A stretch of DNA of 64,000 nucleotides, taken from positions 23,919,740 through 23,983,739 of the forward strand of contig JARCOQ010000012.1 in NCBI GenBank assembly GCA_029207755.1, given 5' to 3'. The position numbers were made by a program, and so were the translations under genes. Source of the DNA: Chamaea fasciata (lineage: Eukaryota > Chordata > Aves > Passeriformes > Sylviidae). The notes under the pieces were generated by a model. The model was not told where the DNA came from, did not search any database, and saw only the letters and a list, made by a program, of their open reading frames with translations. Position 1 is the stretch's first letter, and each line of letters begins with the position of its first letter. This document shows positions 1 to 64,000 of this stretch, piece after piece.

Positions 1-802
1 ATAAAGTCTTTTCAAAAAAAAAAAAAAAAAAAAAAGCACTATAATAATATTTGACCTGTAATATAGTTATGAGATTTGATTTAAACTGATCACATTACCT
101 TGGTTAGAGCGAAGTTTTTGGAATTATCCCCTGTCATGTATAGGGAATATAATTCAAAGTTTTAAAAAGTTTTAAAGAGATTAAGCTCGAATATTGGAGG
201 CATCAAAGACTTGTTTTATTCAGCCTAATCTGAACAAAAGTATGTTTGGCAAGGGTTTAAACGGAATAGTGCCATTTGCTTCTCAGATCCAAGTTTTGTT
301 CCTCTGGATGGTCTTTGGACACACCAAAGAGTGGGGTAAACAACTTTAGTGCACTGATTAAAACCAGGATTTGTGATTAGGCAGGGTAACGGTGGTGAAA
401 CTGACGAAAATGAAACACCCAAGCATCTGATTTATCATTAAAAAAGGAACCACAGTACCTCTTTTAATCCTTCCCACACCTGGAACCTTGCTAGGAAAGG
501 TTTTGATTAATTCATAAGTATAGGCATTAATATAGGTAGTATCTCTCAAGTTTAAAGCCTTCAGGAGTTTCTTGGAAGCAAGCAGGTAAGAAGATGTTCT
601 ACCTACTGATGAAATCTCCTACAACATTTGTATAGAGCAATTTCTACAAGACCGAAATGAAAATCAAATAAATTATTTGTAAAAACACCATACTCCATGA
701 TTTTTTCTTTCAGTTTAAAAGAAACAATCATCAATACAAACAATAAATATATGTCTTTGTCAGAAATCAAACAAATCCATAGTTTATAGTATCTGTCATT
801 AA
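1..802. other. Host flank left of ERV-A
   Basis: This AT-rich sequence lies left of the ERV-A target site and once joined the host sequence that now resumes at 14601. An A homopolymer sits near 16-35. On the minus strand a frame is open from about 600 down to 358 and reads like protein (it contains NAYTYELIKTFPSKVPG), but I do not recognise it. It could be an exon, an old repeat or chance. Confidence 0.5.
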
Positions 803-807
803 TCCAT

Positions 808-1327
808 TGTAGTAGTTTGAAGGCAAAACAAATGAGAGGCTCCAAGTCAGAGATACAATTTAATAGGAAAAAAAGGAAAGAAAGTAAAATAAAATAGATG
901 CAATAATACAAAAGACCACTGACAGAGTCAGAATACAAGCTGAGCGGAGTGATGGAAGCAGTCCAGATGAGGTGGTCTTCCTGAAGCAATGATCCTGTAG
1001 AAAGGTCTGGTAGCTCGGGTCCTCTGGGAATCCAGTGGGTAAGCGCCCCTCTGGTGTTCGGAGTCTCAGTTGATATCCAGGCTGGAATGCTTGGTTTCTC
1101 CCTCTGGGCGGAGCATCTCACAATGGGATGGTGAGTCATGTGATAAGGCCTGATGGGCCCATTAACAGGAGGTAGTCCAGGAGGGGGTTATCTGTGAGCT
1201 GTGTAGCAAAGGTGCTGATGGGCCCATTAACAGAAGATAAGCCAGAGTGGAGGAGGCAGGGAGCACTGCCTCACCTGGTTTCAACAGTTCTTGAAGATGG
1301 TGATAGAATATACTTCAACCCAGGACA
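808..1327 (-). repeat. ERV-A 3' LTR
   Basis: In element sense it starts TGTCCTGGGTTGAAG at 1327 and ends CTACTACA at 808. The 520-bp sequence matches 14077-14595 and the solo LTR at 48141-48661. The purine-rich tract just beyond 1328 is the polypurine tract that primes plus-strand synthesis. Confidence 0.93.
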
Positions 1328-1345
1328 TTATCCACCCCTTATTCT
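1328..1345 (-). other. ERV-A polypurine tract
   Basis: Read on the minus strand, a purine-rich stretch containing AATAAGGGGTGGATAA abuts the first TG of the 3' LTR. This is the expected place and composition of a retroviral plus-strand primer. Confidence 0.7.
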
Positions 1346-1420
1346 ATTACCATCTACATCATCCCAAATCAATACCTTCCTTAAACTACACACACACACA
1401 CATATATATATAATGAAATC

Positions 1421-4400
1421 CTACACGCAGTTCTCACTTAAAATAAGGTCTCCTTGTGGTACACTGTGAGTTTCCCCATCCTTTTGCATCACCCACCAAG
1501 TGTAACCAGGTCCTTGAGCAAAGACAACCCCACGGATGGGTTTGCCCTTGCCCAAGGTGGGATTAATCCAAACAGTCTTTCCTAACATACCTCTCATGTG
1601 TACCACAGGGACCCTATCTCCATCCACTGTATGCAAGGATTCAGATTGGGCAGGACCAGCTTGATTGATGGACCCTCGGGTATTGACCATCCAGGTGGCC
1701 TTCACTAAGTTCAGTTCATTTTTTGAAGGTCCCTCCACCAAGTGCCTTAAAGGTAGTTTTAAGCAGTCCATTGCATCATTCCACCTTCCCAGCAGCTGGT
1801 GCATGGTATGGGATATGGTATATCCATTCGATTCCATGTCCTCTGGCCCAAGTGCTTATGAGGCCATTCTTGAAATGAGTCCCGTTGTCTGACTCAATTC
1901 TCTCAGGGGTGCCATGTCTCCACAGGACCTGCTTTTCCAGGCCCAAGATGGTGTTCCGGGCAGTAGCATGAGGCACAGGGTAGGTCTCCAGCCATCCAGT
2001 GGTTGCTTCCACCATGGTGAGCACATAGCGCTTGCCTTGGCGGGTTTGGGGAAGGGTGATGTAGTCAATTTGCCAGGCTTCCCCATACCTATACTTTGAC
2101 CATCATCCACCATACCACAGAGGCTTCACTCGCTTGGCCTGTTTCATCGCAGTACAGGTCTCGCAGTCATGGATAGCCTGGGAGATGCTGTCCATAGTAA
2201 TGTCCACCCCTCGGTCACGAGCCCATCGATATGTTGCATCTCTCCCTTGATGACCAGAGGCATCATGAGCCCAACGAGCTAGGAATAGTTCTCCTTTGTG
2301 CTGCCAGTCTAGATCAACCTGAGATACTTTCACCTTGGCAGCTCGATCCACCTGCTCGTTGTTATGATGTTCTTCATTAGCCCGACTCTTGGGTACGTGC
2401 GCATCCACATGTCGAACCTTCACGGTCAGCCTTTCTACTCGGGTGGCGATGTCCTGCCAAATCTCAGGAGCCCAGATGGGTTTCCCTCTGCGCTGCCAGC
2501 TGGCCTTTCTCCAGCGGTCCAGCCATCCCCACAGAGCATTAGCTACCATTCATGAGTCAGTGTAGAGATAGAGCCTCGGCCACTTCTCTCGTTCAGCAAT
2601 ATCCAGAGCCAGCTGGACGGCTTTAAGCTCTGCGACCTGACTCGATCCACCTTCTCCTTCGGTAGCTTGTGCAACTCGTCGTGTGGGGCTCCATACAGCA
2701 GCTTTCCATTTCCGGTTAGCACCTACAATTCGGCAGGAACCGTCGGTGAAAAGGACATATCGTCTCTCACTCTCCGGTAGCTCGCTATATGGTGGGGCTT
2801 CCTTGGCCCGTGTCACTTGCTCCTCCTCTTCTTCAGAGGATAATCCAAAGGTCTCACCTTCAGGCCAGTTTGTTATAATTTCCAGAATCCCAGGGCGATT
2901 CAGGTTTCCAATACGGGCGCGCTGTGTGATCAGGGCGATCCATTTGCTCCACGTGGTGTCGGTGGCGTGATGTGTGGTAGGAACCTTTCCCTTGAACATC
3001 CACCCCAGCACCGGTAGTCGAGGTGCCAGAAGCAGCTGTGCTTCAGTACCAATCACCTCGGAGGCAGCTTGGACTCCTTCATAGGTGGCTAAGATTTCCT
3101 TCTCTGTGGGAGCGTAGTTGGCTTCGGATCCTCTGTAGCTTCAGCTCCAGAGTCCCAGTGGTCGTCCCCGAGTCTCACCCGGCACCTTCTGCCAAAGGCT
3201 CCATGACTGAGAATGGCTCCCAGCTGCAGAGTAAAGCACATTCTTCACCTCTGATCCCGTCCTGACTGGGCCAAGGGCTACTGCGTGAGCGATTTCCTGC
3301 TTGATCTGGGTGAAAGCTTGCTGCAGTTCTGGGCCCCAGTGGAAATCGTTCTTCTTGCGGGTAACCAGGTAGAGAGGGCTCACGATTTGGCTATACTCGG
3401 GAATGTGCATCCTCCAGAAGCCTATGGCACCTAGGAAAGCTTGTGTTTCCTTCTTGTTGGTCGGTGGAGACATTGCAGTGATCTTATTGATGACTTCAGT
3501 GGGAATCTGACGCCGTCCATCTTGCCACTTCACTCCCAGAAACTGGATCTCTCGAGCAGGTCCCTTGACTTTGCTCCTCTTGATGGCGAAGCCGGCCTCA
3601 GGAGAATCTGAACGATCTTCTCTCCCTTCTCAAAGACTTCTGTTGCTGTGTTTCCCCACACAATAATGTCGTCAATGTATTGCAGGTGTTCTGGAGCCTC
3701 ACCCTTTTCCAGTGCAGCCTGGGTCAGTCCATGGCAAATGGTGGGACTGTGCTTCCACCCCTGGGGCAGTCGGTTCCAGGTGTACTGCACGCCCCTCCAG
3801 GTGAAGGCAAACTGAGGCCTGCACTCTGCTGCCAGAGGAATGGAGAAAAAGACATTTGCAATATCAATGGTCGCATACCATTTTGCTGCCTTGGATTCCA
3901 GCTCATACTGAAGCTCCAACATGTCTGGTACGGCAGCGCTCAGTGGTGGTGTGACTTCATTCAGGCCACGGTAATCCACTGTCAGTCTCCATTCTCCACT
4001 GGACTTGCGCACGGGCCATATAGGGCTATTAAAGGGCGAACGAGCCTTGCTTACCACCCCTTGGCTCTCCAGCTCACGAATCATCTTATGGATGGGGACC
4101 ACAGAGTCTCTGTCGGTGCGATATTGCCGACGGTGCACTGTTGCTTTGGCGATCGGCACCTGTTGTTCTTCAACTTTCAGTAGTCCCAAGGCAGAGGGGT
4201 CGTCTGAGAGTCCAGGCAAGGTACTCAGTTGTCTGATGCCTTCTGTCTCTAGGGCAGCTATGCCAAAAACCCAGCGGTATCCTTTTGGGTCTTTGAAATA
4301 CCCATTTCTGAGATAGTCTATGCCCAAAATGCATGGGGCCTCTGGACCAGTCACAATGGGGTGTTTCTGCCATTCATTCCCAGTTAGACTTACTTCAGCT

Positions 4401-4588
4401 TCCAGTACAGTCAGCTCCTGGGGTCCTCCTGTCACCCCAGAAATGGAAATGGATTCCGCTCCCACATACCTTGATGGCATCAGAGTACACTGAGCACTGG
4501 TATCAACCAGAGCCGTATATCTTTGTGGGTCAGATGTTCCAGGCCATCGGATCCACACAGTCCAGTAGATCCGACTGTCCCTTTCCTA
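1421..4588 (-). pseudogene. pol: ERV-A pro-pol (protease, RT, RNase H, integrase), inactivated
   Basis: The reading order is protease, reverse transcriptase, RNase H, then integrase. The protease active site reads LVDTSAQ where ERV-E has LVDTGSQ, so the catalytic DTG is altered to DTS. RT has the YIDD box, and integrase has an HHCC zinc region and D, D and E residues in the contexts ESDNGTHF and GKVE. Comparison with ERV-E shows a 1-base deletion near 3600, CGA to TGA near 3139, TGG to TGA near 2550, TGA in place of CGG near 2091 and near 1775, and another frameshift near 1740. In life it would copy and integrate the viral genome. This copy cannot make a working enzyme. Confidence 0.9.
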
Positions 4589-4595
4589 TACCTGG

Positions 4596-5576
4596 CTAGA
4601 GGTAGGGCCCCCCTATTCCTGTATTCCAATGGCATACATTGCTCTCTTCTTGTAAATATGTTTCTGAGGTTCCTTCAAGAGGATCAGTCATATCATCATT
4701 CCTGTACCGTCTGGAGTTCTGTGCACGAGAGACCGGAGCAACATTGATTCTAGATGGGCTCTTTGTGGTAGGTGTTTCTCTTTTCAGTTCACATACCCGG
4801 GCTGCTAAGGAGGAGGTGGGTTTTCCATCCCACTTCCTCATGTCTTCTCCATGCTCCCGAAGAAAAGACCAGAGGTTACCTCGTGGTGTGTATCCTCTCT
4901 CCCTGGCTGGGGAGCGCCTGCTCCTAATGGCAGAGACTCTCATTGGCTCTGGTTGGATATGGTAAATTTCTTCCTTAAGTTCTTTTTTCAGTTTCTGATG
5001 GCCTTCTTCAATCAAGTTCCAGACTTGCTCAGCCAGTCTTGTTTCCACAGATGAGACATGGGTACGAACTGGAGCAGTGACAGTGTCCTCGTAAATTCTT
5101 AGTTTATTAGCCAAGACACCTACCCTGTCCTCACCTTCCCTCCATTGCAGTGTTGCCAGGTAACGTGAGTACATCTCGGGTCCAAGCCGTGCAAATCTCA
5201 ACCACATCCGTGATGTGCACTGGACACCATCTGGGTTTTTAAGAAATCTCTCATCTTCTGAAAAAATTATTTCCAACACAGCCAATTCCCTCAGGCATCG
5301 GATACCTTGTTCTATTGTGTTCCATTTTCCTTGGTGCACTTGGAGGTCTTCTTTACAAAGGTATCTATCCTTCCCACTTGTTAGCAGTCGCTGCCAGAGG
5401 CTGAGAGGTTCTTGGCTTTTCCCAATCCCCTGGTCAATGACCACATCTCCGGACAGCGATCCCAGTTGCCTGGCCTCACTTCCATCCAGAATGGTGTCAT
5501 TGGCGGCAGCATCCCATATGCGGAGCAGCCAGGTCAGGATGGACTCGTTGGTCTGGCGGGTGAATTCCCTTCACAG
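4596..5576 (-). pseudogene. gag: ERV-A gag, 3' portion
   Basis: This is the downstream part of Gag, separated from its 5' part (13166-13994) by the ERV-B insertion. It matches ERV-E Gag across its length, for instance at ARERGYTPR and LAARV. No CCHC zinc knuckle is visible. The C-terminal third is rich in Arg and Ser, as expected of spuma-like Gag proteins, which lack CCHC motifs. Near the 3' end an indel shifts the frame relative to ERV-E: the stop that directly precedes pol in ERV-E falls into the pol frame here, and Gag reads on for several codons to a later TAG at about 4596. Confidence 0.82.
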
Positions 5577-5960
5577 TGTTACTGATATGTTTGTTCATTA
5601 AATCCAGGATGTGGGTGACAAGTTGAGTGATAAAGGTAGTCTTGCATAATTTGCGGTTGTAAGTAATATTTTCCAGGAAGTCAACGATTCTGAGTCTTGA
5701 AACGCGGCAGGGGAAGAGCAGACCCCAGCAACAGTGACGCACATGCGCAGAGTACTATTCAAGGAAGTCACGTACACCGGAAACCGGACTGTATAAGAGG
5801 AAGAACTAAAACCCTGACTGGTGCGGCAGTGGCGGGACAATGGTTCCCCTGTCGCCCAGCGCTGCATTACCTTATTGTTACGCTTGCTGTAATTAATAAA
5901 ATCCTTGATTGGGACAAGCAACGGTGTCAGACTATTCCGTGCAAAATTTTCTCTATAACA
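5577..5960 (+). repeat. ERV-B 5' LTR
   Basis: It begins TGTTACTGATATG and ends CTCTATAACA, so the termini form the inverted repeat TGTTA/TAACA. An AATAAAA polyadenylation-type sequence lies near 5896, and a TATAAGAGG-type box lies about 100 bp upstream of it, giving a normal U3-R-U5 order. Confidence 0.95.
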
Positions 5961-5963
5961 ATT

Positions 5964-5981
5964 TGGTGCCGTGACTCGGAT
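5964..5981 (+). other. ERV-B primer-binding site, tRNA-His
   Basis: TGGTGCCGTGACTCGGAT begins three bases after the 5' LTR. It is the exact complement of the 3' end of vertebrate tRNA-His including CCA, so tRNA-His would prime minus-strand DNA synthesis. Confidence 0.9.
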
Positions 5982-6373
5982 AAGAATACGGATCCGACAG
6001 AGGGACTAGGGGCGGCGCCCCGCCTGTACAGGCGGCCTCTGGTTCTGAAGTCGGGATCTCGCTCTTACCGACGAACCCAAATTTGTAACAATAAGGTAAG
6101 GAAAACCCTATAAACTCGGTGCACTCGAGGTCCGGACGAAGACGCAGGAGACGCGTAAGTAACTGCCCATTGTGCAGGGGAATCCGTCCGGGCTGGGTTG
6201 GGATCCTGGAATACAATGTGTGTGCGTGTGAGTGAGAGGAGAACTGGCAGCCAGATTCTCCAAGTGAGTGCGGACCCTTAAGTAGTGCGTTTCCCATCGC
6301 CCGCGAGGGACTGGGCCACGAAAAAGGGGAAGTGAGTGAGTACACACACGGCTGAGAGAGGGTATTCCAGAAG

Positions 6374-6719
6374 ATGGGACAGGGGAAAAGCAAGCCCCCT
6401 CCACCCATGAGACCCCCTCCGGTCCCTAGGGATTCACCGTTGGGGTTTATGTTAGAAAATTGGAAATTTTATCCCACCACGGGAGATAAAGATAAAGCTA
6501 GAATGATACACTTTTGTGTAGAAGTATGGGGAGGACAACAAATTTCCAAGGCAGTCTGGTGGCCCAGGTATGGGTCCTCAGAATTATGCGCCGCAGGGTG
6601 GAAACAGGATAGTAGCCCAGAAGGAAGCTCCTAATTGTTACTACTGTGGGAAGAAAGGACATATGAAAAGGGACTGCAGACAGAGGATAAAGGATGAGGC
6701 GGCATTCAAAGAAGATTAG
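6374..6719 (+). pseudogene. gag: ERV-B gag remnant with large internal deletion
   Basis: Translation starts MGQGKSK, with Gly2 available for myristoylation, and follows ERV-C Gag for about 70 residues. At about 6587 the sequence jumps to the end of gag: the nucleocapsid knuckle C-Y-Y-C-G-K-K-G-H-M-K-R-D-C is encoded at about 6636-6680 in another frame. Against ERV-C about 1.05-1.1 kb is missing, covering the rest of matrix, the PPPY late domain and all of capsid. The junction is out of frame, so neither Gag nor Gag-Pol can be made from this copy by simple translation. Confidence 0.9.
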
Positions 6720-6735
6720 GGAGGTCAGGGGCTCT
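6717..6735 (+). promoter_or_regulatory. Gag-pol stop-codon readthrough context
   Basis: The gag TAG at 6717-6719 is followed in the same frame by GGA GGT CAG GGG and then by pol. TAG followed by GGAGGTCAGGG is the murine-leukaemia-type context in which about one ribosome in twenty reads through to make Gag-Pol. I did not fold the downstream pseudoknot. In ERV-C one inserted G breaks the same site. Confidence 0.75.
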
Positions 6736-9700
6736 ATGTATTGGGGACCCGTACGAACAAAGAGCCCTTGATAAAACTAAAATTAGGTCCCCAGTCACAG
6801 GAGGTAGAATTTTTGGTAGACTCAGGAGCTGAGAGGTCTACCCTCCAGCGAATACCTCCTGGATGTAAGCTATCTAAAGATACTGCCCAAGTCGTTGGAG
6901 CAAAGGGGGAACCCTTTAAGGTAGGGATTATACAACAAGTTCTAATAGAAACAGAATCTAAATTGGGTATGGGGAATTTCCTCTTAATCCCAGAAGCCGA
7001 TTTTAATCTTTTGGGAAGGGATTTGATGGTGGAACTAGGAATTGGCCTAGAGGTGAAGGGAAGAGAATTGGGAATCAAGATATGTGCCCTTCGGGTTGAG
7101 GATGAGCAGGGGATCGACCCCGAAGTCTGGTATACCCCTGAGACTGTGGGTAGACTAGACATTCCTCCATTCAGAGTGATCCTTGGAAACCCAGACAGCC
7201 CTGTCCAGATTAAGCAATGCCCTATATCCATGGAGGGTCGGAGGGGATTGAAGCCTGGAGTTGGGAGACTGATGTCCCAAGGGCTGTTGGAGCCATGTGT
7301 GTCCCCATTTAACACTCCTATTCTACCGGTCAAGAAGCCAAATGGAACTTATCGGCTAGTGCATGACTTAAGAGAAATTAATAAGCGCACTATGTCCAGG
7401 TTTCCAGTAGTGGCCAACCCTTGTACTCTTCTGAGCAAATTAGGGCCAGAAAATTTATGGTACAGTGTAATTGATTTAAAAGATGCCTTTTGGGCCTGCC
7501 CTCTGGACAAAGAGTGTAGGGATTATTTTGCATTCGAATGGGAGGATCCAGACACAGGACGCAAGCAGCAACTGAGGTGGACCGTGCTCCCACAGGGGTT
7601 TACGGAGAGCCCTAACTTATTTGGGCAGGCCCTAGAACAAATTCTCCAGGATTTTATCCCAGGCCCTGAGATTACTTTAATCCAGTATGTCGATGATTTA
7701 TTAATTGCAGGAAAAACGGAATATCAAGTTAGAGAGGAAAGTATAAAACTCTTGAATTTTTTAGGGCTTAAAGGACTTAAGGTATCAAAGTCAAAATTGC
7801 AATTTGTGGAAGAGAAGGTGAAATATTTAGGACACTACATTGAAAAGGGGGAGGAGACAGTGGATCCCGAGCGAGTACAGGGGATCTTATCTTTACCCAC
7901 TCCCACTAATGAGAAACAAGTTAGGCAATTGTTAGGGTTGCTGGGCTATTGTCGCTTATGGATTGAAAATTATAGCAGTAAAGTTAAATTTTTATACGCT
8001 AAACTTACAGCATCCAACCGTATAGACTGGGAAAGGGCAGATGAAGAACAACTTTGGGTATTGCGGAGGGATTTGGCGAATGCACCAGTTTTGGGCCTGC
8101 CAGACTTAAACCGACCATTTTATCTGTTTGTAAACATTGAGAGTGGAACTGCGTGCAGAGTATTGACCCAGGATTGGGCAGGCAGGAAAAAGCCCATTGG
8201 ATACTTATCCAAATTATTGGACCCCGTGAGTAGAGGTTGGCCCACATGTCTACAGGCCATTGTCGGATGTGCCCTGATGACCGAGGAGGCCCGAAAAATA
8301 ACTTTTAATAGTACCATCAGAATATTATCCCCCCATAATGTTAGAAGTGTTTTACAACAGAAGGCTGAAAAATGGATCTCAGATTCACGATTCTTAAAAT
8401 ATGAAGGGATTTTGTTGGAAGCCCCAAACTTGACATTAGAGGCCACATCGTTGCAAAACCCTGCCCAGTTCTTATTTGGGGAACCAAAAACCATCAGAAG
8501 AACTGGCCCACGATTGCCTCCGAGCTATTGAGGAGCAGACTAAGATTGGGCCCGATTTAGAGGAGGAGGAACTCCCAGAGGGAGAGGTGATTTTTGTGGA
8601 TGGCTCATCCCGGATGGTAGGTGGAGGACGTAGATCAGGGTGTGCACTGGTGGCAGGGAAGGATTATGAGGTATTAGAGGCAGGACCCTTGAGTCCGTCA
8701 TGGTCAGCCCAAGCATGTGAATTATACGCCATCTTGCGGGCTCTTAAAAGACTAAAAGGAAAAACAGGAACCATTTATACTGATTCGAAGTACAGTTATG
8801 GAGTGGTGCACACATTTGGGAAAATATGGGAAGAAAGAGGTCTAATTAATTCCCAAGGGAAAGACCTTATACATCAAGAATTAATCAAGGAAGTATTGCA
8901 CGCCCTGAGAGACCCCGTGAGAATAGCAATAATACATCTCAGGGGACATCAAACAGGGACAGATCGTAAGACCAGGGGAAACAACAGAGCAGATGCAGAG
9001 GCTAAAAAGGCTGCCCTCAGAATAGAACTTCTTAAGCATAAGAATCCTAGATCAGAACTGGACCCTCCCAACCCTTGCCCTGTTCGATTCACACCCCAAG
9101 AAGAGCGTAAACTGAAAGATATGGGAGTACAACAAGATAAAGAAGGGAAATGGAGACTACCGGACGGGAGAGAAGTCATCCCAAAGGCTTTGGCTTTCCA
9201 ATTGTTGTCGAATATACATCAAAAGACTCATTGGGGAAGTCAGGCACTAATAGATCAATTTGCTTTAAAATATATGAGTATTGGGGTACATGATCTAGCC
9301 AAATCAATCACTCAGCACTGTGAGATTTGCTTGAAGGTAAACCGCTCTGTACGGAGAGAACTACAAAGAGGAGGAAGACCGGTTGCCGTAAGGCCTTTTT
9401 CTAAAATACAAATAGATTTCACTGAACTTCCCAAGGTGGGAAGATATAAGTATGTGTTAGTACTAATAGACCACCTCACCCACTTCGTAGAGGCATTTCC
9501 AACCGCAAGGGCCACTGCACACACGGTGGCCAAAGTGTTACTAGAACAAATTGTGCCCAGGTATGGAGTAGCTGAAGGTGTGGACTCAGACCAAGGACCA
9601 CACTTTGTATCAAAAGTTATTAAGGCCTTGTCAGAAGCCCTTGGAATAAGATGGGAAGAACATACCCCGTGGCATCCTCAAAGTTCGGGGTTAGTAGAGA

Positions 9701-10239
9701 GAGTTAATGGAGAATTAAAGAAACAGCTAACGAAGTTGACTTTAGAAACCAAACTTAACTGGATTAAGTGTCTCCCCCTGGCCTTGTTAAATCTCAGAAC
9801 TCTGCCCCGATCTGATGTGGGGATATCTCCTTTTGAAATGCTGTATGGGATGCCGTATGATGCAGGTATGCCTCGAGACCATCCCGGAATAATAGATAAG
9901 CAAATGAAAGCATTTATAACTGAGATGATGGCCTTTAGGAAGAAGTTATGGGAAAAAGGGCAGATATTGCAGAGACCACCCTTGAATATTACTCTACATC
10001 AGGTGCAACCGGGAGACTGGGTCTTAATCCGAACTTGGAAAGAAACTACTCTCCAGCCCCATTGGGATGGTCCATATCTGGTGCTCCTCACAATGAATAC
10101 AGCAGTGCGAACAGCAGAGCGGGGATGGACTCACGCCAGTCGTATAAAAGGACCAGTGCCCGAGCCTAGGTGGAAGGTCATCAGCCCAGCCGGAGATTTA
10201 AAGCTGAGACTCACTCGGGGAACTGCAACAGGAAATTAA
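6720..10239 (+). pseudogene. pol: ERV-B pro-pol (gamma-like), one frameshift
   Basis: The first frame (to 8531) holds an aspartic protease (LVDSGAE) and RT with the YVDD box in QYVDDLLIAG. Near 8486-8490 a run of five A replaces four A in ERV-C, and this +1 change moves RNase H and integrase into the frame seen from 8476 to 10239. RNase H begins with FVDGSS. Integrase has an HHCC zinc region, catalytic D in IDFTEL, D in DSDQGPHF and E in VERVNGE. The C-terminal part overlaps or directly precedes the accessory frame. Relatives encode the replication enzymes as a Gag-Pol readthrough product. Apart from the single frameshift this copy is almost entire. Confidence 0.93.
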
Positions 10240-10254
10240 GAAAGGACGTTCTTA

Positions 10255-10620
10255 ATGAATAGAAAATATTGGTATAAAACTTTTAGGATAGAATATCAAT
10301 CAGAGCTCGAAAGAGATCATAAGGGAAATATGTATGCTGATTGTGTTTGTATTAAATGTGAAGATTTTTGTTGTAATGGGAATTGTTACCCCTTTGTATG
10401 TTACCAATGTCTAATTTGTAAAAACAGGTGGTGGACCCATTGTCACAGAGGCAGGCCCCCGAGAGGTGTTTGCTGCCTCTGTCTAAAAAATTCAACGGGA
10501 GCTTACTGATTTAGTATTGGCTCAGAGGGTAGCTCAAGGGGAATTACAAGCAGACTTTAAAGAGTGGGGGGAAGTATTGGCAGAAGACATAAATTCCGAA
10601 CTATATTGTTAATCAGTCCT
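10255..10620 (+). pseudogene. ERV-B Cys-rich accessory frame, frameshifted
   Basis: The 84-codon open frame 10255-10509 matches the first 79 residues of the ERV-C accessory protein (42441-43115), including the WWTHC and PRGVC motifs and about twelve cysteines. At 10485-10490 a run of six A replaces five in ERV-C and shifts the frame, so the protein stops at 10509. Homologous sequence continues beyond that point with more indels and runs into env. The frame starts 15 bases after the pol stop. I know no described retroviral protein of this kind; see the ERV-C and ERV-D entries for the intact forms. Confidence 0.8.
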
Positions 10621-10624
10621 GTTC

Positions 10625-12763
10625 GTGGCACCAATAATAACTGGGGGAAAGACCACCACTGGAATACCTATACCCAAAGATCCTCAGAGAAAGGGTGAGA
10701 GTTCCCTCCTGAAGAATATCCTTGCTGCCGAGAAGATGGGTTTCCCCGTGGCTCGCAGCAATCGAGTCGATGGGCGAGGCAGAGGGAGAGAAACTTGTGG
10801 AGGAAGTCGCCATGGGATAGGTGGAACCAGGAGATCACGGAGAATGAAATGCCCCAGGACTGAAGCAACAAATGGGGAAGAGGAAACTGAGATGGGAACA
10901 AGCCACTGTTACAATGAAAAAGCCACCTGTAGACAACTGTTACTGTCACTACTATTATTATCCCTATGGATAAGTCAGACAAGAGGTCAAACACACCAGC
11001 CTTTTAAATGGTCCTTGATTCGTATGAATGACCACAAAATTTTGGGCTCCCTTGTGACCAGTCAGACCCCAGCCTTTAAGGCTGGGTTATGCAGCATGAC
11101 AAACATAGAACAGTGCGGGAGAGTTTTGAATTTAACTGGGTTTTATATGTGTCCGGCCTCAAATCCTGGAAAGAGCTACTGTAATTACCCAGGGGAGTAT
11201 TATTGCGGGTATTGGGGCTGTGAGACTATTGCTTCCGATTGGACTCCAGGGGGAGGTGCAGATCAATTTATTAGAGCAGGATTTGGTCCCACAGGGTGTG
11301 AAAGGCATTGGTTGGGACCATCTGGAGAAATTTCCTACTTAGGAACTTCTGAATATGTGTATATAAATGTTACAGATCCAGAGAGCCCTGACTGGTTATT
11401 AGGAAAATATTGGGGAATTAGACATTGGGAACCTGGGCGTGATAGAGGGAACCTAATAGTGATAAAGAAAGAGCCCGCCCCAGCCGATACCCATGGTATG
11501 GGACCGAATAGAGTTTTAGAGGAGGGTAAAGAGCTAACACCGGTTACAAATTACCCTAAGGCTACAGGCTCCCCACTAACCACATCCAGTCAGCAGGAAG
11601 CACGCTTGCATACCTTTAGTACTTCGTGGAAAATTATGCAAGCTAGCTTTGAGATATTAAATAGAACCTATCCGAACCTTACCCGGGAATGCTGGCTATG
11701 TTATGATATCCGACCACCCTTTTATGAAGCAGTGGGGTCAAGTGCCAAAATCAAAAGAGCCTACGGAACTAACCCTCGAGAATGTAAATGGGTGGAAAGA
11801 AACATCACTGAGGAGGCCCCGGGAATCACCATGTCAAAAGTCACTGGAAAGGGGACTTGTGTAGGTAAAGTACCCCCTCCTAAAGAAACACTGTGCAGCC
11901 GAACGGTTACGGCCAAGGATTCACAGTGGATGATTCCAGCCAAGAATGCTAAATGGGTATGCATGAAATCTGGAGTGACTCCTTGCATTTCGACAAGAGT
12001 CTTAAATGATACACATGACTTTTGTGTCCAAGTAATAATAGTTCCACGGATAATTTATCATCCTAAGGAGTATGTAATTGAACACCAAAATACTGCTGAG
12101 CATCACCTAACCAAAAGGGAGCCTTTCACCGCCTTGACTTTAGCAGTCCTATTAACATTAGCCGGTACTGGGGCAGGAACTGGAGCTGCAGCCTTGATCA
12201 CACAACCTGGTAAATTGAGTTCTTTAAGACATTCTGTTGATGAAGATCTCTGGAAAATTGATGAATCAATTACCGCACTAACTAAGTCAGTACGCTCATT
12301 ATCAGAAGTAGTTTTACAAAACAGACGGGGCCTGGATTTATTATTTTGGCAACAGGGAGGACTTTGTGTAGCCTTAAAAGAAGAGTGTTGCACCTATATA
12401 GATCAAACGGGAATAGTCTTTGACACCCTAGGAGAACTAAGAAAACAACTAGAAAAAAGGGAAAGAGAAAGAGAATCCCATCAGAGTTGGTATGAGAGTT
12501 GGTTCAATCATTCCCCATGGTTAACTACCTTACTGTCCACCATAGCTGGACCAATATTTTTACTAGTTCTTGTATTAACTTTTGGTCCCTGTATTTTTAA
12601 CAAACTTATTACAATAGTAAAAGGGCGACTGGAAGCTGCCCACTTGCTGCTGGTACAAGCAAAATATGAGGACTTAGAAAATAGGAAGGGAGAAACGGGA
12701 GATGGATTGGAATGGAGCAGACAAGAGCTTAAGCGATTTAATGCACAACATAAATTAACCTAA
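10625..12763 (+). CDS. env: ERV-B envelope glycoprotein, open frame
   Basis: The frame is 712 codons long, but the true start is probably further in, at one of the methionines near residues 75-95, because the first part overlaps the accessory gene and is highly basic. A hydrophobic signal (LLLSLLLLSLW) follows, then a surface subunit with a gamma-type CWLC box near 11690, a basic KR cleavage site near 12112, a Gly/Ala-rich fusion peptide, a heptad region with LQNRRGLDLL, and a CX6CC motif starting at 12365. A membrane anchor and a tail of roughly 55 residues end the protein. It would mediate receptor binding and fusion. The frame is intact although gag and pol of this copy are dead. Confidence 0.93.
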   Translation: MAPIITGGKTTTGIPIPKDPQRKGESSLLKNILAAEKMGFPVARSNRVDGRGRGRETCGGSRHGIGGTRRSRRMKCPRTEATNGEEETEMGTSHCYNEKATCRQLLLSLLLLSLWISQTRGQTHQPFKWSLIRMNDHKILGSLVTSQTPAFKAGLCSMTNIEQCGRVLNLTGFYMCPASNPGKSYCNYPGEYYCGYWGCETIASDWTPGGGADQFIRAGFGPTGCERHWLGPSGEISYLGTSEYVYINVTDPESPDWLLGKYWGIRHWEPGRDRGNLIVIKKEPAPADTHGMGPNRVLEEGKELTPVTNYPKATGSPLTTSSQQEARLHTFSTSWKIMQASFEILNRTYPNLTRECWLCYDIRPPFYEAVGSSAKIKRAYGTNPRECKWVERNITEEAPGITMSKVTGKGTCVGKVPPPKETLCSRTVTAKDSQWMIPAKNAKWVCMKSGVTPCISTRVLNDTHDFCVQVIIVPRIIYHPKEYVIEHQNTAEHHLTKREPFTALTLAVLLTLAGTGAGTGAAALITQPGKLSSLRHSVDEDLWKIDESITALTKSVRSLSEVVLQNRRGLDLLFWQQGGLCVALKEECCTYIDQTGIVFDTLGELRKQLEKRERERESHQSWYESWFNHSPWLTTLLSTIAGPIFLLVLVLTFGPCIFNKLITIVKGRLEAAHLLLVQAKYEDLENRKGETGDGLEWSRQELKRFNAQHKLT

Positions 12764-12780
12764 AGAAAAAGGGGGGATAT
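12764..12780 (+). other. ERV-B polypurine tract
   Basis: AGAAAAAGGGGGGATAT directly precedes the 3' LTR. This is the plus-strand primer of the family, and it lies immediately after the env stop. Confidence 0.85.
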
Positions 12781-13165
12781 TGTTACTGATATGTTTGTTC
12801 ATTAAATCCAGGATGTGGGTGACAAGTTGAGTGATAAAGGTAGTCTTGCATAATTTGCGGTTGTAAGTAATATTTTCCAGGAAGTCAACGATTCTGAGTC
12901 TTGAAACGTGGCAGGGGAAGAGCAAGACCCCAGCGACAGTGACGCACATGCGCAGAGTACTATTCAAGGAAGTCACGCACGCCGGAAACCGGACTGTATA
13001 AGAGGAAGAACTAAAACCCTGACTGGCGCGGCAGTGGCGGGACAATGGTCCCCCTGTCGCCCAGCGCTGCATTACCTTATTGTTACGCTTGCTGTAATTA
13101 ATAAAATCCTTGATTGGGACAAGCAACGGTGTCAGACTATTCCGTGCAAAATTTTCTCTATAACA
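12781..13165 (+). repeat. ERV-B 3' LTR
   Basis: It is colinear with 5577-5960 with about seven substitutions and one extra base. It ends TATAACA at 13165, followed by the second copy of the acag target duplication. Confidence 0.95.
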
Positions 13166-13994
13166 ACAGGTCACGCAGCTCACCCAGATATAGAGAGCGA
13201 GTGATGATTTCTGGCTCTGTCTCTTCTGCTGATTGTGAAGGTCCTGCTGCACCCTCATCAGTCACTATGCGGACTGATTTGGTCCTTGATTTCTTCTTCT
13301 GAACGGGGGCAACTGCTACAGGTTTAGGCTGTTCCGGTTCGGTGATGGTTTGTGTGGAGATGCTGATGGCATCTTTGGTCCCTTTCTCCTCTGTGACAGT
13401 CTGCATAGATGTGGACACTGTTGCCTCACTTCTGGCTTCTTTCTCCTCTGTGACGGTCTGTGTAGATGAGGACACTGTTGCCTTGCCTTTGGTTCCTTTC
13501 GCCTCTGTGACACTCTGTGTAGACACTGATATTGTTGCTCTGCTTCTTTTTCCCTCTTCCTCCAGAACACGCTGTATCACACTAGGTAGTGTAAGCATGG
13601 TGTGGGCCGTGCAGAGAAGACAAAGCTGGACTAACAACAACATCATGCTGGCCTTGGCATCCAGAGGGTATTCCATATTTTCAAAAACTGCTGTGTCATG
13701 CCTGAAAAGCTGGAAAAAATCATTCTTCACCCCTCCCCATAGCGGCTGGGTGAGATTGTTGAGGCCCCAGATGTAGCATCCTAGACCAGAACAAGAAAAC
13801 AAAACTGGGTGTATATTCTGAATGATGTTCATTGCCTCGGAGTTTATCAAGCAATGGACATAATAGACCACTAAAGCAATTTTAGTACCATACCCTGAAC
13901 TACGCAGGAGCATTAAGACTGGCAGATAGTACCCCAGTTGTGGAAAAATATAGAGAGATAGATATAAGACACATGTAAGCATGTTGAGCATCAT
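13166..13994 (-). pseudogene. gag: ERV-A gag, 5' portion with membrane-span leader and TQT repeats
   Basis: The frame starts at 13994 and runs into the ERV-B insertion at 13166 after about 276 codons; the rest is at 4596-5576. Residues 1-135 are strongly hydrophobic, with likely membrane spans near 5-30, 37-50, 62-76 and 115-133. Residues 153-219 form four imperfect repeats of about 19 residues, each containing a form of STQT followed by V or I, T and E. A basic patch (KKKSRTKS) follows, then the region aligned with ERV-E Gag (EIIT, SL). The homologous ERV-E frame has the same membrane layout without the repeats. No stop interrupts this part. The link from leader to Gag is seen directly; the topology is inferred. 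Confidence 0.75.
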
Positions 13995-14053
13995 AGCAAA
14001 CAGGTGTCTTCTTCAATACAAAATCGTAATTCTGACTTTTCTCAGTGCCTTGT

Positions 14054-14071
14054 GCCTCATGTTGGGCGTCA
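14054..14071 (-). other. ERV-A primer-binding site, tRNA-Lys1,2-like
   Basis: Read on the minus strand, TGACGCCCAACATGAGGC starts a few bases after the 5' LTR. It resembles TGGCGCCCAACGTGGGGC, the complement of tRNA-Lys1,2 used by spumaviruses and some others, with several mismatches. ERV-E has the better match at 59118. Confidence 0.7.
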
Positions 14072-14076
14072 AAAAA

Positions 14077-14595
14077 TGTAGTAGTTTGAAGGCAAAACAA
14101 ATGAGAGGCTCCAAGTCAGAGATACAATTTAATAGGAAAAAAGGAAAGAAAGTAAAATAAAATAGATGCAATAATACAAAAGACCACTGACAGAGTCAGA
14201 ATACAAGCTGAGTGGAGTGATGGAAGCAGTCCAGATGAGGTGGTCTTCCTGAAGCAGTGATCCTGTAGAAAGGTCTGGTAGCTCGGGTCCTCTGGGAATC
14301 CAGTGGGTAAGCGCCCCTCTGGTGTTCGGAGTCTCAGTTGATATCCAGGCTGGAATGCTTGGTTTCTCCCTCTGGGCGGAGCATCTCACAATGGGATGGT
14401 GAGTCATGTGATAAGGCCTGATGGGCCCATTAACAGGAGGTAGTCCAGGAGGGGGTTATCTGTGAGCTGTGCAGCAAAGGTGCTGATGAGCCCATTAACA
14501 GAAGATAAGCCAGAGTGGAGGAGGCAGGGAGCACTGCCTCACCTGGTTTCAACAGTTCATGAAGATGGTGATAGAATATACTTCAACCCAGGACA
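14077..14595 (-). repeat. ERV-A 5' LTR
   Basis: This 519-bp copy of the 808-1327 LTR has its outer end at 14595, followed by the target duplication tccat. Transcription would run leftwards into the leader and gag. Confidence 0.93.
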
Positions 14596-14600
14596 TCCAT

Positions 14601-14911
14601 CAAATATAATTTTCAGATTTCTTGCACTTTTTTCCCTGTATTTGACAGTGATCAGACCTAATGTGCTCAATATAGGTATTTCCAGGTCAGTACTCCTTCA
14701 TCATTTTTAATTATTTTATTATTAGAGATGGATAATTCCCAGTACTTTCCTGTCAGTTTGATTACTGGTTTTTATTCAGCTGCTTAAAAGTCATAGCCCA
14801 CAAGTAACTGAGTGTCAGCTTGTCAGCAGCTCCTTCTCTCAAGTGGCTGTCCCACATCTGTTCTTTTTTGAAACAGAACCTTGCAATTCAGCCCAAGTTT
14901 TATTTTGTCAC
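14601..14911. other. Host spacer between ERV-A and ERV-D
   Basis: About 310 bp of AT-rich host DNA ends with the ERV-D target duplication tgtcac (14906-14911). I see no gene or repeat in it. Confidence 0.6.
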
Positions 14912-15285
14912 TGTTGCGGCCAGGCGGAGGGGACCGATCACACCGATTCGATGTAAGTAAGACAAAAGCTCCGTTTATTAGGCTCCGCGTTACAGCATGT
15001 ATACGCTTTCTACTTCCATGCATGCAATCATGCATAATCCGATTGGATGCCTCGCTTTGTTCACGCGCCTTCCATGCGCCTTCGTTTTAAGCTGATTGGT
15101 TGTCCAGCTGCGCTGTTTGGTTGCTATGTTCATCATTCTTCTCCCAGCTTCTCCGACTCTGCGGTTTTTACATCCTGTTTTGCTTCAAAAACATGTAAAC
15201 TCAGCATTTAGTTCCTTATCAACTGTCCTTTCCTTGAACTCATATTCTCCTATATTCAGTCACTACTTGCCTAAGGCCCCCAACA
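14912..15285 (-). repeat. ERV-D 3' LTR
   Basis: The ends are TGTTGGGGG and GGCCGCAACA in element sense. The 374-bp sequence matches 22904-23277 with about eight differences. Confidence 0.94.
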
Positions 15286-15303
15286 TCTCCCCCTCTTTTT
15301 TCA
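15286..15303 (-). other. ERV-D polypurine tract
   Basis: The minus strand reads AAAAAAGAGGGGGAGA directly before the 3' LTR, a typical plus-strand primer. Confidence 0.8.
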
Positions 15304-15368
15304 AAAATGCTATCAGCTATGCGTTGCAGTCGTCCTATAACACATTGAATAATACATGGCCCTAAAAG

Positions 15369-16799
15369 CTAAATAAGCAAAAAAATCAATACAGGTCCCG
15401 CAAACATCATGAATAACCCTTTCAGCCATCCTGGGATTTTCAACGAATTTAACCAAGTATCTAGTGGATTAGTATTTACTGTAATTTTTTTCATATTATT
15501 TCGTAGTTCCTGCAGCTTCTTATGAACCGATTCAGAATGGTCTGAAACATTCAAACAACACATGCCTTCAAAGTCTTCACAACCATGTCCTTGAGCAAGA
15601 AGCAAAAAATCAATAGCAGCACGGTTTTGGAGCACAGCATGCCTAACACTATCAACATCAACAAGCAAATCTGTTATAATTGCAGATGTTATATTAATTT
15701 GTTTTCCCGTCCAACAAGCTAAGCGGCGTAGCTGAGTTAAAGCCTTCGCAGATGCGACCCCTGGAGTGAAAAAGGAAGCTACAATTACAGTTGGACGTTC
15801 CCACAACTCGACATTATCTTTGCAGTCAGGTCCCAACTGATACACATTCCGACGGAATCTATGCCAGGACTGGGGCTTTTTTGCACTTAACACTTGTTGA
15901 ATAGTAGGGGCGAACAAAGTCAGTTTACCAAAATAACATGGGCCTCCCATGGGTTTTGAAGGAATTCCCTGCCATGCCCTGTCACCACAAATTAGGAACA
16001 CACCTGGGGGCAACTGGTGCGGATCTTTTCGGCTTAAGGTTATTGGTATTATCCAATTGTCACAATAGCCAGTGCGGTTAAAGCATATTTGACCAGTAGG
16101 GGAAACATCTGTGCCATTAGGAAGATGCCTTGGGCCAATCATTCTAGGCCTTTTATCATACTGTTTTGGACTTCCATATCCCCGATACCTGAAATCAAAA
16201 CAATAGGAGCTTGGGGAGGAGCCTAAGAGCTGCAATTCCTGTGGCTCGGGTCCTGTAACATTTAAATTGTTAGTAATGTAATAGGCTTGAGCACCCACTG
16301 GGTTTGGTTTGTAACGTTTGTAATGGGACGAGTTTGTATGTGATGCACACGGGCTAGCACTACCATCGTGACCCGTGCAAAACGTCTGGTTCGCGGTGGT
16401 TAAGTTCATCCATCTTGCAGTCCATCCTTGAAAGTTTGAGTTGTCATTAGTGGTATTCAGTGGCATGCCTACTAAGCAGGTTCGAAAAGGGTCGCTAGGT
16501 GTTGCCATTGATAAACAAAATGATTCCTGCCCTGTTTGGTTGGCCCAAGTAATCCACGTGTTTTGTCTCAGATCGATATTGTGCAACATCCCGTCATTGC
16601 TACCTATCATTGTAGGCCACCACAAAAACAAATACCACAAAGGCAAGTAAAATCCCCTAAAGTTGGGGCAATTCAGCCAATATCTTGGCCGGGTCCCATT
16701 CAACCTCCTCATTCTTTGCCATTGGAGTTGGTTGCTTAATATTACAGGGTGTTCCATCTTTATGACAACAAAAATAATCTTTAGTGGAAAACTCAGCAT
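15369..16799 (-). CDS. env: ERV-D envelope, alpharetrovirus-like, open frame
   Basis: The frame has 476 codons and overlaps the end of the accessory frame. A hydrophobic segment near residues 50-66 is the likely signal peptide, so the start may be one of several early methionines. The surface subunit has many N-glycosylation sites. A furin-type RFRR site leaves a transmembrane subunit of about 159 residues. In that subunit Cys9 and Cys45 flank an internal hydrophobic fusion region, the hallmark of avian sarcoma/leukosis Env. LQNRAAIDFLL and a CX6CC motif (CEDFEGMCC) follow. The protein stops right after the membrane anchor (GPVLIFLLI), so almost no cytoplasmic tail remains; this may be a truncation. 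Confidence 0.92.
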   Translation of the reverse strand: MLSFPLKIIFVVIKMEHPVILSNQLQWQRMRRLNGTRPRYWLNCPNFRGFYLPLWYLFLWWPTMIGSNDGMLHNIDLRQNTWITWANQTGQESFCLSMATPSDPFRTCLVGMPLNTTNDNSNFQGWTARWMNLTTANQTFCTGHDGSASPCASHTNSSHYKRYKPNPVGAQAYYITNNLNVTGPEPQELQLLGSSPSSYCFDFRYRGYGSPKQYDKRPRMIGPRHLPNGTDVSPTGQICFNRTGYCDNWIIPITLSRKDPHQLPPGVFLICGDRAWQGIPSKPMGGPCYFGKLTLFAPTIQQVLSAKKPQSWHRFRRNVYQLGPDCKDNVELWERPTVIVASFFTPGVASAKALTQLRRLACWTGKQINITSAIITDLLVDVDSVRHAVLQNRAAIDFLLLAQGHGCEDFEGMCCLNVSDHSESVHKKLQELRNNMKKITVNTNPLDTWLNSLKIPGWLKGLFMMFAGPVLIFLLI

Positions 16800-17295
16800 A
16801 CCGAAATTGTCGTTGTAAATATTGCTCCCAATTCTTATGTTTTACCTCTGGGCTATCACACTTCAAAGGTGTGAGTGTCTTGCGACAACGTATGTTAACA
16901 ATCTCAATAATGTCTGGCAAGGGTGTGTTGGGATGGTAACAATATCTCTCTGGGTTCAATCCAAATGCAAAAATTTCCCACCACCTTTTAGATCCTTCTA
17001 TTAATTGTCCTGTAAGCACGCCTATCCGCAACGCATGCGCAGTTACTTTTCTTTCATTATTATAACATTCTACACAAACTCCTCTTGGAGAGTGGCCCCT
17101 CCTACAATGTGTCCACCACTTTTCTTTGCATACCTTACAAATATAACATATAAAAGGATAGCACTCACACTCTGGCCCTATACACACAATACACATTGAC
17201 AAACGGTGGTTAACACTAGTCACAGTTTTTAGGGAGTCCAGGCGCGGTTGAAGCGTCAGGTGTGATTGTTTTGTTGGCTGCCTCTCCTGTCTCAA
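16657..17295 (-). CDS. ERV-D Cys-rich accessory protein, unknown function
   Basis: The 212-codon frame overlaps the end of pol (stop at 17216) and the start of env (16799). The conserved part starts near Met34. Cysteines lie at about 35, 38, 43, 45, 50, 53, 56, 64, 74, 77, 119, 137, 146, 176, 177 and 184, with WWTHC at 60-64, PRGVC at 70-74 and YCYH at 118-121. The ERV-C accessory protein has the same motifs at the same positions within one residue over about 140 residues. The spacing suggests two or three zinc-binding units. I see no signal peptide or membrane span. It has no stop although gag and pol of this provirus are damaged. Function is unknown; a regulatory or nucleic-acid-binding role is only inference. 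Confidence 0.8.
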   Translation of the reverse strand: MRQERQPTKQSHLTLQPRLDSLKTVTSVNHRLSMCIVCIGPECECYPFICYICKVCKEKWWTHCRRGHSPRGVCVECYNNERKVTAHALRIGVLTGQLIEGSKRWWEIFAFGLNPERYCYHPNTPLPDIIEIVNIRCRKTLTPLKCDSPEVKHKNWEQYLQRQFRYAEFSTKDYFCCHKDGTPCNIKQPTPMAKNEEVEWDPAKILAELPQL

Positions 17296-19960
17296 TCCAG
17301 GGCTTTACCCATTTTGCTGGGACCCATCGTGGAGATTTGTCCCCTATGGAAACACAAGCATATCCCCGTCCCCATGTTAATAGTGTATAAGGCGTCTGCC
17401 CCCATTTGCCTTGTCGGGGATCCCAGGTTTGTACTTGTGCTCGAATTTGTACATCATGAGTGACAAAATGCAATCGCATTGGGTATTCATCTCGTTTGTC
17501 ATCAACAGCTACAGGATTCTTCCAATTAAGTATATAACAAGCTTTAGCTATCATGTCCTGTGGTGTGAGGGATATGTCCCCCTCTTTTTTCAAAGAGTGT
17601 AAAAGTCGCTTAATGTCCTGATGACGCCGCTCCACAATACCTTGGCCTGTGCTGTTGTATGGAATCCCGGTAACATGTCTTACACCCCATTGCTGCAAAA
17701 AGATCTTAGTCCATTGGCCGACATAACTGGGGCCATTGTCCGTTTTAATTGTTTCTGGCACTCCCAACACCGCAAATGTTTGAAGCCAATGTGTTTTAAC
17801 TGCTTTAAAGGCTGTGGTGGTCGCTACTGTAGCCCACACTGCATGGCTATAAGTATCTACAGTCACATGTATGTGTTTAAAGCGTCCGAATGAAGGGTAT
17901 TCGGTGATGTCAGTCTGCCAAACCTTTTTTGGTACCAATCCACGCGGATTAACACCTTGATTCTGTAGAGGTAGCACGCGAGCACAATCAGGGCAAGCCG
18001 CCACAATGGCTCTTGCTTGTGCTCTGGAGATACCAAACTCCTGCTGCAGTCCTTTTGATGACTGGTGAAAAAACTCATGAGACTGTCTTGCCTTTTCAAA
18101 GGCTGATAACACCCACACACTTCCGGCTACAGCATGATCAATAACTTGATTTCCTTCCGTAAAAATGCCTGGCAAAGTAGTATGACTCTTAACATGGCAA
18201 CACCACAGTGGTTCAGTCCTTTCACAAATTAAACCTTTCAATTGTAAAGTTAACATGGCAATCTTATCATTTGCTATCTTCCCTATTTGGGCATAATCCA
18301 CTCAATTCACGATGCCTACTACATAGGCAGAATCAGCTATCAAGTTTAAGGGTACCTGGTCAAAATTCTTTAGGGCTGCTACTACAGCTTGTAGTTCCAA
18401 TACCTGTACAGAATCTCCTTTCTCGGTCCATGTTTGAATTTACCAAGTTCCTTGGTCTTGCCATGCAAAGCCATACTTGCCTGACCGACCACTGGCATCT
18501 GTAAATACAGTAATAGCATCAACAATAGGTTTATTCGCAACAATTGGTTCTCTGGATATGATGCTGGTGGTCTTAAACAGTGGGTGTGAGGGGTAATGCA
18601 CAGAAAGTTCGACCCCCAAAGTGGCAAGTGCAAAGGCTGGGCTATCTGACGACCATTGCTCTACTAACTCCACAGTTTTCCAAGGCATGATAATCTTTTC
18701 CGGTTCAGTTGCAAATACCAATCGAACTCGCTCACGAGCTTTCAACAGCAGCCTACCTATATACTCAATAAGCGACATAACAGATGCAGTGGGTGAAAAA
18801 GGTGGAAAAACCCATTCTAGTATAGCCAGAGTAGACTTGCTCTGCTGCATGATAATAGCGGATCTAGATTTTCCTGGTCCGTACACAGCTATTTGGATGG
18901 GTAATTGACTGTCATACCGAGAAACCTGTTGTTGTGCAATTTTGCCTTCAATTTTCTTAATCGCAAGTTTAGCTTCTTCTGATAGGGTTCGTGGTTCCCA
19001 AGGTGTATTGGAACCTTGCAGTAGGCCAAAAAGAGGTGCTAAATCCTCATTTGTTATTCCACACCAAGTGCGAACCCATTGAATATCTCCAACCAGTTTC
19101 TGTACATCATTTACATTTGTAATCTCAGAATGTAATCGTAGTTTTCCTGGTTGAATTCGCGTCTCAGTTACTGTCATCCCCAAATATGACCAAGGACTTT
19201 GCCTTTGCACCTTTTCAGGGGCTATGTGTAGGCCAAATTTCAGGAGACATGCAATTAAGTACTCTTCCCCTTCCTTACTTAGTTTATCAGGTGTAGCAAT
19301 CAGAATATCGTCCATGTAATGGTACACAATGGGTTTTTCATACCTTTTCCTGCAGTCATCCAGTGCCAAATCCACATACCATTGGCACATGGTGGGGCTG
19401 TTGCGCATTCCCTGCGGAAGGACAATACATTCATACCTTTTTGCTGGTCGAGCTGTATTTTTCTGTGGTACACTAAAGGCAAATCTCTCAGTATCGTCGG
19501 GATGCAAGGGAATTGAAAAGAAGCAATCTTTTAAATCAATAATTAACAAATTATAATCTTTTGGTAAGGCAACAGGTGATGGTAATCCAGGCTGCAATGC
19601 CCCTATAGGCTTCATGGTAGCATTAACAGCCCGAAGATCATGCAAAAGTCGCCACTTTCCAGATTTCTTTTTAATCACAAAAATAGGGGTATTCCATTCA
19701 CTAACAGAGGGCTTGATGTGTCCCAGAGTCAATTGCTCTTGTACTAATTCTTCAACTGCCTTCAATTTTTCTTCTGTGAGTGGCCATTGGGGCACCCATA
19801 CTGGATCATTGTTTTGCCATTGTATTTTTAGCACAGGTGGCCTCTGTTCCCCAATGGCCTCTATTAAAAATTTTGCGTTTGCAATGTTACTCCCCATTGG
19901 CTTAGGGTGTCCCTTCCCAAAATCCACAAAGGCATATGCATTATGTAGGGTCGCACCCAA
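17216..19960 (-). pseudogene. pol: ERV-D pol (RT, RNase H, integrase), two nonsense codons
   Basis: The RT frame runs from 19960 to 18440 with the YMDD box (YHYMDDILIA) and class II features such as LPQGMRNSPTMCQ. RNase H starts with TDASGR and is cut by TAA at 18440. A second stop, TGA, lies near 18303. Integrase (18301-17216) has catalytic residues in WQTDIT, TDNGPSY and GIVERRH. The N-terminal zinc region has His residues in the H-X-F-F-H-Q pattern and a C-P-D-C pair. The start overlaps the protease frame, as expected for a -1 frameshift from pro. Both stops sit between recognisable homologous sequence, so they are mutations and not natural ends. Confidence 0.92.
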
Positions 19961-20661
19961 GCTTTTTTCCCTTCTCTTGCATCCTCAAAACAAATCATGT
20001 CTTCGCTCTGTAAGGATTTTGAATTTCCCCCAATTCCACTCACAACAACATTTACTTGTTTTAGTGGCCAATCTGATGGCCAGGCTGACAAAGGGAGAAT
20101 GGTAACATCTGCGCCCGTATCCATCATCATATAAATTGGTTCGTGACTTAATTTGAAATCACCTCGAGAAACGATAGTTGGGTGATTAGGTCGTTCTGAT
20201 CCAATGACGGTATTAAACATGATCAACGGTCCTGTTTTGTTTCCTGTGCTACCAAAGGCACCTTCGCCTCTTTCCTTGTCACTGGTTACAGGTACCTGAG
20301 CCTTGAAAGGAATCAATTGAGCAATTCGGCTTCCCTGAGTTATTGTAACGGGCGGAGCGAATACTTTTACCATAATCCCTATTGGCCCAGTGTAATCAGC
20401 ATCAATTAAACCGGGTTATACAAAAATTCCTTGTCGGCTACTAGATGATCTACCAATAAGCAATGCACTTAAACCATAACCCAAAGGCCCTGACACGGTT
20501 GATTCTACCAGTGTCACCTGACCGTCGTTGATGGTTACTGTTCTTGCCACGGCCAGATCAACTCCTGCGCTTCCCCTTGTGGCGGCGGAGAGCTCGCTGA
20601 GGCAGCCATTACCCGAGGAGATGGGGTCGGGTATTTCGGAGCCGCGCCCGACCTGCGGCAC
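19864..20661 (-). pseudogene. pro: ERV-D dUTPase-protease (pro frame), one nonsense codon
   Basis: The upstream part (20661-20416) is a dUTPase with motif 1 GSAGVDL and a motif-2-like GYGLSALLIGRSS. After a TAA at 20416 the same frame continues with PGLIDADYTG and GSRIAQLIPF, the third and fourth trimer-type dUTPase motifs. An aspartic protease follows with active site MMDTGADVT, a flap with several glycines, and ILGRDTL. dUTPase would keep dUTP out of viral DNA, and the protease cuts Gag and Pol. Fusion of dUTPase to protease is typical of betaretroviruses and absent from alpharetroviruses. The stop codon prevents a complete product. Confidence 0.88.
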
Positions 20662-20942
20662 TGGTGGTTTCCCGATGATCCTCCAGATCCTTGTAGAGGA
20701 GTCCCATTCCGATGATACCTAGATCTGCACTCAGAGGTTTGATGACCACCCTTATTACAACAAGCACACAGCATTCCATTAGCCTTCTTATTTCCCACCA
20801 TTTCTTTCCCTCCTCGCTTAGGACACTCCTTTTTAAAGTGCCCTGACTGACCACATAAATAACAGCCTTTAGGCCCCTTATCACCTTTTCCTAAATTTCC
20901 TTGTTTTAAAGCTACAGCCAAGGCAGCGGCGTGTATATTGGC
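20535..20942 (-). pseudogene. gag: ERV-D gag nucleocapsid region, after an in-frame stop
   Basis: This frame is in phase with gag, from which a single TGA at 20943 separates it. It encodes two C-X2-C-X4-H-X4-C knuckles (CYLCGQSGHFKKEC and CACCNKGGHQTSEC), the RNA-binding part of Gag. A proline-rich tail ends at 20535 and overlaps the dUTPase frame, as expected for a gag-pro frameshift. The TGA probably arose from CGA. Confidence 0.88.
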
Positions 20943-22757
20943 TCATTTCTTTTCCTCTTCCCATGGGGCTTTTGAGCAAAGGTCTACCATTTGAACCAAG
21001 GTGGATCCTTGGGGCAGTGTTCTTAGTAAAGTTTGGCAAGTATCATTGGCATTTTGGGTGGCTACCTCTTTAAGCAAGGTTGTTTTGATATCGGGATCAA
21101 TATCAGGTACAGAATCCATTGATTCTCTTAACCGATCAACAAAAGTTAAAAATGGCTCATTTTCCTTCTGCCTAATTTGTAAATAGGGAGGATTCGGTTT
21201 TCCCATCTGAGGCAAAGCAGTAAATGCCTCCAGGGCGGCAGCTTTACTCTGTGACAAAACGCAAGGCGGTAGGGCTGCTTGCCTTTGAGGGTCTCTGTAT
21301 TGCCCCGACCCCATAAGCATGTCTATTGAGGCAGCTCGAAGGGGATCTTGGATCGGTAAGTCGAGGTTTTGCACCTGATAATGCTCCAGCCTTTCTGGCC
21401 ATTTTACCAAAAACAATGTATATGCTGTTGGTCCCAATAAAGTTTCCATAATTAATCTAATATCGGCAGGCACCAATTCCTGATATTTTACAAATGCTGT
21501 TAGTTGTCGCCTAACTGCCGAATTAGTTGCCCCATAAGCCATAATACTTTGCTGTAATTTTTGAATTGCATTCCACTCTAAAGGTGCCCATTCAGGACCA
21601 TTTACTGTGGCCTGTACAGGGGCCGCAAGCACCCCCTCTATCTCCATTGGGCCTTGAAGGTTTACACTCGTTAACAAACCTTTCCATCGTTTTGCAGCAT
21701 CAAAAGATGGGTCTCGAGGTATATTTACCTCCCCACTTTTTACATGTGATCTGGAGCCTGCTCCAACATAACCTCTTTGTTTTTCGTTTTGCCAAATGGC
21801 TTCTTCCAACTCATCTATTTCTCGTTTCGTCAATCCTTCCCCTACCCCACACAGTTGCTTGATTTTACTCTGCCCCTCTCTTAAGGACAATTCTCCTCTT
21901 TTTATGGCATTTTTTATTCCTTCTCGGCCCCCCAAGTCACTTTTTTCTTTTTCCACTAATTGCCGTTCAATATTTTCGATACCTTCTTTTACTGCCCGAT
22001 AAGCTTTCTCATACATCTCCCTTCTTTCCCCTTTTTTCCCCAATTTGTCCATTGCTTGCATTTCAGTCATTAAATCAGCCATTTGTTGACGTTGCTGTTT
22101 CAGCTCATCTATTAAGTCTGCGTATGGGGAATTTATGGTACTCTTTCCTTCCCCTTTTTCATCAGGCAGAGGGATCTTGACAGGGTCAACATCCATAGGT
22201 TGTGTCCCTTTTTGAGGAGAAGTCTCAGCAGGGGGAGCAGAGGGTTCGGGTGGAGGGATCCAAGGGATAATCACATCATCAAATTCACCTTTCTTTTTTG
22301 CAGGGGCTGCCAATATAGTTTCTGGGCTACTATAAGGGGGAACAGGTTCAGCGTATGGTCCCCATTCAAGCAAGTCCGTTTGTTCATTGGGCTCAGGCTT
22401 CCTTCCACTAATAGCGTCTTGCAAAGCAGCGGCTATTTCCGCATCAGCGTGTACTTGGTCTATCATTAACCGTACTGCGCGGTATGTATGCGCCAACTGC
22501 TTGCTGCCTTTCTGCCCACTTTGTACGCTCTCCCATAGTTCCTCCCCTATTTTCTTCCAATTGTCTTGTGAGAACAATTGTCCTGTTGCAGTTAGTAGCC
22601 CCCTCCGGTGACACCAAAGCAGAAAGTCTACCAATTCCTGCCTTGGAATTGACTGTCCAGTCTTGGCCACTGACAACAGTCCATCTACCGTAGCCTTTTC
22701 GATCGCTGATACAGCGGAGCGCATCCCGTCCCAGACAATAAAGTCTGCCTGACTCAC
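20943..22757 (-). CDS. gag: ERV-D gag (matrix to capsid), ends at premature TGA
   Basis: The 604-codon frame starts MSQADF, with no glycine at position 2 and so no myristoylation signal. The middle is rich in Pro, Gln and charged residues, with a PSAP late-domain motif in PPEPSAPPAE and a coiled-coil-like stretch around the LKQQRQQMADLM segment. The capsid part has a major homology region near the end (QKENEPFLTFVDRLRESM). Gag builds the particle and binds the genome. The nucleocapsid domain lies beyond the stop at 20943, so the product would lack zinc knuckles. The layout resembles betaretroviruses. Confidence 0.9.
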   Translation of the reverse strand: MSQADFIVWDGMRSAVSAIEKATVDGLLSVAKTGQSIPRQELVDFLLWCHRRGLLTATGQLFSQDNWKKIGEELWESVQSGQKGSKQLAHTYRAVRLMIDQVHADAEIAAALQDAISGRKPEPNEQTDLLEWGPYAEPVPPYSSPETILAAPAKKKGEFDDVIIPWIPPPEPSAPPAETSPQKGTQPMDVDPVKIPLPDEKGEGKSTINSPYADLIDELKQQRQQMADLMTEMQAMDKLGKKGERREMYEKAYRAVKEGIENIERQLVEKEKSDLGGREGIKNAIKRGELSLREGQSKIKQLCGVGEGLTKREIDELEEAIWQNEKQRGYVGAGSRSHVKSGEVNIPRDPSFDAAKRWKGLLTSVNLQGPMEIEGVLAAPVQATVNGPEWAPLEWNAIQKLQQSIMAYGATNSAVRRQLTAFVKYQELVPADIRLIMETLLGPTAYTLFLVKWPERLEHYQVQNLDLPIQDPLRAASIDMLMGSGQYRDPQRQAALPPCVLSQSKAAALEAFTALPQMGKPNPPYLQIRQKENEPFLTFVDRLRESMDSVPDIDPDIKTTLLKEVATQNANDTCQTLLRTLPQGSTLVQMVDLCSKAPWEEEKK

Positions 22758-22882
22758 CGGTCAGAAGTCCTCGTGGCCACGAATATCCCTGCGTCCTTGC
22801 GCAGCCCTGCTTCTTGAGCAGCCGGGATTCTCCACCTTCTCTCGTCCGCTTGAGGGCAGTCCTCTACTCCCGTTGTCCCGTC

Positions 22883-22900
22883 ATCACGTCGGGGTCACCA
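22883..22900 (-). other. ERV-D primer-binding site, tRNA-Trp
   Basis: The minus strand reads TGGTGACCCCGACGTGAT three bases after the 5' LTR. To my knowledge this is the tRNA-Trp complement used by avian sarcoma/leukosis viruses. Confidence 0.88.
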
Positions 22901-22903
22901 GAA

Positions 22904-23277
22904 TGTTGCGGCCAGGCGGAGGGGAGCGATCACACCGACTCGATGTAAGTAAGACAAAAGCTCCGTTTATTAGGCTCCGCGTTACAGCATATATACGCTT
23001 TCTACTTCCGTGCATGCAATCACGCATAATCCAATTGGATGCCTCGCTTTGTTCACGCGCCTTCCATGCGCCTTCGTTTTAAGCTGATTGGTTGTCCAGC
23101 TGCGCTGATTGGTTGCTATGTTCATCATTCTCCTCCCAGCTTCTCCGACTCTGCGGTTTTTACATCCTGTTTTGCTTCAAAAACATGTAAACTCAGCATT
23201 TAGTTCCTTATCAACTGTCCTTTCCTTGAACTCATATTCTCCTATATTCAGTCACTACTTGCCTAAGGCCCCCAACA
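22904..23277 (-). repeat. ERV-D 5' LTR
   Basis: This 374-bp copy of 14912-15285 has its outer edge at 23277, followed by the target duplication tgtcac at 23278-23283. Confidence 0.94.
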
Positions 23278-23283
23278 TGTCAC

Positions 23284-24410
23284 CAGGTTACAACACCTAA
23301 TTTAGCAAACAAATTGTTCCCAGCAGAGGTGATTTAATTTCTCCCCACTTCAGATACACCTCTGGGAAAAGCAAAACTGAATTAAAACCAATCAAAAGCA
23401 AAGGATTTTCTTTTAAACCTTTCCTTGCCACTTAACCAAAGCTCATAAAGACACAAGATTGGACAGCAGCTTTTCTTACTGTCCAGTCACTCAGGACATG
23501 GCAACAAACCAGGGCTGTCCATCAGCAGTTCTGTTTCAAACTTCCTAAAAATGTTATTTAGCTCTTTTTAAAGGTTACATTAAAAAAATGGCAGTATTAA
23601 ACAACCAAAAACAGCTAACCTTCCAAACACCTCAAACAAAATCCAAACATCAAAAAAAAACAACAAAAAACCCCAACTTGCATCAACTTTTGTTTGTTAT
23701 CAATAAAATTCCTTAGCCAAACAGCAATTAATTACTATTTTCTTACCAAGTGTTGGAATCTTTGGGAAAATCCACTAAAATTGAGGTAGTGGTATCTGGT
23801 TTTTCAATATTTACAAACATTTTCTTTTTCATATCCTCCACATGGATTGCCTTTTTCTCCTTCTGTCTCTGTTCTTCATCCAGTGGTGATGGCTTTGAGT
23901 GCTGAATACTAATGAATGAATTTTTGGCCCAGCTTATGACTGTTTGTTCTGAATTATTAATTCAGATTGAAAAACATCTGAACTGAGTAGGAAACAACTG
24001 AGATAACCTCATGCAGGGCCAGTGGAAGATGCTGATGGAAATGCACATGAGTGCAGAAAACACTTGTGAATGTGCAATATTCTGCTCAAGGATTCCTCAT
24101 GTTTTCCTCTCAGATGCACCTTTCAGCAAGAACATTATCTGTGCTCCTATTGCTTCTGCAAGCTCCTCAATATCTCCAGTACTTTTATTGAAATGCAGCA
24201 GAGGAAAAAAAGCATCTGGCAAATCACCAAGCCAGAGTCACTGGGAAAAGCTGAAAAATCCCTCAGAGAGGAAGAAACATCTGCCTGATAGGCAGTGAAA
24301 AATAAGCCAGCAATAAACTCATTTTAATAGCAAATAAGAGGTACCTGGGTCATGGGGAATGTTTTCTAGAATGCTGATTACTCACATGCAATTAAATTGG
24401 CAATACTGCT
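23284..24410. other. Host intergenic sequence
   Basis: AT-rich DNA with A-rich stretches near 23585 and 23655. No gene, RNA gene or clear repeat is visible; the short open frames have no recognisable content. Confidence 0.5.
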
Positions 24411-24416
24411 GTCAAC

Positions 24417-24839
24417 CAAAGTTGCAGGGAAACCCCGATAATGAAGGGAAGTCAGCAAAGCAAACGCAGATACAACCAATATGATCAATCCTACGTTTCT
24501 CTCTTTATTGTGTGAAGATGGCAGGTTTTATACACTCTATCTAGTTTACAGTTACAGGTGAATTCTCATTGGCACACAGAACAGGAAAGAATGCAAACAC
24601 TTATTGTTTACCAACTCTTTAAGGCAGCTACTGTGTCCACACCAATTACTATACTTGCTAACTACTATAAAACCCTTTGACCCTTGCTAACACCTTAAGT
24701 TAGAATTCTAACTGTGCCACACTCTTGGCACTGATTTTCTATCTGCACCACAACTCCTACAGGCCTCAGTGCTGAGGCCTAAAGGCCTCAGCAATGTGGC
24801 TCAGTCTGGGTGATTCAACCACAGCCTGTGTCTCCTACA
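24417..24839 (-). mobile_element. Candidate solo LTR, 423 bp
   Basis: The 6-bp word gtcaac flanks the segment at 24411-24416 and 24840-24845. Read on the minus strand it starts TGTAGGAGACACAGG and contains TATAAAACC near 24530 followed by AATAAAG near 24505, the order of a promoter and polyadenylation signal in an LTR. The other end (CAACTTTG) is not a canonical CA, so the boundary or the call could be wrong. Confidence 0.5.
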
Positions 24840-24845
24840 GTCAAC

Positions 24846-27800
24846 AGTCATAGAAAAGCAATTATGAAAAGATTATGTGCTTGAAGAAACTGATAAAAGG
24901 ACTCAGTTTTCTACTTGCATAGCAAGAAAATCTGCCTTTTGAAGTCTCCTGGGTATTTTCTGGCAAGAACCTATGAACTTTGTCCACTGCAATCCCAAAA
25001 AGCTGGGAAAGAAATGCTGTGCTCTTTGGGTCTGGAAAAAGCCAAGTCCCACTATTTCATGTTCTGTAGAAATGCTATTAAAAAGGATGAAAAAAAAAAT
25101 CACCTCCACCTCACTTAATGAGCAGATCAGCTAATTCACCACTTGAAATTAAAGACAACTAACCTATTATCCTTTATTGCAAATTTTACCATGATTCTAG
25201 ATAAATTCATTGGAAATCATTTGCATGTAGAAGCTGTCACCAGTGAAGATTATCTGATGGAAGATATATGCAAGAATACAGACGTGAGTAAGCAGACAAT
25301 ATTTAAGTTATGAACTTAAGAAATATGCTGAGTGATAATACAAAAATCCAAACTTTCTAACTAGGTACAAGGTGCTGGTTTTGTCATGCACAGACTTAAA
25401 TCTGTTTATGCTGCAAGTCCAGTTTGCTTAGGAACCAGTGAGTGTATACTTTCCTTGGTAACATATTGTGAATTGATGCTGAGAACTGCAAGGAATCATC
25501 CCTAAATCACAGATACATCACTGATTTTATCAGATTTGCACCTTTGGGTTACACAGGAAATGTGCAGAACTGCAGTCTGATGCAGTTGAGGAAGCACAAA
25601 GCATGTCAAGAGACAGTTGTCAAAAAAACAAGTGACAAAGATGAGAGTTTCCTTTGCACTGTCCTCATGAGTCACTGTATGATCATGAACAAAAGCAGTG
25701 TTAAGATGTCTTGTACTAATAAATTCCACTGAGAAGGGGAAAGCTGTGGGAAATAGCAACTATCTGTGCCTGAGGAAGTGCTCACAGCTGAACACTGACA
25801 GCAATAGGAGCACTGCAGCAGTTCAGCTCTGAAAAAGAGCACACAGGGTTCTACCTTCACCCAAGAGCTATCAGAGCACATAGGCTGCACCCAGAGCTCC
25901 ACAGTGATTTCCTCCTGCATATCACCAGGCTCTGATGCACATGAACTACATCAATGATGCACCTCAGAGTGCACCAAAAAATGCATTTAATTTCTGGGCA
26001 CTAATGAAGATGCCTAAAAGGGGGGGGGTCATATGGGAAAACCTTATCCTGACTGCGAGAGGTCTCTCACCATAACTTCAGAGGCCAAGTATTTTTCATA
26101 ACCACCTTGAAATGTTTAAAATAAGGCAGAGACATCACTCTTAATTGTCAAGAAACCAGTGTATTTATTTAAGTAAAATGATCTCTAAGAATTGAGGCTA
26201 CATTCCTGTCTTCTGAGTTCTTAAAAGTAGTCCTATTTCAAGAAATACCAATTCATTTCTGAAACCACAGGTTTTTGTAAAGCCTGGAAGTACTTATGAA
26301 TGGTTAATGTGATTTAGTTAAAATAATTCATCTTACTTCAACCTACATTCTTCACTGAAAGGATCTAAACTGAAAATTTTCTCCCACACCATATAAATGG
26401 CTCATTAAAACTAGTTACATTACTTGGTTAGTTACACATGAACTGATGGATGTACTTGGAAGACAAAGAAAAAAGTAACTTTAAAAAAGATCAATAATGA
26501 TTCTCATTGACCTGAACAAGCTGGGCCACACAAAAAGGCCCTGAAAGATTCACATTAAAAGATGGAAGCTACAATTACTGGCTAGAGATTTATTTGTGTT
26601 ACTGGCCTTTCCAGCTGCCTGCACTGGGTGAGCAGCACAAGTCCTTTATGCCTATAGAAGGCAGAGAGATCAGGATTCACAATGGGTGCTGTCATCATGT
26701 GAGGATAGATGTGGAGAGCAAAGAATTAATCACTTTCCAGACCATTCCTGCAGTATATTGGCACATATAAATCCAAGGTTCCCACTGATCTCTATCTGTT
26801 ACCTAAATATTCTGACCAGAACAGCGCAAAGTCACAGGTCGTTCTAGTGGCTATATTATGAAGCCTTCCTTCCTTCCTTAATAAAAATAATACTGCAGTG
26901 TTCTAAACCAAAATGATAGTAATAAAAAGATAAAAACTGCCAATAGATTTCACACAGGATGAATTTGCTTCCAACTTACAGAAAGCTCTGAAATATACTT
27001 TTGCCTTTTCAACATAAAATAGATTAAATTCTTCATAATGAAAACCTGGCAGAGGCTTTTAAGATAGGTTTCTTTACCTTGCTGATATGTTTTAATTCTC
27101 TTGTCACTCCACTTACCACACCTAAAATTGTTGTTTCTGGTACATGTCACCATTCTGAGTTATAGACTCCAGAGAATTCTGCCACAGCACAGAGATGGAG
27201 ATTTTAGCTATTCCCCTGAGTGAAAAAAGCCATTGAACTTTAGTGGATGAAACTACCACAAAACACAGAGACACTAAACCCATATGAATTTGCCCTTGAA
27301 ACCACAAGTAATTACTACCACAAGTGCCACTCATGCACTATTATACAAGAGACATTTTTCTGATAATGTAATAATAGACCACCAAGAGACCATAAAGGTA
27401 ATATCCATTAGAGAGAGGAAATTTAGTAAACATTTACCAGGTAAAAATCCTGTGTGAGGTGTCGTCCGAACTTTTTGAGCTTTTCAGTGTTTGCATTTTG
27501 TTCTCACGCAACTTCAAGAAAACAATGTATATTTTTAGAATTTATCTATTTCGTTTACATATTTCTCCTTCCAGAGGAGAAATGTTATTGGTGGTGATCT
27601 TCACCAACGAGGTCAAAGAGGTGGCAACCTATGTAGCCAATCTTTTGCCTTCTGGGAAAACTGTTTTTAAGATGGCATCAGAAAATTAAAGATAGAACTT
27701 TCCTGCTGACCTTCCTGCTGCCTGCTTCATTCTTTCACGTCCCAAAGTGCAACAGTGAGGTAACATATTTCTCTGGCATTCAGTGCACTTGAACTCTTGC

Positions 27801-27895
27801 ACATGGTTCACCTTTGCCTGTGTATCTGAGCACTGACAACACCAATCAGGTTGGCAACTCCCTTGGACTCCAACAAGCATGAAGCAGTGGTTTAA
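24846..27895. other. Host intergenic sequence
   Basis: Three kilobases of AT-rich DNA with a run of nine G near 26021 and no recognisable gene. The open frames of 60-85 codons have no family features and no splice context I can support. Confidence 0.5.
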
Positions 27896-28010
27896 GATCA
27901 TAGAATCATAGAATGGGTTGTATTGGAATGGACCTTAAATATCATCCAGTCTGGATGGGCCATGGCAGGCACACCTTCCACTACCTACTCCCAAAAAAAT
28001 CATCCTGGTT
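27896..28010 (-). mobile_element. CR1 LINE 3'-end fragment
   Basis: ATCATAGAATCATAGAATGG at about 27898, followed by a GGAATGGACCTTAAATATC-type sequence, is the reverse complement of the conserved CR1 tail with its ATTCTATG repeats. The element points left and decays after about 110 bp. CR1 is the main LINE of birds and reptiles, which supports an avian source. Confidence 0.85.
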
Positions 28011-28019
28011 AAATGGGAC

Positions 28020-28170
28020 TTGAAGAAGCAGGGGGATGTGCCAGGGGGCCTGTGCTGGGACCCCCAAACCTGGTCAGGGATGCTGGGAAGTGTCAGCTCC
28101 AGAACAACACTACACAGGGGCCTGTGCTGGGACCCCTCAAATTCCAGTCAGAGATGCTGGGCACTGCTGG
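28020..28170. repeat. Short direct duplication
   Basis: GGGCCTGTGCTGGGACCCC and the following GGTCAGGGATGCTGGG-type sequence occur twice about 78 bp apart, a local tandem duplication. Confidence 0.6.
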
Positions 28171-28221
28171 ACCTTTGAGACACTACTGAGAGGCTCCACT
28201 GCCTGAGCCAGAGTTCTCCCA

Positions 28222-28323
28222 TTATTTTCTGTCGTGCTTAGAATCTGACAGGTCATTGTAGCCGCACAGGTTGAAAAGCCCATCGGAGCAGTTGGAATCA
28301 CAGATGATCCCACAGAAGCCAAT
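28222..28323 (-). CDS. Possible terminal exon, unrecognised Cys-rich peptide
   Basis: On the minus strand a pyrimidine-rich CTCTCCCAG acceptor is followed by 33 codons with five cysteines (part reads FCGIICDSNCSDG, then FNLCGYNDL) and a TAA. The composition looks protein-like. A CpG island lies just upstream in this orientation. No upstream partner exon was found, and I do not recognise the family. Confidence 0.25.
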   Translation of the reverse strand: MGFCGIICDSNCSDGLFNLCGYNDLSDSKHDRK

Positions 28324-28439
28324 CTGGGAGAGGAAATGAGATGTTGCATAGATTAATTTTTCCCAATGCGTTTTGAATTTATACCAGAATGTCTTCTCTC
28401 CCCTCCGACCCTATATCCTTGAGTTTTGAGTTTTCTCAT

Positions 28440-29370
28440 AAAGAATTTTCTGCCTGTGCTGAAAAACAAATTCCCCAGCCCTGCGGGGAGCGATGGGGTT
28501 TGGGGAATCCTGGGGCCAGCACGGGGCTCCCCGCGCCCCGGCCGGTCCCAGTCAGCACGAGGAAATCGCCGCCGCTCTCCCGTGCCCAGAGCTTCTCCAG
28601 GACTCCAGCGCAGCGCTGGCTGCAGTTGGAGCAGGAGCAGCTCCTGCCGCCCGCAGCAATCCCGATCCTGGTCCCAATCCCGACTGCAATGCCGCCCCAG
28701 TCCTCAGGCCCCGAGACCCACAGCCCGCCGGCCGGCGGAGACATGGCACCACTCGGGAGCCCCAGCTGACACTGACAGGACTGGAATCAGAACGCCCAGT
28801 ACCATTCCCAGCCCTGCCTGGCTCCACGCAGGGCCGGAAGCGACCTCGGCTCGGCTCAGCTGTGAGGGGCAGGGTGGGGCCGCGGGCAATGGTCCCGCCC
28901 CCATCCCGAGCAGCATGGGGCGCTGGGGCGGGCTCGTTGGCATAGCCGGGGCTCTGTGAGGTGGGGCCCGGAGGCAGCCGGGCCGGGCAGTACCGGGGGC
29001 ACGGTTTCAGGGGTGCGGAGCGGATCCCAAGTGCACGGCACCGGGACCCCACCGGGGAGTTCCACACTGAGCCCATAGAGCAGCAGCTACTTCCGCCACC
29101 CTTTTGAATTCCCACACGCCTCGCGATTGGCGGGCTCGCTGAGGCATTGGCAGCGCCGATTGGACAGCGGGCCTCAGGAACCGCCCCGGCCCGTGCTGAG
29201 GGCCCGGGGGCTCTGCCCTCCGACCAGCCCTGGCCCCTCCCCGGCCTGGCCCGGGCTCTGCTCCGGCCCCACTCCCCCGCCCCGGACTCTGCCCCAGCCC
29301 CCCCTGGCCCGTGTTGAAGGCCCGGGGGCTCTCCCCCGAGACCGGCCCCACACCCCCCCCCCCCCCCCCC
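28440..29370. promoter_or_regulatory. CpG island with C homopolymer
   Basis: Very GC-rich sequence with dense CpG; the long open frames on both strands come from composition. A run of more than 20 C lies near 29348-29372. Part of it (about 28945-29055) resembles 56211-56330. It could be a promoter for a gene in either direction; no TATA box or clear first exon was identified. Confidence 0.5.
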
Positions 29371-29679
29371 CCGTCCTGTAGTAGATTTGTGTTTGGTTTT
29401 TGGGAAGAAACAAGTGTCAGAAGTGAGATTTGTGCTGGAGAGGTGCTGTTGGGAAGAAAGCATGGAGTAAATCTGCTCTGGGGATACGCGATGAAGAATT
29501 CAGGGTCAGGGGAGGGCAGTATTTATAAACTGTCTCCATATTTCCCTGTAATTCTGGGTGTTTGGATTTAGCCTGTGATTGTCAGCTAAGTCATAAACAA
29601 ATCAGCTCCTGAACTCTCAATGAATGTTTGAAACACTTCCACAGAAAGACAAAGTAGTAACGATTCCAAAGGAAAAATT

Positions 29680-30428
29680 GTAAATGAAGGGTAACAATTG
29701 CTGGGGAATTTCCTTAGGAATTGTGAACCTCGCATATACAGAATTTTGGAGGTGGAATCCCAGTTTCAGCCTTGAGCACCTGCAGAAGAAGAGGGGTCCT
29801 TATCCATAGCAAGGAAAGCTCGGTGGCCTAGGGTGTCAGGTGCAGACAATGACTTGTCCAGGGAATGAGCAGCAAGTTCTCTCTGCCCCTGCCCTCACAC
29901 TCGGGCTGGCAGCAGTCGCAGGTGTAAGCTGTTAGGATGAGGAGAGGGCAGACCAGCCGCAGATGTGAGCTGTTATGATAATGAGGGGACAGACCAGCCA
30001 GAGGTGTAAGCTGTAAAGGATGACAGAGTGGGTGGCTCCTGCCGGAGCTGCTTAAGCGAGGAGCCTCAGCTCACTTTAGCATGGAGCTGTTTGAGGGAGT
30101 AGCTTCTGCTAGGCTCCCTGGAGTGTCTGTCTTATGGGATGATGGTGAGATCATCTTACAGAGTTTGGGGGAGCCCTTGTAAATAGAGTATTGCTTCAAG
30201 AGATGCCAAGGGACAAACTTTCTTGCCAGGGAGGAGCAGTAGGTGAGTTAGTGGGGGTTTGTACGGGGGGACTTTTTGCCTTTTCCCTTTCAATTTCATC
30301 TTCCCAATCCCTCTCTGGTGCCCCCAGAAAAAAAGGGGTTCTGAGAAAAAAAGAGTTTAAATTGAGGAAAGAAACTGTTCTGTTATTCTCTGTGTTTAAA
30401 CTGGGGGGAATCTCCCTTTGCCTGGCAT
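29680..30428 (-). repeat. Probable 3' LTR of the edited class III element
   Basis: This block precedes the integrase end and is repeated at about 57444-58075. It begins TGTAAAT on the plus strand and ends near GCCTGGCA, giving TG/CA termini. It is less T-biased than the pol part. The boundaries are approximate. Confidence 0.5.
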
Positions 30429-31350
30429 TTTAATAAATAGTGGTCCTTATATGTTGTACTGTTATTATGTTATTACTTACATGGTGCTTTTATTTAATAT
30501 TGTATTCTTTGGTGGTACGTAATGTTTTGGAGTTTTGTATTATTTATTGTGTGTAATTTGGTTTTTGAGTTAAGGTAACTTTATGGATGGGTTTGTTTGT
30601 ATTTGAGGTAGAATTAATTTAAGTAATTTTTTTTAAATAGGCTTCTGATACATGTTATTAGGGTTTTGGTTTTGTTTATTATATGTAGAGATTCAGATTG
30701 CTTAGAGCCAGCCTGGTTGGTAGAAGTTTTGTTAAATGCAATTTTAAAATTTTTTAAAGTTTTTTTTCTGATTGTTGGTTTTTAATAATTTATTGAGTTG
30801 TTTTATTTTGTTTGTAGATGGTGTATGATAAGGGACATGGTCTATTTATTTCATGTTAGGCTTCTTAGTTTACATGTTAATTTTTTTGAACATAGTTTTG
30901 TATATGAAATTTTTTTTGGTGAGGTATTGTATTTTTAAAGGATATGTTTTCTAAGGTTTACAATGGTGTAATTGGCTGTAGTGTCAGGTATAGGGGAGTT
31001 ATTTATTTAGTGGTGGTTTTTATCATGGTGAGTATGTAGTGTTTGTTTTGGTGGGTTAATTTTTTTGGGTTTCCTAATACTTGTAATGGGATTATTGTTT
31101 TTATGTTATAGGAGTTAGTTTATTTGGCTTGTTTGACTGCAGTATATGTTTTATGCTTGTGGATAATTTGAAAGATATTGTTTATAGTTAAATTGATCTT
31201 TTGGTTTTGTGTGTATTCATAGGTGGTATTTTTGTTTTGATGGTTTGAGGTTTATGGGTTTCTTGAGTCAGGAATAATTGGTTTTGGTGTTTTTAATTTA
31301 AATTTTTTTGTGACTTTTTTTTTTGTAGTTTGATTTGTTTGTTGTTGTCG

Positions 31351-32003
31351 TGGTTTAGGGTACATTTGGGAGCAAACCTTTGAATGGGGTTCTTCTGGAA
31401 AGTAAACCCAAACAGTCTCTCTCTTTTAAACTGCTTTGGGAAAGAACTTCTTTGGAGAAAAGTGGAAAAACCTTTTTATTTAACAAACAAAGTGCTCACA
31501 AGCATAAAGAATGGATAATATGAAATAATAAAACTTTTTGTTATTTTGAAGTGAGATGGTAAATTCAGAAAGTCTTTGCTGTGGGCTGTAGCTGAGCTGC
31601 TTTGGTTTCTTATCAGCTGTTCTGGTGTTGATAAAGGCCCTGTGGGCTGCAGGTGCCAGCTCTCATTGCTTCTCTGGGTTTTTCAGTCTGCAGCAGGTTT
31701 AAACAGTCCTAAGAAAAAGGAAGAAAAAACAGTGCAGGGAACTTCTCTGCCTTAGCTAGCTGAAACTAACTAAGAGCAAAGCAGATCTCTGTGCTGCAGT
31801 CTGTCTGTGCTTGAGCTGAATATACTGGAGAGGGAATGCACAGGAGTGAACACTGTTTTCTTAAAACAAACTGTGCACTTTTTCTTTTTTTTTTTTTTTT
31901 CTTGCTTTGCTCTCAGAATTGGTCTTAAAGGTACAGAACACAACATATAGCCCAAACAGAACAGACGACTCGGGATACAAGCATTGTAAAGTCACCCAGG
32001 ACA
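31351..32003 (-). mobile_element. Solo LTR-like insertion in the edited element
   Basis: Base composition returns to normal for 653 bp and the pol alignment is interrupted; it resumes on the right. Read on the minus strand the segment starts TGTCCTGGGTGAC and ends CTAAACCA. The flanks gtcg and gtca could be a 4-bp duplication altered at a CpG. It lacks the C depletion, so it arrived after editing. Confidence 0.65.
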
Positions 32004-33130
32004 GTCATTTTGGTGGTTTTTATTAGTTTTCTTTTTTGGAACATGAGTATTGATACGGTGGAATTTTTTAAGTAGTTTTTTGGGGGTAGTGATGTTCATT
32101 TTTTAGTAGTTTAGATTTTTTTATGTTATTAATTAGTTTGGGGTTTTTAGCTAATTTTATAGGGTATTGGTTATTATTTTTGAGTTAGTATAGAGATAGG
32201 TAGAGTTTTGGTTATTTTTCTTTTTTGGTCATGTTTAGCGTTAGTTGTACAGTTTTGAGTTTAGTAAGTTGGTTTTTAGTAAGTTTAGGTTTTGTGATCT
32301 GTTTGGAATTCTGCATGGTTGGGGTTTTTTTATTTTGTTCCATTTTTATGATGTAGTAAGAATTGCTAGTGAAAAGAGTGTAGTGTTGTTTGTTGACTTT
32401 TAGTTGGTTGTATGGTGGAGTTTTTTAGTTTGTGGTTGTTTTTTGGTTTTTTTTTGTTAATGAGATTAAAGTTTTTATTGGGTTAATTTGTAATTTTTAT
32501 AAAGATAATAGGGAGATTTAGATTTTGATATGGGTGCCCTGTATGGCGAGAGTCATTTATTTGTTTATGTGATATTGGTGGTGTGGTGGTTAGAGGGCAT
32601 TTTTCAAGTAGTTATTTTAAATGTTTGAGATTTTTTGGCACTTAGAATATTTGTTTTGGAGGAAGTTTGTTTGGAATGTTTGGGGTTTGGGGTTAGTTAT
32701 AATGGGATTCTTTTATTTTTAATTAGGTGTTTTTAGGTTTTATTGCAGTTAAAAGTTGTGGATTTTTGTTATGTTAGTAATAGAAAATAGGTTTTGATTT
32801 TGTATGAAGTGATGGGATTAGAGTATATGGCGTACTTTTGTTGACTAAGGATTTAAAATTTTGTGGTTTTGATGTGTTAGGTTAATGAATTTATGTACTT
32901 CAAAAGACATGGGCTTTGTGCCTCTTATTTGGTTAGAGGCAGGGCTTTAAGTTGGGGGGGTTCTGGGTATATATTTTGGAGGTTTTTTGAGGGGATTGGA
33001 CACAGGGGTTATTTTTATTATATTTGGTATTTGGACTATGGGTAATAAGAGTTGGCTTCTTTTTGGTGGATTTTTTTTTGAGTTTTCTTTTCTAAAATTC
33101 ATATATTTGTGTGATTAGGGTAGTGGTGTT

Positions 33131-34770
33131 TCTGGTGCAACTCCAAGCATCTATTCGTATTTGTGTGTTTCAGGTGCTCCACTCGTATTACACAGGGACC
33201 CCCTCACCAACCAGCCAACAGATCTGCTAAGATCATGCATCAATGTTTGGTTTTCTTTATGGTACCTGACTAAGAGACAGCAACCAGGTGACAGCAGGAA
33301 ATTCCCAGAGGGAGAGGCGGCCTTCTTTGGCACTCAACGTGGATTCTCATCCCCAGACATCCAAGAGATAAGTGAAGGACGTGGTGCTACAGATGGGATG
33401 TAGCAGAAGTGCGGCACTGGGTTGGGAGTCACCAGGAGGGGTTTTTGAGTCAGGTTTGGACGTGGAGATATCCAAGATGTGACCCCTTAGGCTACATCAA
33501 GGGAAGGTCTCACAGTGCTGATGTGAGCCGGGCAGAGCAGTCCCAGGGCATGTCATGTCATTTGTCTGTTGTGCACTCGGTGTCTTTTGGGTGTCTCATG
33601 TGGTGTGTGTTTTGCCTTAGCCCTTATAGAGGCCTATTGGAAACGCCAGGCATCATTCTTAAAATCTCCCTGTTCCTTGGCCCAGTGCCAATACTAGGCC
33701 AGGCTTTGAACCTTTGACTCGGGTGCTCAGACACTCATTGGAATCCATCTCTCTTCACAAGCATCCAGGCCGATTCCTTTTTAGGTCTTGTTCTGAGCTA
33801 TATCAACAGCTGTGCACCACCAAGATCCGTTCCGGCGGATAAGGTCTTATAGGAATGCAAAGATAGGTAGAGGATTCTGACTGTGGGCTTCTCGGGCATC
33901 CATCTTTGCAGTTCTTGAGCCCTTGGGAAACATTGCAGGACTCTGTGATGAAGCCTTGAAGGCACCACCTCTTTTAAAGGCACCACCCAGGTAGGCTTTG
34001 GTAATGGCTGAGGGGCTGGGGTGAGGTGGGGAGGTAGGGAAGGACGTGTGAGGTGCCACTCACTTGGAACTCAAATGGCAGCCAGGGTTCCAGCTTGTGG
34101 CAGCTTGGGTCTGGAAGAAATCCTGCGTCATTTGTAATTTTACTGGGCAGAAGCCCCCTGCCAGGTACAGAGCTCTGTACCAAAACCTCGGCCTTTTTCC
34201 AAGGGAAACTAAAGTCTTACCACCAGGTTCATGATGTCAGTGTGTAGGAGGCATTCAGCACTTCAACGGTAGCCAGGGTTCCAAGTTGTGGCAGCTTGGA
34301 TCTGGGAGGAATCCTGTGCCATTCATAATTCTGGCTGGCAGCAGCCCAGTGCAATGCACAGGGCCTTAGACATGAATGGTGGCCTTTTTCTATCATCATG
34401 TGCCTGGTGATATGGCACTTAATGGGGAGATGACATAACTGCCAGTGTCCTAGAATCCTAAGTGGTCACCACTGGTCAATGTGAAGAGGAGCCAAGTGGG
34501 CTTCACATGCAGTCTGAGATTTCATTATTAACTTGAATACAGTGCAGAGATGAAGACAGGGAACAAGGGCTCTACCCTGGGTTTTAAGGGACAGAATTGG
34601 GGTGGAATCTGGGGTCAATAGGCAAAAACAGAACACCAGGGAGGGACACAAAGTGAAGTTTGAAAAACATAAACCCAAGGAGAAGGCTCACATGATGAGA
34701 TATATATAAAGAGCCAATGCAGCCTAAAGGAATAGAGGATTCCCCAAGAGAAAGTCCAGGCAAGTGCTAG
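33131..34770. other. Host sequence with a local duplication and a possible old primer site
   Basis: Normal base composition resumes here. TTGGCACTCAACGTGG near 33328 resembles the tRNA-Lys1,2 primer site of the class III elements with two mismatches and may mark an old ERV remnant. Blocks near 34078-34200 and 34268-34390 are about 190 bp apart and share GCCAGGGTTCCA and GTGGCAGCTTGG-type words, a local duplication. No gene is visible. Confidence 0.45.
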
Positions 34771-35325
34771 AGTGGAAAGCTGATGCTGCCACCGCTCTGG
34801 TGTCAAAAAAAGAGGAACACAAGTGTTGCCACTACTGTGATGACACAGAGGAAAGCAGGTTCTGCCACCACTGTGGTGTCACAGAGAGGGGAAAGCTGGT
34901 GCTGACACCGCTGTAATGTCACAGAAAGAGGAACACTGGGGCTGCCAACACCATGGTGTCACAGAGAGTGGAAAGCTGACGCTGACACCACTGTGGTGTA
35001 ACAGCAATGGGAGAACTGGTGCTGCCACCACTGTGTAGTCACAGGGAGGGGAAAGCTGATGCTGCCACCGCTCTGGTGTCACAGAGAGAGGAAAGATGGT
35101 GCTGCCACCGCTGTGGTGTGACAGAGAGTGGCAAGCTGGTGCTGCCACCGCTGTGGTGTGACAGAGAGGAGACAACTGGTGTCAGGAAGAGCAGAATTCT
35201 GGTTCTGCGTCAGCTCTGGTGCGGAGAGATGAGAAAGCTAGTTCTGCCTGTGCTGTGGTGTCACAGAGAGGGGACCTCTTATATTGCCACAATTGTGGTG
35301 TCACAGAGAGGATAACACTGGCGCT
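34770..35325. repeat. 40-bp minisatellite
   Basis: About 13 imperfect units of 40 bp, each with the pattern CAGAGAG.GGAAAGCTGGTG followed by CTGCCACCGCTGTGGTGTCA. Divergence between units is moderate. The unit length is not a multiple of three and no coding role is suggested. Confidence 0.85.
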
Positions 35326-37190
35326 TGCACTGCTGCGGTAGATTCTCTGCATCTGAAGAGAACGGACAGTACGCTGAGCGGCCGCTCCAAGCAAAACCAC
35401 AAAAAACAGCCGGCAAGAGCAGTAGATGTGCCAAAAAAGCAATTTCTCGCTTCTTGGGCTTGGAGACGCACTTGCACTGCTGCAGGAGATTCTCTGCTTC
35501 TCCAGAGCACGGACAGCATGCAGGGGCACCAGATCTGCCGAAAACGCGATTTCTCGCTTTCCGGGCTTGGAAATGCACTTGCGCTCCTGTTCGAGCTTCT
35601 CTGCTTCTGCAGAGCACGCTGAGCAAGGAAGGAGCACTGGAAGTGCCGAACAAGTTCTGGCTTCTCGGGCTCGCAGATGCCCTGGACCTGCTGCTCAAGC
35701 TTCTCTGCTTCTGCAGAGCACACCGAGCATGGCAGGCACACCGCAGGTACCGAACAAGCGAGTTCTGGCTTCTCAGGCTCGCAGACGCCCTGGACCTGCT
35801 GCTCAAGCTTCTCTGCTTCTGCAGAGCACACCGAGCACGGCAGGCACACCGCAGGTACCGAACAAGCAAGTTCTTACTTCCTGACACCGGAGACGTGCAG
35901 CCACCGCTGCTTGAGCGTCTTTGCTTCTGCAGAGCATGCCGAGCAAGGCAGGAGCACCGGAAGTGCTGAACAAGCAAGTTCTGGGTTCCCAGGCTCGCTG
36001 ATGCCCTGGCGCTGCTGCTTGAGCTTCTCTGCTTCTGCAGAGCACGTCAAGCAAGGCAGGAGCACCGGAAGTGCTGAACAGGCGAGTTCTGCCTTCCCGG
36101 GCTTGCAGACAACCTGGTGCTGCTGCTCGAGCTACTATGTTTCTGCAGAGCACGCAGAGCAAGGCAGGAGCACCAGAAGTGCCGAACACGTGAGTTCGGG
36201 CTTCCTGGGCTCAGACACCATGGTGCGCCTGCACGAGCTTCTCTGCCTCTGCAGAGAACACCGAGCACAGTGAGTGCGCCAGAAGTGCCGAACAAGCGAG
36301 TTCTCGCTATCCGGCCCTGGAGACGCACGGGCGCCGCTGTTCGAGCTTCCCTGCCACTTCAGAGAATGCCGAGCGCGCCAGAAGAGCCGAACAAGCAAGT
36401 TCTCGCTTCCCATCCACGGAGACGCGCAGCCGCCGCTGCTCATGATTTCCTGCCACTGCAGAGCATGCTGAGCACAGCAGGCGCACCGAAGGTGCCGAAC
36501 AAGTGAGTTCTCGCTTCCCAGCCCCAGAGACGCACGGGCAATGCTGCGCGAACTTCTCTTCTTCTGAAGAGCACACTGAGCATGGCAGGCACACCGCAGG
36601 TACCGAACAAGTGAGGTTTTTTTTCCTGGCACCGGAGACAGGCGGCCGCTGCTGCTTGAGCTTCTCTGCCACTGCAGAGCACGCCGAGAACAGCAAGCGC
36701 ACCGGAGGTGCCAAACAAGTGAGTTCTGGCTTCCCAGGCTCGCAGACGCCCTGGCGCTGTTCCTTGAGCTTCTCTGCTTCTGCAGAGCACGCCGAGCAAG
36801 GCAGGAGCAAAGGAAGTGTCGAACAGGCGAGTTCTGGCTTCCCGGGCTCACAGACAACATGGTGCTGCTGCTTGAGCTTCTCTGCTTCTGCAGAGCACGC
36901 CAAGCATGGCAGGCAAACTGGAGGTACCAAACAAGCAAGTTGTTTCTTCCTGGCACCTGAGACGGGCGGCCGCCCCTGCTTATGCGAACCTGCCACTGCA
37001 GAGCATGCCGAGCACAGCAGGTGCACCGGAGGTGCTGAACAAGGGAGTTCTGGCTTCCCGGCCCCGGAAACACATGGGTGCTGCTTCTCGAGCTTCTCTG
37101 CCACGGCAGAGCTCACCGAGCACGGCGGGTGTGCCAGAAGTGCCAAACAAGCGAGTTCTTGCTTCCCGTCCATGGGTCAGCTCACCTTCA
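35326..37190. repeat. 108-bp GC-rich minisatellite
   Basis: About 17 imperfect units recur every 108 bp; TTCTCTGCTTCTGCAGAG starts at 35701 and at 35809, with a variant near 35917. Each unit also has GAACAAG.GAGTTCTGGCTTC. Because 108 is 36 codons, open frames of up to 312 codons appear on both strands. The absence of a single conserved frame makes a minisatellite more likely than a gene. Confidence 0.85.
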
Positions 37191-39779
37191 GTCTTACCTC
37201 GGTCATCTCATTCTGAGTTCTCTGGACCTTCAGGGTCATTCTTCTTGCCAGAGGATTTCTGTCACTGTTGTGTCCCCTCGTTTGTGCTGTCATGTGTCAC
37301 AGGTGTCGGTGTGTGTTTGGCCCGGAGCTGCTTGGCCTTGCTGCTCAGTCTGGGTGTAGGGGTAATAGGACAAGCCCTGGGGACTTGAAATTTGTGATGT
37401 AGGGTGTAGTAGGGCTGTAGAGGGTATTCCTAGATTGCCACAAGATGTCTGGAGCTGCCAAGTTATCCTGCAGCCCTTTGACTTTTGTCCTAACTTTGTT
37501 TCAGATGCAGAGGGATGAAATCCATGGCAGAATGCCCCATCCCAGGTGACGTGGATCCCCTGAGAAGATCAGTCACTGTTAAAGATGAGAGTTGCATATT
37601 TCACATTTATTGGCACTCCAGCATAGGCCACCTGCCTTTACAGCTTCAAACAAGTGAATCCCTTTGTAGCCCCCTGGGCAGTAGCTAGAGCCTGCTCCAG
37701 GCTGGGCTGAGGGAGGAAACACTTGGGCCTGACAGAGGTCCACACGGAGGGTACTTGGGAAAACACCTGGCTTGTCCTGGATTTTTTTTTTTTTGAGCTT
37801 TCTACAAGGTTTTAATCATCAGCTTGGTAAAAATAAATGGTAAGGACTGAAAACATGAGGCGCTGGCAGGTTATGCACACCAAAGACAACTTTTTTTTTT
37901 TAAATAACTGTGTGGCTTATATCTGAATTTTGAGACTCTCTTTTTTGGCCAGCTTTACTGTAAAAAATCTAATTTCAATTTAGCTGCTTCAATAACGAAT
38001 TTATTGTACATATACGCTCTAGTGTCAGGAGATTAAAGCAGTAACACCAACATGCCACCTCTGGAATAGATTCCTGTGTCTCCTCAGACATTCTGGTTTG
38101 CAGTAGAGTTTGGGCACATTTTGCTGCAGCTTTGGTTCTTAATAACTGGAAGTCCATGGATTATTGGATGATTTCCATAAGTTCTCCTATTTTGTAGGAG
38201 CTGTGTGTTGAGGTCAGAATTCTGAGGGAAGCCCTGGCAAAGCTGCAAAGGGCAAGGAACATGGAGCATCCTGGGGCTTCTCCCACCTGAGTTTCTCCTA
38301 TGTGTCACGCTGGATGTCTAACCCAGGTTTGAGTCTTCTCCTGCAGTCCCAGCTCTAACTGCTGCCCCTGGGCTGAGGCCTTGCTCTGTCCCAGCACTAA
38401 ACCTGGCAGGTGGGTGTGCTTTTCTAGCCCTTTAATCCCACGGGCAATCCCAAATTCCTGGAGCTCTCCTAGCCACAGCCTGGCCTCCCTCCCTGGGAGC
38501 TGCACTTCAATCTGCCTCAACCAAGGACATCCTGTCTATGTTTGAAACTTTATTCCTGTTGTTTTTCCTCTTCCAGGTTGTTGGCAAAAAGGAGAGAGCT
38601 ACTCAGAAGTGCAGCCACTGGAAGGCCTTATCCCAGTCCAAGGTTCCCACTTTTCTCTCTGACTCCTGGATAATTGCTTGACCATAACCAGAGACTGTCA
38701 GTTTGATTTCCTACCTTTTCCAATAAATCTTTGCTTTTAGCTGGAGTGTGTTCCTGATGTCATCCTCTTCCTTTTCCATGGATCTGTAAATACAATTTCT
38801 GACTTTTCCAGAGTCAAATTTTGTTATTGCAGGAATTGTGGCTCTTTTGTTCCACTGAAACTTCCCAACTCTGCTGAGAGTTTCAGATGTCAAATACAAG
38901 TAAGACTGGAGTGTCTTTGGGTTGTTACTCCCACCAAACACAGATAATTTTTGGATAGGAGTAACTGGACCTGTTCAATTCCCACTTCCCTTTAAACTCA
39001 GAGCAGAGGAAGCAGATTTTAAACCATTTTTCCATGAACTTCCACCAACTTGCTGACTGTTCCAAAAGTTTTCAGTGTTAGAAATTCCTGAGCTTGTTTT
39101 CCAGGCAAGCTGGGATTTAGGGATTATTCCTTCCTTTTATTTTATTTATCTCTCTACCTCTACTAAGGGAATATTTATTTTTTCCAATTTTCCATCCTGA
39201 TTAGAATTTTTGTACATCTTAGAGCACATTTCCAAGGAAAGTTATCAGATTCATGTTGGTAAATCAGAAGCTATTTCACACCGTTCACCACTATGGTGCC
39301 ATTTTTTTTCCTTTCAACCCCCTAACAAGGCTCACTGTACCCATGCACAATATTACCAGCAGTAACTTGGTGTCAAGGTGTATTTCAGAGGTAGAAATTA
39401 AACAAAGTTGACATTATCTTTTGTAACTCTCTGCACCTCCTTGTTTATTAACAAAGAAATACAGAACAATATACAATACAAAAAAAATTCAATTATATAA
39501 ATAATTACAATACCTATTATTGCATGTGAGGTGTATTTTAATGTAGTATATATAGTAGGCATAGATATGAATATAAAAGTTAAAGGGTAATGATAAAATA
39601 TAAAAATAATAAATACAAAAAATTTATTTTTTGTGGAACGTAGCTTAAACTAACGGCTTTTTTGGGTTGAATTTTGTTAAGAGGCAGAATTATTGCAGTT
39701 GTGATTGGGGGTCTTTTGGGGCATTTGTTTGAGAGGATTTTTGGCCACGTTCTTTTTATGCCTCTGTTCCCTGCCTGTC
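37191..39779. other. Host intergenic sequence
   Basis: AT-rich DNA with poly-T runs near 37780 and 37890. A minus-strand frame at 38711-38941 (76 codons) has a protein-like composition, but I cannot assign it or find splice partners. No RNA gene or other repeat is visible. Confidence 0.45.
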
Positions 39780-40145
39780 CCCTATTTGTGTCCCCGGCCG
39801 AACTGTGCGGCAGGGCTGTCACCGTGTGGACAGAGAGTGGTACTGCAGCGATCCCCCCCGGCATCCCCGGGCCGAGCTGTGCGGCAGTGCTGCCGTCCTG
39901 TGGATAGGGAGCGGCACTGCAGCTGTCGCCCGTCCCCGAGGTCCGTGGCAGCCCCGGGCTGTGAGCTTGGGGACAGTGCTGCCGCCCGACCGTCCAAAGT
40001 TTGCGGGAAAATAGGCAGGAAAAATGCAGGAACCCCGAGTGCGTAGCAGGCAACTGCCTGCGCGTGACCCGGACCATGGCGACCAGCTGGGCACAATTGT
40101 ACACAGCATTACCAAGCATGCGGACACAAGATGTTGGCTCGGTGG
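39780..40145. promoter_or_regulatory. Left half of a CpG-rich region split by ERV-C
   Basis: CpG-dense sequence with an imperfect tandem unit of about 70 bp (GAGCTGTGCGGCAGTGCTG and variants) ends at the ERV-C target site. Its right-hand continuation is at 49405. Before ERV-C arrived this was one island. Confidence 0.6.
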
Positions 40146-40529
40146 TGTAATAGAGAAAATTTTGCACGGAATAGTCTGACACCGTTGCTTGTCCCAATCA
40201 AGGATTTTATTAATTACAGCAAGCGTAACAATAAGGTAATGCAGCGCTGGGCGACAGGGGAACCATTGTCCCGCCACTGCCGCGCCGGTCAGGGTTTTAG
40301 TTCTTCCTCTTATACAGTCCGGTTTCCGGCGTGCGTGACTTCCTTGAATAGTACTCTGCGCATGTGCGTCACTGTTGCTGGGGTCTGCTCTTCCCCTGCC
40401 ACGTTTCAAGACTCAGAATCGTTGACTTCCTGGAAAATATTACTTACAACCGCAAATTATGCAAGACTACCTTTATCACTCAACTTGTCACCCACATCCT
40501 GGATTTAATGAACAAACATATCAGTAACA
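40146..40529 (-). repeat. ERV-C 3' LTR
   Basis: It matches 49021-49404 with about seven differences, one in the terminal repeat (TGTAATAG for TGTTATAG on the plus strand). It ends at the target duplication. Confidence 0.94.
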
Positions 40530-40546
40530 ATATCCCCCCTTTGTCT
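40530..40546 (-). other. ERV-C polypurine tract
   Basis: The minus strand reads AAAGGGGGGATAT before the 3' LTR, matching the ERV-B tract. Confidence 0.8.
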
Positions 40547-42574
40547 TTAGGTTAATTTATGTTGTGCATTAAATCGCTTAAGCTCTTGTCTGCTCCATTC
40601 CAATCCATCTCCCGTTTCTCCCTTTCTATTTTCTAAGTCCTCATATTTTGCCTGTACCAGCAGCAAGTGGGCACCTTCCAGTCGCGCTTTTACTATTGTA
40701 ATAAGTTTGTTAAAAATACAGGGACCAAAAGTTAATACAAGAACTAGTAAAAATATTGGTCCAGCTATGGTGGACAGTAAGGTAGTTAACCATGGGGAAT
40801 GATTGAACCAACTCTCATACCAACTCTGATGGGACTCTCTTTCTCTTTCCCTTTTTTTTAGTTGTTTTCTTAGTTCTCCTAGGGTGTCAAAGACTATTCC
40901 CGTTTGATCTATATAGGTGCAACACTCTTCTTTTAAGGCTACACAAAGTCCTCCCTGTTGCCAAAATAATAAATCCAGGCCCCGTCTGTTTTGTAAAACT
41001 ACTTCTGATAATGAGCGTACTGACTTAGTTAGTGCGGTAATTGATTCATCAATTTTCCGGAGATCTTCATCAACAGAATGTCTTAAAGAACTCAGTTTAC
41101 CAGGTTGTGTGATCAAGGCTGCAGCTCCAGTTCCTGCCCCAGTACCGGCTAATGTTAATAGGACTGCTAAAGTCAAGGCGGTGAAAGGCTCCCTTTTGGT
41201 TAGGTGATGCTCAGCAGTATTTTGGTGTTCAATTACATACTCCTTAGGATGATAAATTACCCGTGGAACTATTATTACTTGGACACAAAAGTCATGTGTA
41301 TCATTTAAGACTCTTGTCGAAATGCAAGGAGTCACTCCAGATTTCATGCATACCCATTTAGCGTTCTTGGCTGGAATCATCCACTGTGAATCCTTGGCCG
41401 TAACTGTTCGGTTGCACAGTGTTTCTTTAGGAGGGGGTACTTTACCTACACAAGTCCCCTTTCCAGTGACTTTTGACATGGTGATTCCCGGGGCCTCCTC
41501 AGTGATGTTTCTTTCCACCCATTTACATTCTCGAGGGTTAGTTCCGTTGGCCCTTTTAATTTTGGCACTTGACCCCACTGCTTCGTAAAAGGGTGGTCGG
41601 ATATTATAACATAGCCAGCATTCCCGGGTAAGGTTCGGATATGTTCTATTTAATATCTCAAAGCTAGCTTGCATAATTTTCCACAAAGTACTATAGGTAT
41701 GCAAGGGTGCTTTCTGCTGACTGGATATGGTTAGTGGGGAGCCTGTAGCCTCAGGGTAATTTGTAACCGGTGTTAGCTCTTCATCCTCCTCTAAAACTCT
41801 ATTCGGTCCCATACCATGGGTATCGGCTGGGGCGGGCTCTTTCTTTATCACTATTAGGTTCCCTCTATCACGCCCAGGTTCCCAATGTCTAATTCCCCAA
41901 TATTTTCCTAATAACCAGTCAGGGCTCTCTGGATCTGTAACATTTATATACACATATTCAGAAGTTCCTAAGTAGGAAATTTCTCCAGATGGTCCCAACC
42001 AATGCCTTTCACACCCTGTGGGACCAAATTCTGCTCTAATAAATTGATCTGCACCTCCCCCTGGAGTCCAATCGGAAGCAATAGTCTCACAGCCCCAATA
42101 CCCGCAATAATACTCCCCTGGGTAATTACAGTAGCTCTTTCCAGGATTTGAGGCCGGACACATATAAAACCCAGTTAAATTCAAAACTCTCTCGCACTGT
42201 TCTATGTTTGTCATGTTACATAACCCAGCCTTAAAGGCTGGGGTCTGACTGGTCACAAGGGAGTCTAAAATTTTATGGTCATTCATACGAATCAAGGACC
42301 ATTTAAACGGCTGGTGTGTTTGACCTCCTGTCTGCCTTACCCATAGGGATAATAATAGTAGTGACAGTAACAGTTGTCTACAGGTGGCTTTTTCATTGTA
42401 ACAGTGGCTTGTTCCCATCTCCTTTTCTTCTTCCCTGATTTTAGTCCCAGTCCTTGGGCATTTCATTTTCCATGACCTCCTGGTTCCACCTATCCCAGGG
42501 CGACTTCCTCCACAGTTTTCTCTCCCTCTGCCTCGCCCGTCGACTCGGTTGCTGCGAGCCACGGGGAGACCCAT
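40547..42574 (-). CDS. env: ERV-C envelope glycoprotein, open frame
   Basis: The 675-codon open frame is very similar to ERV-B Env. A hydrophobic signal (LLLSLLLLSLW) lies after a basic N-terminal stretch that overlaps the accessory gene, so the real start is probably one of the later methionines (MKCP or MGTS). The surface subunit has a CWLC box. A KR cleavage site near 41198 precedes a Gly/Ala-rich fusion peptide, then LQNRRGLDLL, a CX6CC motif and a membrane anchor. No stop or frameshift is seen. Such class I Envs mediate fusion, and some have been adopted by hosts, but nothing here shows host use. Confidence 0.93.
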   Translation of the reverse strand: MGLPVARSNRVDGRGRGRENCGGSRPGIGGTRRSWKMKCPRTGTKIREEEKEMGTSHCYNEKATCRQLLLSLLLLSLWVRQTGGQTHQPFKWSLIRMNDHKILDSLVTSQTPAFKAGLCNMTNIEQCERVLNLTGFYMCPASNPGKSYCNYPGEYYCGYWGCETIASDWTPGGGADQFIRAEFGPTGCERHWLGPSGEISYLGTSEYVYINVTDPESPDWLLGKYWGIRHWEPGRDRGNLIVIKKEPAPADTHGMGPNRVLEEDEELTPVTNYPEATGSPLTISSQQKAPLHTYSTLWKIMQASFEILNRTYPNLTRECWLCYNIRPPFYEAVGSSAKIKRANGTNPRECKWVERNITEEAPGITMSKVTGKGTCVGKVPPPKETLCNRTVTAKDSQWMIPAKNAKWVCMKSGVTPCISTRVLNDTHDFCVQVIIVPRVIYHPKEYVIEHQNTAEHHLTKREPFTALTLAVLLTLAGTGAGTGAAALITQPGKLSSLRHSVDEDLRKIDESITALTKSVRSLSEVVLQNRRGLDLLFWQQGGLCVALKEECCTYIDQTGIVFDTLGELRKQLKKRERERESHQSWYESWFNHSPWLTTLLSTIAGPIFLLVLVLTFGPCIFNKLITIVKARLEGAHLLLVQAKYEDLENRKGETGDGLEWSRQELKRFNAQHKLT

Positions 42575-43115
42575 CTTCTCGGCAGCAGGGATATTCTTCA
42601 GGAGGGGACTTTCGCCCTTTCTTTAAGGATCTCTGGATATAGGTGTTCCAGTTGTGGTCTTTAACCTGAGGAGCGTCACACCTTACTTCTTTTATCCGAC
42701 GGCGACACACTCCAGCTATTATTTGTGCCACAAAAAGGACTGGTTCATTGGAATGGTAACAATATAGTTCGGGATTTATGCCTTCTGCAAATATGTCCCA
42801 CCACTCTTTAGAGTCTACTTGTAATTCCCCTTGAGCTACATTCTGAGCCAATACTAAATCAGTAAGCTCCCGTTGAATTTTTAGACAGAGGCAGCAAACA
42901 CCTCTCGGGGGCCTGCCTCTGTGACAATGGGTCCACCACCTGTTTTCACAAACTAAACATTGGTAACATACAAAGGGGTGACAATTCCCATTACAATAAG
43001 AATCATTACATTTAATACAAACACAATCATTATATATATTTCCCTTATGGTCTCTTTCAAGCTCTAGTTGATATTCTATTCTAAAAGTTTTATACCAATA
43101 TTTTCTGTTCATCAA
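42441..43115 (-). CDS. ERV-C Cys-rich accessory protein, unknown function
   Basis: The 224-codon open frame starts 12 bases after the pol stop and overlaps the 5' end of the env frame. Cysteines lie at 31, 33, 36, 41, 45, 50, 53, 56, 64, 74, 75, 77, 119, 137, 146, 177 and 178, with His at 46, 63 and 65. WWTHC is at 60-64, PRGVC at 70-74 and YCYH at 118-121. The C-terminal 45 residues are strongly basic. ERV-D encodes a colinear homologue; in the 32-residue core (47-78) 20 residues are identical. I see no signal peptide. The arrangement suggests a zinc-binding protein, possibly nuclear or RNA-binding because of the basic tail. That is inference. I know no described retroviral accessory gene that matches. 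Confidence 0.82.
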   Translation of the reverse strand: MMNRKYWYKTFRIEYQLELERDHKGNIYNDCVCIKCNDSYCNGNCHPFVCYQCLVCENRWWTHCHRGRPPRGVCCLCLKIQRELTDLVLAQNVAQGELQVDSKEWWDIFAEGINPELYCYHSNEPVLFVAQIIAGVCRRRIKEVRCDAPQVKDHNWNTYIQRSLKKGRKSPPEEYPCCREDGSPRGSQQPSRRARQRERKLWRKSPWDRWNQEVMENEMPKDWD

Positions 43116-43127
43116 GAATGTCCTTTC

Positions 43128-46100
43128 TTAATTTCCTGTTGCAGTTCCCCGAGTGAGTTTCAACTTTAAGTCTCCGGCTGGGCTGATGACCTTCCACCTA
43201 GGCTCGGGCACTGGTCCTTTTATACGACTGGCGTGAGTCCATCCCCGCTCTGCTGTCCGTACTGCTGTATTTGTTGTGAGAAGCACCAGATATGGACCAT
43301 CCCAATGGGGCTGGAGAGTAATTTCTTTCCAAGTTCGGATTAAGACCCAGTCTCCCGGTTGCACCTGATGTAGAGTGATATTTAAGGGTGGTCTCTGCAA
43401 TATCTGCCCTTTTTCCCATAACTTCTTCCTAAAGTCCATCATCTCGGTTATATATGTTTTCATTTGTTTATCAATTATTCCGGGGTGGTCTCGAGGCATA
43501 CCTGCATCATACGGCATCCCATACAGCATTTCAAAAGGAGATATCCCCACATCAGATCGGGGCAGAGTTCTGAGATTTAACAAGGCCAGGGGGAGACACT
43601 TAATCCAATTAAGTTTGGTTTCTAAAGTTAACTTCGTTAGCTGTTTCTTTAATTCTCCATTAACTCTCTCTACTAACCCCGAACTTTGAGGATGCCACAG
43701 GGTATGTTCTTCCCATCTAATTCCAAGGGCTTCTGACAAGGCCTTAATAACTTTTGATACAAAGTGTGGTCCTTGGTCTGAGTCTATACTTTCAGCTACT
43801 CCATACCTGGGCACAATTTGTTCTAGTAACACTTTGGCCACCGTGTGTGCAGTGGCTCTTGCGGTTGGAAATGCCTCTACGAAATGGGTGAGGTGGTCTA
43901 TTAGTACTAACACATACTTATATCTTCCCACCTTGGGAAGTTCAGTGAAATCTATTTGTATTTTAGAAAAAGGCCTTACGGCAACCGGTCTTCCTCCTCT
44001 TGGTAGTTCTCTCCGTACAGAGCGGTTTACCTTCAAGCAAATCTCACAGTGCTGAGTGATTGATTTGGCTAGATCATGTACCCCAATACTCATATATTTT
44101 AAAGCAAATTGATCTATTAGTGCCTGACTTCCCCAATGAGTCTTTTGATGTATATTCGACAACAATTGGAAAGCCAAAGCCTTTGGGATGACTTCTCTCC
44201 CGTCCGGTAGTCTCCATTTCCCTTCTTTATCTTGTTGTACTCCCATATCTTTCAGTTTACGTTCTTCTTGGGGTGTAAATCGAACAGGGTAAGGGTTGGG
44301 AGGGTCCAGTTCTGATCTAGGATTCTTATGCTTAAGAAGTTCTATTCTGAGGGCAGCCTTTTTAGCCTCTGCATCTGCTTTGTTGTTTCCCCTGGTCTTA
44401 CGATCTGTCCCTGTTTGATGTCCTCTGAGATGTACTATTGCTATTCTCACGGGGTCTCTCAGGGCGTGCAATACTTCCTTGATTAATTCTTGATGTATAA
44501 GGTCTTTCCCTTGGGAATTAATTCGACCTCTTTCCTCCCATATTTTCCCAAATGTGTGCACCACTCCATAACTGTACTTCGAATCAGTATAAATGGTTCA
44601 TGTTTTTCCTTTTAGTCTTTTAAGAGCCCGCAAGATGGCATATAATTCACATGCTTGGGCTGACCATGACGGATTCAAGGGTCCTGCTTCTAAAACCTCA
44701 AAATCCTTCCCTGCTACTAGTGCATATCCTGATCTACGTCTTCCATCCACTATCTGGGATGAGCCATCCACAAAAATTACTTCTCCCTCTGAGAGCTCCT
44801 CCTCCTCTAAATCGGGCCTAATCTTAGTCTGTTCCTCAATAGTTCGGAGGCAATCGTGGGCCAGTTCTTCTGATAGTTTTGGTTCCCCAAATAAAAACTG
44901 AGCAGGGTTTTGTAAAGATGTAGTTTCTAATGTTAAATTCGGGGCCTCCAGCAAGATCCCCTCATATTTTAATAATCTGGAATCAGAGATCCATTTTTCA
45001 GCTTTTTGCTGCAAAACACTCCTCACATTGTGGGGGGATAATACCTTAATGGTACTATTGAAGGTTATTTTTCGAGCCTCCTCTATCATTAAGGCACATC
45101 CAACAATGGCCTGTAAACATGTGGGCCAGCCCCTACTCACAGGGTCTAATAATTTAGACAAGTATCCTATGGGCTTCTTTTTCCCTGCCCAATCTTGGGT
45201 TAATACTCCATATGCTGTCCCATTCTCTATGTTGGCGAATAGATAAAATGGTCGGTTTAAGTCTGGCAAACTTAAAACTGGTGCATTTGCCAATTCTCTC
45301 TTTAATGCCCAGAGTTGCTCTTCATCTGTCTTTCCCCAGCTTATATGATTAGACTCGGTGAGCTTGGCATATAAAAATTTAACTTTACTACTGTAGTTTT
45401 CAATCCATAAGCGGCAATATCCCAATAGTCCTAACCATTGTCTAACCTGTTTTTTACTTGCTGGAGGGGGTAAAGATAAAATTCCCTGTACCCGTTCCGG
45501 GTCAATTGTCTTCTCTCCCTTCTCAATGTAGTGTCCTAAATACTTTACCTTTTCTTCTACAAATTGTAATTTAGATTTTGATACCTTCAGCCCCTTAAGC
45601 CCCAGAAAATTTAAAAGTTTTATGCTTTCTTTTCTGACTTGATTTTCCATTTTTCCTGCTATCAATAGGTCATCCACATACTGAATCAGGGTAATTTCTG
45701 GGTCTGGGGTAAAATCTTGAAGAATCTGTTCTAGGGCTTGTCCAAACAAATTAGGGCTTTCTGTAAACCCCTGTGGAAGCACGGTCCACCTCAATTGTTG
45801 TTTGTGCCCTGTGTCAGGGTCTTCCCATTCAAATGCAAAATAGTCTCTACAGCTTTCGTCTAAAGGGCAAGCCCAAAAAGCATCCTTTAAGTCTATTACA
45901 CTGTACCACAAATTTTCTGGCCCCAATTTACTCAAAAGGGTATAGGGTTTTGCTACTACTGGGAATCTGGACACAGTGCGCTTATTGATTTCTCTTAAAT
46001 CGTGCACTAGTCGATAAGTGCCATTGGGTTTCTTTACTGGTAAAATTGGGGTATTAAATGGGGACATACACGGTTCTAATAGTCCCTGAGATATTAATCT

Positions 46101-46649
46101 CTCAACTTCGGGTTTCAACCCCTTCCGCCCTTCTATAGACATAGAATATTGCTTAATTTGGACGGGGTTCTCCGGGTTCTTGAGGGTTACTTTAAATGGC
46201 GAGATGTTTAGTCTGCCCACGGTCTCAGGGGTATACCAGACTTCAGGATTAATTTCTTGTTCGTCTTCAACCCTAAGGGCACATATTTTAATTCCCAGCT
46301 CCCCTTTTTTAACTTCCAAACCTATTCCTAATTCTACCATCAAATCCCTTCCCAAAAGATTAAAATCGGCTTCTGGGACTAAGAGAAAATTTCCCATACC
46401 TAATTTAGATTCTGTTTCTATTAAAACTTGTTGTACAATCCCTACCTTGAAGGGTTCTCCCTTTGCTCCAACCACATGGGCAATATCTTTAGATAATTTG
46501 CACCCAGGGGGTATTTGCTGGAGGGTAGACCTCTCAGCTCCTGAGTCTACCAAAAATTCTACCTCCTGTGACTGGGGACCTAATTTTAGTTTTATCAAGG
46601 GCTCTTTGTTCGTACGGGTCCCCAATACATAGAGCCCCTGACCCCCCCT
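43128..46649 (-). pseudogene. pol: ERV-C pro-pol, one nonsense codon
   Basis: The main frame (46673-44598) begins with protease (LVDSGAE) and RT (QYVDDLLIAG), continues into RNase H (FVDGSS) and stops at TGA 44598-44600, where ERV-B has GGA. The frame continues from 44564 to 43128 with the rest of RNase H and integrase (IDFTEL, DSDQGPHF, VERVNGE). A further defect is at the junction with gag: after the gag TAG there are six G where ERV-B has GGAGG, so pol is one base out of the readthrough frame. Only these two lesions are apparent in pol. Confidence 0.93.
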
Positions 46650-48081
46650 AATCTTCTTTGAATGCCGCCTCATCCTTTATCCTCTGTCTGCAGTCTCTTT
46701 TCATATGTCCTTTCTTCCCACAGTAGTAGCAGTTGGGGGCCCCCTTCTGGGCTACTATCCTGTTTCCACTTTGCAGTCCCCGCGGTCTTTCCATTCGTCT
46801 CCCCTCTCGTACTGCTGCCACCATCAATTTCATTTGCTTTTTATGTGTGTCTTCCTCTCTTCTAACATAAACTTTCTGCGCTTCTCTGAGTAATTCATCC
46901 AATCCCCTATCCTGCCAATTTTCCAATTTTTCCAACTTTCTCCTAATGTCTTCCCAAGATTTTCCCACAAATTGCATCTTCAATAAAGCCTGTCCTAGTT
47001 GGGTCTCGGGATCTAGCCCGGAATATAACTGCAGGTTTTTTCTCAGTCTTTCTAACCATTCTGTGGGGGATTCATCCTTCTTCTGGGTTTCACTTAATGT
47101 TTTATGTAGATTCTGTCCTCTTGGAACAGATTGTCTAATCCCTTGTATAATAACGTTTCTTAAATCCTCCATGTCCCTTCTCCCATTCTGGGTTTGATGG
47201 TCCCACCCAGGGTTCTGTAGAGGCCATTTCACGTCCCCGGCAGGTCCTTGCGCATGTTGTAAATCCCACAGCCTCATCCCTTCTCTCCTAATCATATTTC
47301 TTTCTTCTGCCGTAAATAAAATTCTCAAAATAGACTGTAATTCTTCCCAGTTGTATATATTAGGGCCTAAAAATAGGTCTAGCTTTTCTGCTACTCCCAG
47401 CGGGTCCTCTAGTAAGCTACCCATATCCTTTTTAAACTCTCTAACTGTATTTGAATTCAAAGGTACTGATACGAACCCTAGTTGCGGTTGTGCCCCTCCC
47501 ATAGGTACTTCCCTTAAGGGTAGCAGCTCGTGTTCCCTCCGCCTTCTCCTAACTGTGGGTCCAATGCCCTCGTCCTCGGGGGTTTGGGCGTCCGGTTGAG
47601 GAGTAGGAACCGGTAATACTTGGGGCAGGGGTTGTGGTGCTGGTGGTGGTGGAGGGGGTGCATACGGGGGTGGTATCAGGGGAACTTCCTCTTCCTCCTG
47701 TGCTTTTTTATTTTTCTCATCTTTATGTTCAAACTTTATTTGGGAGAGATTGAATATTGCTACTCCCTGGTCCCCTGGGCGGGTGACCCATACCGCAGCA
47801 TAATCTGCCTCTTCCTGATTAAAGGGGACCTTCCTACGTACCCACTGATTCAAAAATCCCTGAATCCATAATTCTGATGACCCAAACCTGGGCCACCAAA
47901 CTGCCTTGGAGATTTGTTGTCCTCCCCAGACTTCTACACAAAAGTGTATCATCTTAACTTTGTCCTTGTCCCCCGTGGTGGGATAATATTTCCAATTCTC
48001 TAACATAAACCCCAGCGGTGAATCCCTAGGAACCGAAGGGGGTCTCATGGGTGGAGGGGGCTTGCTTTTCCCCTGTCCCAT
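46648..48081 (-). CDS. gag: ERV-C gag, intact 477-codon frame
   Basis: The protein starts MGQGKSK with a Gly2 myristoylation site for membrane targeting. A PPPY late domain, which recruits NEDD4-type ligases for budding, is at 137-140 in a proline-rich linker. The capsid includes a major homology region (SPTEWLERLRKNLQLYSG). One CCHC knuckle, C-Y-Y-C-G-K-K-G-H-M-K-R-D-C, is at 451-464. The frame ends at a TAG that in ERV-B has a readthrough context. One knuckle and the PPPY motif are typical of gammaretroviruses. This is the only complete gag in the window. Confidence 0.94.
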   Translation of the reverse strand: MGQGKSKPPPPMRPPSVPRDSPLGFMLENWKYYPTTGDKDKVKMIHFCVEVWGGQQISKAVWWPRFGSSELWIQGFLNQWVRRKVPFNQEEADYAAVWVTRPGDQGVAIFNLSQIKFEHKDEKNKKAQEEEEVPLIPPPYAPPPPPPAPQPLPQVLPVPTPQPDAQTPEDEGIGPTVRRRRREHELLPLREVPMGGAQPQLGFVSVPLNSNTVREFKKDMGSLLEDPLGVAEKLDLFLGPNIYNWEELQSILRILFTAEERNMIRREGMRLWDLQHAQGPAGDVKWPLQNPGWDHQTQNGRRDMEDLRNVIIQGIRQSVPRGQNLHKTLSETQKKDESPTEWLERLRKNLQLYSGLDPETQLGQALLKMQFVGKSWEDIRRKLEKLENWQDRGLDELLREAQKVYVRREEDTHKKQMKLMVAAVREGRRMERPRGLQSGNRIVAQKGAPNCYYCGKKGHMKRDCRQRIKDEAAFKED

Positions 48082-48140
48082 CTTCTGGAATACCCTCTTT
48101 CAGCCGTGTGTGTGCTCACTCACTTCCCCTTTTTCGTGGC

Positions 48141-48661
48141 TGTCCTGGGTTGAAGTATATTCTATCACCATCTTCATGAACTGTTGAAACCAGGTGAGGC
48201 AGTGCTCCCTGCCTCCTCCACTCTGGCTTATCTTCTGTTAATGGGCCATCAGCACCTTTGCTACACAGCTCACAGATAACCCCCTCCTGGACTACCTCCT
48301 GTTAATGGGCCCATCAGGCCTTATCACATGACTCACCATCCCATTGTGGGATGCTCCGCCCAGAGGGAGAAACCAAGCATTCCAGCCTGGATATAAGCTG
48401 AGACTCTGAACACCAGAGGGGCGCTTACCCACTGGATTCCCAGAGGACCCGAGCTACCAGACCTTTCTACAGGATCACTGCTTCAGGAAGACCACCTCAT
48501 CTGGACTGCTTCCATCACTCCGCTCAGGTTGTATTCTGACTCTGTCAGTGGTCTTTTGTATTATTGCATCGATTTTATTTTACTTTCTTTCCTTTTTTTT
48601 TCCTATTAAATTGTATCTCTGACTTGGAGCCTCTCATTTGTTTTACCTTCAAACTACTACA
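48141..48661 (+). mobile_element. Solo LTR of the ERV-A family inside the ERV-C leader
   Basis: This 521-bp sequence runs TGTCCTGGGTTGAAG to CTACTACA and matches the ERV-A LTRs. The 5-bp repeat gtggc lies at 48136-48140 and 48662-48666. The undisturbed ERV-B leader (6303-6340, reverse complement) has only one gtggc, which proves the insertion. Recombination between two LTRs removed the body of the element. It postdates ERV-C. Confidence 0.96.
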
Positions 48662-48999
48662 GTGGCCCAGTCCCTCGCGGGCGATGGGAAACGCACTACT
48701 TAAGGGTCCGCACTCACTTGGAGAATCTGGCTGCCAGTTCTCCTCTCACTCACACGCACACACGTTGTATTCCAGGATCCCAACCCAGCCCGGACGGATT
48801 CCCCTGCACAATGGGCAGTTACTTACGCGTCTCCTGCGTCTTCGTCCGGACCTCGAGTGCACCGAGCTTATAGGGTTTTCCTTACCTTATTGTTACAAAT
48901 TTGGGTTCGTCGGTAAGAGCAAGATCTCGACTTCAGAACCAGAGGCCGCCTGTACAGGCGGGGCGCCTCCCCTAGTCCCTCTGTCGGATCCGTATTCTT

Positions 49000-49017
49000 A
49001 TCCGAGTCACGGCACCA
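49000..49017 (-). other. ERV-C primer-binding site, tRNA-His
   Basis: The plus strand reads ATCCGAGTCACGGCACCA, identical to the 3' end of tRNA-His, three bases from the 5' LTR. It is the same primer as ERV-B. Confidence 0.9.
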
Positions 49018-49020
49018 AAT

Positions 49021-49404
49021 TGTTATAGAGAAAATTTTGCACGGAATAGTCTGACACCGTTGCTTGTCCCAATCAAGGATTTTATTAATTACAGCAAGCG
49101 TAACAATAAGGTAATGCAGCGCTGGGCGACAGGGGAACCATTGTCCCGCCACTGCCGCACCAGTCAGGGTTTTAGTTCTTCCTCTTATACAGTCCGGTTT
49201 CCGGCGTGCGTGACTTCCTTGAATAGTACTCTGCGCACGTGCGTCACTGTTGCTGGGGTCTGCTCTTCCCCTGCCGCGTTTCAAGACTCAGAATCGTTGA
49301 CTTCCTGGAAAATATTACTTACAACCGCAAATTATGCGAGACTACCTTTATCACTTAACTTGTCACCCACATCCTGGATTTAATGAACAAACATATCAGT
49401 AACA
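49021..49404 (-). repeat. ERV-C 5' LTR
   Basis: 384 bp with the same structure as the ERV-B LTRs. It would drive transcription leftwards and so lies head-to-head with the CpG-island promoter at 49405. Confidence 0.94.
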
Positions 49405-50330
49405 GGTGGCACCATGGCTGTGTTCAGGCAGCCGATTTAGTCAGGTGCCTCTTTAAGGCGCCCGGGGGAGCCTTAGGTGTGCAGTAAAAAAGATGGCGGG
49501 ACGACCGGAAGCAGCTTCACCCACAACCAAGATGGCAGCAAAGAAGGGCGAAAATCAGGTGATGTCAGTTCCAGGATGGTGGCTCGGCGCAACGCGTTTG
49601 AACTTCCAAATATGGCAGCAAAAAAAGCGGGAGAAAGGCAAGGACCCCGGGGGCATCTACCTGACTTGCTTGTGCCCTGCCCCGACACCGGCGCCGCCCG
49701 GCCGCGATTTTCCGCTGCGTTTCCAGGTGCGCGGCCACGGGCTGTGGGCTCACCGGCGCCACGGGTGGGCGGGAGCCGGGTGGGAGCCGGGCCGGCGCTG
49801 ACAGGCAGCGGCGGGGACGCCTCTCTCTGCCGAGGTCCTGCCACTGCCTGTGGCCTGGGCGTGGCCCTTGTGCCGGGCACCCGTCCCGTTCCCCACATTC
49901 CCGCTGCTCCTCGCCGTCCCCACACGCCCCTTCTTGCAGCCCTCCAGCCCCGGAGAAATGGAGGAAAACACAAAATCATTCTGGCAGAACCGTCGGCGGA
50001 GCTGCCTCGAGCCGTCCCCGTCCTGTAGCCAGCAGCAGGAGGCAGCTGCTCTCTGCCGCAAAGCTGAGCGAGGCTGAGGTAAGCGGAGGGGTTGTGGGGG
50101 GGACGCTCCGTTGTCCGGGCAGGGCTTCCCGGGGACAGTTTCAGCTTCCCGCAGCTCTGGCTGAGGGCTGCACGGAGTCCGGGCTGAGCCAGCTGGGAGC
50201 GGGGTCTGCTGTTCACATCCCCCCGGGAGCTGCCGCTGCCCGAAGAGGGCTCGCTAGAGCCTCGTGTCCTCTGTGTGTGCAAGTTTTTGATCGGCTTTGT
50301 AGCAAATGTGGTGTTTCAGGCTGGGTGCGC
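49405..50330 (+). promoter_or_regulatory. CpG-island promoter with YY1- and ETS-like sites
   Basis: CpG-dense, TATA-less sequence. AAGATGGCGGG at 49490, AAGATGGCAGC at 49529 and weaker copies near 49573 and 49608 fit YY1 sites in the orientation common just downstream of starts. ACCGGAAGC near 49504 fits an ETS site. A splice donor GCTGAG/GTAAGC at 50078 suggests a first exon of roughly 500-600 bp on the plus strand. The ERV-C 5' LTR abuts the island. Long open frames here are compositional. Confidence 0.65.
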
Positions 50331-50548
50331 TGAGTTCCCTGGGTGGGAAATACCTTGAAGTAGCCAGGCTGAGCAGTTGCTGAGAATTCCAAGCCTGGGA
50401 TTCTTGAAACAATGTTTGAATAGCTTATCATTGACCTGAGGCAGTGAGTCAAGTCCGTTTGTTGGAGTGGCAGAAATGATGCCACCTGTTTCTCTTCACA
50501 GAGGAGCACATGTACATAAAGGTAAACAGATTTCTTCTGTCACATCAG

Positions 50549-50607
50549 TACTCGGACCTGAGGAAAGTACCATTTTTTTCCAGCTTTTCTACAGTTTTGA
50601 TTCTGAG
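50549..50607 (+). other. Possible short exon
   Basis: CACATCAG acceptor and GAG/GTAAGT donor flank 59 bp that read open in one frame. No family match is recognised. It would lie between the CpG-island exon and the exon at 51140. Confidence 0.3.
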
Positions 50608-51139
50608 GTAAGTGTATCATTTTAGGTATCCAGTAATTCTTCAGAAATTTATGGAAAAAGGCCATAAAAATACATTGAAATCTCATTTTCCCCTCGGTGA
50701 TTATTTAGAAGCATCTTTCTTTTGTTTCATATTGAAATTTAAACTGCTATTCCTGTGGTGGCTTTGTTGTTTTCTTTATACCAACACACAATGAGTTGTG
50801 CTGTGTATGCTTTGTGAGCGGAATAAACAGAATATTCTGCCCCAACTAGCTTCCATTCATCTCTGAGTTTAGATTAGTAATTTTGAGTTCCACTGAAGTG
50901 TTTTAGGAATAGCAACTTCTACAATTCCATTTCCACTGCATGTTTGGGCTGCAGACTGATTGTTCCTGATGGATGTTAGGGATTAAATTTGGAAGGAGTG
51001 GAAATTGAGAAGTTCAGAACAAGCTGTGGAAAGCCCTGAGCTGGCACTGGCAGGGAACCAGGTTTTATGCTCTTAGGGGCAGTTATTTTTTGGAAATGTC
51101 TAAATGTCTGATGGTGGTATTTTTCTTTGCGGCTTCCAG

Positions 51140-51283
51140 TACAAAGCACAGCGTGAGCAGATCCTTGGGTGTTTTGGGGAAGGGCTGCGTGACAAACATT
51201 GCGGTGAGCTTCATGACTGCCAGAGGATTTTCCAGGTCATTCTCTGCTTTTTCAACAGTCCTTTGTGTGATGAGGGCTCCCAG
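51140..51283 (+). CDS. URB1: URB1-like exon, 144 bp
   Basis: Acceptor GGCTTCCAG, donor CAG/GTAAGA. Contains ILGCFGEGLRDKHCGEL and ends in phase 0. Confidence 0.55.
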
Positions 51284-54200
51284 GTAAGAATTTAAAAGGA
51301 AAGCACCGAAACACCCCAAAGCACAGAAGTTTGCATGGCTTTGAGATCTCAAGCACAAAGCAAAGAGGAGCAGCTGACTCTACCTCTGTCTTCTTGAAAA
51401 CCTGTTCCTTGTTGATTTTGTGGATGTGTGGAGGGGGTAAAAAAATTGCTTACGTCTAAACTATGCAATATATCTAAGACATATTGCTTATGTCTAAACC
51501 AGTAAAACCCTTATCCCCTGAAACTGGAACAGGTTGCTGCCATCACAGAGCCTCACGTGGGCACCGTGCCTTTGTGCCTACAGTCAGGGCCTTTTCTTTT
51601 TTGGAGCTCTCCATTCCCCAGGCAGCACATTTGTTACCTGAACTGCGCTTCAGCAGGAGGGAAACTCATGTGCCAGTAGCTCTCAGGTTTGGGAGCATCC
51701 ACCCTGAGTATTTCAGGTATCAAAATCTTGGACAAAAGGACAAAATCCTCTCGCTACCTGGAGACTTCTTGTAAGAGTAGCTTTGAACAGAGAATGTCTT
51801 TCCTTCCCTGGAGTTGCTGAGAGCAGGTGGTGTTCATTTCACCTTGAAGTTGATCCAATTGCTAATTCCAAGTTAGATAATTAGATCTTGACGGTAAAAG
51901 AACAAGTTATATTTTCTGTTTCAGAGTTGTATGCTGGAGATATTCCAAAGTGCTGCCCGTGCCAGCAGAGCTGCCTATGAGCTGATCCAGGATCACAGCC
52001 ACCTCACATGGGTCCTGCACAGCTTAGAGAAAAGGTAAGCAGAGAAGTACAGGAGAAGTGGGAACAATTTTGCTGTCCACGGTAGAGTAATTGCATGACT
52101 GAGTATGAAAAGTGACAGGCAGGGAGCCAGACGCACCAAGGGCTGGACTGGCACAACTTGCTGAACTCTGAAGTGTCCCTTGTGGTTTTGAAAACAGAAT
52201 CAAGATGCTTTCAGGTTGTGGTAGGAGGGATGATGGTGGAGGGGCTTCATGAATTGAAAACCACTTCCTTGAAAAACTGAGAAAGCAAAATGGCACTTTG
52301 GAATTTAAAAGGTAGAGACACCAATACGAACACCCTCAATTCACATCCTGTCACAGGACCTGCTGCACAGGAAGCGGCACAGTAATGGCTTTGAGCTGTC
52401 TAGAACATTCCTCCTCCCCTTGCCTCTCCCTCACATACATTTACATCCACCAAAAATCTCTTCTGCACAGAGCGCCCTGACAGTTTCAGGCAAGTGCACT
52501 AGGATATGGTCGCCTGTAGGTGATGGACCAGCTGCTGGTGAGGATCTGCCTTCCAAACGTGGTTTTCTCTTTTGTTTTGTTGTTGTTTGGTTAGTTTTGG
52601 TTTTTTTTTCAGGTTTCTGGAAAACAAAGTGATAAATAAAATGATTTCCTTACTCCATACTCTGTGGCTAACAAATTTAGATGAGAGAAAACAAGAATCA
52701 ATCCCAGGTGAAGAGGAAATTTCTTCCTATTCAGCTTGTAAATGAATTTCTGTATGTTTTGGCCACATTAATCAAACGTATTTGATAAGTACTTTGTTTT
52801 AGTCGGTTTGCATTTCATCCTCTGTTTAGTTTGAACTCTATTAAGGCCAGGAGGATTTCTTTATCTCTGGTAGATGAATGGCTTTTTTCACCCTCAATTT
52901 GTGTCTTGAGTAGTGAATTTGGGTGTTATTTCTTTGACAGGAGGATTTAGCTATTTGAATCCATGGGGAATAAAGTAAGGCTTCAGGAGCTTCTCTCACC
53001 TCCAGGCCGGGGGATCCAGTTTGGAATAGAGTTCCAGCCTGGAGTCCCTGAGAGCTCCCGGAGCCCATTGGAACAGCGCAGACTCCATCTGGCTGCTTAA
53101 CGAGGCTGGTGCCTACCATGGTAAAAACTGAATCAACACAGGAGAGCACCTTACTTGCACAAGTTTGTATCAGGAAAATCCTTTGGAGTATCTGATGTTT
53201 GTTTTGGTGGGGTTTTCTTCTTACAGAAAATACTAAAGACAAGAACAAATCTCAAGCCTCATCTCATCAGAAAAATCATCACTCTCAGAAAAAAAACGAG
53301 GAAGAAGGTGACACTGCTGCAGACGTGGAAGTGTCTGAGCTGAAGAAATGCAGCCCACTGGGACCCTGTTTTCCCAGCACCACCCTCCACACAGGGAGAG
53401 GAGACCCTATGAGCTGGTGAACCTGGGGGCGAGGCAGTGGCCGTCACCTGTGCGTCCACTCACGTGGTCACCGAGGGGCTGCTGAGGTCCCTGGCCAGGC
53501 AGAGCCTCCTCAGGGAGCAGGACGTGTCCCCAGCCCTGAGGTGGCTGCGGAACCACGTCCCACCATGCCTGCCGGCTGCGCACGTGATGCTCAGGGATGA
53601 GACACTGAGGAACGACCTCTTCAGGCTTTACACCCGGCTCAGCCAGGCCAGCAGCGCCTCAGCTGGGCTCTCCAGGGAGCTCGGAGTGCTCAGTTCCATC
53701 ATGTTGCAGCTACTGGAGGAGCAGGCCCTGTCCAGCACCTTCCACAAGCCTGTGAAATCCCTGTGCCTGTCACCAGCGATGGAAGAGGATGCGGACCAGA
53801 CAGGTGCCTTGTCTTGTTCTTATCACTCGTTACGAGGCAGTGGTGGGAGGAACTAGGAAATTCCATGGCTTTTTAAATCCAGTTTTAAACTAGTTTACCC
53901 ACATCCACCCAGGCGCATGGCTTCCCACAGCAGAAGCAGTGTCTTTCTTGGGATGGGGGCAGGGGTGGGTAGCACGGAGCATGGTTACTCTATGAGGTTT
54001 TCTGACACTACAACACTCACACTCCCTCTAAGAAACTTCCCTTTCAAGGACTAAACTGGAACAAAAGGTATAAAAGAAATGTAATTCCAAGAGGGAAAAC
54101 AGTCTGCAAAAAACAGGTCCGTGTGGGCATGGATGCTGATTCCTGTTGCTGGTCAATGATAGCAGCTGACGGGTCAGATTTCAAACTATTTTATTTAACA

Positions 54201-54600
54201 GGAAACTGGTTTGTTCCCACTTGTGAGCACGATCATTGGCTTGGCATGGGCAAAGCCACTCCAGATTTTCCATCTAGGAAAACTAGTTAGGGAACTATTT
54301 TAAAACGTAGTCCTGGAGGTAAACAGCTTGGCCGTTTTTTATTACTGTGTGGAAAGAGAAGAATATCTGTTCTGATTTTTCTCTCATCTTTCTTCCACAG
54401 CTGTTTTTGTATTCCTGACTTCCGTTTACAACGGAGACACGTGGCTTGGAGCCCAGGAGCCGGATATGTTACTTACTCATGTCAGATGGGTCTGCACTCG
54501 TGCAGGTTATGAATTACAGGATGACTCGGAAACTCAGAAACAAGGAAAAGAAGCTATTATGTCTCTCTGCAAAAAAAATTTGGCTACATCAGGGCATTAA
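51140..54600 (+). CDS. URB1: Probable URB1 (NPA1) C-terminal exons, with a frame break
   Basis: Five exons with canonical acceptors and donors and compatible phases: 51140-51283, 51925-52034, 52613-52707, 53227-53803 and 54401-54600. The peptide is leucine-rich helical repeat sequence (QSAARASRAAYELI, ISLLHTLWLTNL) and ends with DTWLGAQEPDMLL and a TAA. I take it for the C-terminus of URB1, a large nucleolar scaffold of 60S ribosome assembly; this rests on memory of the family, not a search. In exon 4 the frame from exon 3 hits TGA at 53418, while the conserved-looking frame of 53437-53803 is offset and has its own stop just upstream. Either this copy is a pseudogene or partial duplicate, or there is a sequence error. 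Confidence 0.5.
51925..52034 (+). CDS. URB1: URB1-like exon, 110 bp
   Basis: Acceptor TTCTGTTTCAG, donor AAAAG/GTAAGC. Contains MLEIFQSAARASRAAYEL and ends in phase 2. Confidence 0.6.
52613..52707 (+). CDS. URB1: URB1-like exon, 95 bp
   Basis: A long T tract precedes the AG acceptor; the donor is CCCAG/GTGAAG. Contains FLENKVINKMISLLHTL and ends in phase 1. Confidence 0.6.
53227..53803 (+). pseudogene. URB1: URB1-like exon, 577 bp, with frame break
   Basis: Acceptor CTTCTTACAG, donor GACAG/GTGCCT. The incoming frame is hydrophilic and lysine-rich and stops at TGA 53418-53420. The downstream part (to LCLSPAMEEDADQT) is in another frame that splices in phase to the last exon. One indel and one stop separate the two halves. 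Confidence 0.55.
54401..54600 (+). CDS. URB1: URB1-like terminal coding exon
   Basis: Acceptor TTTCTTCCACAG. 66 codons with YNGDTWLGAQEPDMLLTHV and stop TAA at 54598. An ATTAAA near 54780 and an AATAAA near 55063 could end the transcript. Confidence 0.6.
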
Positions 54601-55090
54601 TTCAGGGAACTAACACTTCATCTTTAACGTTCTCTGCTCTGCCATCATCACTGTGTGCCATGGAAGCCTCCTGAGCTGCTCTCATACAGACCTGACTTGT
54701 TTGGTAAAAAAACCTCAGTATTTTATTACTGTGTGCAAACTTAGGGGAAAGATTTTATTCAGTATCTCTCAGTGGAACATTAAAGCTTCAATTTCTCTTT
54801 TCTTGAACAGCCTGAGACAGAATATTACTTATATCATTTTTATTACTGACATTTTTAACTTTTTGTAGAACCAGAGAGACTGTTTGTGGACGTGTGTGTT
54901 ATTAATATCCATCTTCTCTCCAATATAAGATGGGGAAAAAAAGGCTGCAGAGCTTCCCACAATGGGCTGTAAGTGCAAATGACAAGGAGCCAGAGGTTTA
55001 GTCATGACAATTTACTATTTCTTGAAGAATCTGGCTGATTTCATGATACCAAAACCAGTATGAATAAAAGACTGAACTCAGGAATCATGA
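54601..55090 (+). other. Probable 3' untranslated region
   Basis: It follows the URB1-like stop. GAATAAAAG near 55062 is a plausible polyadenylation signal; ATTAAA near 54780 is an alternative. Confidence 0.4.
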
Positions 55091-55714
55091 TGGTCTTCTT
55101 GGGTTTAAAAAAACTTTATTGGCTTGGAAAGACATTGATATCAGAACCTGGGTTTTTTTATTACCCTTTTTTTTTTAATTAAAAAAAGCCCTCATCCATC
55201 ACTGCTGCTGTGATGTGCAACAAAAGCCCATCTTCCCTCCACTTGGAACAGGTGAGAGATGGAACTAAACCCCAAAGGATTTTCTGCTTATTGAGTATAT
55301 GTGCAAAATCTGATAAGCTGTTCTCGAATGTGGCCATGAGGGTAGTTGAACATGCCACCCCACATCTGCAAATATGCAGTGCCAGAACAAGCACCTGTGA
55401 AAGGTAAACCAGGATTTATTCAATTGACTCATGACTGCGTCCTGTCCCGGGTCCTTTGCACAAACACTGTACAGGGGAAAACCAGAACTGCACGTTCCTT
55501 GTGATATGCATTGAATTTCCAGGGAAGGGGTAAATAAAAATGAGATGCAAATAAGGGAATTGCTTCTACATTTAAATATTCTTGTCCTAAAGGAGCCATT
55601 GGCTCTGTACCAAGACTTGAGTTTAAATTTTCATTTCTTTAAAAACCCCCAAGCCCTTTAAAAGCTACAGTTTGTGTCATGTAGAATTACTAGCAGCTGA
55701 CATGAGGAAATCTG
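55091..55714. other. Host sequence, possible minus-strand transcript end
   Basis: CTTTATTGG near 55121 reads CCAATAAAG on the minus strand, a possible polyadenylation signal. An open minus-strand frame of 71 codons (55179-55394) is present but not recognised. Confidence 0.35.
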
Positions 55715-56170
55715 TGAGCCGAATCTAGCTAAGCTTAGCTAAGTTTAACCAAATCTAGCCAAGTTCAGCCGAACCGAGCCAAGTTCAAGTGAACTGGGCA
55801 GCGTGCAGCCGAACTGAGCTGAGCGGCACCGAGCTCAGCCGAGCCCAGCTGCCTGCTCTCATGCCCATTAATTAGCGCGAGTGCAGTCACTGCTTGGTGA
55901 GGTGCTGCTGGACCCTGTGCCCCTGTTCGTGTCCGTGCGCCGGCTTGCGGGCCTCGGCAGCCGGAAAACACCGAGCTCTGCGTGTTTAACGTGAGGCAGC
56001 TCCGCTTCCCCGTGCGGCGCCTCGGCCCGGCCCACGCCACCCCCAGGCAGCCGAGCCGAGATTGGCCGAATGCAGCAAGCGGCACCGAGTTCAGCCGACC
56101 GAGCCGAGCCACGTCGAACACATAGAGCGGCACCGAGTGCAGCCGAACCGAGCCAAGCTCCGCAGAATGC
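55715..56170. repeat. Degenerate AGCCGA-type tandem repeat
   Basis: Short words such as CAGCCGAACCGAGCCAAG and GAGCGGCACCGAG recur with irregular spacing at 55715-55850 and 56045-56160. They look like two arms of a decayed microsatellite or minisatellite in a CpG-rich setting. Confidence 0.65.
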
Positions 56171-56210
56171 AGCATCCCGGACAGGGCGGGGGGCCGGGCT
56201 GGGCTTGGGA

Positions 56211-57440
56211 CAGGGCCGGGGCTCTGTGAGGCACACCCTGGAGGCGGCCGGGGGCAGGGCCGGGCGGTACCAGGGACGCAGCTTCAGGGGCGGGTCCCGG
56301 GCTCGGATCAGGTGCGCGGGGCCGGGACAAAGTGATTTAATCTATGGAAATCGCTTTGCCAGCCCTTTGCTCACTCTGAGCACGTTGGAGACAGGAGCCC
56401 ACTGTCCGGGCTCACAGCCTGGGACAGGACGGGATTCGGCTTCCCCTCCTGTCCCCCCCCTCTACCCCTCATTCCTCTTCCCCGTATTCCCCTCCTTTCT
56501 CTCCCTTTCCCCCCTTTCCCTCTCCTCCCCAAAGCCTTTCCCTCCCATTCTGGCCTGCCCTCCTGTCCCCCCTTCTAACCTTCCTTTCTTCTCCCTGTGT
56601 TCCTGTTCTTTGTCCCCAAAGCACTCCCCTCCTCTCCCCCCCAAACCTGACCCCCCACTTCTTCCTCTCCTGTCCCTACCCCGCTACCCACTTCTATTCC
56701 CCCTCTCCCCCATCCACCCGCCTTCTTCCCCCCCACCCTTCTTTTCCCTTCCCCTCCTGCTTCCCAACACACCCTGACAACACCCCCGCTCAACCCTTCT
56801 CATCCCTGCTAGCCCTCCTCTCTTCCCGTCATCCCCTTTCTCGCTTCCTCCTGCATCCGTGGGTCTCGGGGCACGGGAGACTAAAGCCCAGAGGGCTGGA
56901 GCCTGGCACCCCCCGCCCTCGCTGGAGCCCCCACACGGGGCCGGCCTGCTCTGCGGCTGTCCCCCCATGCAGTTAAAAACACGGCCTGACACACCCGGGG
57001 ATCTGACTTTCCCCACATCACACTGGGGTGCCCCTGGGGGAGTTGGGGCAGGGGTTAGGGGGGCCCCTTCCTTAGAGAAGGGGGGTCCCACGGTGGGGGG
57101 ACTGAGTGTTAGGGAGGGCCCCTCCTTAGGAGGGGGTCCTGGGCTAGGGGGTTAGGAAGGGCTCCCTCCAGAGGAGGGGGTCCCTGGGTGAGCCCCCTTG
57201 GGGGGAGGGGGGTGGGACAGAGGGATGACTTTTTATCCCCTTCAGTCCCAGCCCCTTGCCCTGGGCCCTCTCCTCCTATCGGGGTTCGCCCCAGCCTCCT
57301 CCTCAGGACCCCCTTATCCGGTCCGGGGGTAGGAGCAGGGGAAAGCAGAGGGGATCATGTCACTTCTGCAGTGTGCACAGACAAAGTGTCAGCCAAACAA
57401 CTGAACCCTCCCATCCTGTCCCACCTACCACCCCTCCAAA
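56211..57440. other. GC-rich low-complexity region
   Basis: About 56211-56330 resembles 28945-29055. A C/T tract follows at 56440-56850, then a G-rich stretch at 57040-57210 with many runs of four or more G. No gene features are evident; the open frames are compositional. It may act as a promoter, but no direct sign is seen. Confidence 0.5.
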
Positions 57441-57443
57441 AAC

Positions 57444-58322
57444 TGTAAATAAAGGGTAATGATTGCTGGGGAATTTCCTTAGGAATTATGAATCTCACAC
57501 ATATGGAATTTTGGAACTGGAATCCCAGTCTCAGCCTTGGGCACCTGCAGGAAAAGAGGGGGGTCCTTATCTATAGCAAGGAAAGCCCAGTGCCCCAGTG
57601 TGTGAGGTGCAGACATTGAAGTGTCCAGGGGATGACTGGCAAACCGCTTCTGCCCCTGCCCTCACACTCTGAGTGGCAGAAACCCCAGGTGCGAGCTGTG
57701 AGGGTGATGAGGGGGCAGCTCCTGCCGAGGGCTTCTTGCGAGGGGGTCTCCCTCAATTTACTTTGGCATGGAGCTGCTAGAGGAGAGGGGCTTAGGGTTG
57801 GCTACTGGGGGTGTCTCATGGAATGATGGTGGGATTATTGGCTCTGGATGCACTTGGATGTGGGGCATTGCTTAAAGGAGGTGCAAGGGACAAATATTTG
57901 TGCCAGGCAACAGCAGTAGGTAAGCCAGTGTAGGTTGGGGGGGGGGGGGGGGGGTCTCCTTTCCCTTTTCAATTTTATCTTGCCAGCCCCCTCCCTGGTG
58001 CCCCTAGAAAAAAACATGGGGGTTGTGAGGAAAAAAGAGGTTTAAATTGGGATGAATCCCCCTCCACTTGGGATTTTATTAAATAGTGGTATTTATATGT
58101 GGTTTTTATTCAATATTGCATTCTTTGGTGATATATAGTGTTTTGTTGGGAGCTTTTTTGGTATTAATTTTTATGTGTAATTTGGTTTTTGAGTGAAGAT
58201 AACTTTGTAGATGGGTCTGTTTATATTTGAGGTAGAATTAATTTAAGTAGCTTTTTAACAGACTTCTGATATGTGTTATTGGGGTTTTGTATATTGTATG
58301 TAGGGGTTGAGATTGGGTAGGG
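57444..58322 (-). mobile_element. Second copy of the edited class III ERV end
   Basis: It is colinear with 29680-30670: an LTR-like block (about 57444-58075) and then the C-depleted integrase end (about 58090-58322). Many of the same C-to-T changes relative to ERV-A are shared with the first copy, for instance AGGTAGAATTAATTTAAGTA. A run of about 18 G lies near 57939-57956. The copy is cut at 58322 by the ERV-E LTR; the rest should lie beyond ERV-E, outside the window. Confidence 0.75.
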
Positions 58323-59112
58323 TGTTGGGGGTTAGGTTTGTTCCTTCTTTCTCTAACGAATTTTTTCCCCACAAGTTACCAAGGAGACCAAGTGTTGGAT
58401 ACTTGAGAGTACTTAACCGAAACAAAGAGGTGGACAAAGGTGGAAGGGGGAGATAACGCAGGTAAAAGACAAAGCTTGAGGCAACTGCGGGCTTTTCTTT
58501 TTCCGGCCTTCGGGGAGACGTGTGTCTGCCGCTCCTCGAGGATCTCAGCGGCCGCAAGGCACGCCGAGCGGAGAACAGCTGTTGCTGGCTGGAGGAGTTT
58601 CACTGTGGCCAAAAAAAATCCAGTCCTGGGAAATCTACTATTACCAGTTCGGCCTGAATCCTGATTTTTCCCGGCCACCCGCGGGGAGCTGGTCCAGGCC
58701 CTGCCTCTCCTTCGGTTTTCTTCGGCGCTGCTTGTCTTGCTACAGCATGACCCTGCACTCCCTGCGCTGCCGGGACATCCTGCCCCTGCCTGCCGGGACA
58801 CTCTGCCATTCCAGCTACCAGCCCGGGACTTTTCCACTGTTTCAGCTTGGTGCTCTAAAGATCCTGCAGGGACACCGAAACCAAACTGCCCTGGGTCTTG
58901 TGAAACAAAGCCCTCAAAGTTCTTAGTACTCTTGTCGTTCGTCACTAATGCTGTAGTTGTTTGGTGGGGGGGGGGGAGGTTTTTTTTTTTGTGTTTGTTT
59001 GCTTTGTATTACATACTAGTAAAGAACTGCTATTCCTATTTCCCAAATCTTTGCCAAAGAGCCTCTGATTGTAATTTTACCTAGCAGATACCTGTCTTCC
59101 CAAACCAAGACA
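58323..59112 (+). repeat. ERV-E 5' LTR, left edge inferred
   Basis: It starts TGTTGGGGGTTAGG where the alignment to the edited element ends and finishes AACCAAGACA just before the primer site. With no second copy in the window the start is a best guess. Confidence 0.65.
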
Positions 59113-59117
59113 GATTT

Positions 59118-59135
59118 TGGCGCCCAACGTGGCGC
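59118..59135 (+). other. ERV-E primer-binding site, tRNA-Lys1,2-like
   Basis: TGGCGCCCAACGTGGCGC matches the tRNA-Lys1,2 complement except near the 3' end. Spumaviruses use the same primer. Confidence 0.82.
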
Positions 59136-59239
59136 TTGAGGGCACTGAGAAAAGAAAAGGGAAGAGAAATAGCAATTCTTAACTAACCTAGTACTTTCTT
59201 TTGTGTGCGTTAAATATAAAAACCTCATTAGGCTGCATC

Positions 59240-61030
59240 ATGTGGTCTAACTTAGCCTGGTTTGGGTGGCATGTGGTTGTGGCTGTATTCCTTCCATTTG
59301 CAGGCCCTTATCTAAACATGAGCCCTATAACTAAGGCTACTGTGACTGTCATCCAGTTTATTTTATGGCTTAATAAGGTGAAAAACTCATGGATTTTTAA
59401 TTTCCTCTGGAAGGCAGGCACATGGATTCAGGGCTATTGTACACTAACTGTGTGTTTTTGGAGTTACTTTAACAATAGTACCTACTGTAAAGAAATGACA
59501 CCGGGGGAGGTTTTTTTTTCCCAACCCTTTACCCATCTCTTTAGGTCTGCCCCACCAGTTTTTGAAAGGTTTAAATCCTCTCTGAATGCTAATGATATCA
59601 TACAATGGCTGGTGCTGCTAATATGCATATTCTATTTAGCATTCAGAGATAAGGGAAGATTGACCTAGATAACCACCCTGATACCTACCCCACAAAATAA
59701 GGATGATACCCCAGAGCCTGACTCTGCCCCACAGCCTGCCTCAGAAAGGACCCACCCGGATTGGGTTGAGGTTCTGGTAAAAGAAATGCATGAGATGGGC
59801 CAGATACTGAAGGAGTACATTTCCCCAGCTCATGAAAAACCCTCCCCCTGCCCCGAGAAGGCAGAGACTGATAGTGCAGCAGTAGAACCCACAGACATTA
59901 CAACTGTCCAGGTTCCAGCTGAACCACAAGAGCAGCCACAGCCAGGAGCAGTCGCCCCTGTGGAAACAAGGAAGTGTAAAGTGAAATCGTCAGATCCTGT
60001 TATTAAGGATAAGAAAGGAGGGTCCTCACAGTCCACAGAAGAGCCACAGGTTGAAATCATCACTGAGTCCCTGACATATGAAAGTCTACGTAATCTGCAA
60101 AAAGATACTGTACGACGAGGACGTGAGGCTTATACAGCCTGGCTACTTCGAGTCTGGGACCTTATGGGTACAGGTGTGCAACTGGATAGTGCTGAAGCAA
60201 GGAATTTGGGACCCTTGACCCAGGATTCAGGTATAAATCAGGTATTTGTAAGAGAGCAAAGGCCCCTTCCCCTTTGGGAACGACTTCTAATGAGTGTGAG
60301 AGAGAGATTTGTCCACAGAGACAGAATGCAAGAGCACAACAATAGAATGCGATGGAAGACCCTTGAGGAAGGAATCCAACAGTTGAGAGAAGTGGCAGTA
60401 TTGGAAGTACTTTTTGGGAGGACCGGACAGCATGATAATGACCCCGACAAGGTTAAATGCACAGGGCACATGTTGTGGAATCTGGCAACTCATGGACCAT
60501 CCCAATACGCCACATTCATCGCAACAATTAATGCCGAGGATAACCGAGAGACAGTGGGTTCTGTTGCCAACAAGCTCAGAAATTATGAAAGTATGACCAG
60601 TGGCCCAATGCAGGCTCATGTCTCTGCGGTGGTGAAGGAACTCAAAGAGGAGATGAGGGAAATAAGAGAGGAGATGAGAAGGAACAGTTCCCATGTAGCA
60701 CCGGTGCGAGTCACAGGCCCCAGAATCAGAGCCCAACATCCCCCAGCGAGAGAGAGAGGGTACACCCCTCGAGCTGACCTGTGGTTTTATCTGCGGGACC
60801 ATGGGGAGGACATGGGAGCGTGGCATGGGAAACCTACTTCTGTCCTGGCAGCACGGGTACGTGAGCTCAAGGAGAGAAACGTTAACAGAGGGAGTTCCAC
60901 TAGAATGAAGGTAGCCTCAGCCTCCCATGAGCAAGCTGCCAGGTATTACGGAGGTGGGAATGCTGTGTCAGATTCCCTCGAAGGAACCTCTACCATGTAT
61001 GTCCAGGAAGGGAATAATAACCAGTGCTAG
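59240..61030 (+). pseudogene. gag: ERV-E gag with membrane-span leader, one internal TAG
   Basis: From ATG 59240 the frame encodes 142 residues with hydrophobic spans near 5-24, 33-45, 60-77 and 119-135, then TAG at 59666. The same frame continues without further stops to TAG at 61028 and encodes Gag (LLRVWDLMG, ARERGYTPR, LAARVREL). In ERV-A the equivalent leader and Gag are joined with no stop, so the first TAG is probably a mutation. No CCHC knuckle is present. An alternative is that the leader is a separate small protein. The second TAG lies in the same frame as pol, so a readthrough Gag-Pol is possible in the family. Confidence 0.75.
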
Positions 61031-64000
61031 AGGGGCCCTGCCTCTAGCCAGGAAGAGGCACGGGAAAATCGGGTTTTTTGGACTGTGTGGATTCGATGGC
61101 CTGGCACATCAGAGCCACAAAAATATGAAGCTTTGGTAGATACTGGGTCGCAGTGTACTCTAATGCCATCAGGACATGTGGGGGCAGAACCGATTTCCAT
61201 TGCCGGGGTGACGGGGGGATCACAGGAATTGACTCTCGTTGAAGCCGAGGTGAGCCTGACCGGGAAGGAGTGGCAGAAACTTCCGATTGTGACCGGCTCA
61301 GAGGCTCCATGTATTCTGGGCATAGACTTCCTCAGGAATGGATATTATAAAGACCCTAAAGGACTCAGATGGGCTTTTGGAATAGCTGCCGTGGAGACAG
61401 AGAACATTAAGCAGTTGAACACCTTGCCGGGACTATCAGAGAACCCATCTGCAGTGGGACTCCTGAAGGGAGAAGAACAACAAGTACCTGTTGCCACCTC
61501 GACAGTGCACCGTCGGCAGTATCGGACAAATCGGGACGCCGTGATCCCCATCCACAAGATGATCCGTGAGCTGGAGAGCCAAGGGGTGGTCAGCAAAACC
61601 CACTCACCCTTCAACAGCCCCATCTGGCCTGTGCGCAAGTCTGATGGAGAATGGAGACTGACTGTGGACTATCGTGCATTGAATGAAGTGACTCCACCGC
61701 TGAGCGCTGCTGTGCCGGACATGCTGGAACTTCAGTACGAGCTGGAGTCCAAGGCAGCAAGGTGGTATGCCACTATTGACATTGCCAATGCATTTTTCTC
61801 CATTCCTCTGGCTGCAGAATGCAGGCCTCAGTTTGCTTTCACCTGGAGGGGCGTGCAGTACACCTGGAACCGGCTGCCCCAGGGGTGGAAACACAGCCCC
61901 ACCATCTGCCATGGGCTGATCCAGGCTGCACTGGAGAAGGGTGAGGCTCCGGAACATCTACAGTACATCGATGACATCATTGTGTGGGGAAAGACTGCAG
62001 CTGAAGTGTTCGAGAAAGGAGAGAGGATCATCCAGATTTTGCTGAAAGCCGGGTTTGCCATCAAGAAGAGCAAAGTCAAGGGACCTGCCAGAGAGATCCA
62101 GTTCCTGGGAGTAAAGTGGCAAGATGGACGGCGGCAGATCCCCACTGAGGTCATTGATAAGATCACAGCAATGTCTCCACCGACCAGCAAAAAGGAAACA
62201 CAAGCTTTCCTAGGAGCCATAGGTTTTTGGAGGATGCACATTCCTGAGTACAGTCAGATCGTGAGCCCTCTCTACCTGGTTACCCACAAGAAGAACAATT
62301 TCCACTGGGGCCCTGAACAGCAACACGCCTTTGCCCAGATCAAGCAGGAGATTGCTCATGCAGTAGCCCTTGGCCCAGTCAGGATGGGACCAGATGTGAA
62401 GAATGTGCTTTATTCTGCAGCTGGGAACAACAGTTTGTCCTGGAGCCTTTGGCAGAAGGTGCCAGGGGAGAGCCGAGGCCGACCACTGGGATTCTGGAGT
62501 CGAAGTTACAGAGGATCTGAAGCCAACTACACTCCCACAGAGAAGGAGATCTTGGCCGCCTATGAAGGAGTTCAAGCCGCCTCAGAAGTGATTGGCACAG
62601 AAGCACAACTCCTCTTGGCACCCCGACTACCAGTGCTGGGGTGGATGTTTAAAGGAAAGGCTCCCTCCACGCACCATGCCACCGATGCCACATGGAGCAA
62701 ATGGACTGCCCTCATCACACAGCGTGCCCGTATTGGAAACCCAAATCGCCCTGGGATTTTGGAGATAATTACAAACTGGCCGGAAGGAGAAAACTTCGGT
62801 CTCACGGACGAAGAGGAGCAGGAACCAGTGACACGGGCTGAAGAAGCTCCTCCGTACAACCAACTGCCAGCAGAAGAAACACACTACGCTCTTTTCACTG
62901 ACGGTTCCTGTCGCATCGTGGGAATGAACCGTAAGTGGAAAGCAGCCGTATGGAGCCCCACACGACAGGTTGCAGAAGCCACTGAAGGAGACGGGGGATC
63001 AAGTCAGCTTGCTGAACTCAAAGCTGTTCAATTAGCCCTTGACATTGCTGAAAGAGAGAAGTGGCCAAAGCTCTACCTCTACACTGATTCGTGGATGGTA
63101 GCCAATGCTCTGTGGGGCTGGCTGGAAAGGTGGAAAAAGGCCAACTGGCAGCGTAGAGGAAAACCAATCTGGGCTGCTGATGAATGGAAGGACGTTGCCA
63201 CTCGTGTAGAGAAGCTGCCTGTGAAAGTCCGCCATGTAGATGCCCATGTTCCCAAGAGTCGGGGTAATGAGGAACACCAAAACAACAAGCAGGTAGATCA
63301 GGCTGCCAAGATAGAAGTGTCAAAGATAGATTTAGATTGGCAACACAAGGGAGAGTTGTTCCTAGCCCGATGGGCCCATGATGCCTCTGGTCATCAGGGC
63401 AGAGATGCCACTTATAAGTAGGCCCGAGACCGAGGAGTGGATTTAACCATGGACAGTATTTCTCAGGTTATCCATGACTGTGAGACATGTGCTGCAATCA
63501 AGCAAGCCAAGCGGGTGAAGCCCTTATGGTATGGTGGGCGGTGGTCCAAATATAAAAATGGGGAAGCCTGGCAGATTGACTACATCACCCTTCCCCAAAC
63601 CCGCCAGGGCAAGCGTTATGTGCTAACCATAGTGGAAGCCACCACTGGATGGTTGGAGACCTACCCTGTGCCTCATGCTACTGCCCGGAACACCATCCTG
63701 GGCCTGGAAAAACAAGTCCTGTGGAGACATGGCACCCCTGAGAGAATCGAGTCGGACAATGGGACTCATTTCAAGAATAGTCTTATAAGCACCTGGGCTA
63801 GAGAACATGGCATTGAGTGGGTGTACCATATTCCTTATCATGCACCAGCGGCCGGGAAAGTTGAACGGTGCAATGGCCTGCTTAAAACTACCTTGAAGGC
63901 ACTGGGTGGGGGAACCTTCAAGAATTGGGATATTAATTTAGCAAAGGCCACCTGGTTGGTGAACACTCGAGGTTCCACCAACCGAGCAGGTCCTGCCCAA
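61031..64000 (+). pseudogene. pol: ERV-E pro-pol, integrase incomplete at window end
   Basis: The frame is open from the gag stop. The protease active site is LVDTGSQ at about 61136. RT has LPQGWKHSPTICHG and QYIDDIIVWG. RNase H starts with FTDGSCR near 62896 and includes YTDSWM. Integrase begins near 63370 with an HHCC region. TAG at 63419-63421 replaces the TGG seen in ERV-A. The frame then remains open to 64000 with the catalytic contexts WQIDYI, ESDNGTHF and GKVERCNG. Apart from that stop no lesion is seen in the visible part. ERV-A has several lesions at homologous places. Confidence 0.93.

What the first reader, a model, noticed from the sequence alone, without database searches (positions are those of the whole stretch)
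42441..43115. A conserved Cys/His-rich accessory gene between pol and env in two unrelated ERV lineages
ERV-C (42441-43115, 224 codons), its frameshifted sister ERV-B (10255-10620) and ERV-D (16657-17295, 212 codons) each carry this frame at the same place. ERV-C and ERV-D differ in primer tRNA, in pol class and in Env class, yet their accessory proteins align nearly without gaps. WWTHC, PRGVC, YCYH, Cys137, Cys146 and the late CC pair fall at the same residue numbers within one, and 20 of 32 core residues are identical. Both overlap the env start. Described simple gamma-, alpha- and betaretroviruses have no such gene that I know. It may be a zinc-binding regulator of viral RNA or of the host, moved between lineages by recombination or present in a common ancestor.
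Basis: partly seen in the sequence, partly recalled or inferred. Interest (0 to 1): 0.9.

Follow-up and report, generated by a model that had tools for sequence, protein, structure and literature searches.

The report
Shared extra gene in unrelated retroviruses
Two distantly related fossil retroviruses in one stretch of an animal genome carry the same extra cysteine-rich gene at the same place, which suggests that retroviruses thought to be simple passed an accessory gene between lineages.

Summary
ERV-C (42441-43112, minus strand) and ERV-D (16657-17196, minus strand) each carry, between pol and env, an intact frame for a cysteine-rich protein. ERV-B carries a broken copy. The C and D proteins are homologous beyond doubt: 43% identity over 167 columns, BLASTP E 7e-50; 15 of 16 core cysteines shared; E 9e-34 with cysteines masked. 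Synonymous sites are saturated while dN is 0.52, so the protein was under purifying selection. RT, integrase and TM of the two proviruses are only 27-29% identical, and Gag and SU show no significant similarity. A gene better conserved than RT and integrase fits recombination between lineages better than common descent. No Pfam, NCBIfam, PHROG or significant PDB relative was found. Function is inferred only: most likely a zinc-folded protein that binds host proteins rather than an RNA-binding regulator, because Cys and Trp are conserved and Lys/Arg are not. AlphaFold models are unusable. No vertebrate genome or general protein database could be searched, so spread among hosts and prior annotation stay open.

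The parts
42441..43112 (-). Intact accessory gene of ERV-C from its first ATG, 223 aa, pI 8.6, 17 Cys; stop-to-stop frame 42441-43127
42885..43022 (-). N-terminal cysteine module of ERV-C accessory protein (VCIKC to CCLC)
16657..17196 (-). Intact accessory gene of ERV-D from its first ATG, 179 aa, pI 8.3, 16 Cys; stop-to-stop frame 16657-17304
17065..17196 (-). N-terminal cysteine module of ERV-D accessory protein (MCIVC to VCVEC)
10255..10869 (+). Broken accessory gene of ERV-B: one extra base near 10486, then a 12-base and a 46-base deletion relative to ERV-C
43128..44597 (-). 3' part of ERV-C pol (RNase H and integrase, MLV-type IN C-terminus), ending just upstream of the accessory frame and in the same frame as it
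17216..18301 (-). Integrase part of ERV-D pol (Integrase_Zn, rve, IN_DBD_C)
40547..42574 (-). ERV-C env ORF from its first ATG, gamma type (TLV_coat, E 2e-116)
15369..16799 (-). ERV-D env ORF from its first ATG, SU with an Avian_gp85 match (63 residues) and TM with a TLV_coat match
46648..48099 (-). ERV-C gag frame, gamma type (Gag_p30, zinc knuckle)
20943..22760 (-). ERV-D gag frame (Gag_p24 N- and C-terminal domains)

Best explanation
This is a real retroviral accessory gene, once under purifying selection, carried at the same pol-env junction by a gamma-like and an alpha/beta-like retrovirus lineage. Shown: homology, position, intact frames, constraint, and higher similarity than RT, IN and TM of the same two proviruses. 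Inferred: the gene crossed between the lineages by template-switch recombination after they had split. Inferred: it was read from a spliced mRNA of its own, folded around zinc through a cysteine module plus a C-terminal Trp/Cys domain, and acted in the infected cell by binding host proteins, for example a restriction or signalling factor, in the manner of Vif or Vpr. Estimates: homologous accessory gene 0.97; recombination rather than common descent or separate capture 0.7; host-protein binding rather than RNA regulation or another role 0.45.
For: BLASTP E 7e-50, E 9e-34 with Cys masked. dN 0.52 with pS 0.744, at saturation. Accessory core 43.9% identical against 30-31% for RT, IN, TM. In blastn of C against D the one match better than E 0.2 lies in the accessory gene (73% over 79 bases, E 2e-7). 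Between B and C the accessory gene has dN/dS about 0.4 before B's frameshift against 0.20 for RH-IN and 0.06 for PR-RT, so it does not look slower than pol, yet it is the more similar one between C and D. Cys 15 of 16, Trp 5 of 5 shared, Lys/Arg poorly. No hydrophobic stretch like those of the two Envs.
Against: Only two lineages and two intact copies. B's copy is broken, and the B-C figures rest on few changes: over the whole accessory part before the env ATG dN/dS is 0.6, after B's frameshift 0.9, and env itself gives 0.75. Different constraint could leave an accessory protein more similar than RT without transfer. The compared stretches were chosen from BLAST ranges. Zinc binding, expression and splicing are untested; no acceptor-like site lies directly before the ATG in either provirus. 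No structural model is usable.
Confidence: 0.55

Rival explanations
1. Common descent: the ancestor of the gamma-like and alpha/beta-like lineages already had this gene, and most known descendants lost it.
For: Same place, same order, first ATG 15 and 19 bases past the pol stop codon.
Against: The accessory core is more similar than RT, IN and TM of the same pair, and within the B/C family it does not look slower than pol.
Confidence: 0.17
2. Each lineage captured the same, or a paralogous, host gene independently at the pol-env junction.
For: Host gene capture by a reptile ERV without loss of an ERV domain is described for a crocodilian KIT ligand (PMC4299795, abstract and passages seen). A weak PDB match to the host RBR ligase RNF216, E 0.12.
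Against: No Pfam family matches up to E 10. Two captures landing at the same place is unlikely. The host genome could not be searched.
Confidence: 0.08
3. A nuclear regulator of viral RNA or transcription, working like Rev, Rec, Rex or Tat (alternative on function, whatever the gene's history).
For: Cysteine-rich, pI 8.3-8.6; the C protein has an Arg-rich tail.
Against: The Arg-rich tail is absent in D, and Lys/Arg are among the least conserved residue types counted.
Confidence: 0.25
4. Chance frame, or an extension of the env leader or of integrase without a function of its own.
For: The 3' end overlaps the env-frame ORF in both. B's copy is broken.
Against: E 7e-50 between two proviruses, a frame separate from env, a stop codon after pol, no tblastn match better than E 1.5 elsewhere in the window, saturated synonymous sites.
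Confidence: 0.02

Closest known systems
Lentiviral Vif and Vpr (features recalled)
   Same: Small accessory proteins encoded in the pol-env interval; Vif binds zinc through His/Cys and recruits a ubiquitin ligase.
   Different: No sequence match among Pfam families or PDB chains; the viruses here are gamma-like and alpha/beta-like.
RNF216 RING2 (RBR ubiquitin ligase, PDB 7m4n)
   Same: ERV-D shares C-x-C-x4-C-x2-C-x10-C-x9-C-x2-C in register with no gap over 35 residues.
   Different: E 0.12 in the PDB. With Cys positions kept, 23 of 2000 shuffles of D and 111 of 2000 of C reach the score; as the best of 177635 sequences this is not significant. The stretch between the first CxxC and the next cysteines is shorter. 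A second profile (A3) did not find it.
Accessory genes of complex retroviruses (Rec, Rev/Rex, Tat/Tax, Bel, WDSV Orfs)
   Same: Extra genes beyond gag-pro-pol-env. PMC1224870 (12 passages seen) lists these and says unknown accessory genes are hard to recognise.
   Different: No family match for this protein; it lies in lineages regarded as simple (recalled).
Crocodilian ERVs with captured KIT ligand or nectin3
   Same: Extra genes gained by reptile ERVs (PMC4299795, passages seen).
   Different: Those are recognisable host genes; this protein matches no Pfam family.

Membership tests
Retroviral accessory gene (general) | Intact frame beyond gag, pro, pol, env, homologous between proviruses | tested here: met
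Retroviral accessory gene (general) | Protein-level selection | tested here: met
   C-D dN 0.52, pS 0.744 at saturation; B-C comparison inconclusive
Retroviral accessory gene (general) | Expressed from a spliced viral mRNA | not testable with these tools
   acceptor-like sites listed only; no RNA data
Lentiviral Vif/Vpr | Sequence homology | tested here: not met
   No Pfam match up to E 10 for either protein, no PDB match to Vif or Vpr
RBR ubiquitin ligase (RNF216 type) | Significant match to an RBR domain | tested here: not met
   PDB profile E 0.12; no Pfam match
RBR ubiquitin ligase (RNF216 type) | Zinc-ligand cysteine spacing of RING2 | tested here: inconclusive
   Partial spacing match in register, first loop shorter
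Rev/Rec-type RNA export protein | Conserved arginine-rich RNA-binding motif | tested here: not met
   Arg-rich tail in C only
Env leader or Env protein | Same frame as env, similarity to Env, membrane segment | tested here: not met
   different frame, no similarity, highest 19-residue hydropathy 1.12 and 1.41 against 2.37 and 2.05 in the Envs

The most novel reading that the evidence does not exclude
A mobile retroviral accessory gene family, exchanged as a cassette at the pol-env junction among retroviruses of different classes in birds or reptiles, encoding a zinc-folded mimic of a host ubiquitin ligase that removes a host defence protein.
Probability: 0.15. Interest if true: 0.88.

Novelty: new variant of a known kind. 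Interest (0 to 1): 0.68.

Why it matters
Gamma- and alpha-type retroviruses are treated as simple. A selected accessory gene shared by two such lineages would mean that complex genomes arose there too and that accessory genes can pass between retroviral classes. It would also point to a host factor that both viruses had to meet.

Tried and rejected
Chance frame and env or integrase extension: rejected. RNF216 (RBR ligase) homology: followed by alignment and shuffles, kept as a lead only; the three-row profile A3 did not find it and returned four ryanodine receptor sequences at E 8.5. AlphaFold on the full C protein and on the D core gave mean pLDDT 37 and 42, so no fold search was run. IMG/VR scans with the C protein, with alignment A2 and with the C and D integrase frames found no relative; one GTDB genome scan with A2 found none. 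To my knowledge those collections hold few or no vertebrate sequences, so this says little. Ten paper searches gave listings in which I saw no title or abstract start that names such a gene; some searches listed 20 of 24, 107 and 229 papers, and searches found none. In full texts I saw term passages only: PMC2717909 (12 of 51 places), PMC4299795 (9 of 9), PMC1224870 (12 of 20); in PMC6001957 the terms were absent. The mBio 2012 survey of avian ERVs, recalled as the most relevant paper, is not held.

Full report
Observation. The window holds three proviruses that bear on the finding: ERV-B (plus strand, about 5.6-13.2 kb), ERV-D (minus, about 14.9-23.2 kb) and ERV-C (minus, about 40.1-49.4 kb), each bounded by terminal repeats 97-98% alike over the stretches compared. 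C and D each have an intact frame between pol and env: 42441-43127 and 16657-17304, stop to stop. From the first ATG they encode 223 and 179 residues. Between the pol stop codon and that ATG lie 15 bases in C and 19 in D. Both frames run into the env-frame ORF. B has the same gene, broken by one extra base and by deletions of 12 and 46 bases relative to C.

Homology. C and D align over 167 columns with 72 identities (43%) and E 7e-50 for one comparison. Masking every cysteine leaves E 9e-34, so this is not a composition effect. In the 164 gap-free core columns 15 of 16 cysteines, 5 of 5 tryptophans and 5 tyrosines (of 8 in D, 6 in C) are shared, but only 2 lysines (of 13 and 8), 5 arginines (of 11 and 17), 2 glutamates (of 14 and 12) and 2 histidines (of 6 and 5). 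Of the five motif positions checked, four have identical numbers and one is off by one. The first 30 or so residues of C have no counterpart in D read from its ATG.

Selection. In the core, codon positions 1, 2 and 3 are 55%, 67% and 43% identical; pS is 0.744, essentially saturated, and dN is 0.52. The other two sense frames hold 11 and 11 stops in C and 9 and 18 in D. Between B and C, 76 codons before B's frameshift give dS 0.156 and dN 0.063; 80 codons after it give 0.128 and 0.114, with one stop in C's frame. An earlier count over the part before the env ATG gave 0.141 and 0.085, and over the env overlap 0.248 and 0.074. B's copy being broken, these are no clean test of function.

Two lineages. 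ERV-C has Gag_p30, an MLV-type integrase C-terminus and a TLV_coat Env. ERV-D has Gag_p24, RVT_thumb, Integrase_Zn and IN_DBD_C, and an Env with an Avian_gp85 match (reading these as gamma-like and alpha/beta-like is recalled knowledge). Their primer-binding sites differ and look like tRNA-His and tRNA-Trp (tRNA names recalled). By BLASTP, RT is 28% identical, IN 27%, TM 29%, and Gag and SU show no significant similarity. On aligned stretches chosen from those BLAST ranges the accessory core has 72 of 164 identities, RT 85 of 276, IN 58 of 186, TM 39 of 129 (the last three counts are worked back from rounded fractions); one-sided Fisher p is 0.004, 0.009 and 0.011, pooled 0.001. RT and integrase are ordinarily among the slowest retroviral proteins (recalled). 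Within the B/C family dN/dS is 0.06 for PR-RT, 0.20 for RH-IN and 0.75 for env, against about 0.4 for the accessory gene before B's frameshift; the IN and env figures rest on few changes and much of these may date from after integration. A protein that does not look slower than pol, yet is the more similar one across lineages, is best read as moved by recombination after the lineages split. The transfer is old, since synonymous sites are saturated. The direction is unknown.

Mosaic within the family. B and C are 97.6% identical in RH-IN and 97.9% in env past the overlap, but 84% in PR-RT with dS 0.92. In windows of 90 columns the accessory segment runs at 83-99%, the first two env windows past it at 92-93%, the next five at 97-100%, and the last 873 bases of IN at 93-100% (only these parts of IN and env were windowed). 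So the segment around the gene has a history different from its flanks in this family too, though faster evolution could give part of the same pattern.

What it is not. Neither full frame nor core matches a Pfam family up to E 10, nor an NCBIfam or PHROG family up to E 1 (full frames), nor a PDB chain significantly. The best PDB lead is RING2 of RNF216 at E 0.12. In ERV-D seven cysteines fall in register without a gap. Shuffles that keep the cysteines reach that score in 23 of 2000 cases for D and 111 of 2000 for C, so what is shared is mostly cysteine spacing. tblastn of both proteins finds nothing better than E 1.5 in the window outside the three accessory genes, and neither has an Env-like hydrophobic stretch.

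Mechanism. Committed reading: a zinc-folded accessory protein, translated from a spliced mRNA, that binds host proteins. Steps shown: gene, homology, constraint. Steps inferred: zinc, splicing, host binding. ATGs lie between the accessory ATG and the first ATG of the env ORF, eight in C and five in D, so simple leaky scanning to env is unlikely and the two products probably use different messages. By a crude pyrimidine count, acceptor-like sites upstream of the accessory ATG exist in both (43877, 43570 and 43365 in C, 17963 in D), but none is close to the ATG; others lie inside the gene. The best conserved residues are of the kind that build a fold and a protein interface; the basic tail of C is missing in D, which speaks against an arginine-rich RNA binder.

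Limits. The protein database was switched off and the genome search did not answer in eight tries (last), so no bird, reptile or other vertebrate genome was examined. The host being a bird is an inference from the Avian_gp85 match and the alpha/beta-like provirus (PMC1224870 reports alpha and alpha-beta ERVs in the chicken and not the human genome, passages seen). Absence from print rests on ten searches of one open library and on passages of a few papers, listed under Tried and rejected. A Repbase or NCBI record may already hold this frame without comment.

Noticed in passing
6374-6719 against 46648-48081: ERV-B keeps only the start (215 bases at 92%) and the end (122 bases at 94%) of the gag found in ERV-C, so about 1.1 kb of gag is gone.
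   Followed up: partly
6719-8489 against 44877-46647: B and C differ by 16-17% in PR-RT, mostly at synonymous sites (dS 0.92, dN 0.05), yet by only 2-3% in RH-IN and env: a mosaic family.
   Followed up: partly
868-1224, 14137-14488, 48243-48599: A repeat of about 355 bp, 98-99% alike, lies in the leader of ERV-C and at two places outside proviruses B, C and D; the match of ERV-B to C skips it.
   Followed up: partly
1421-5570 (-) and 59669-64000 (+): Two further proviral pieces, 81-83% alike, with gag- and pol-like frames of another type (judged by eye, no profile run), near the window ends; no significant copy of the accessory gene there in the part held.
   Followed up: partly
44598: ERV-C pol is interrupted by an in-frame stop within RNase H; ERV-B pol lies in two overlapping frames.
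   Followed up: no
35428-37167: Array of about 16 copies of a 108-base unit, 74% matches, with long open frames on both strands.
   Followed up: no
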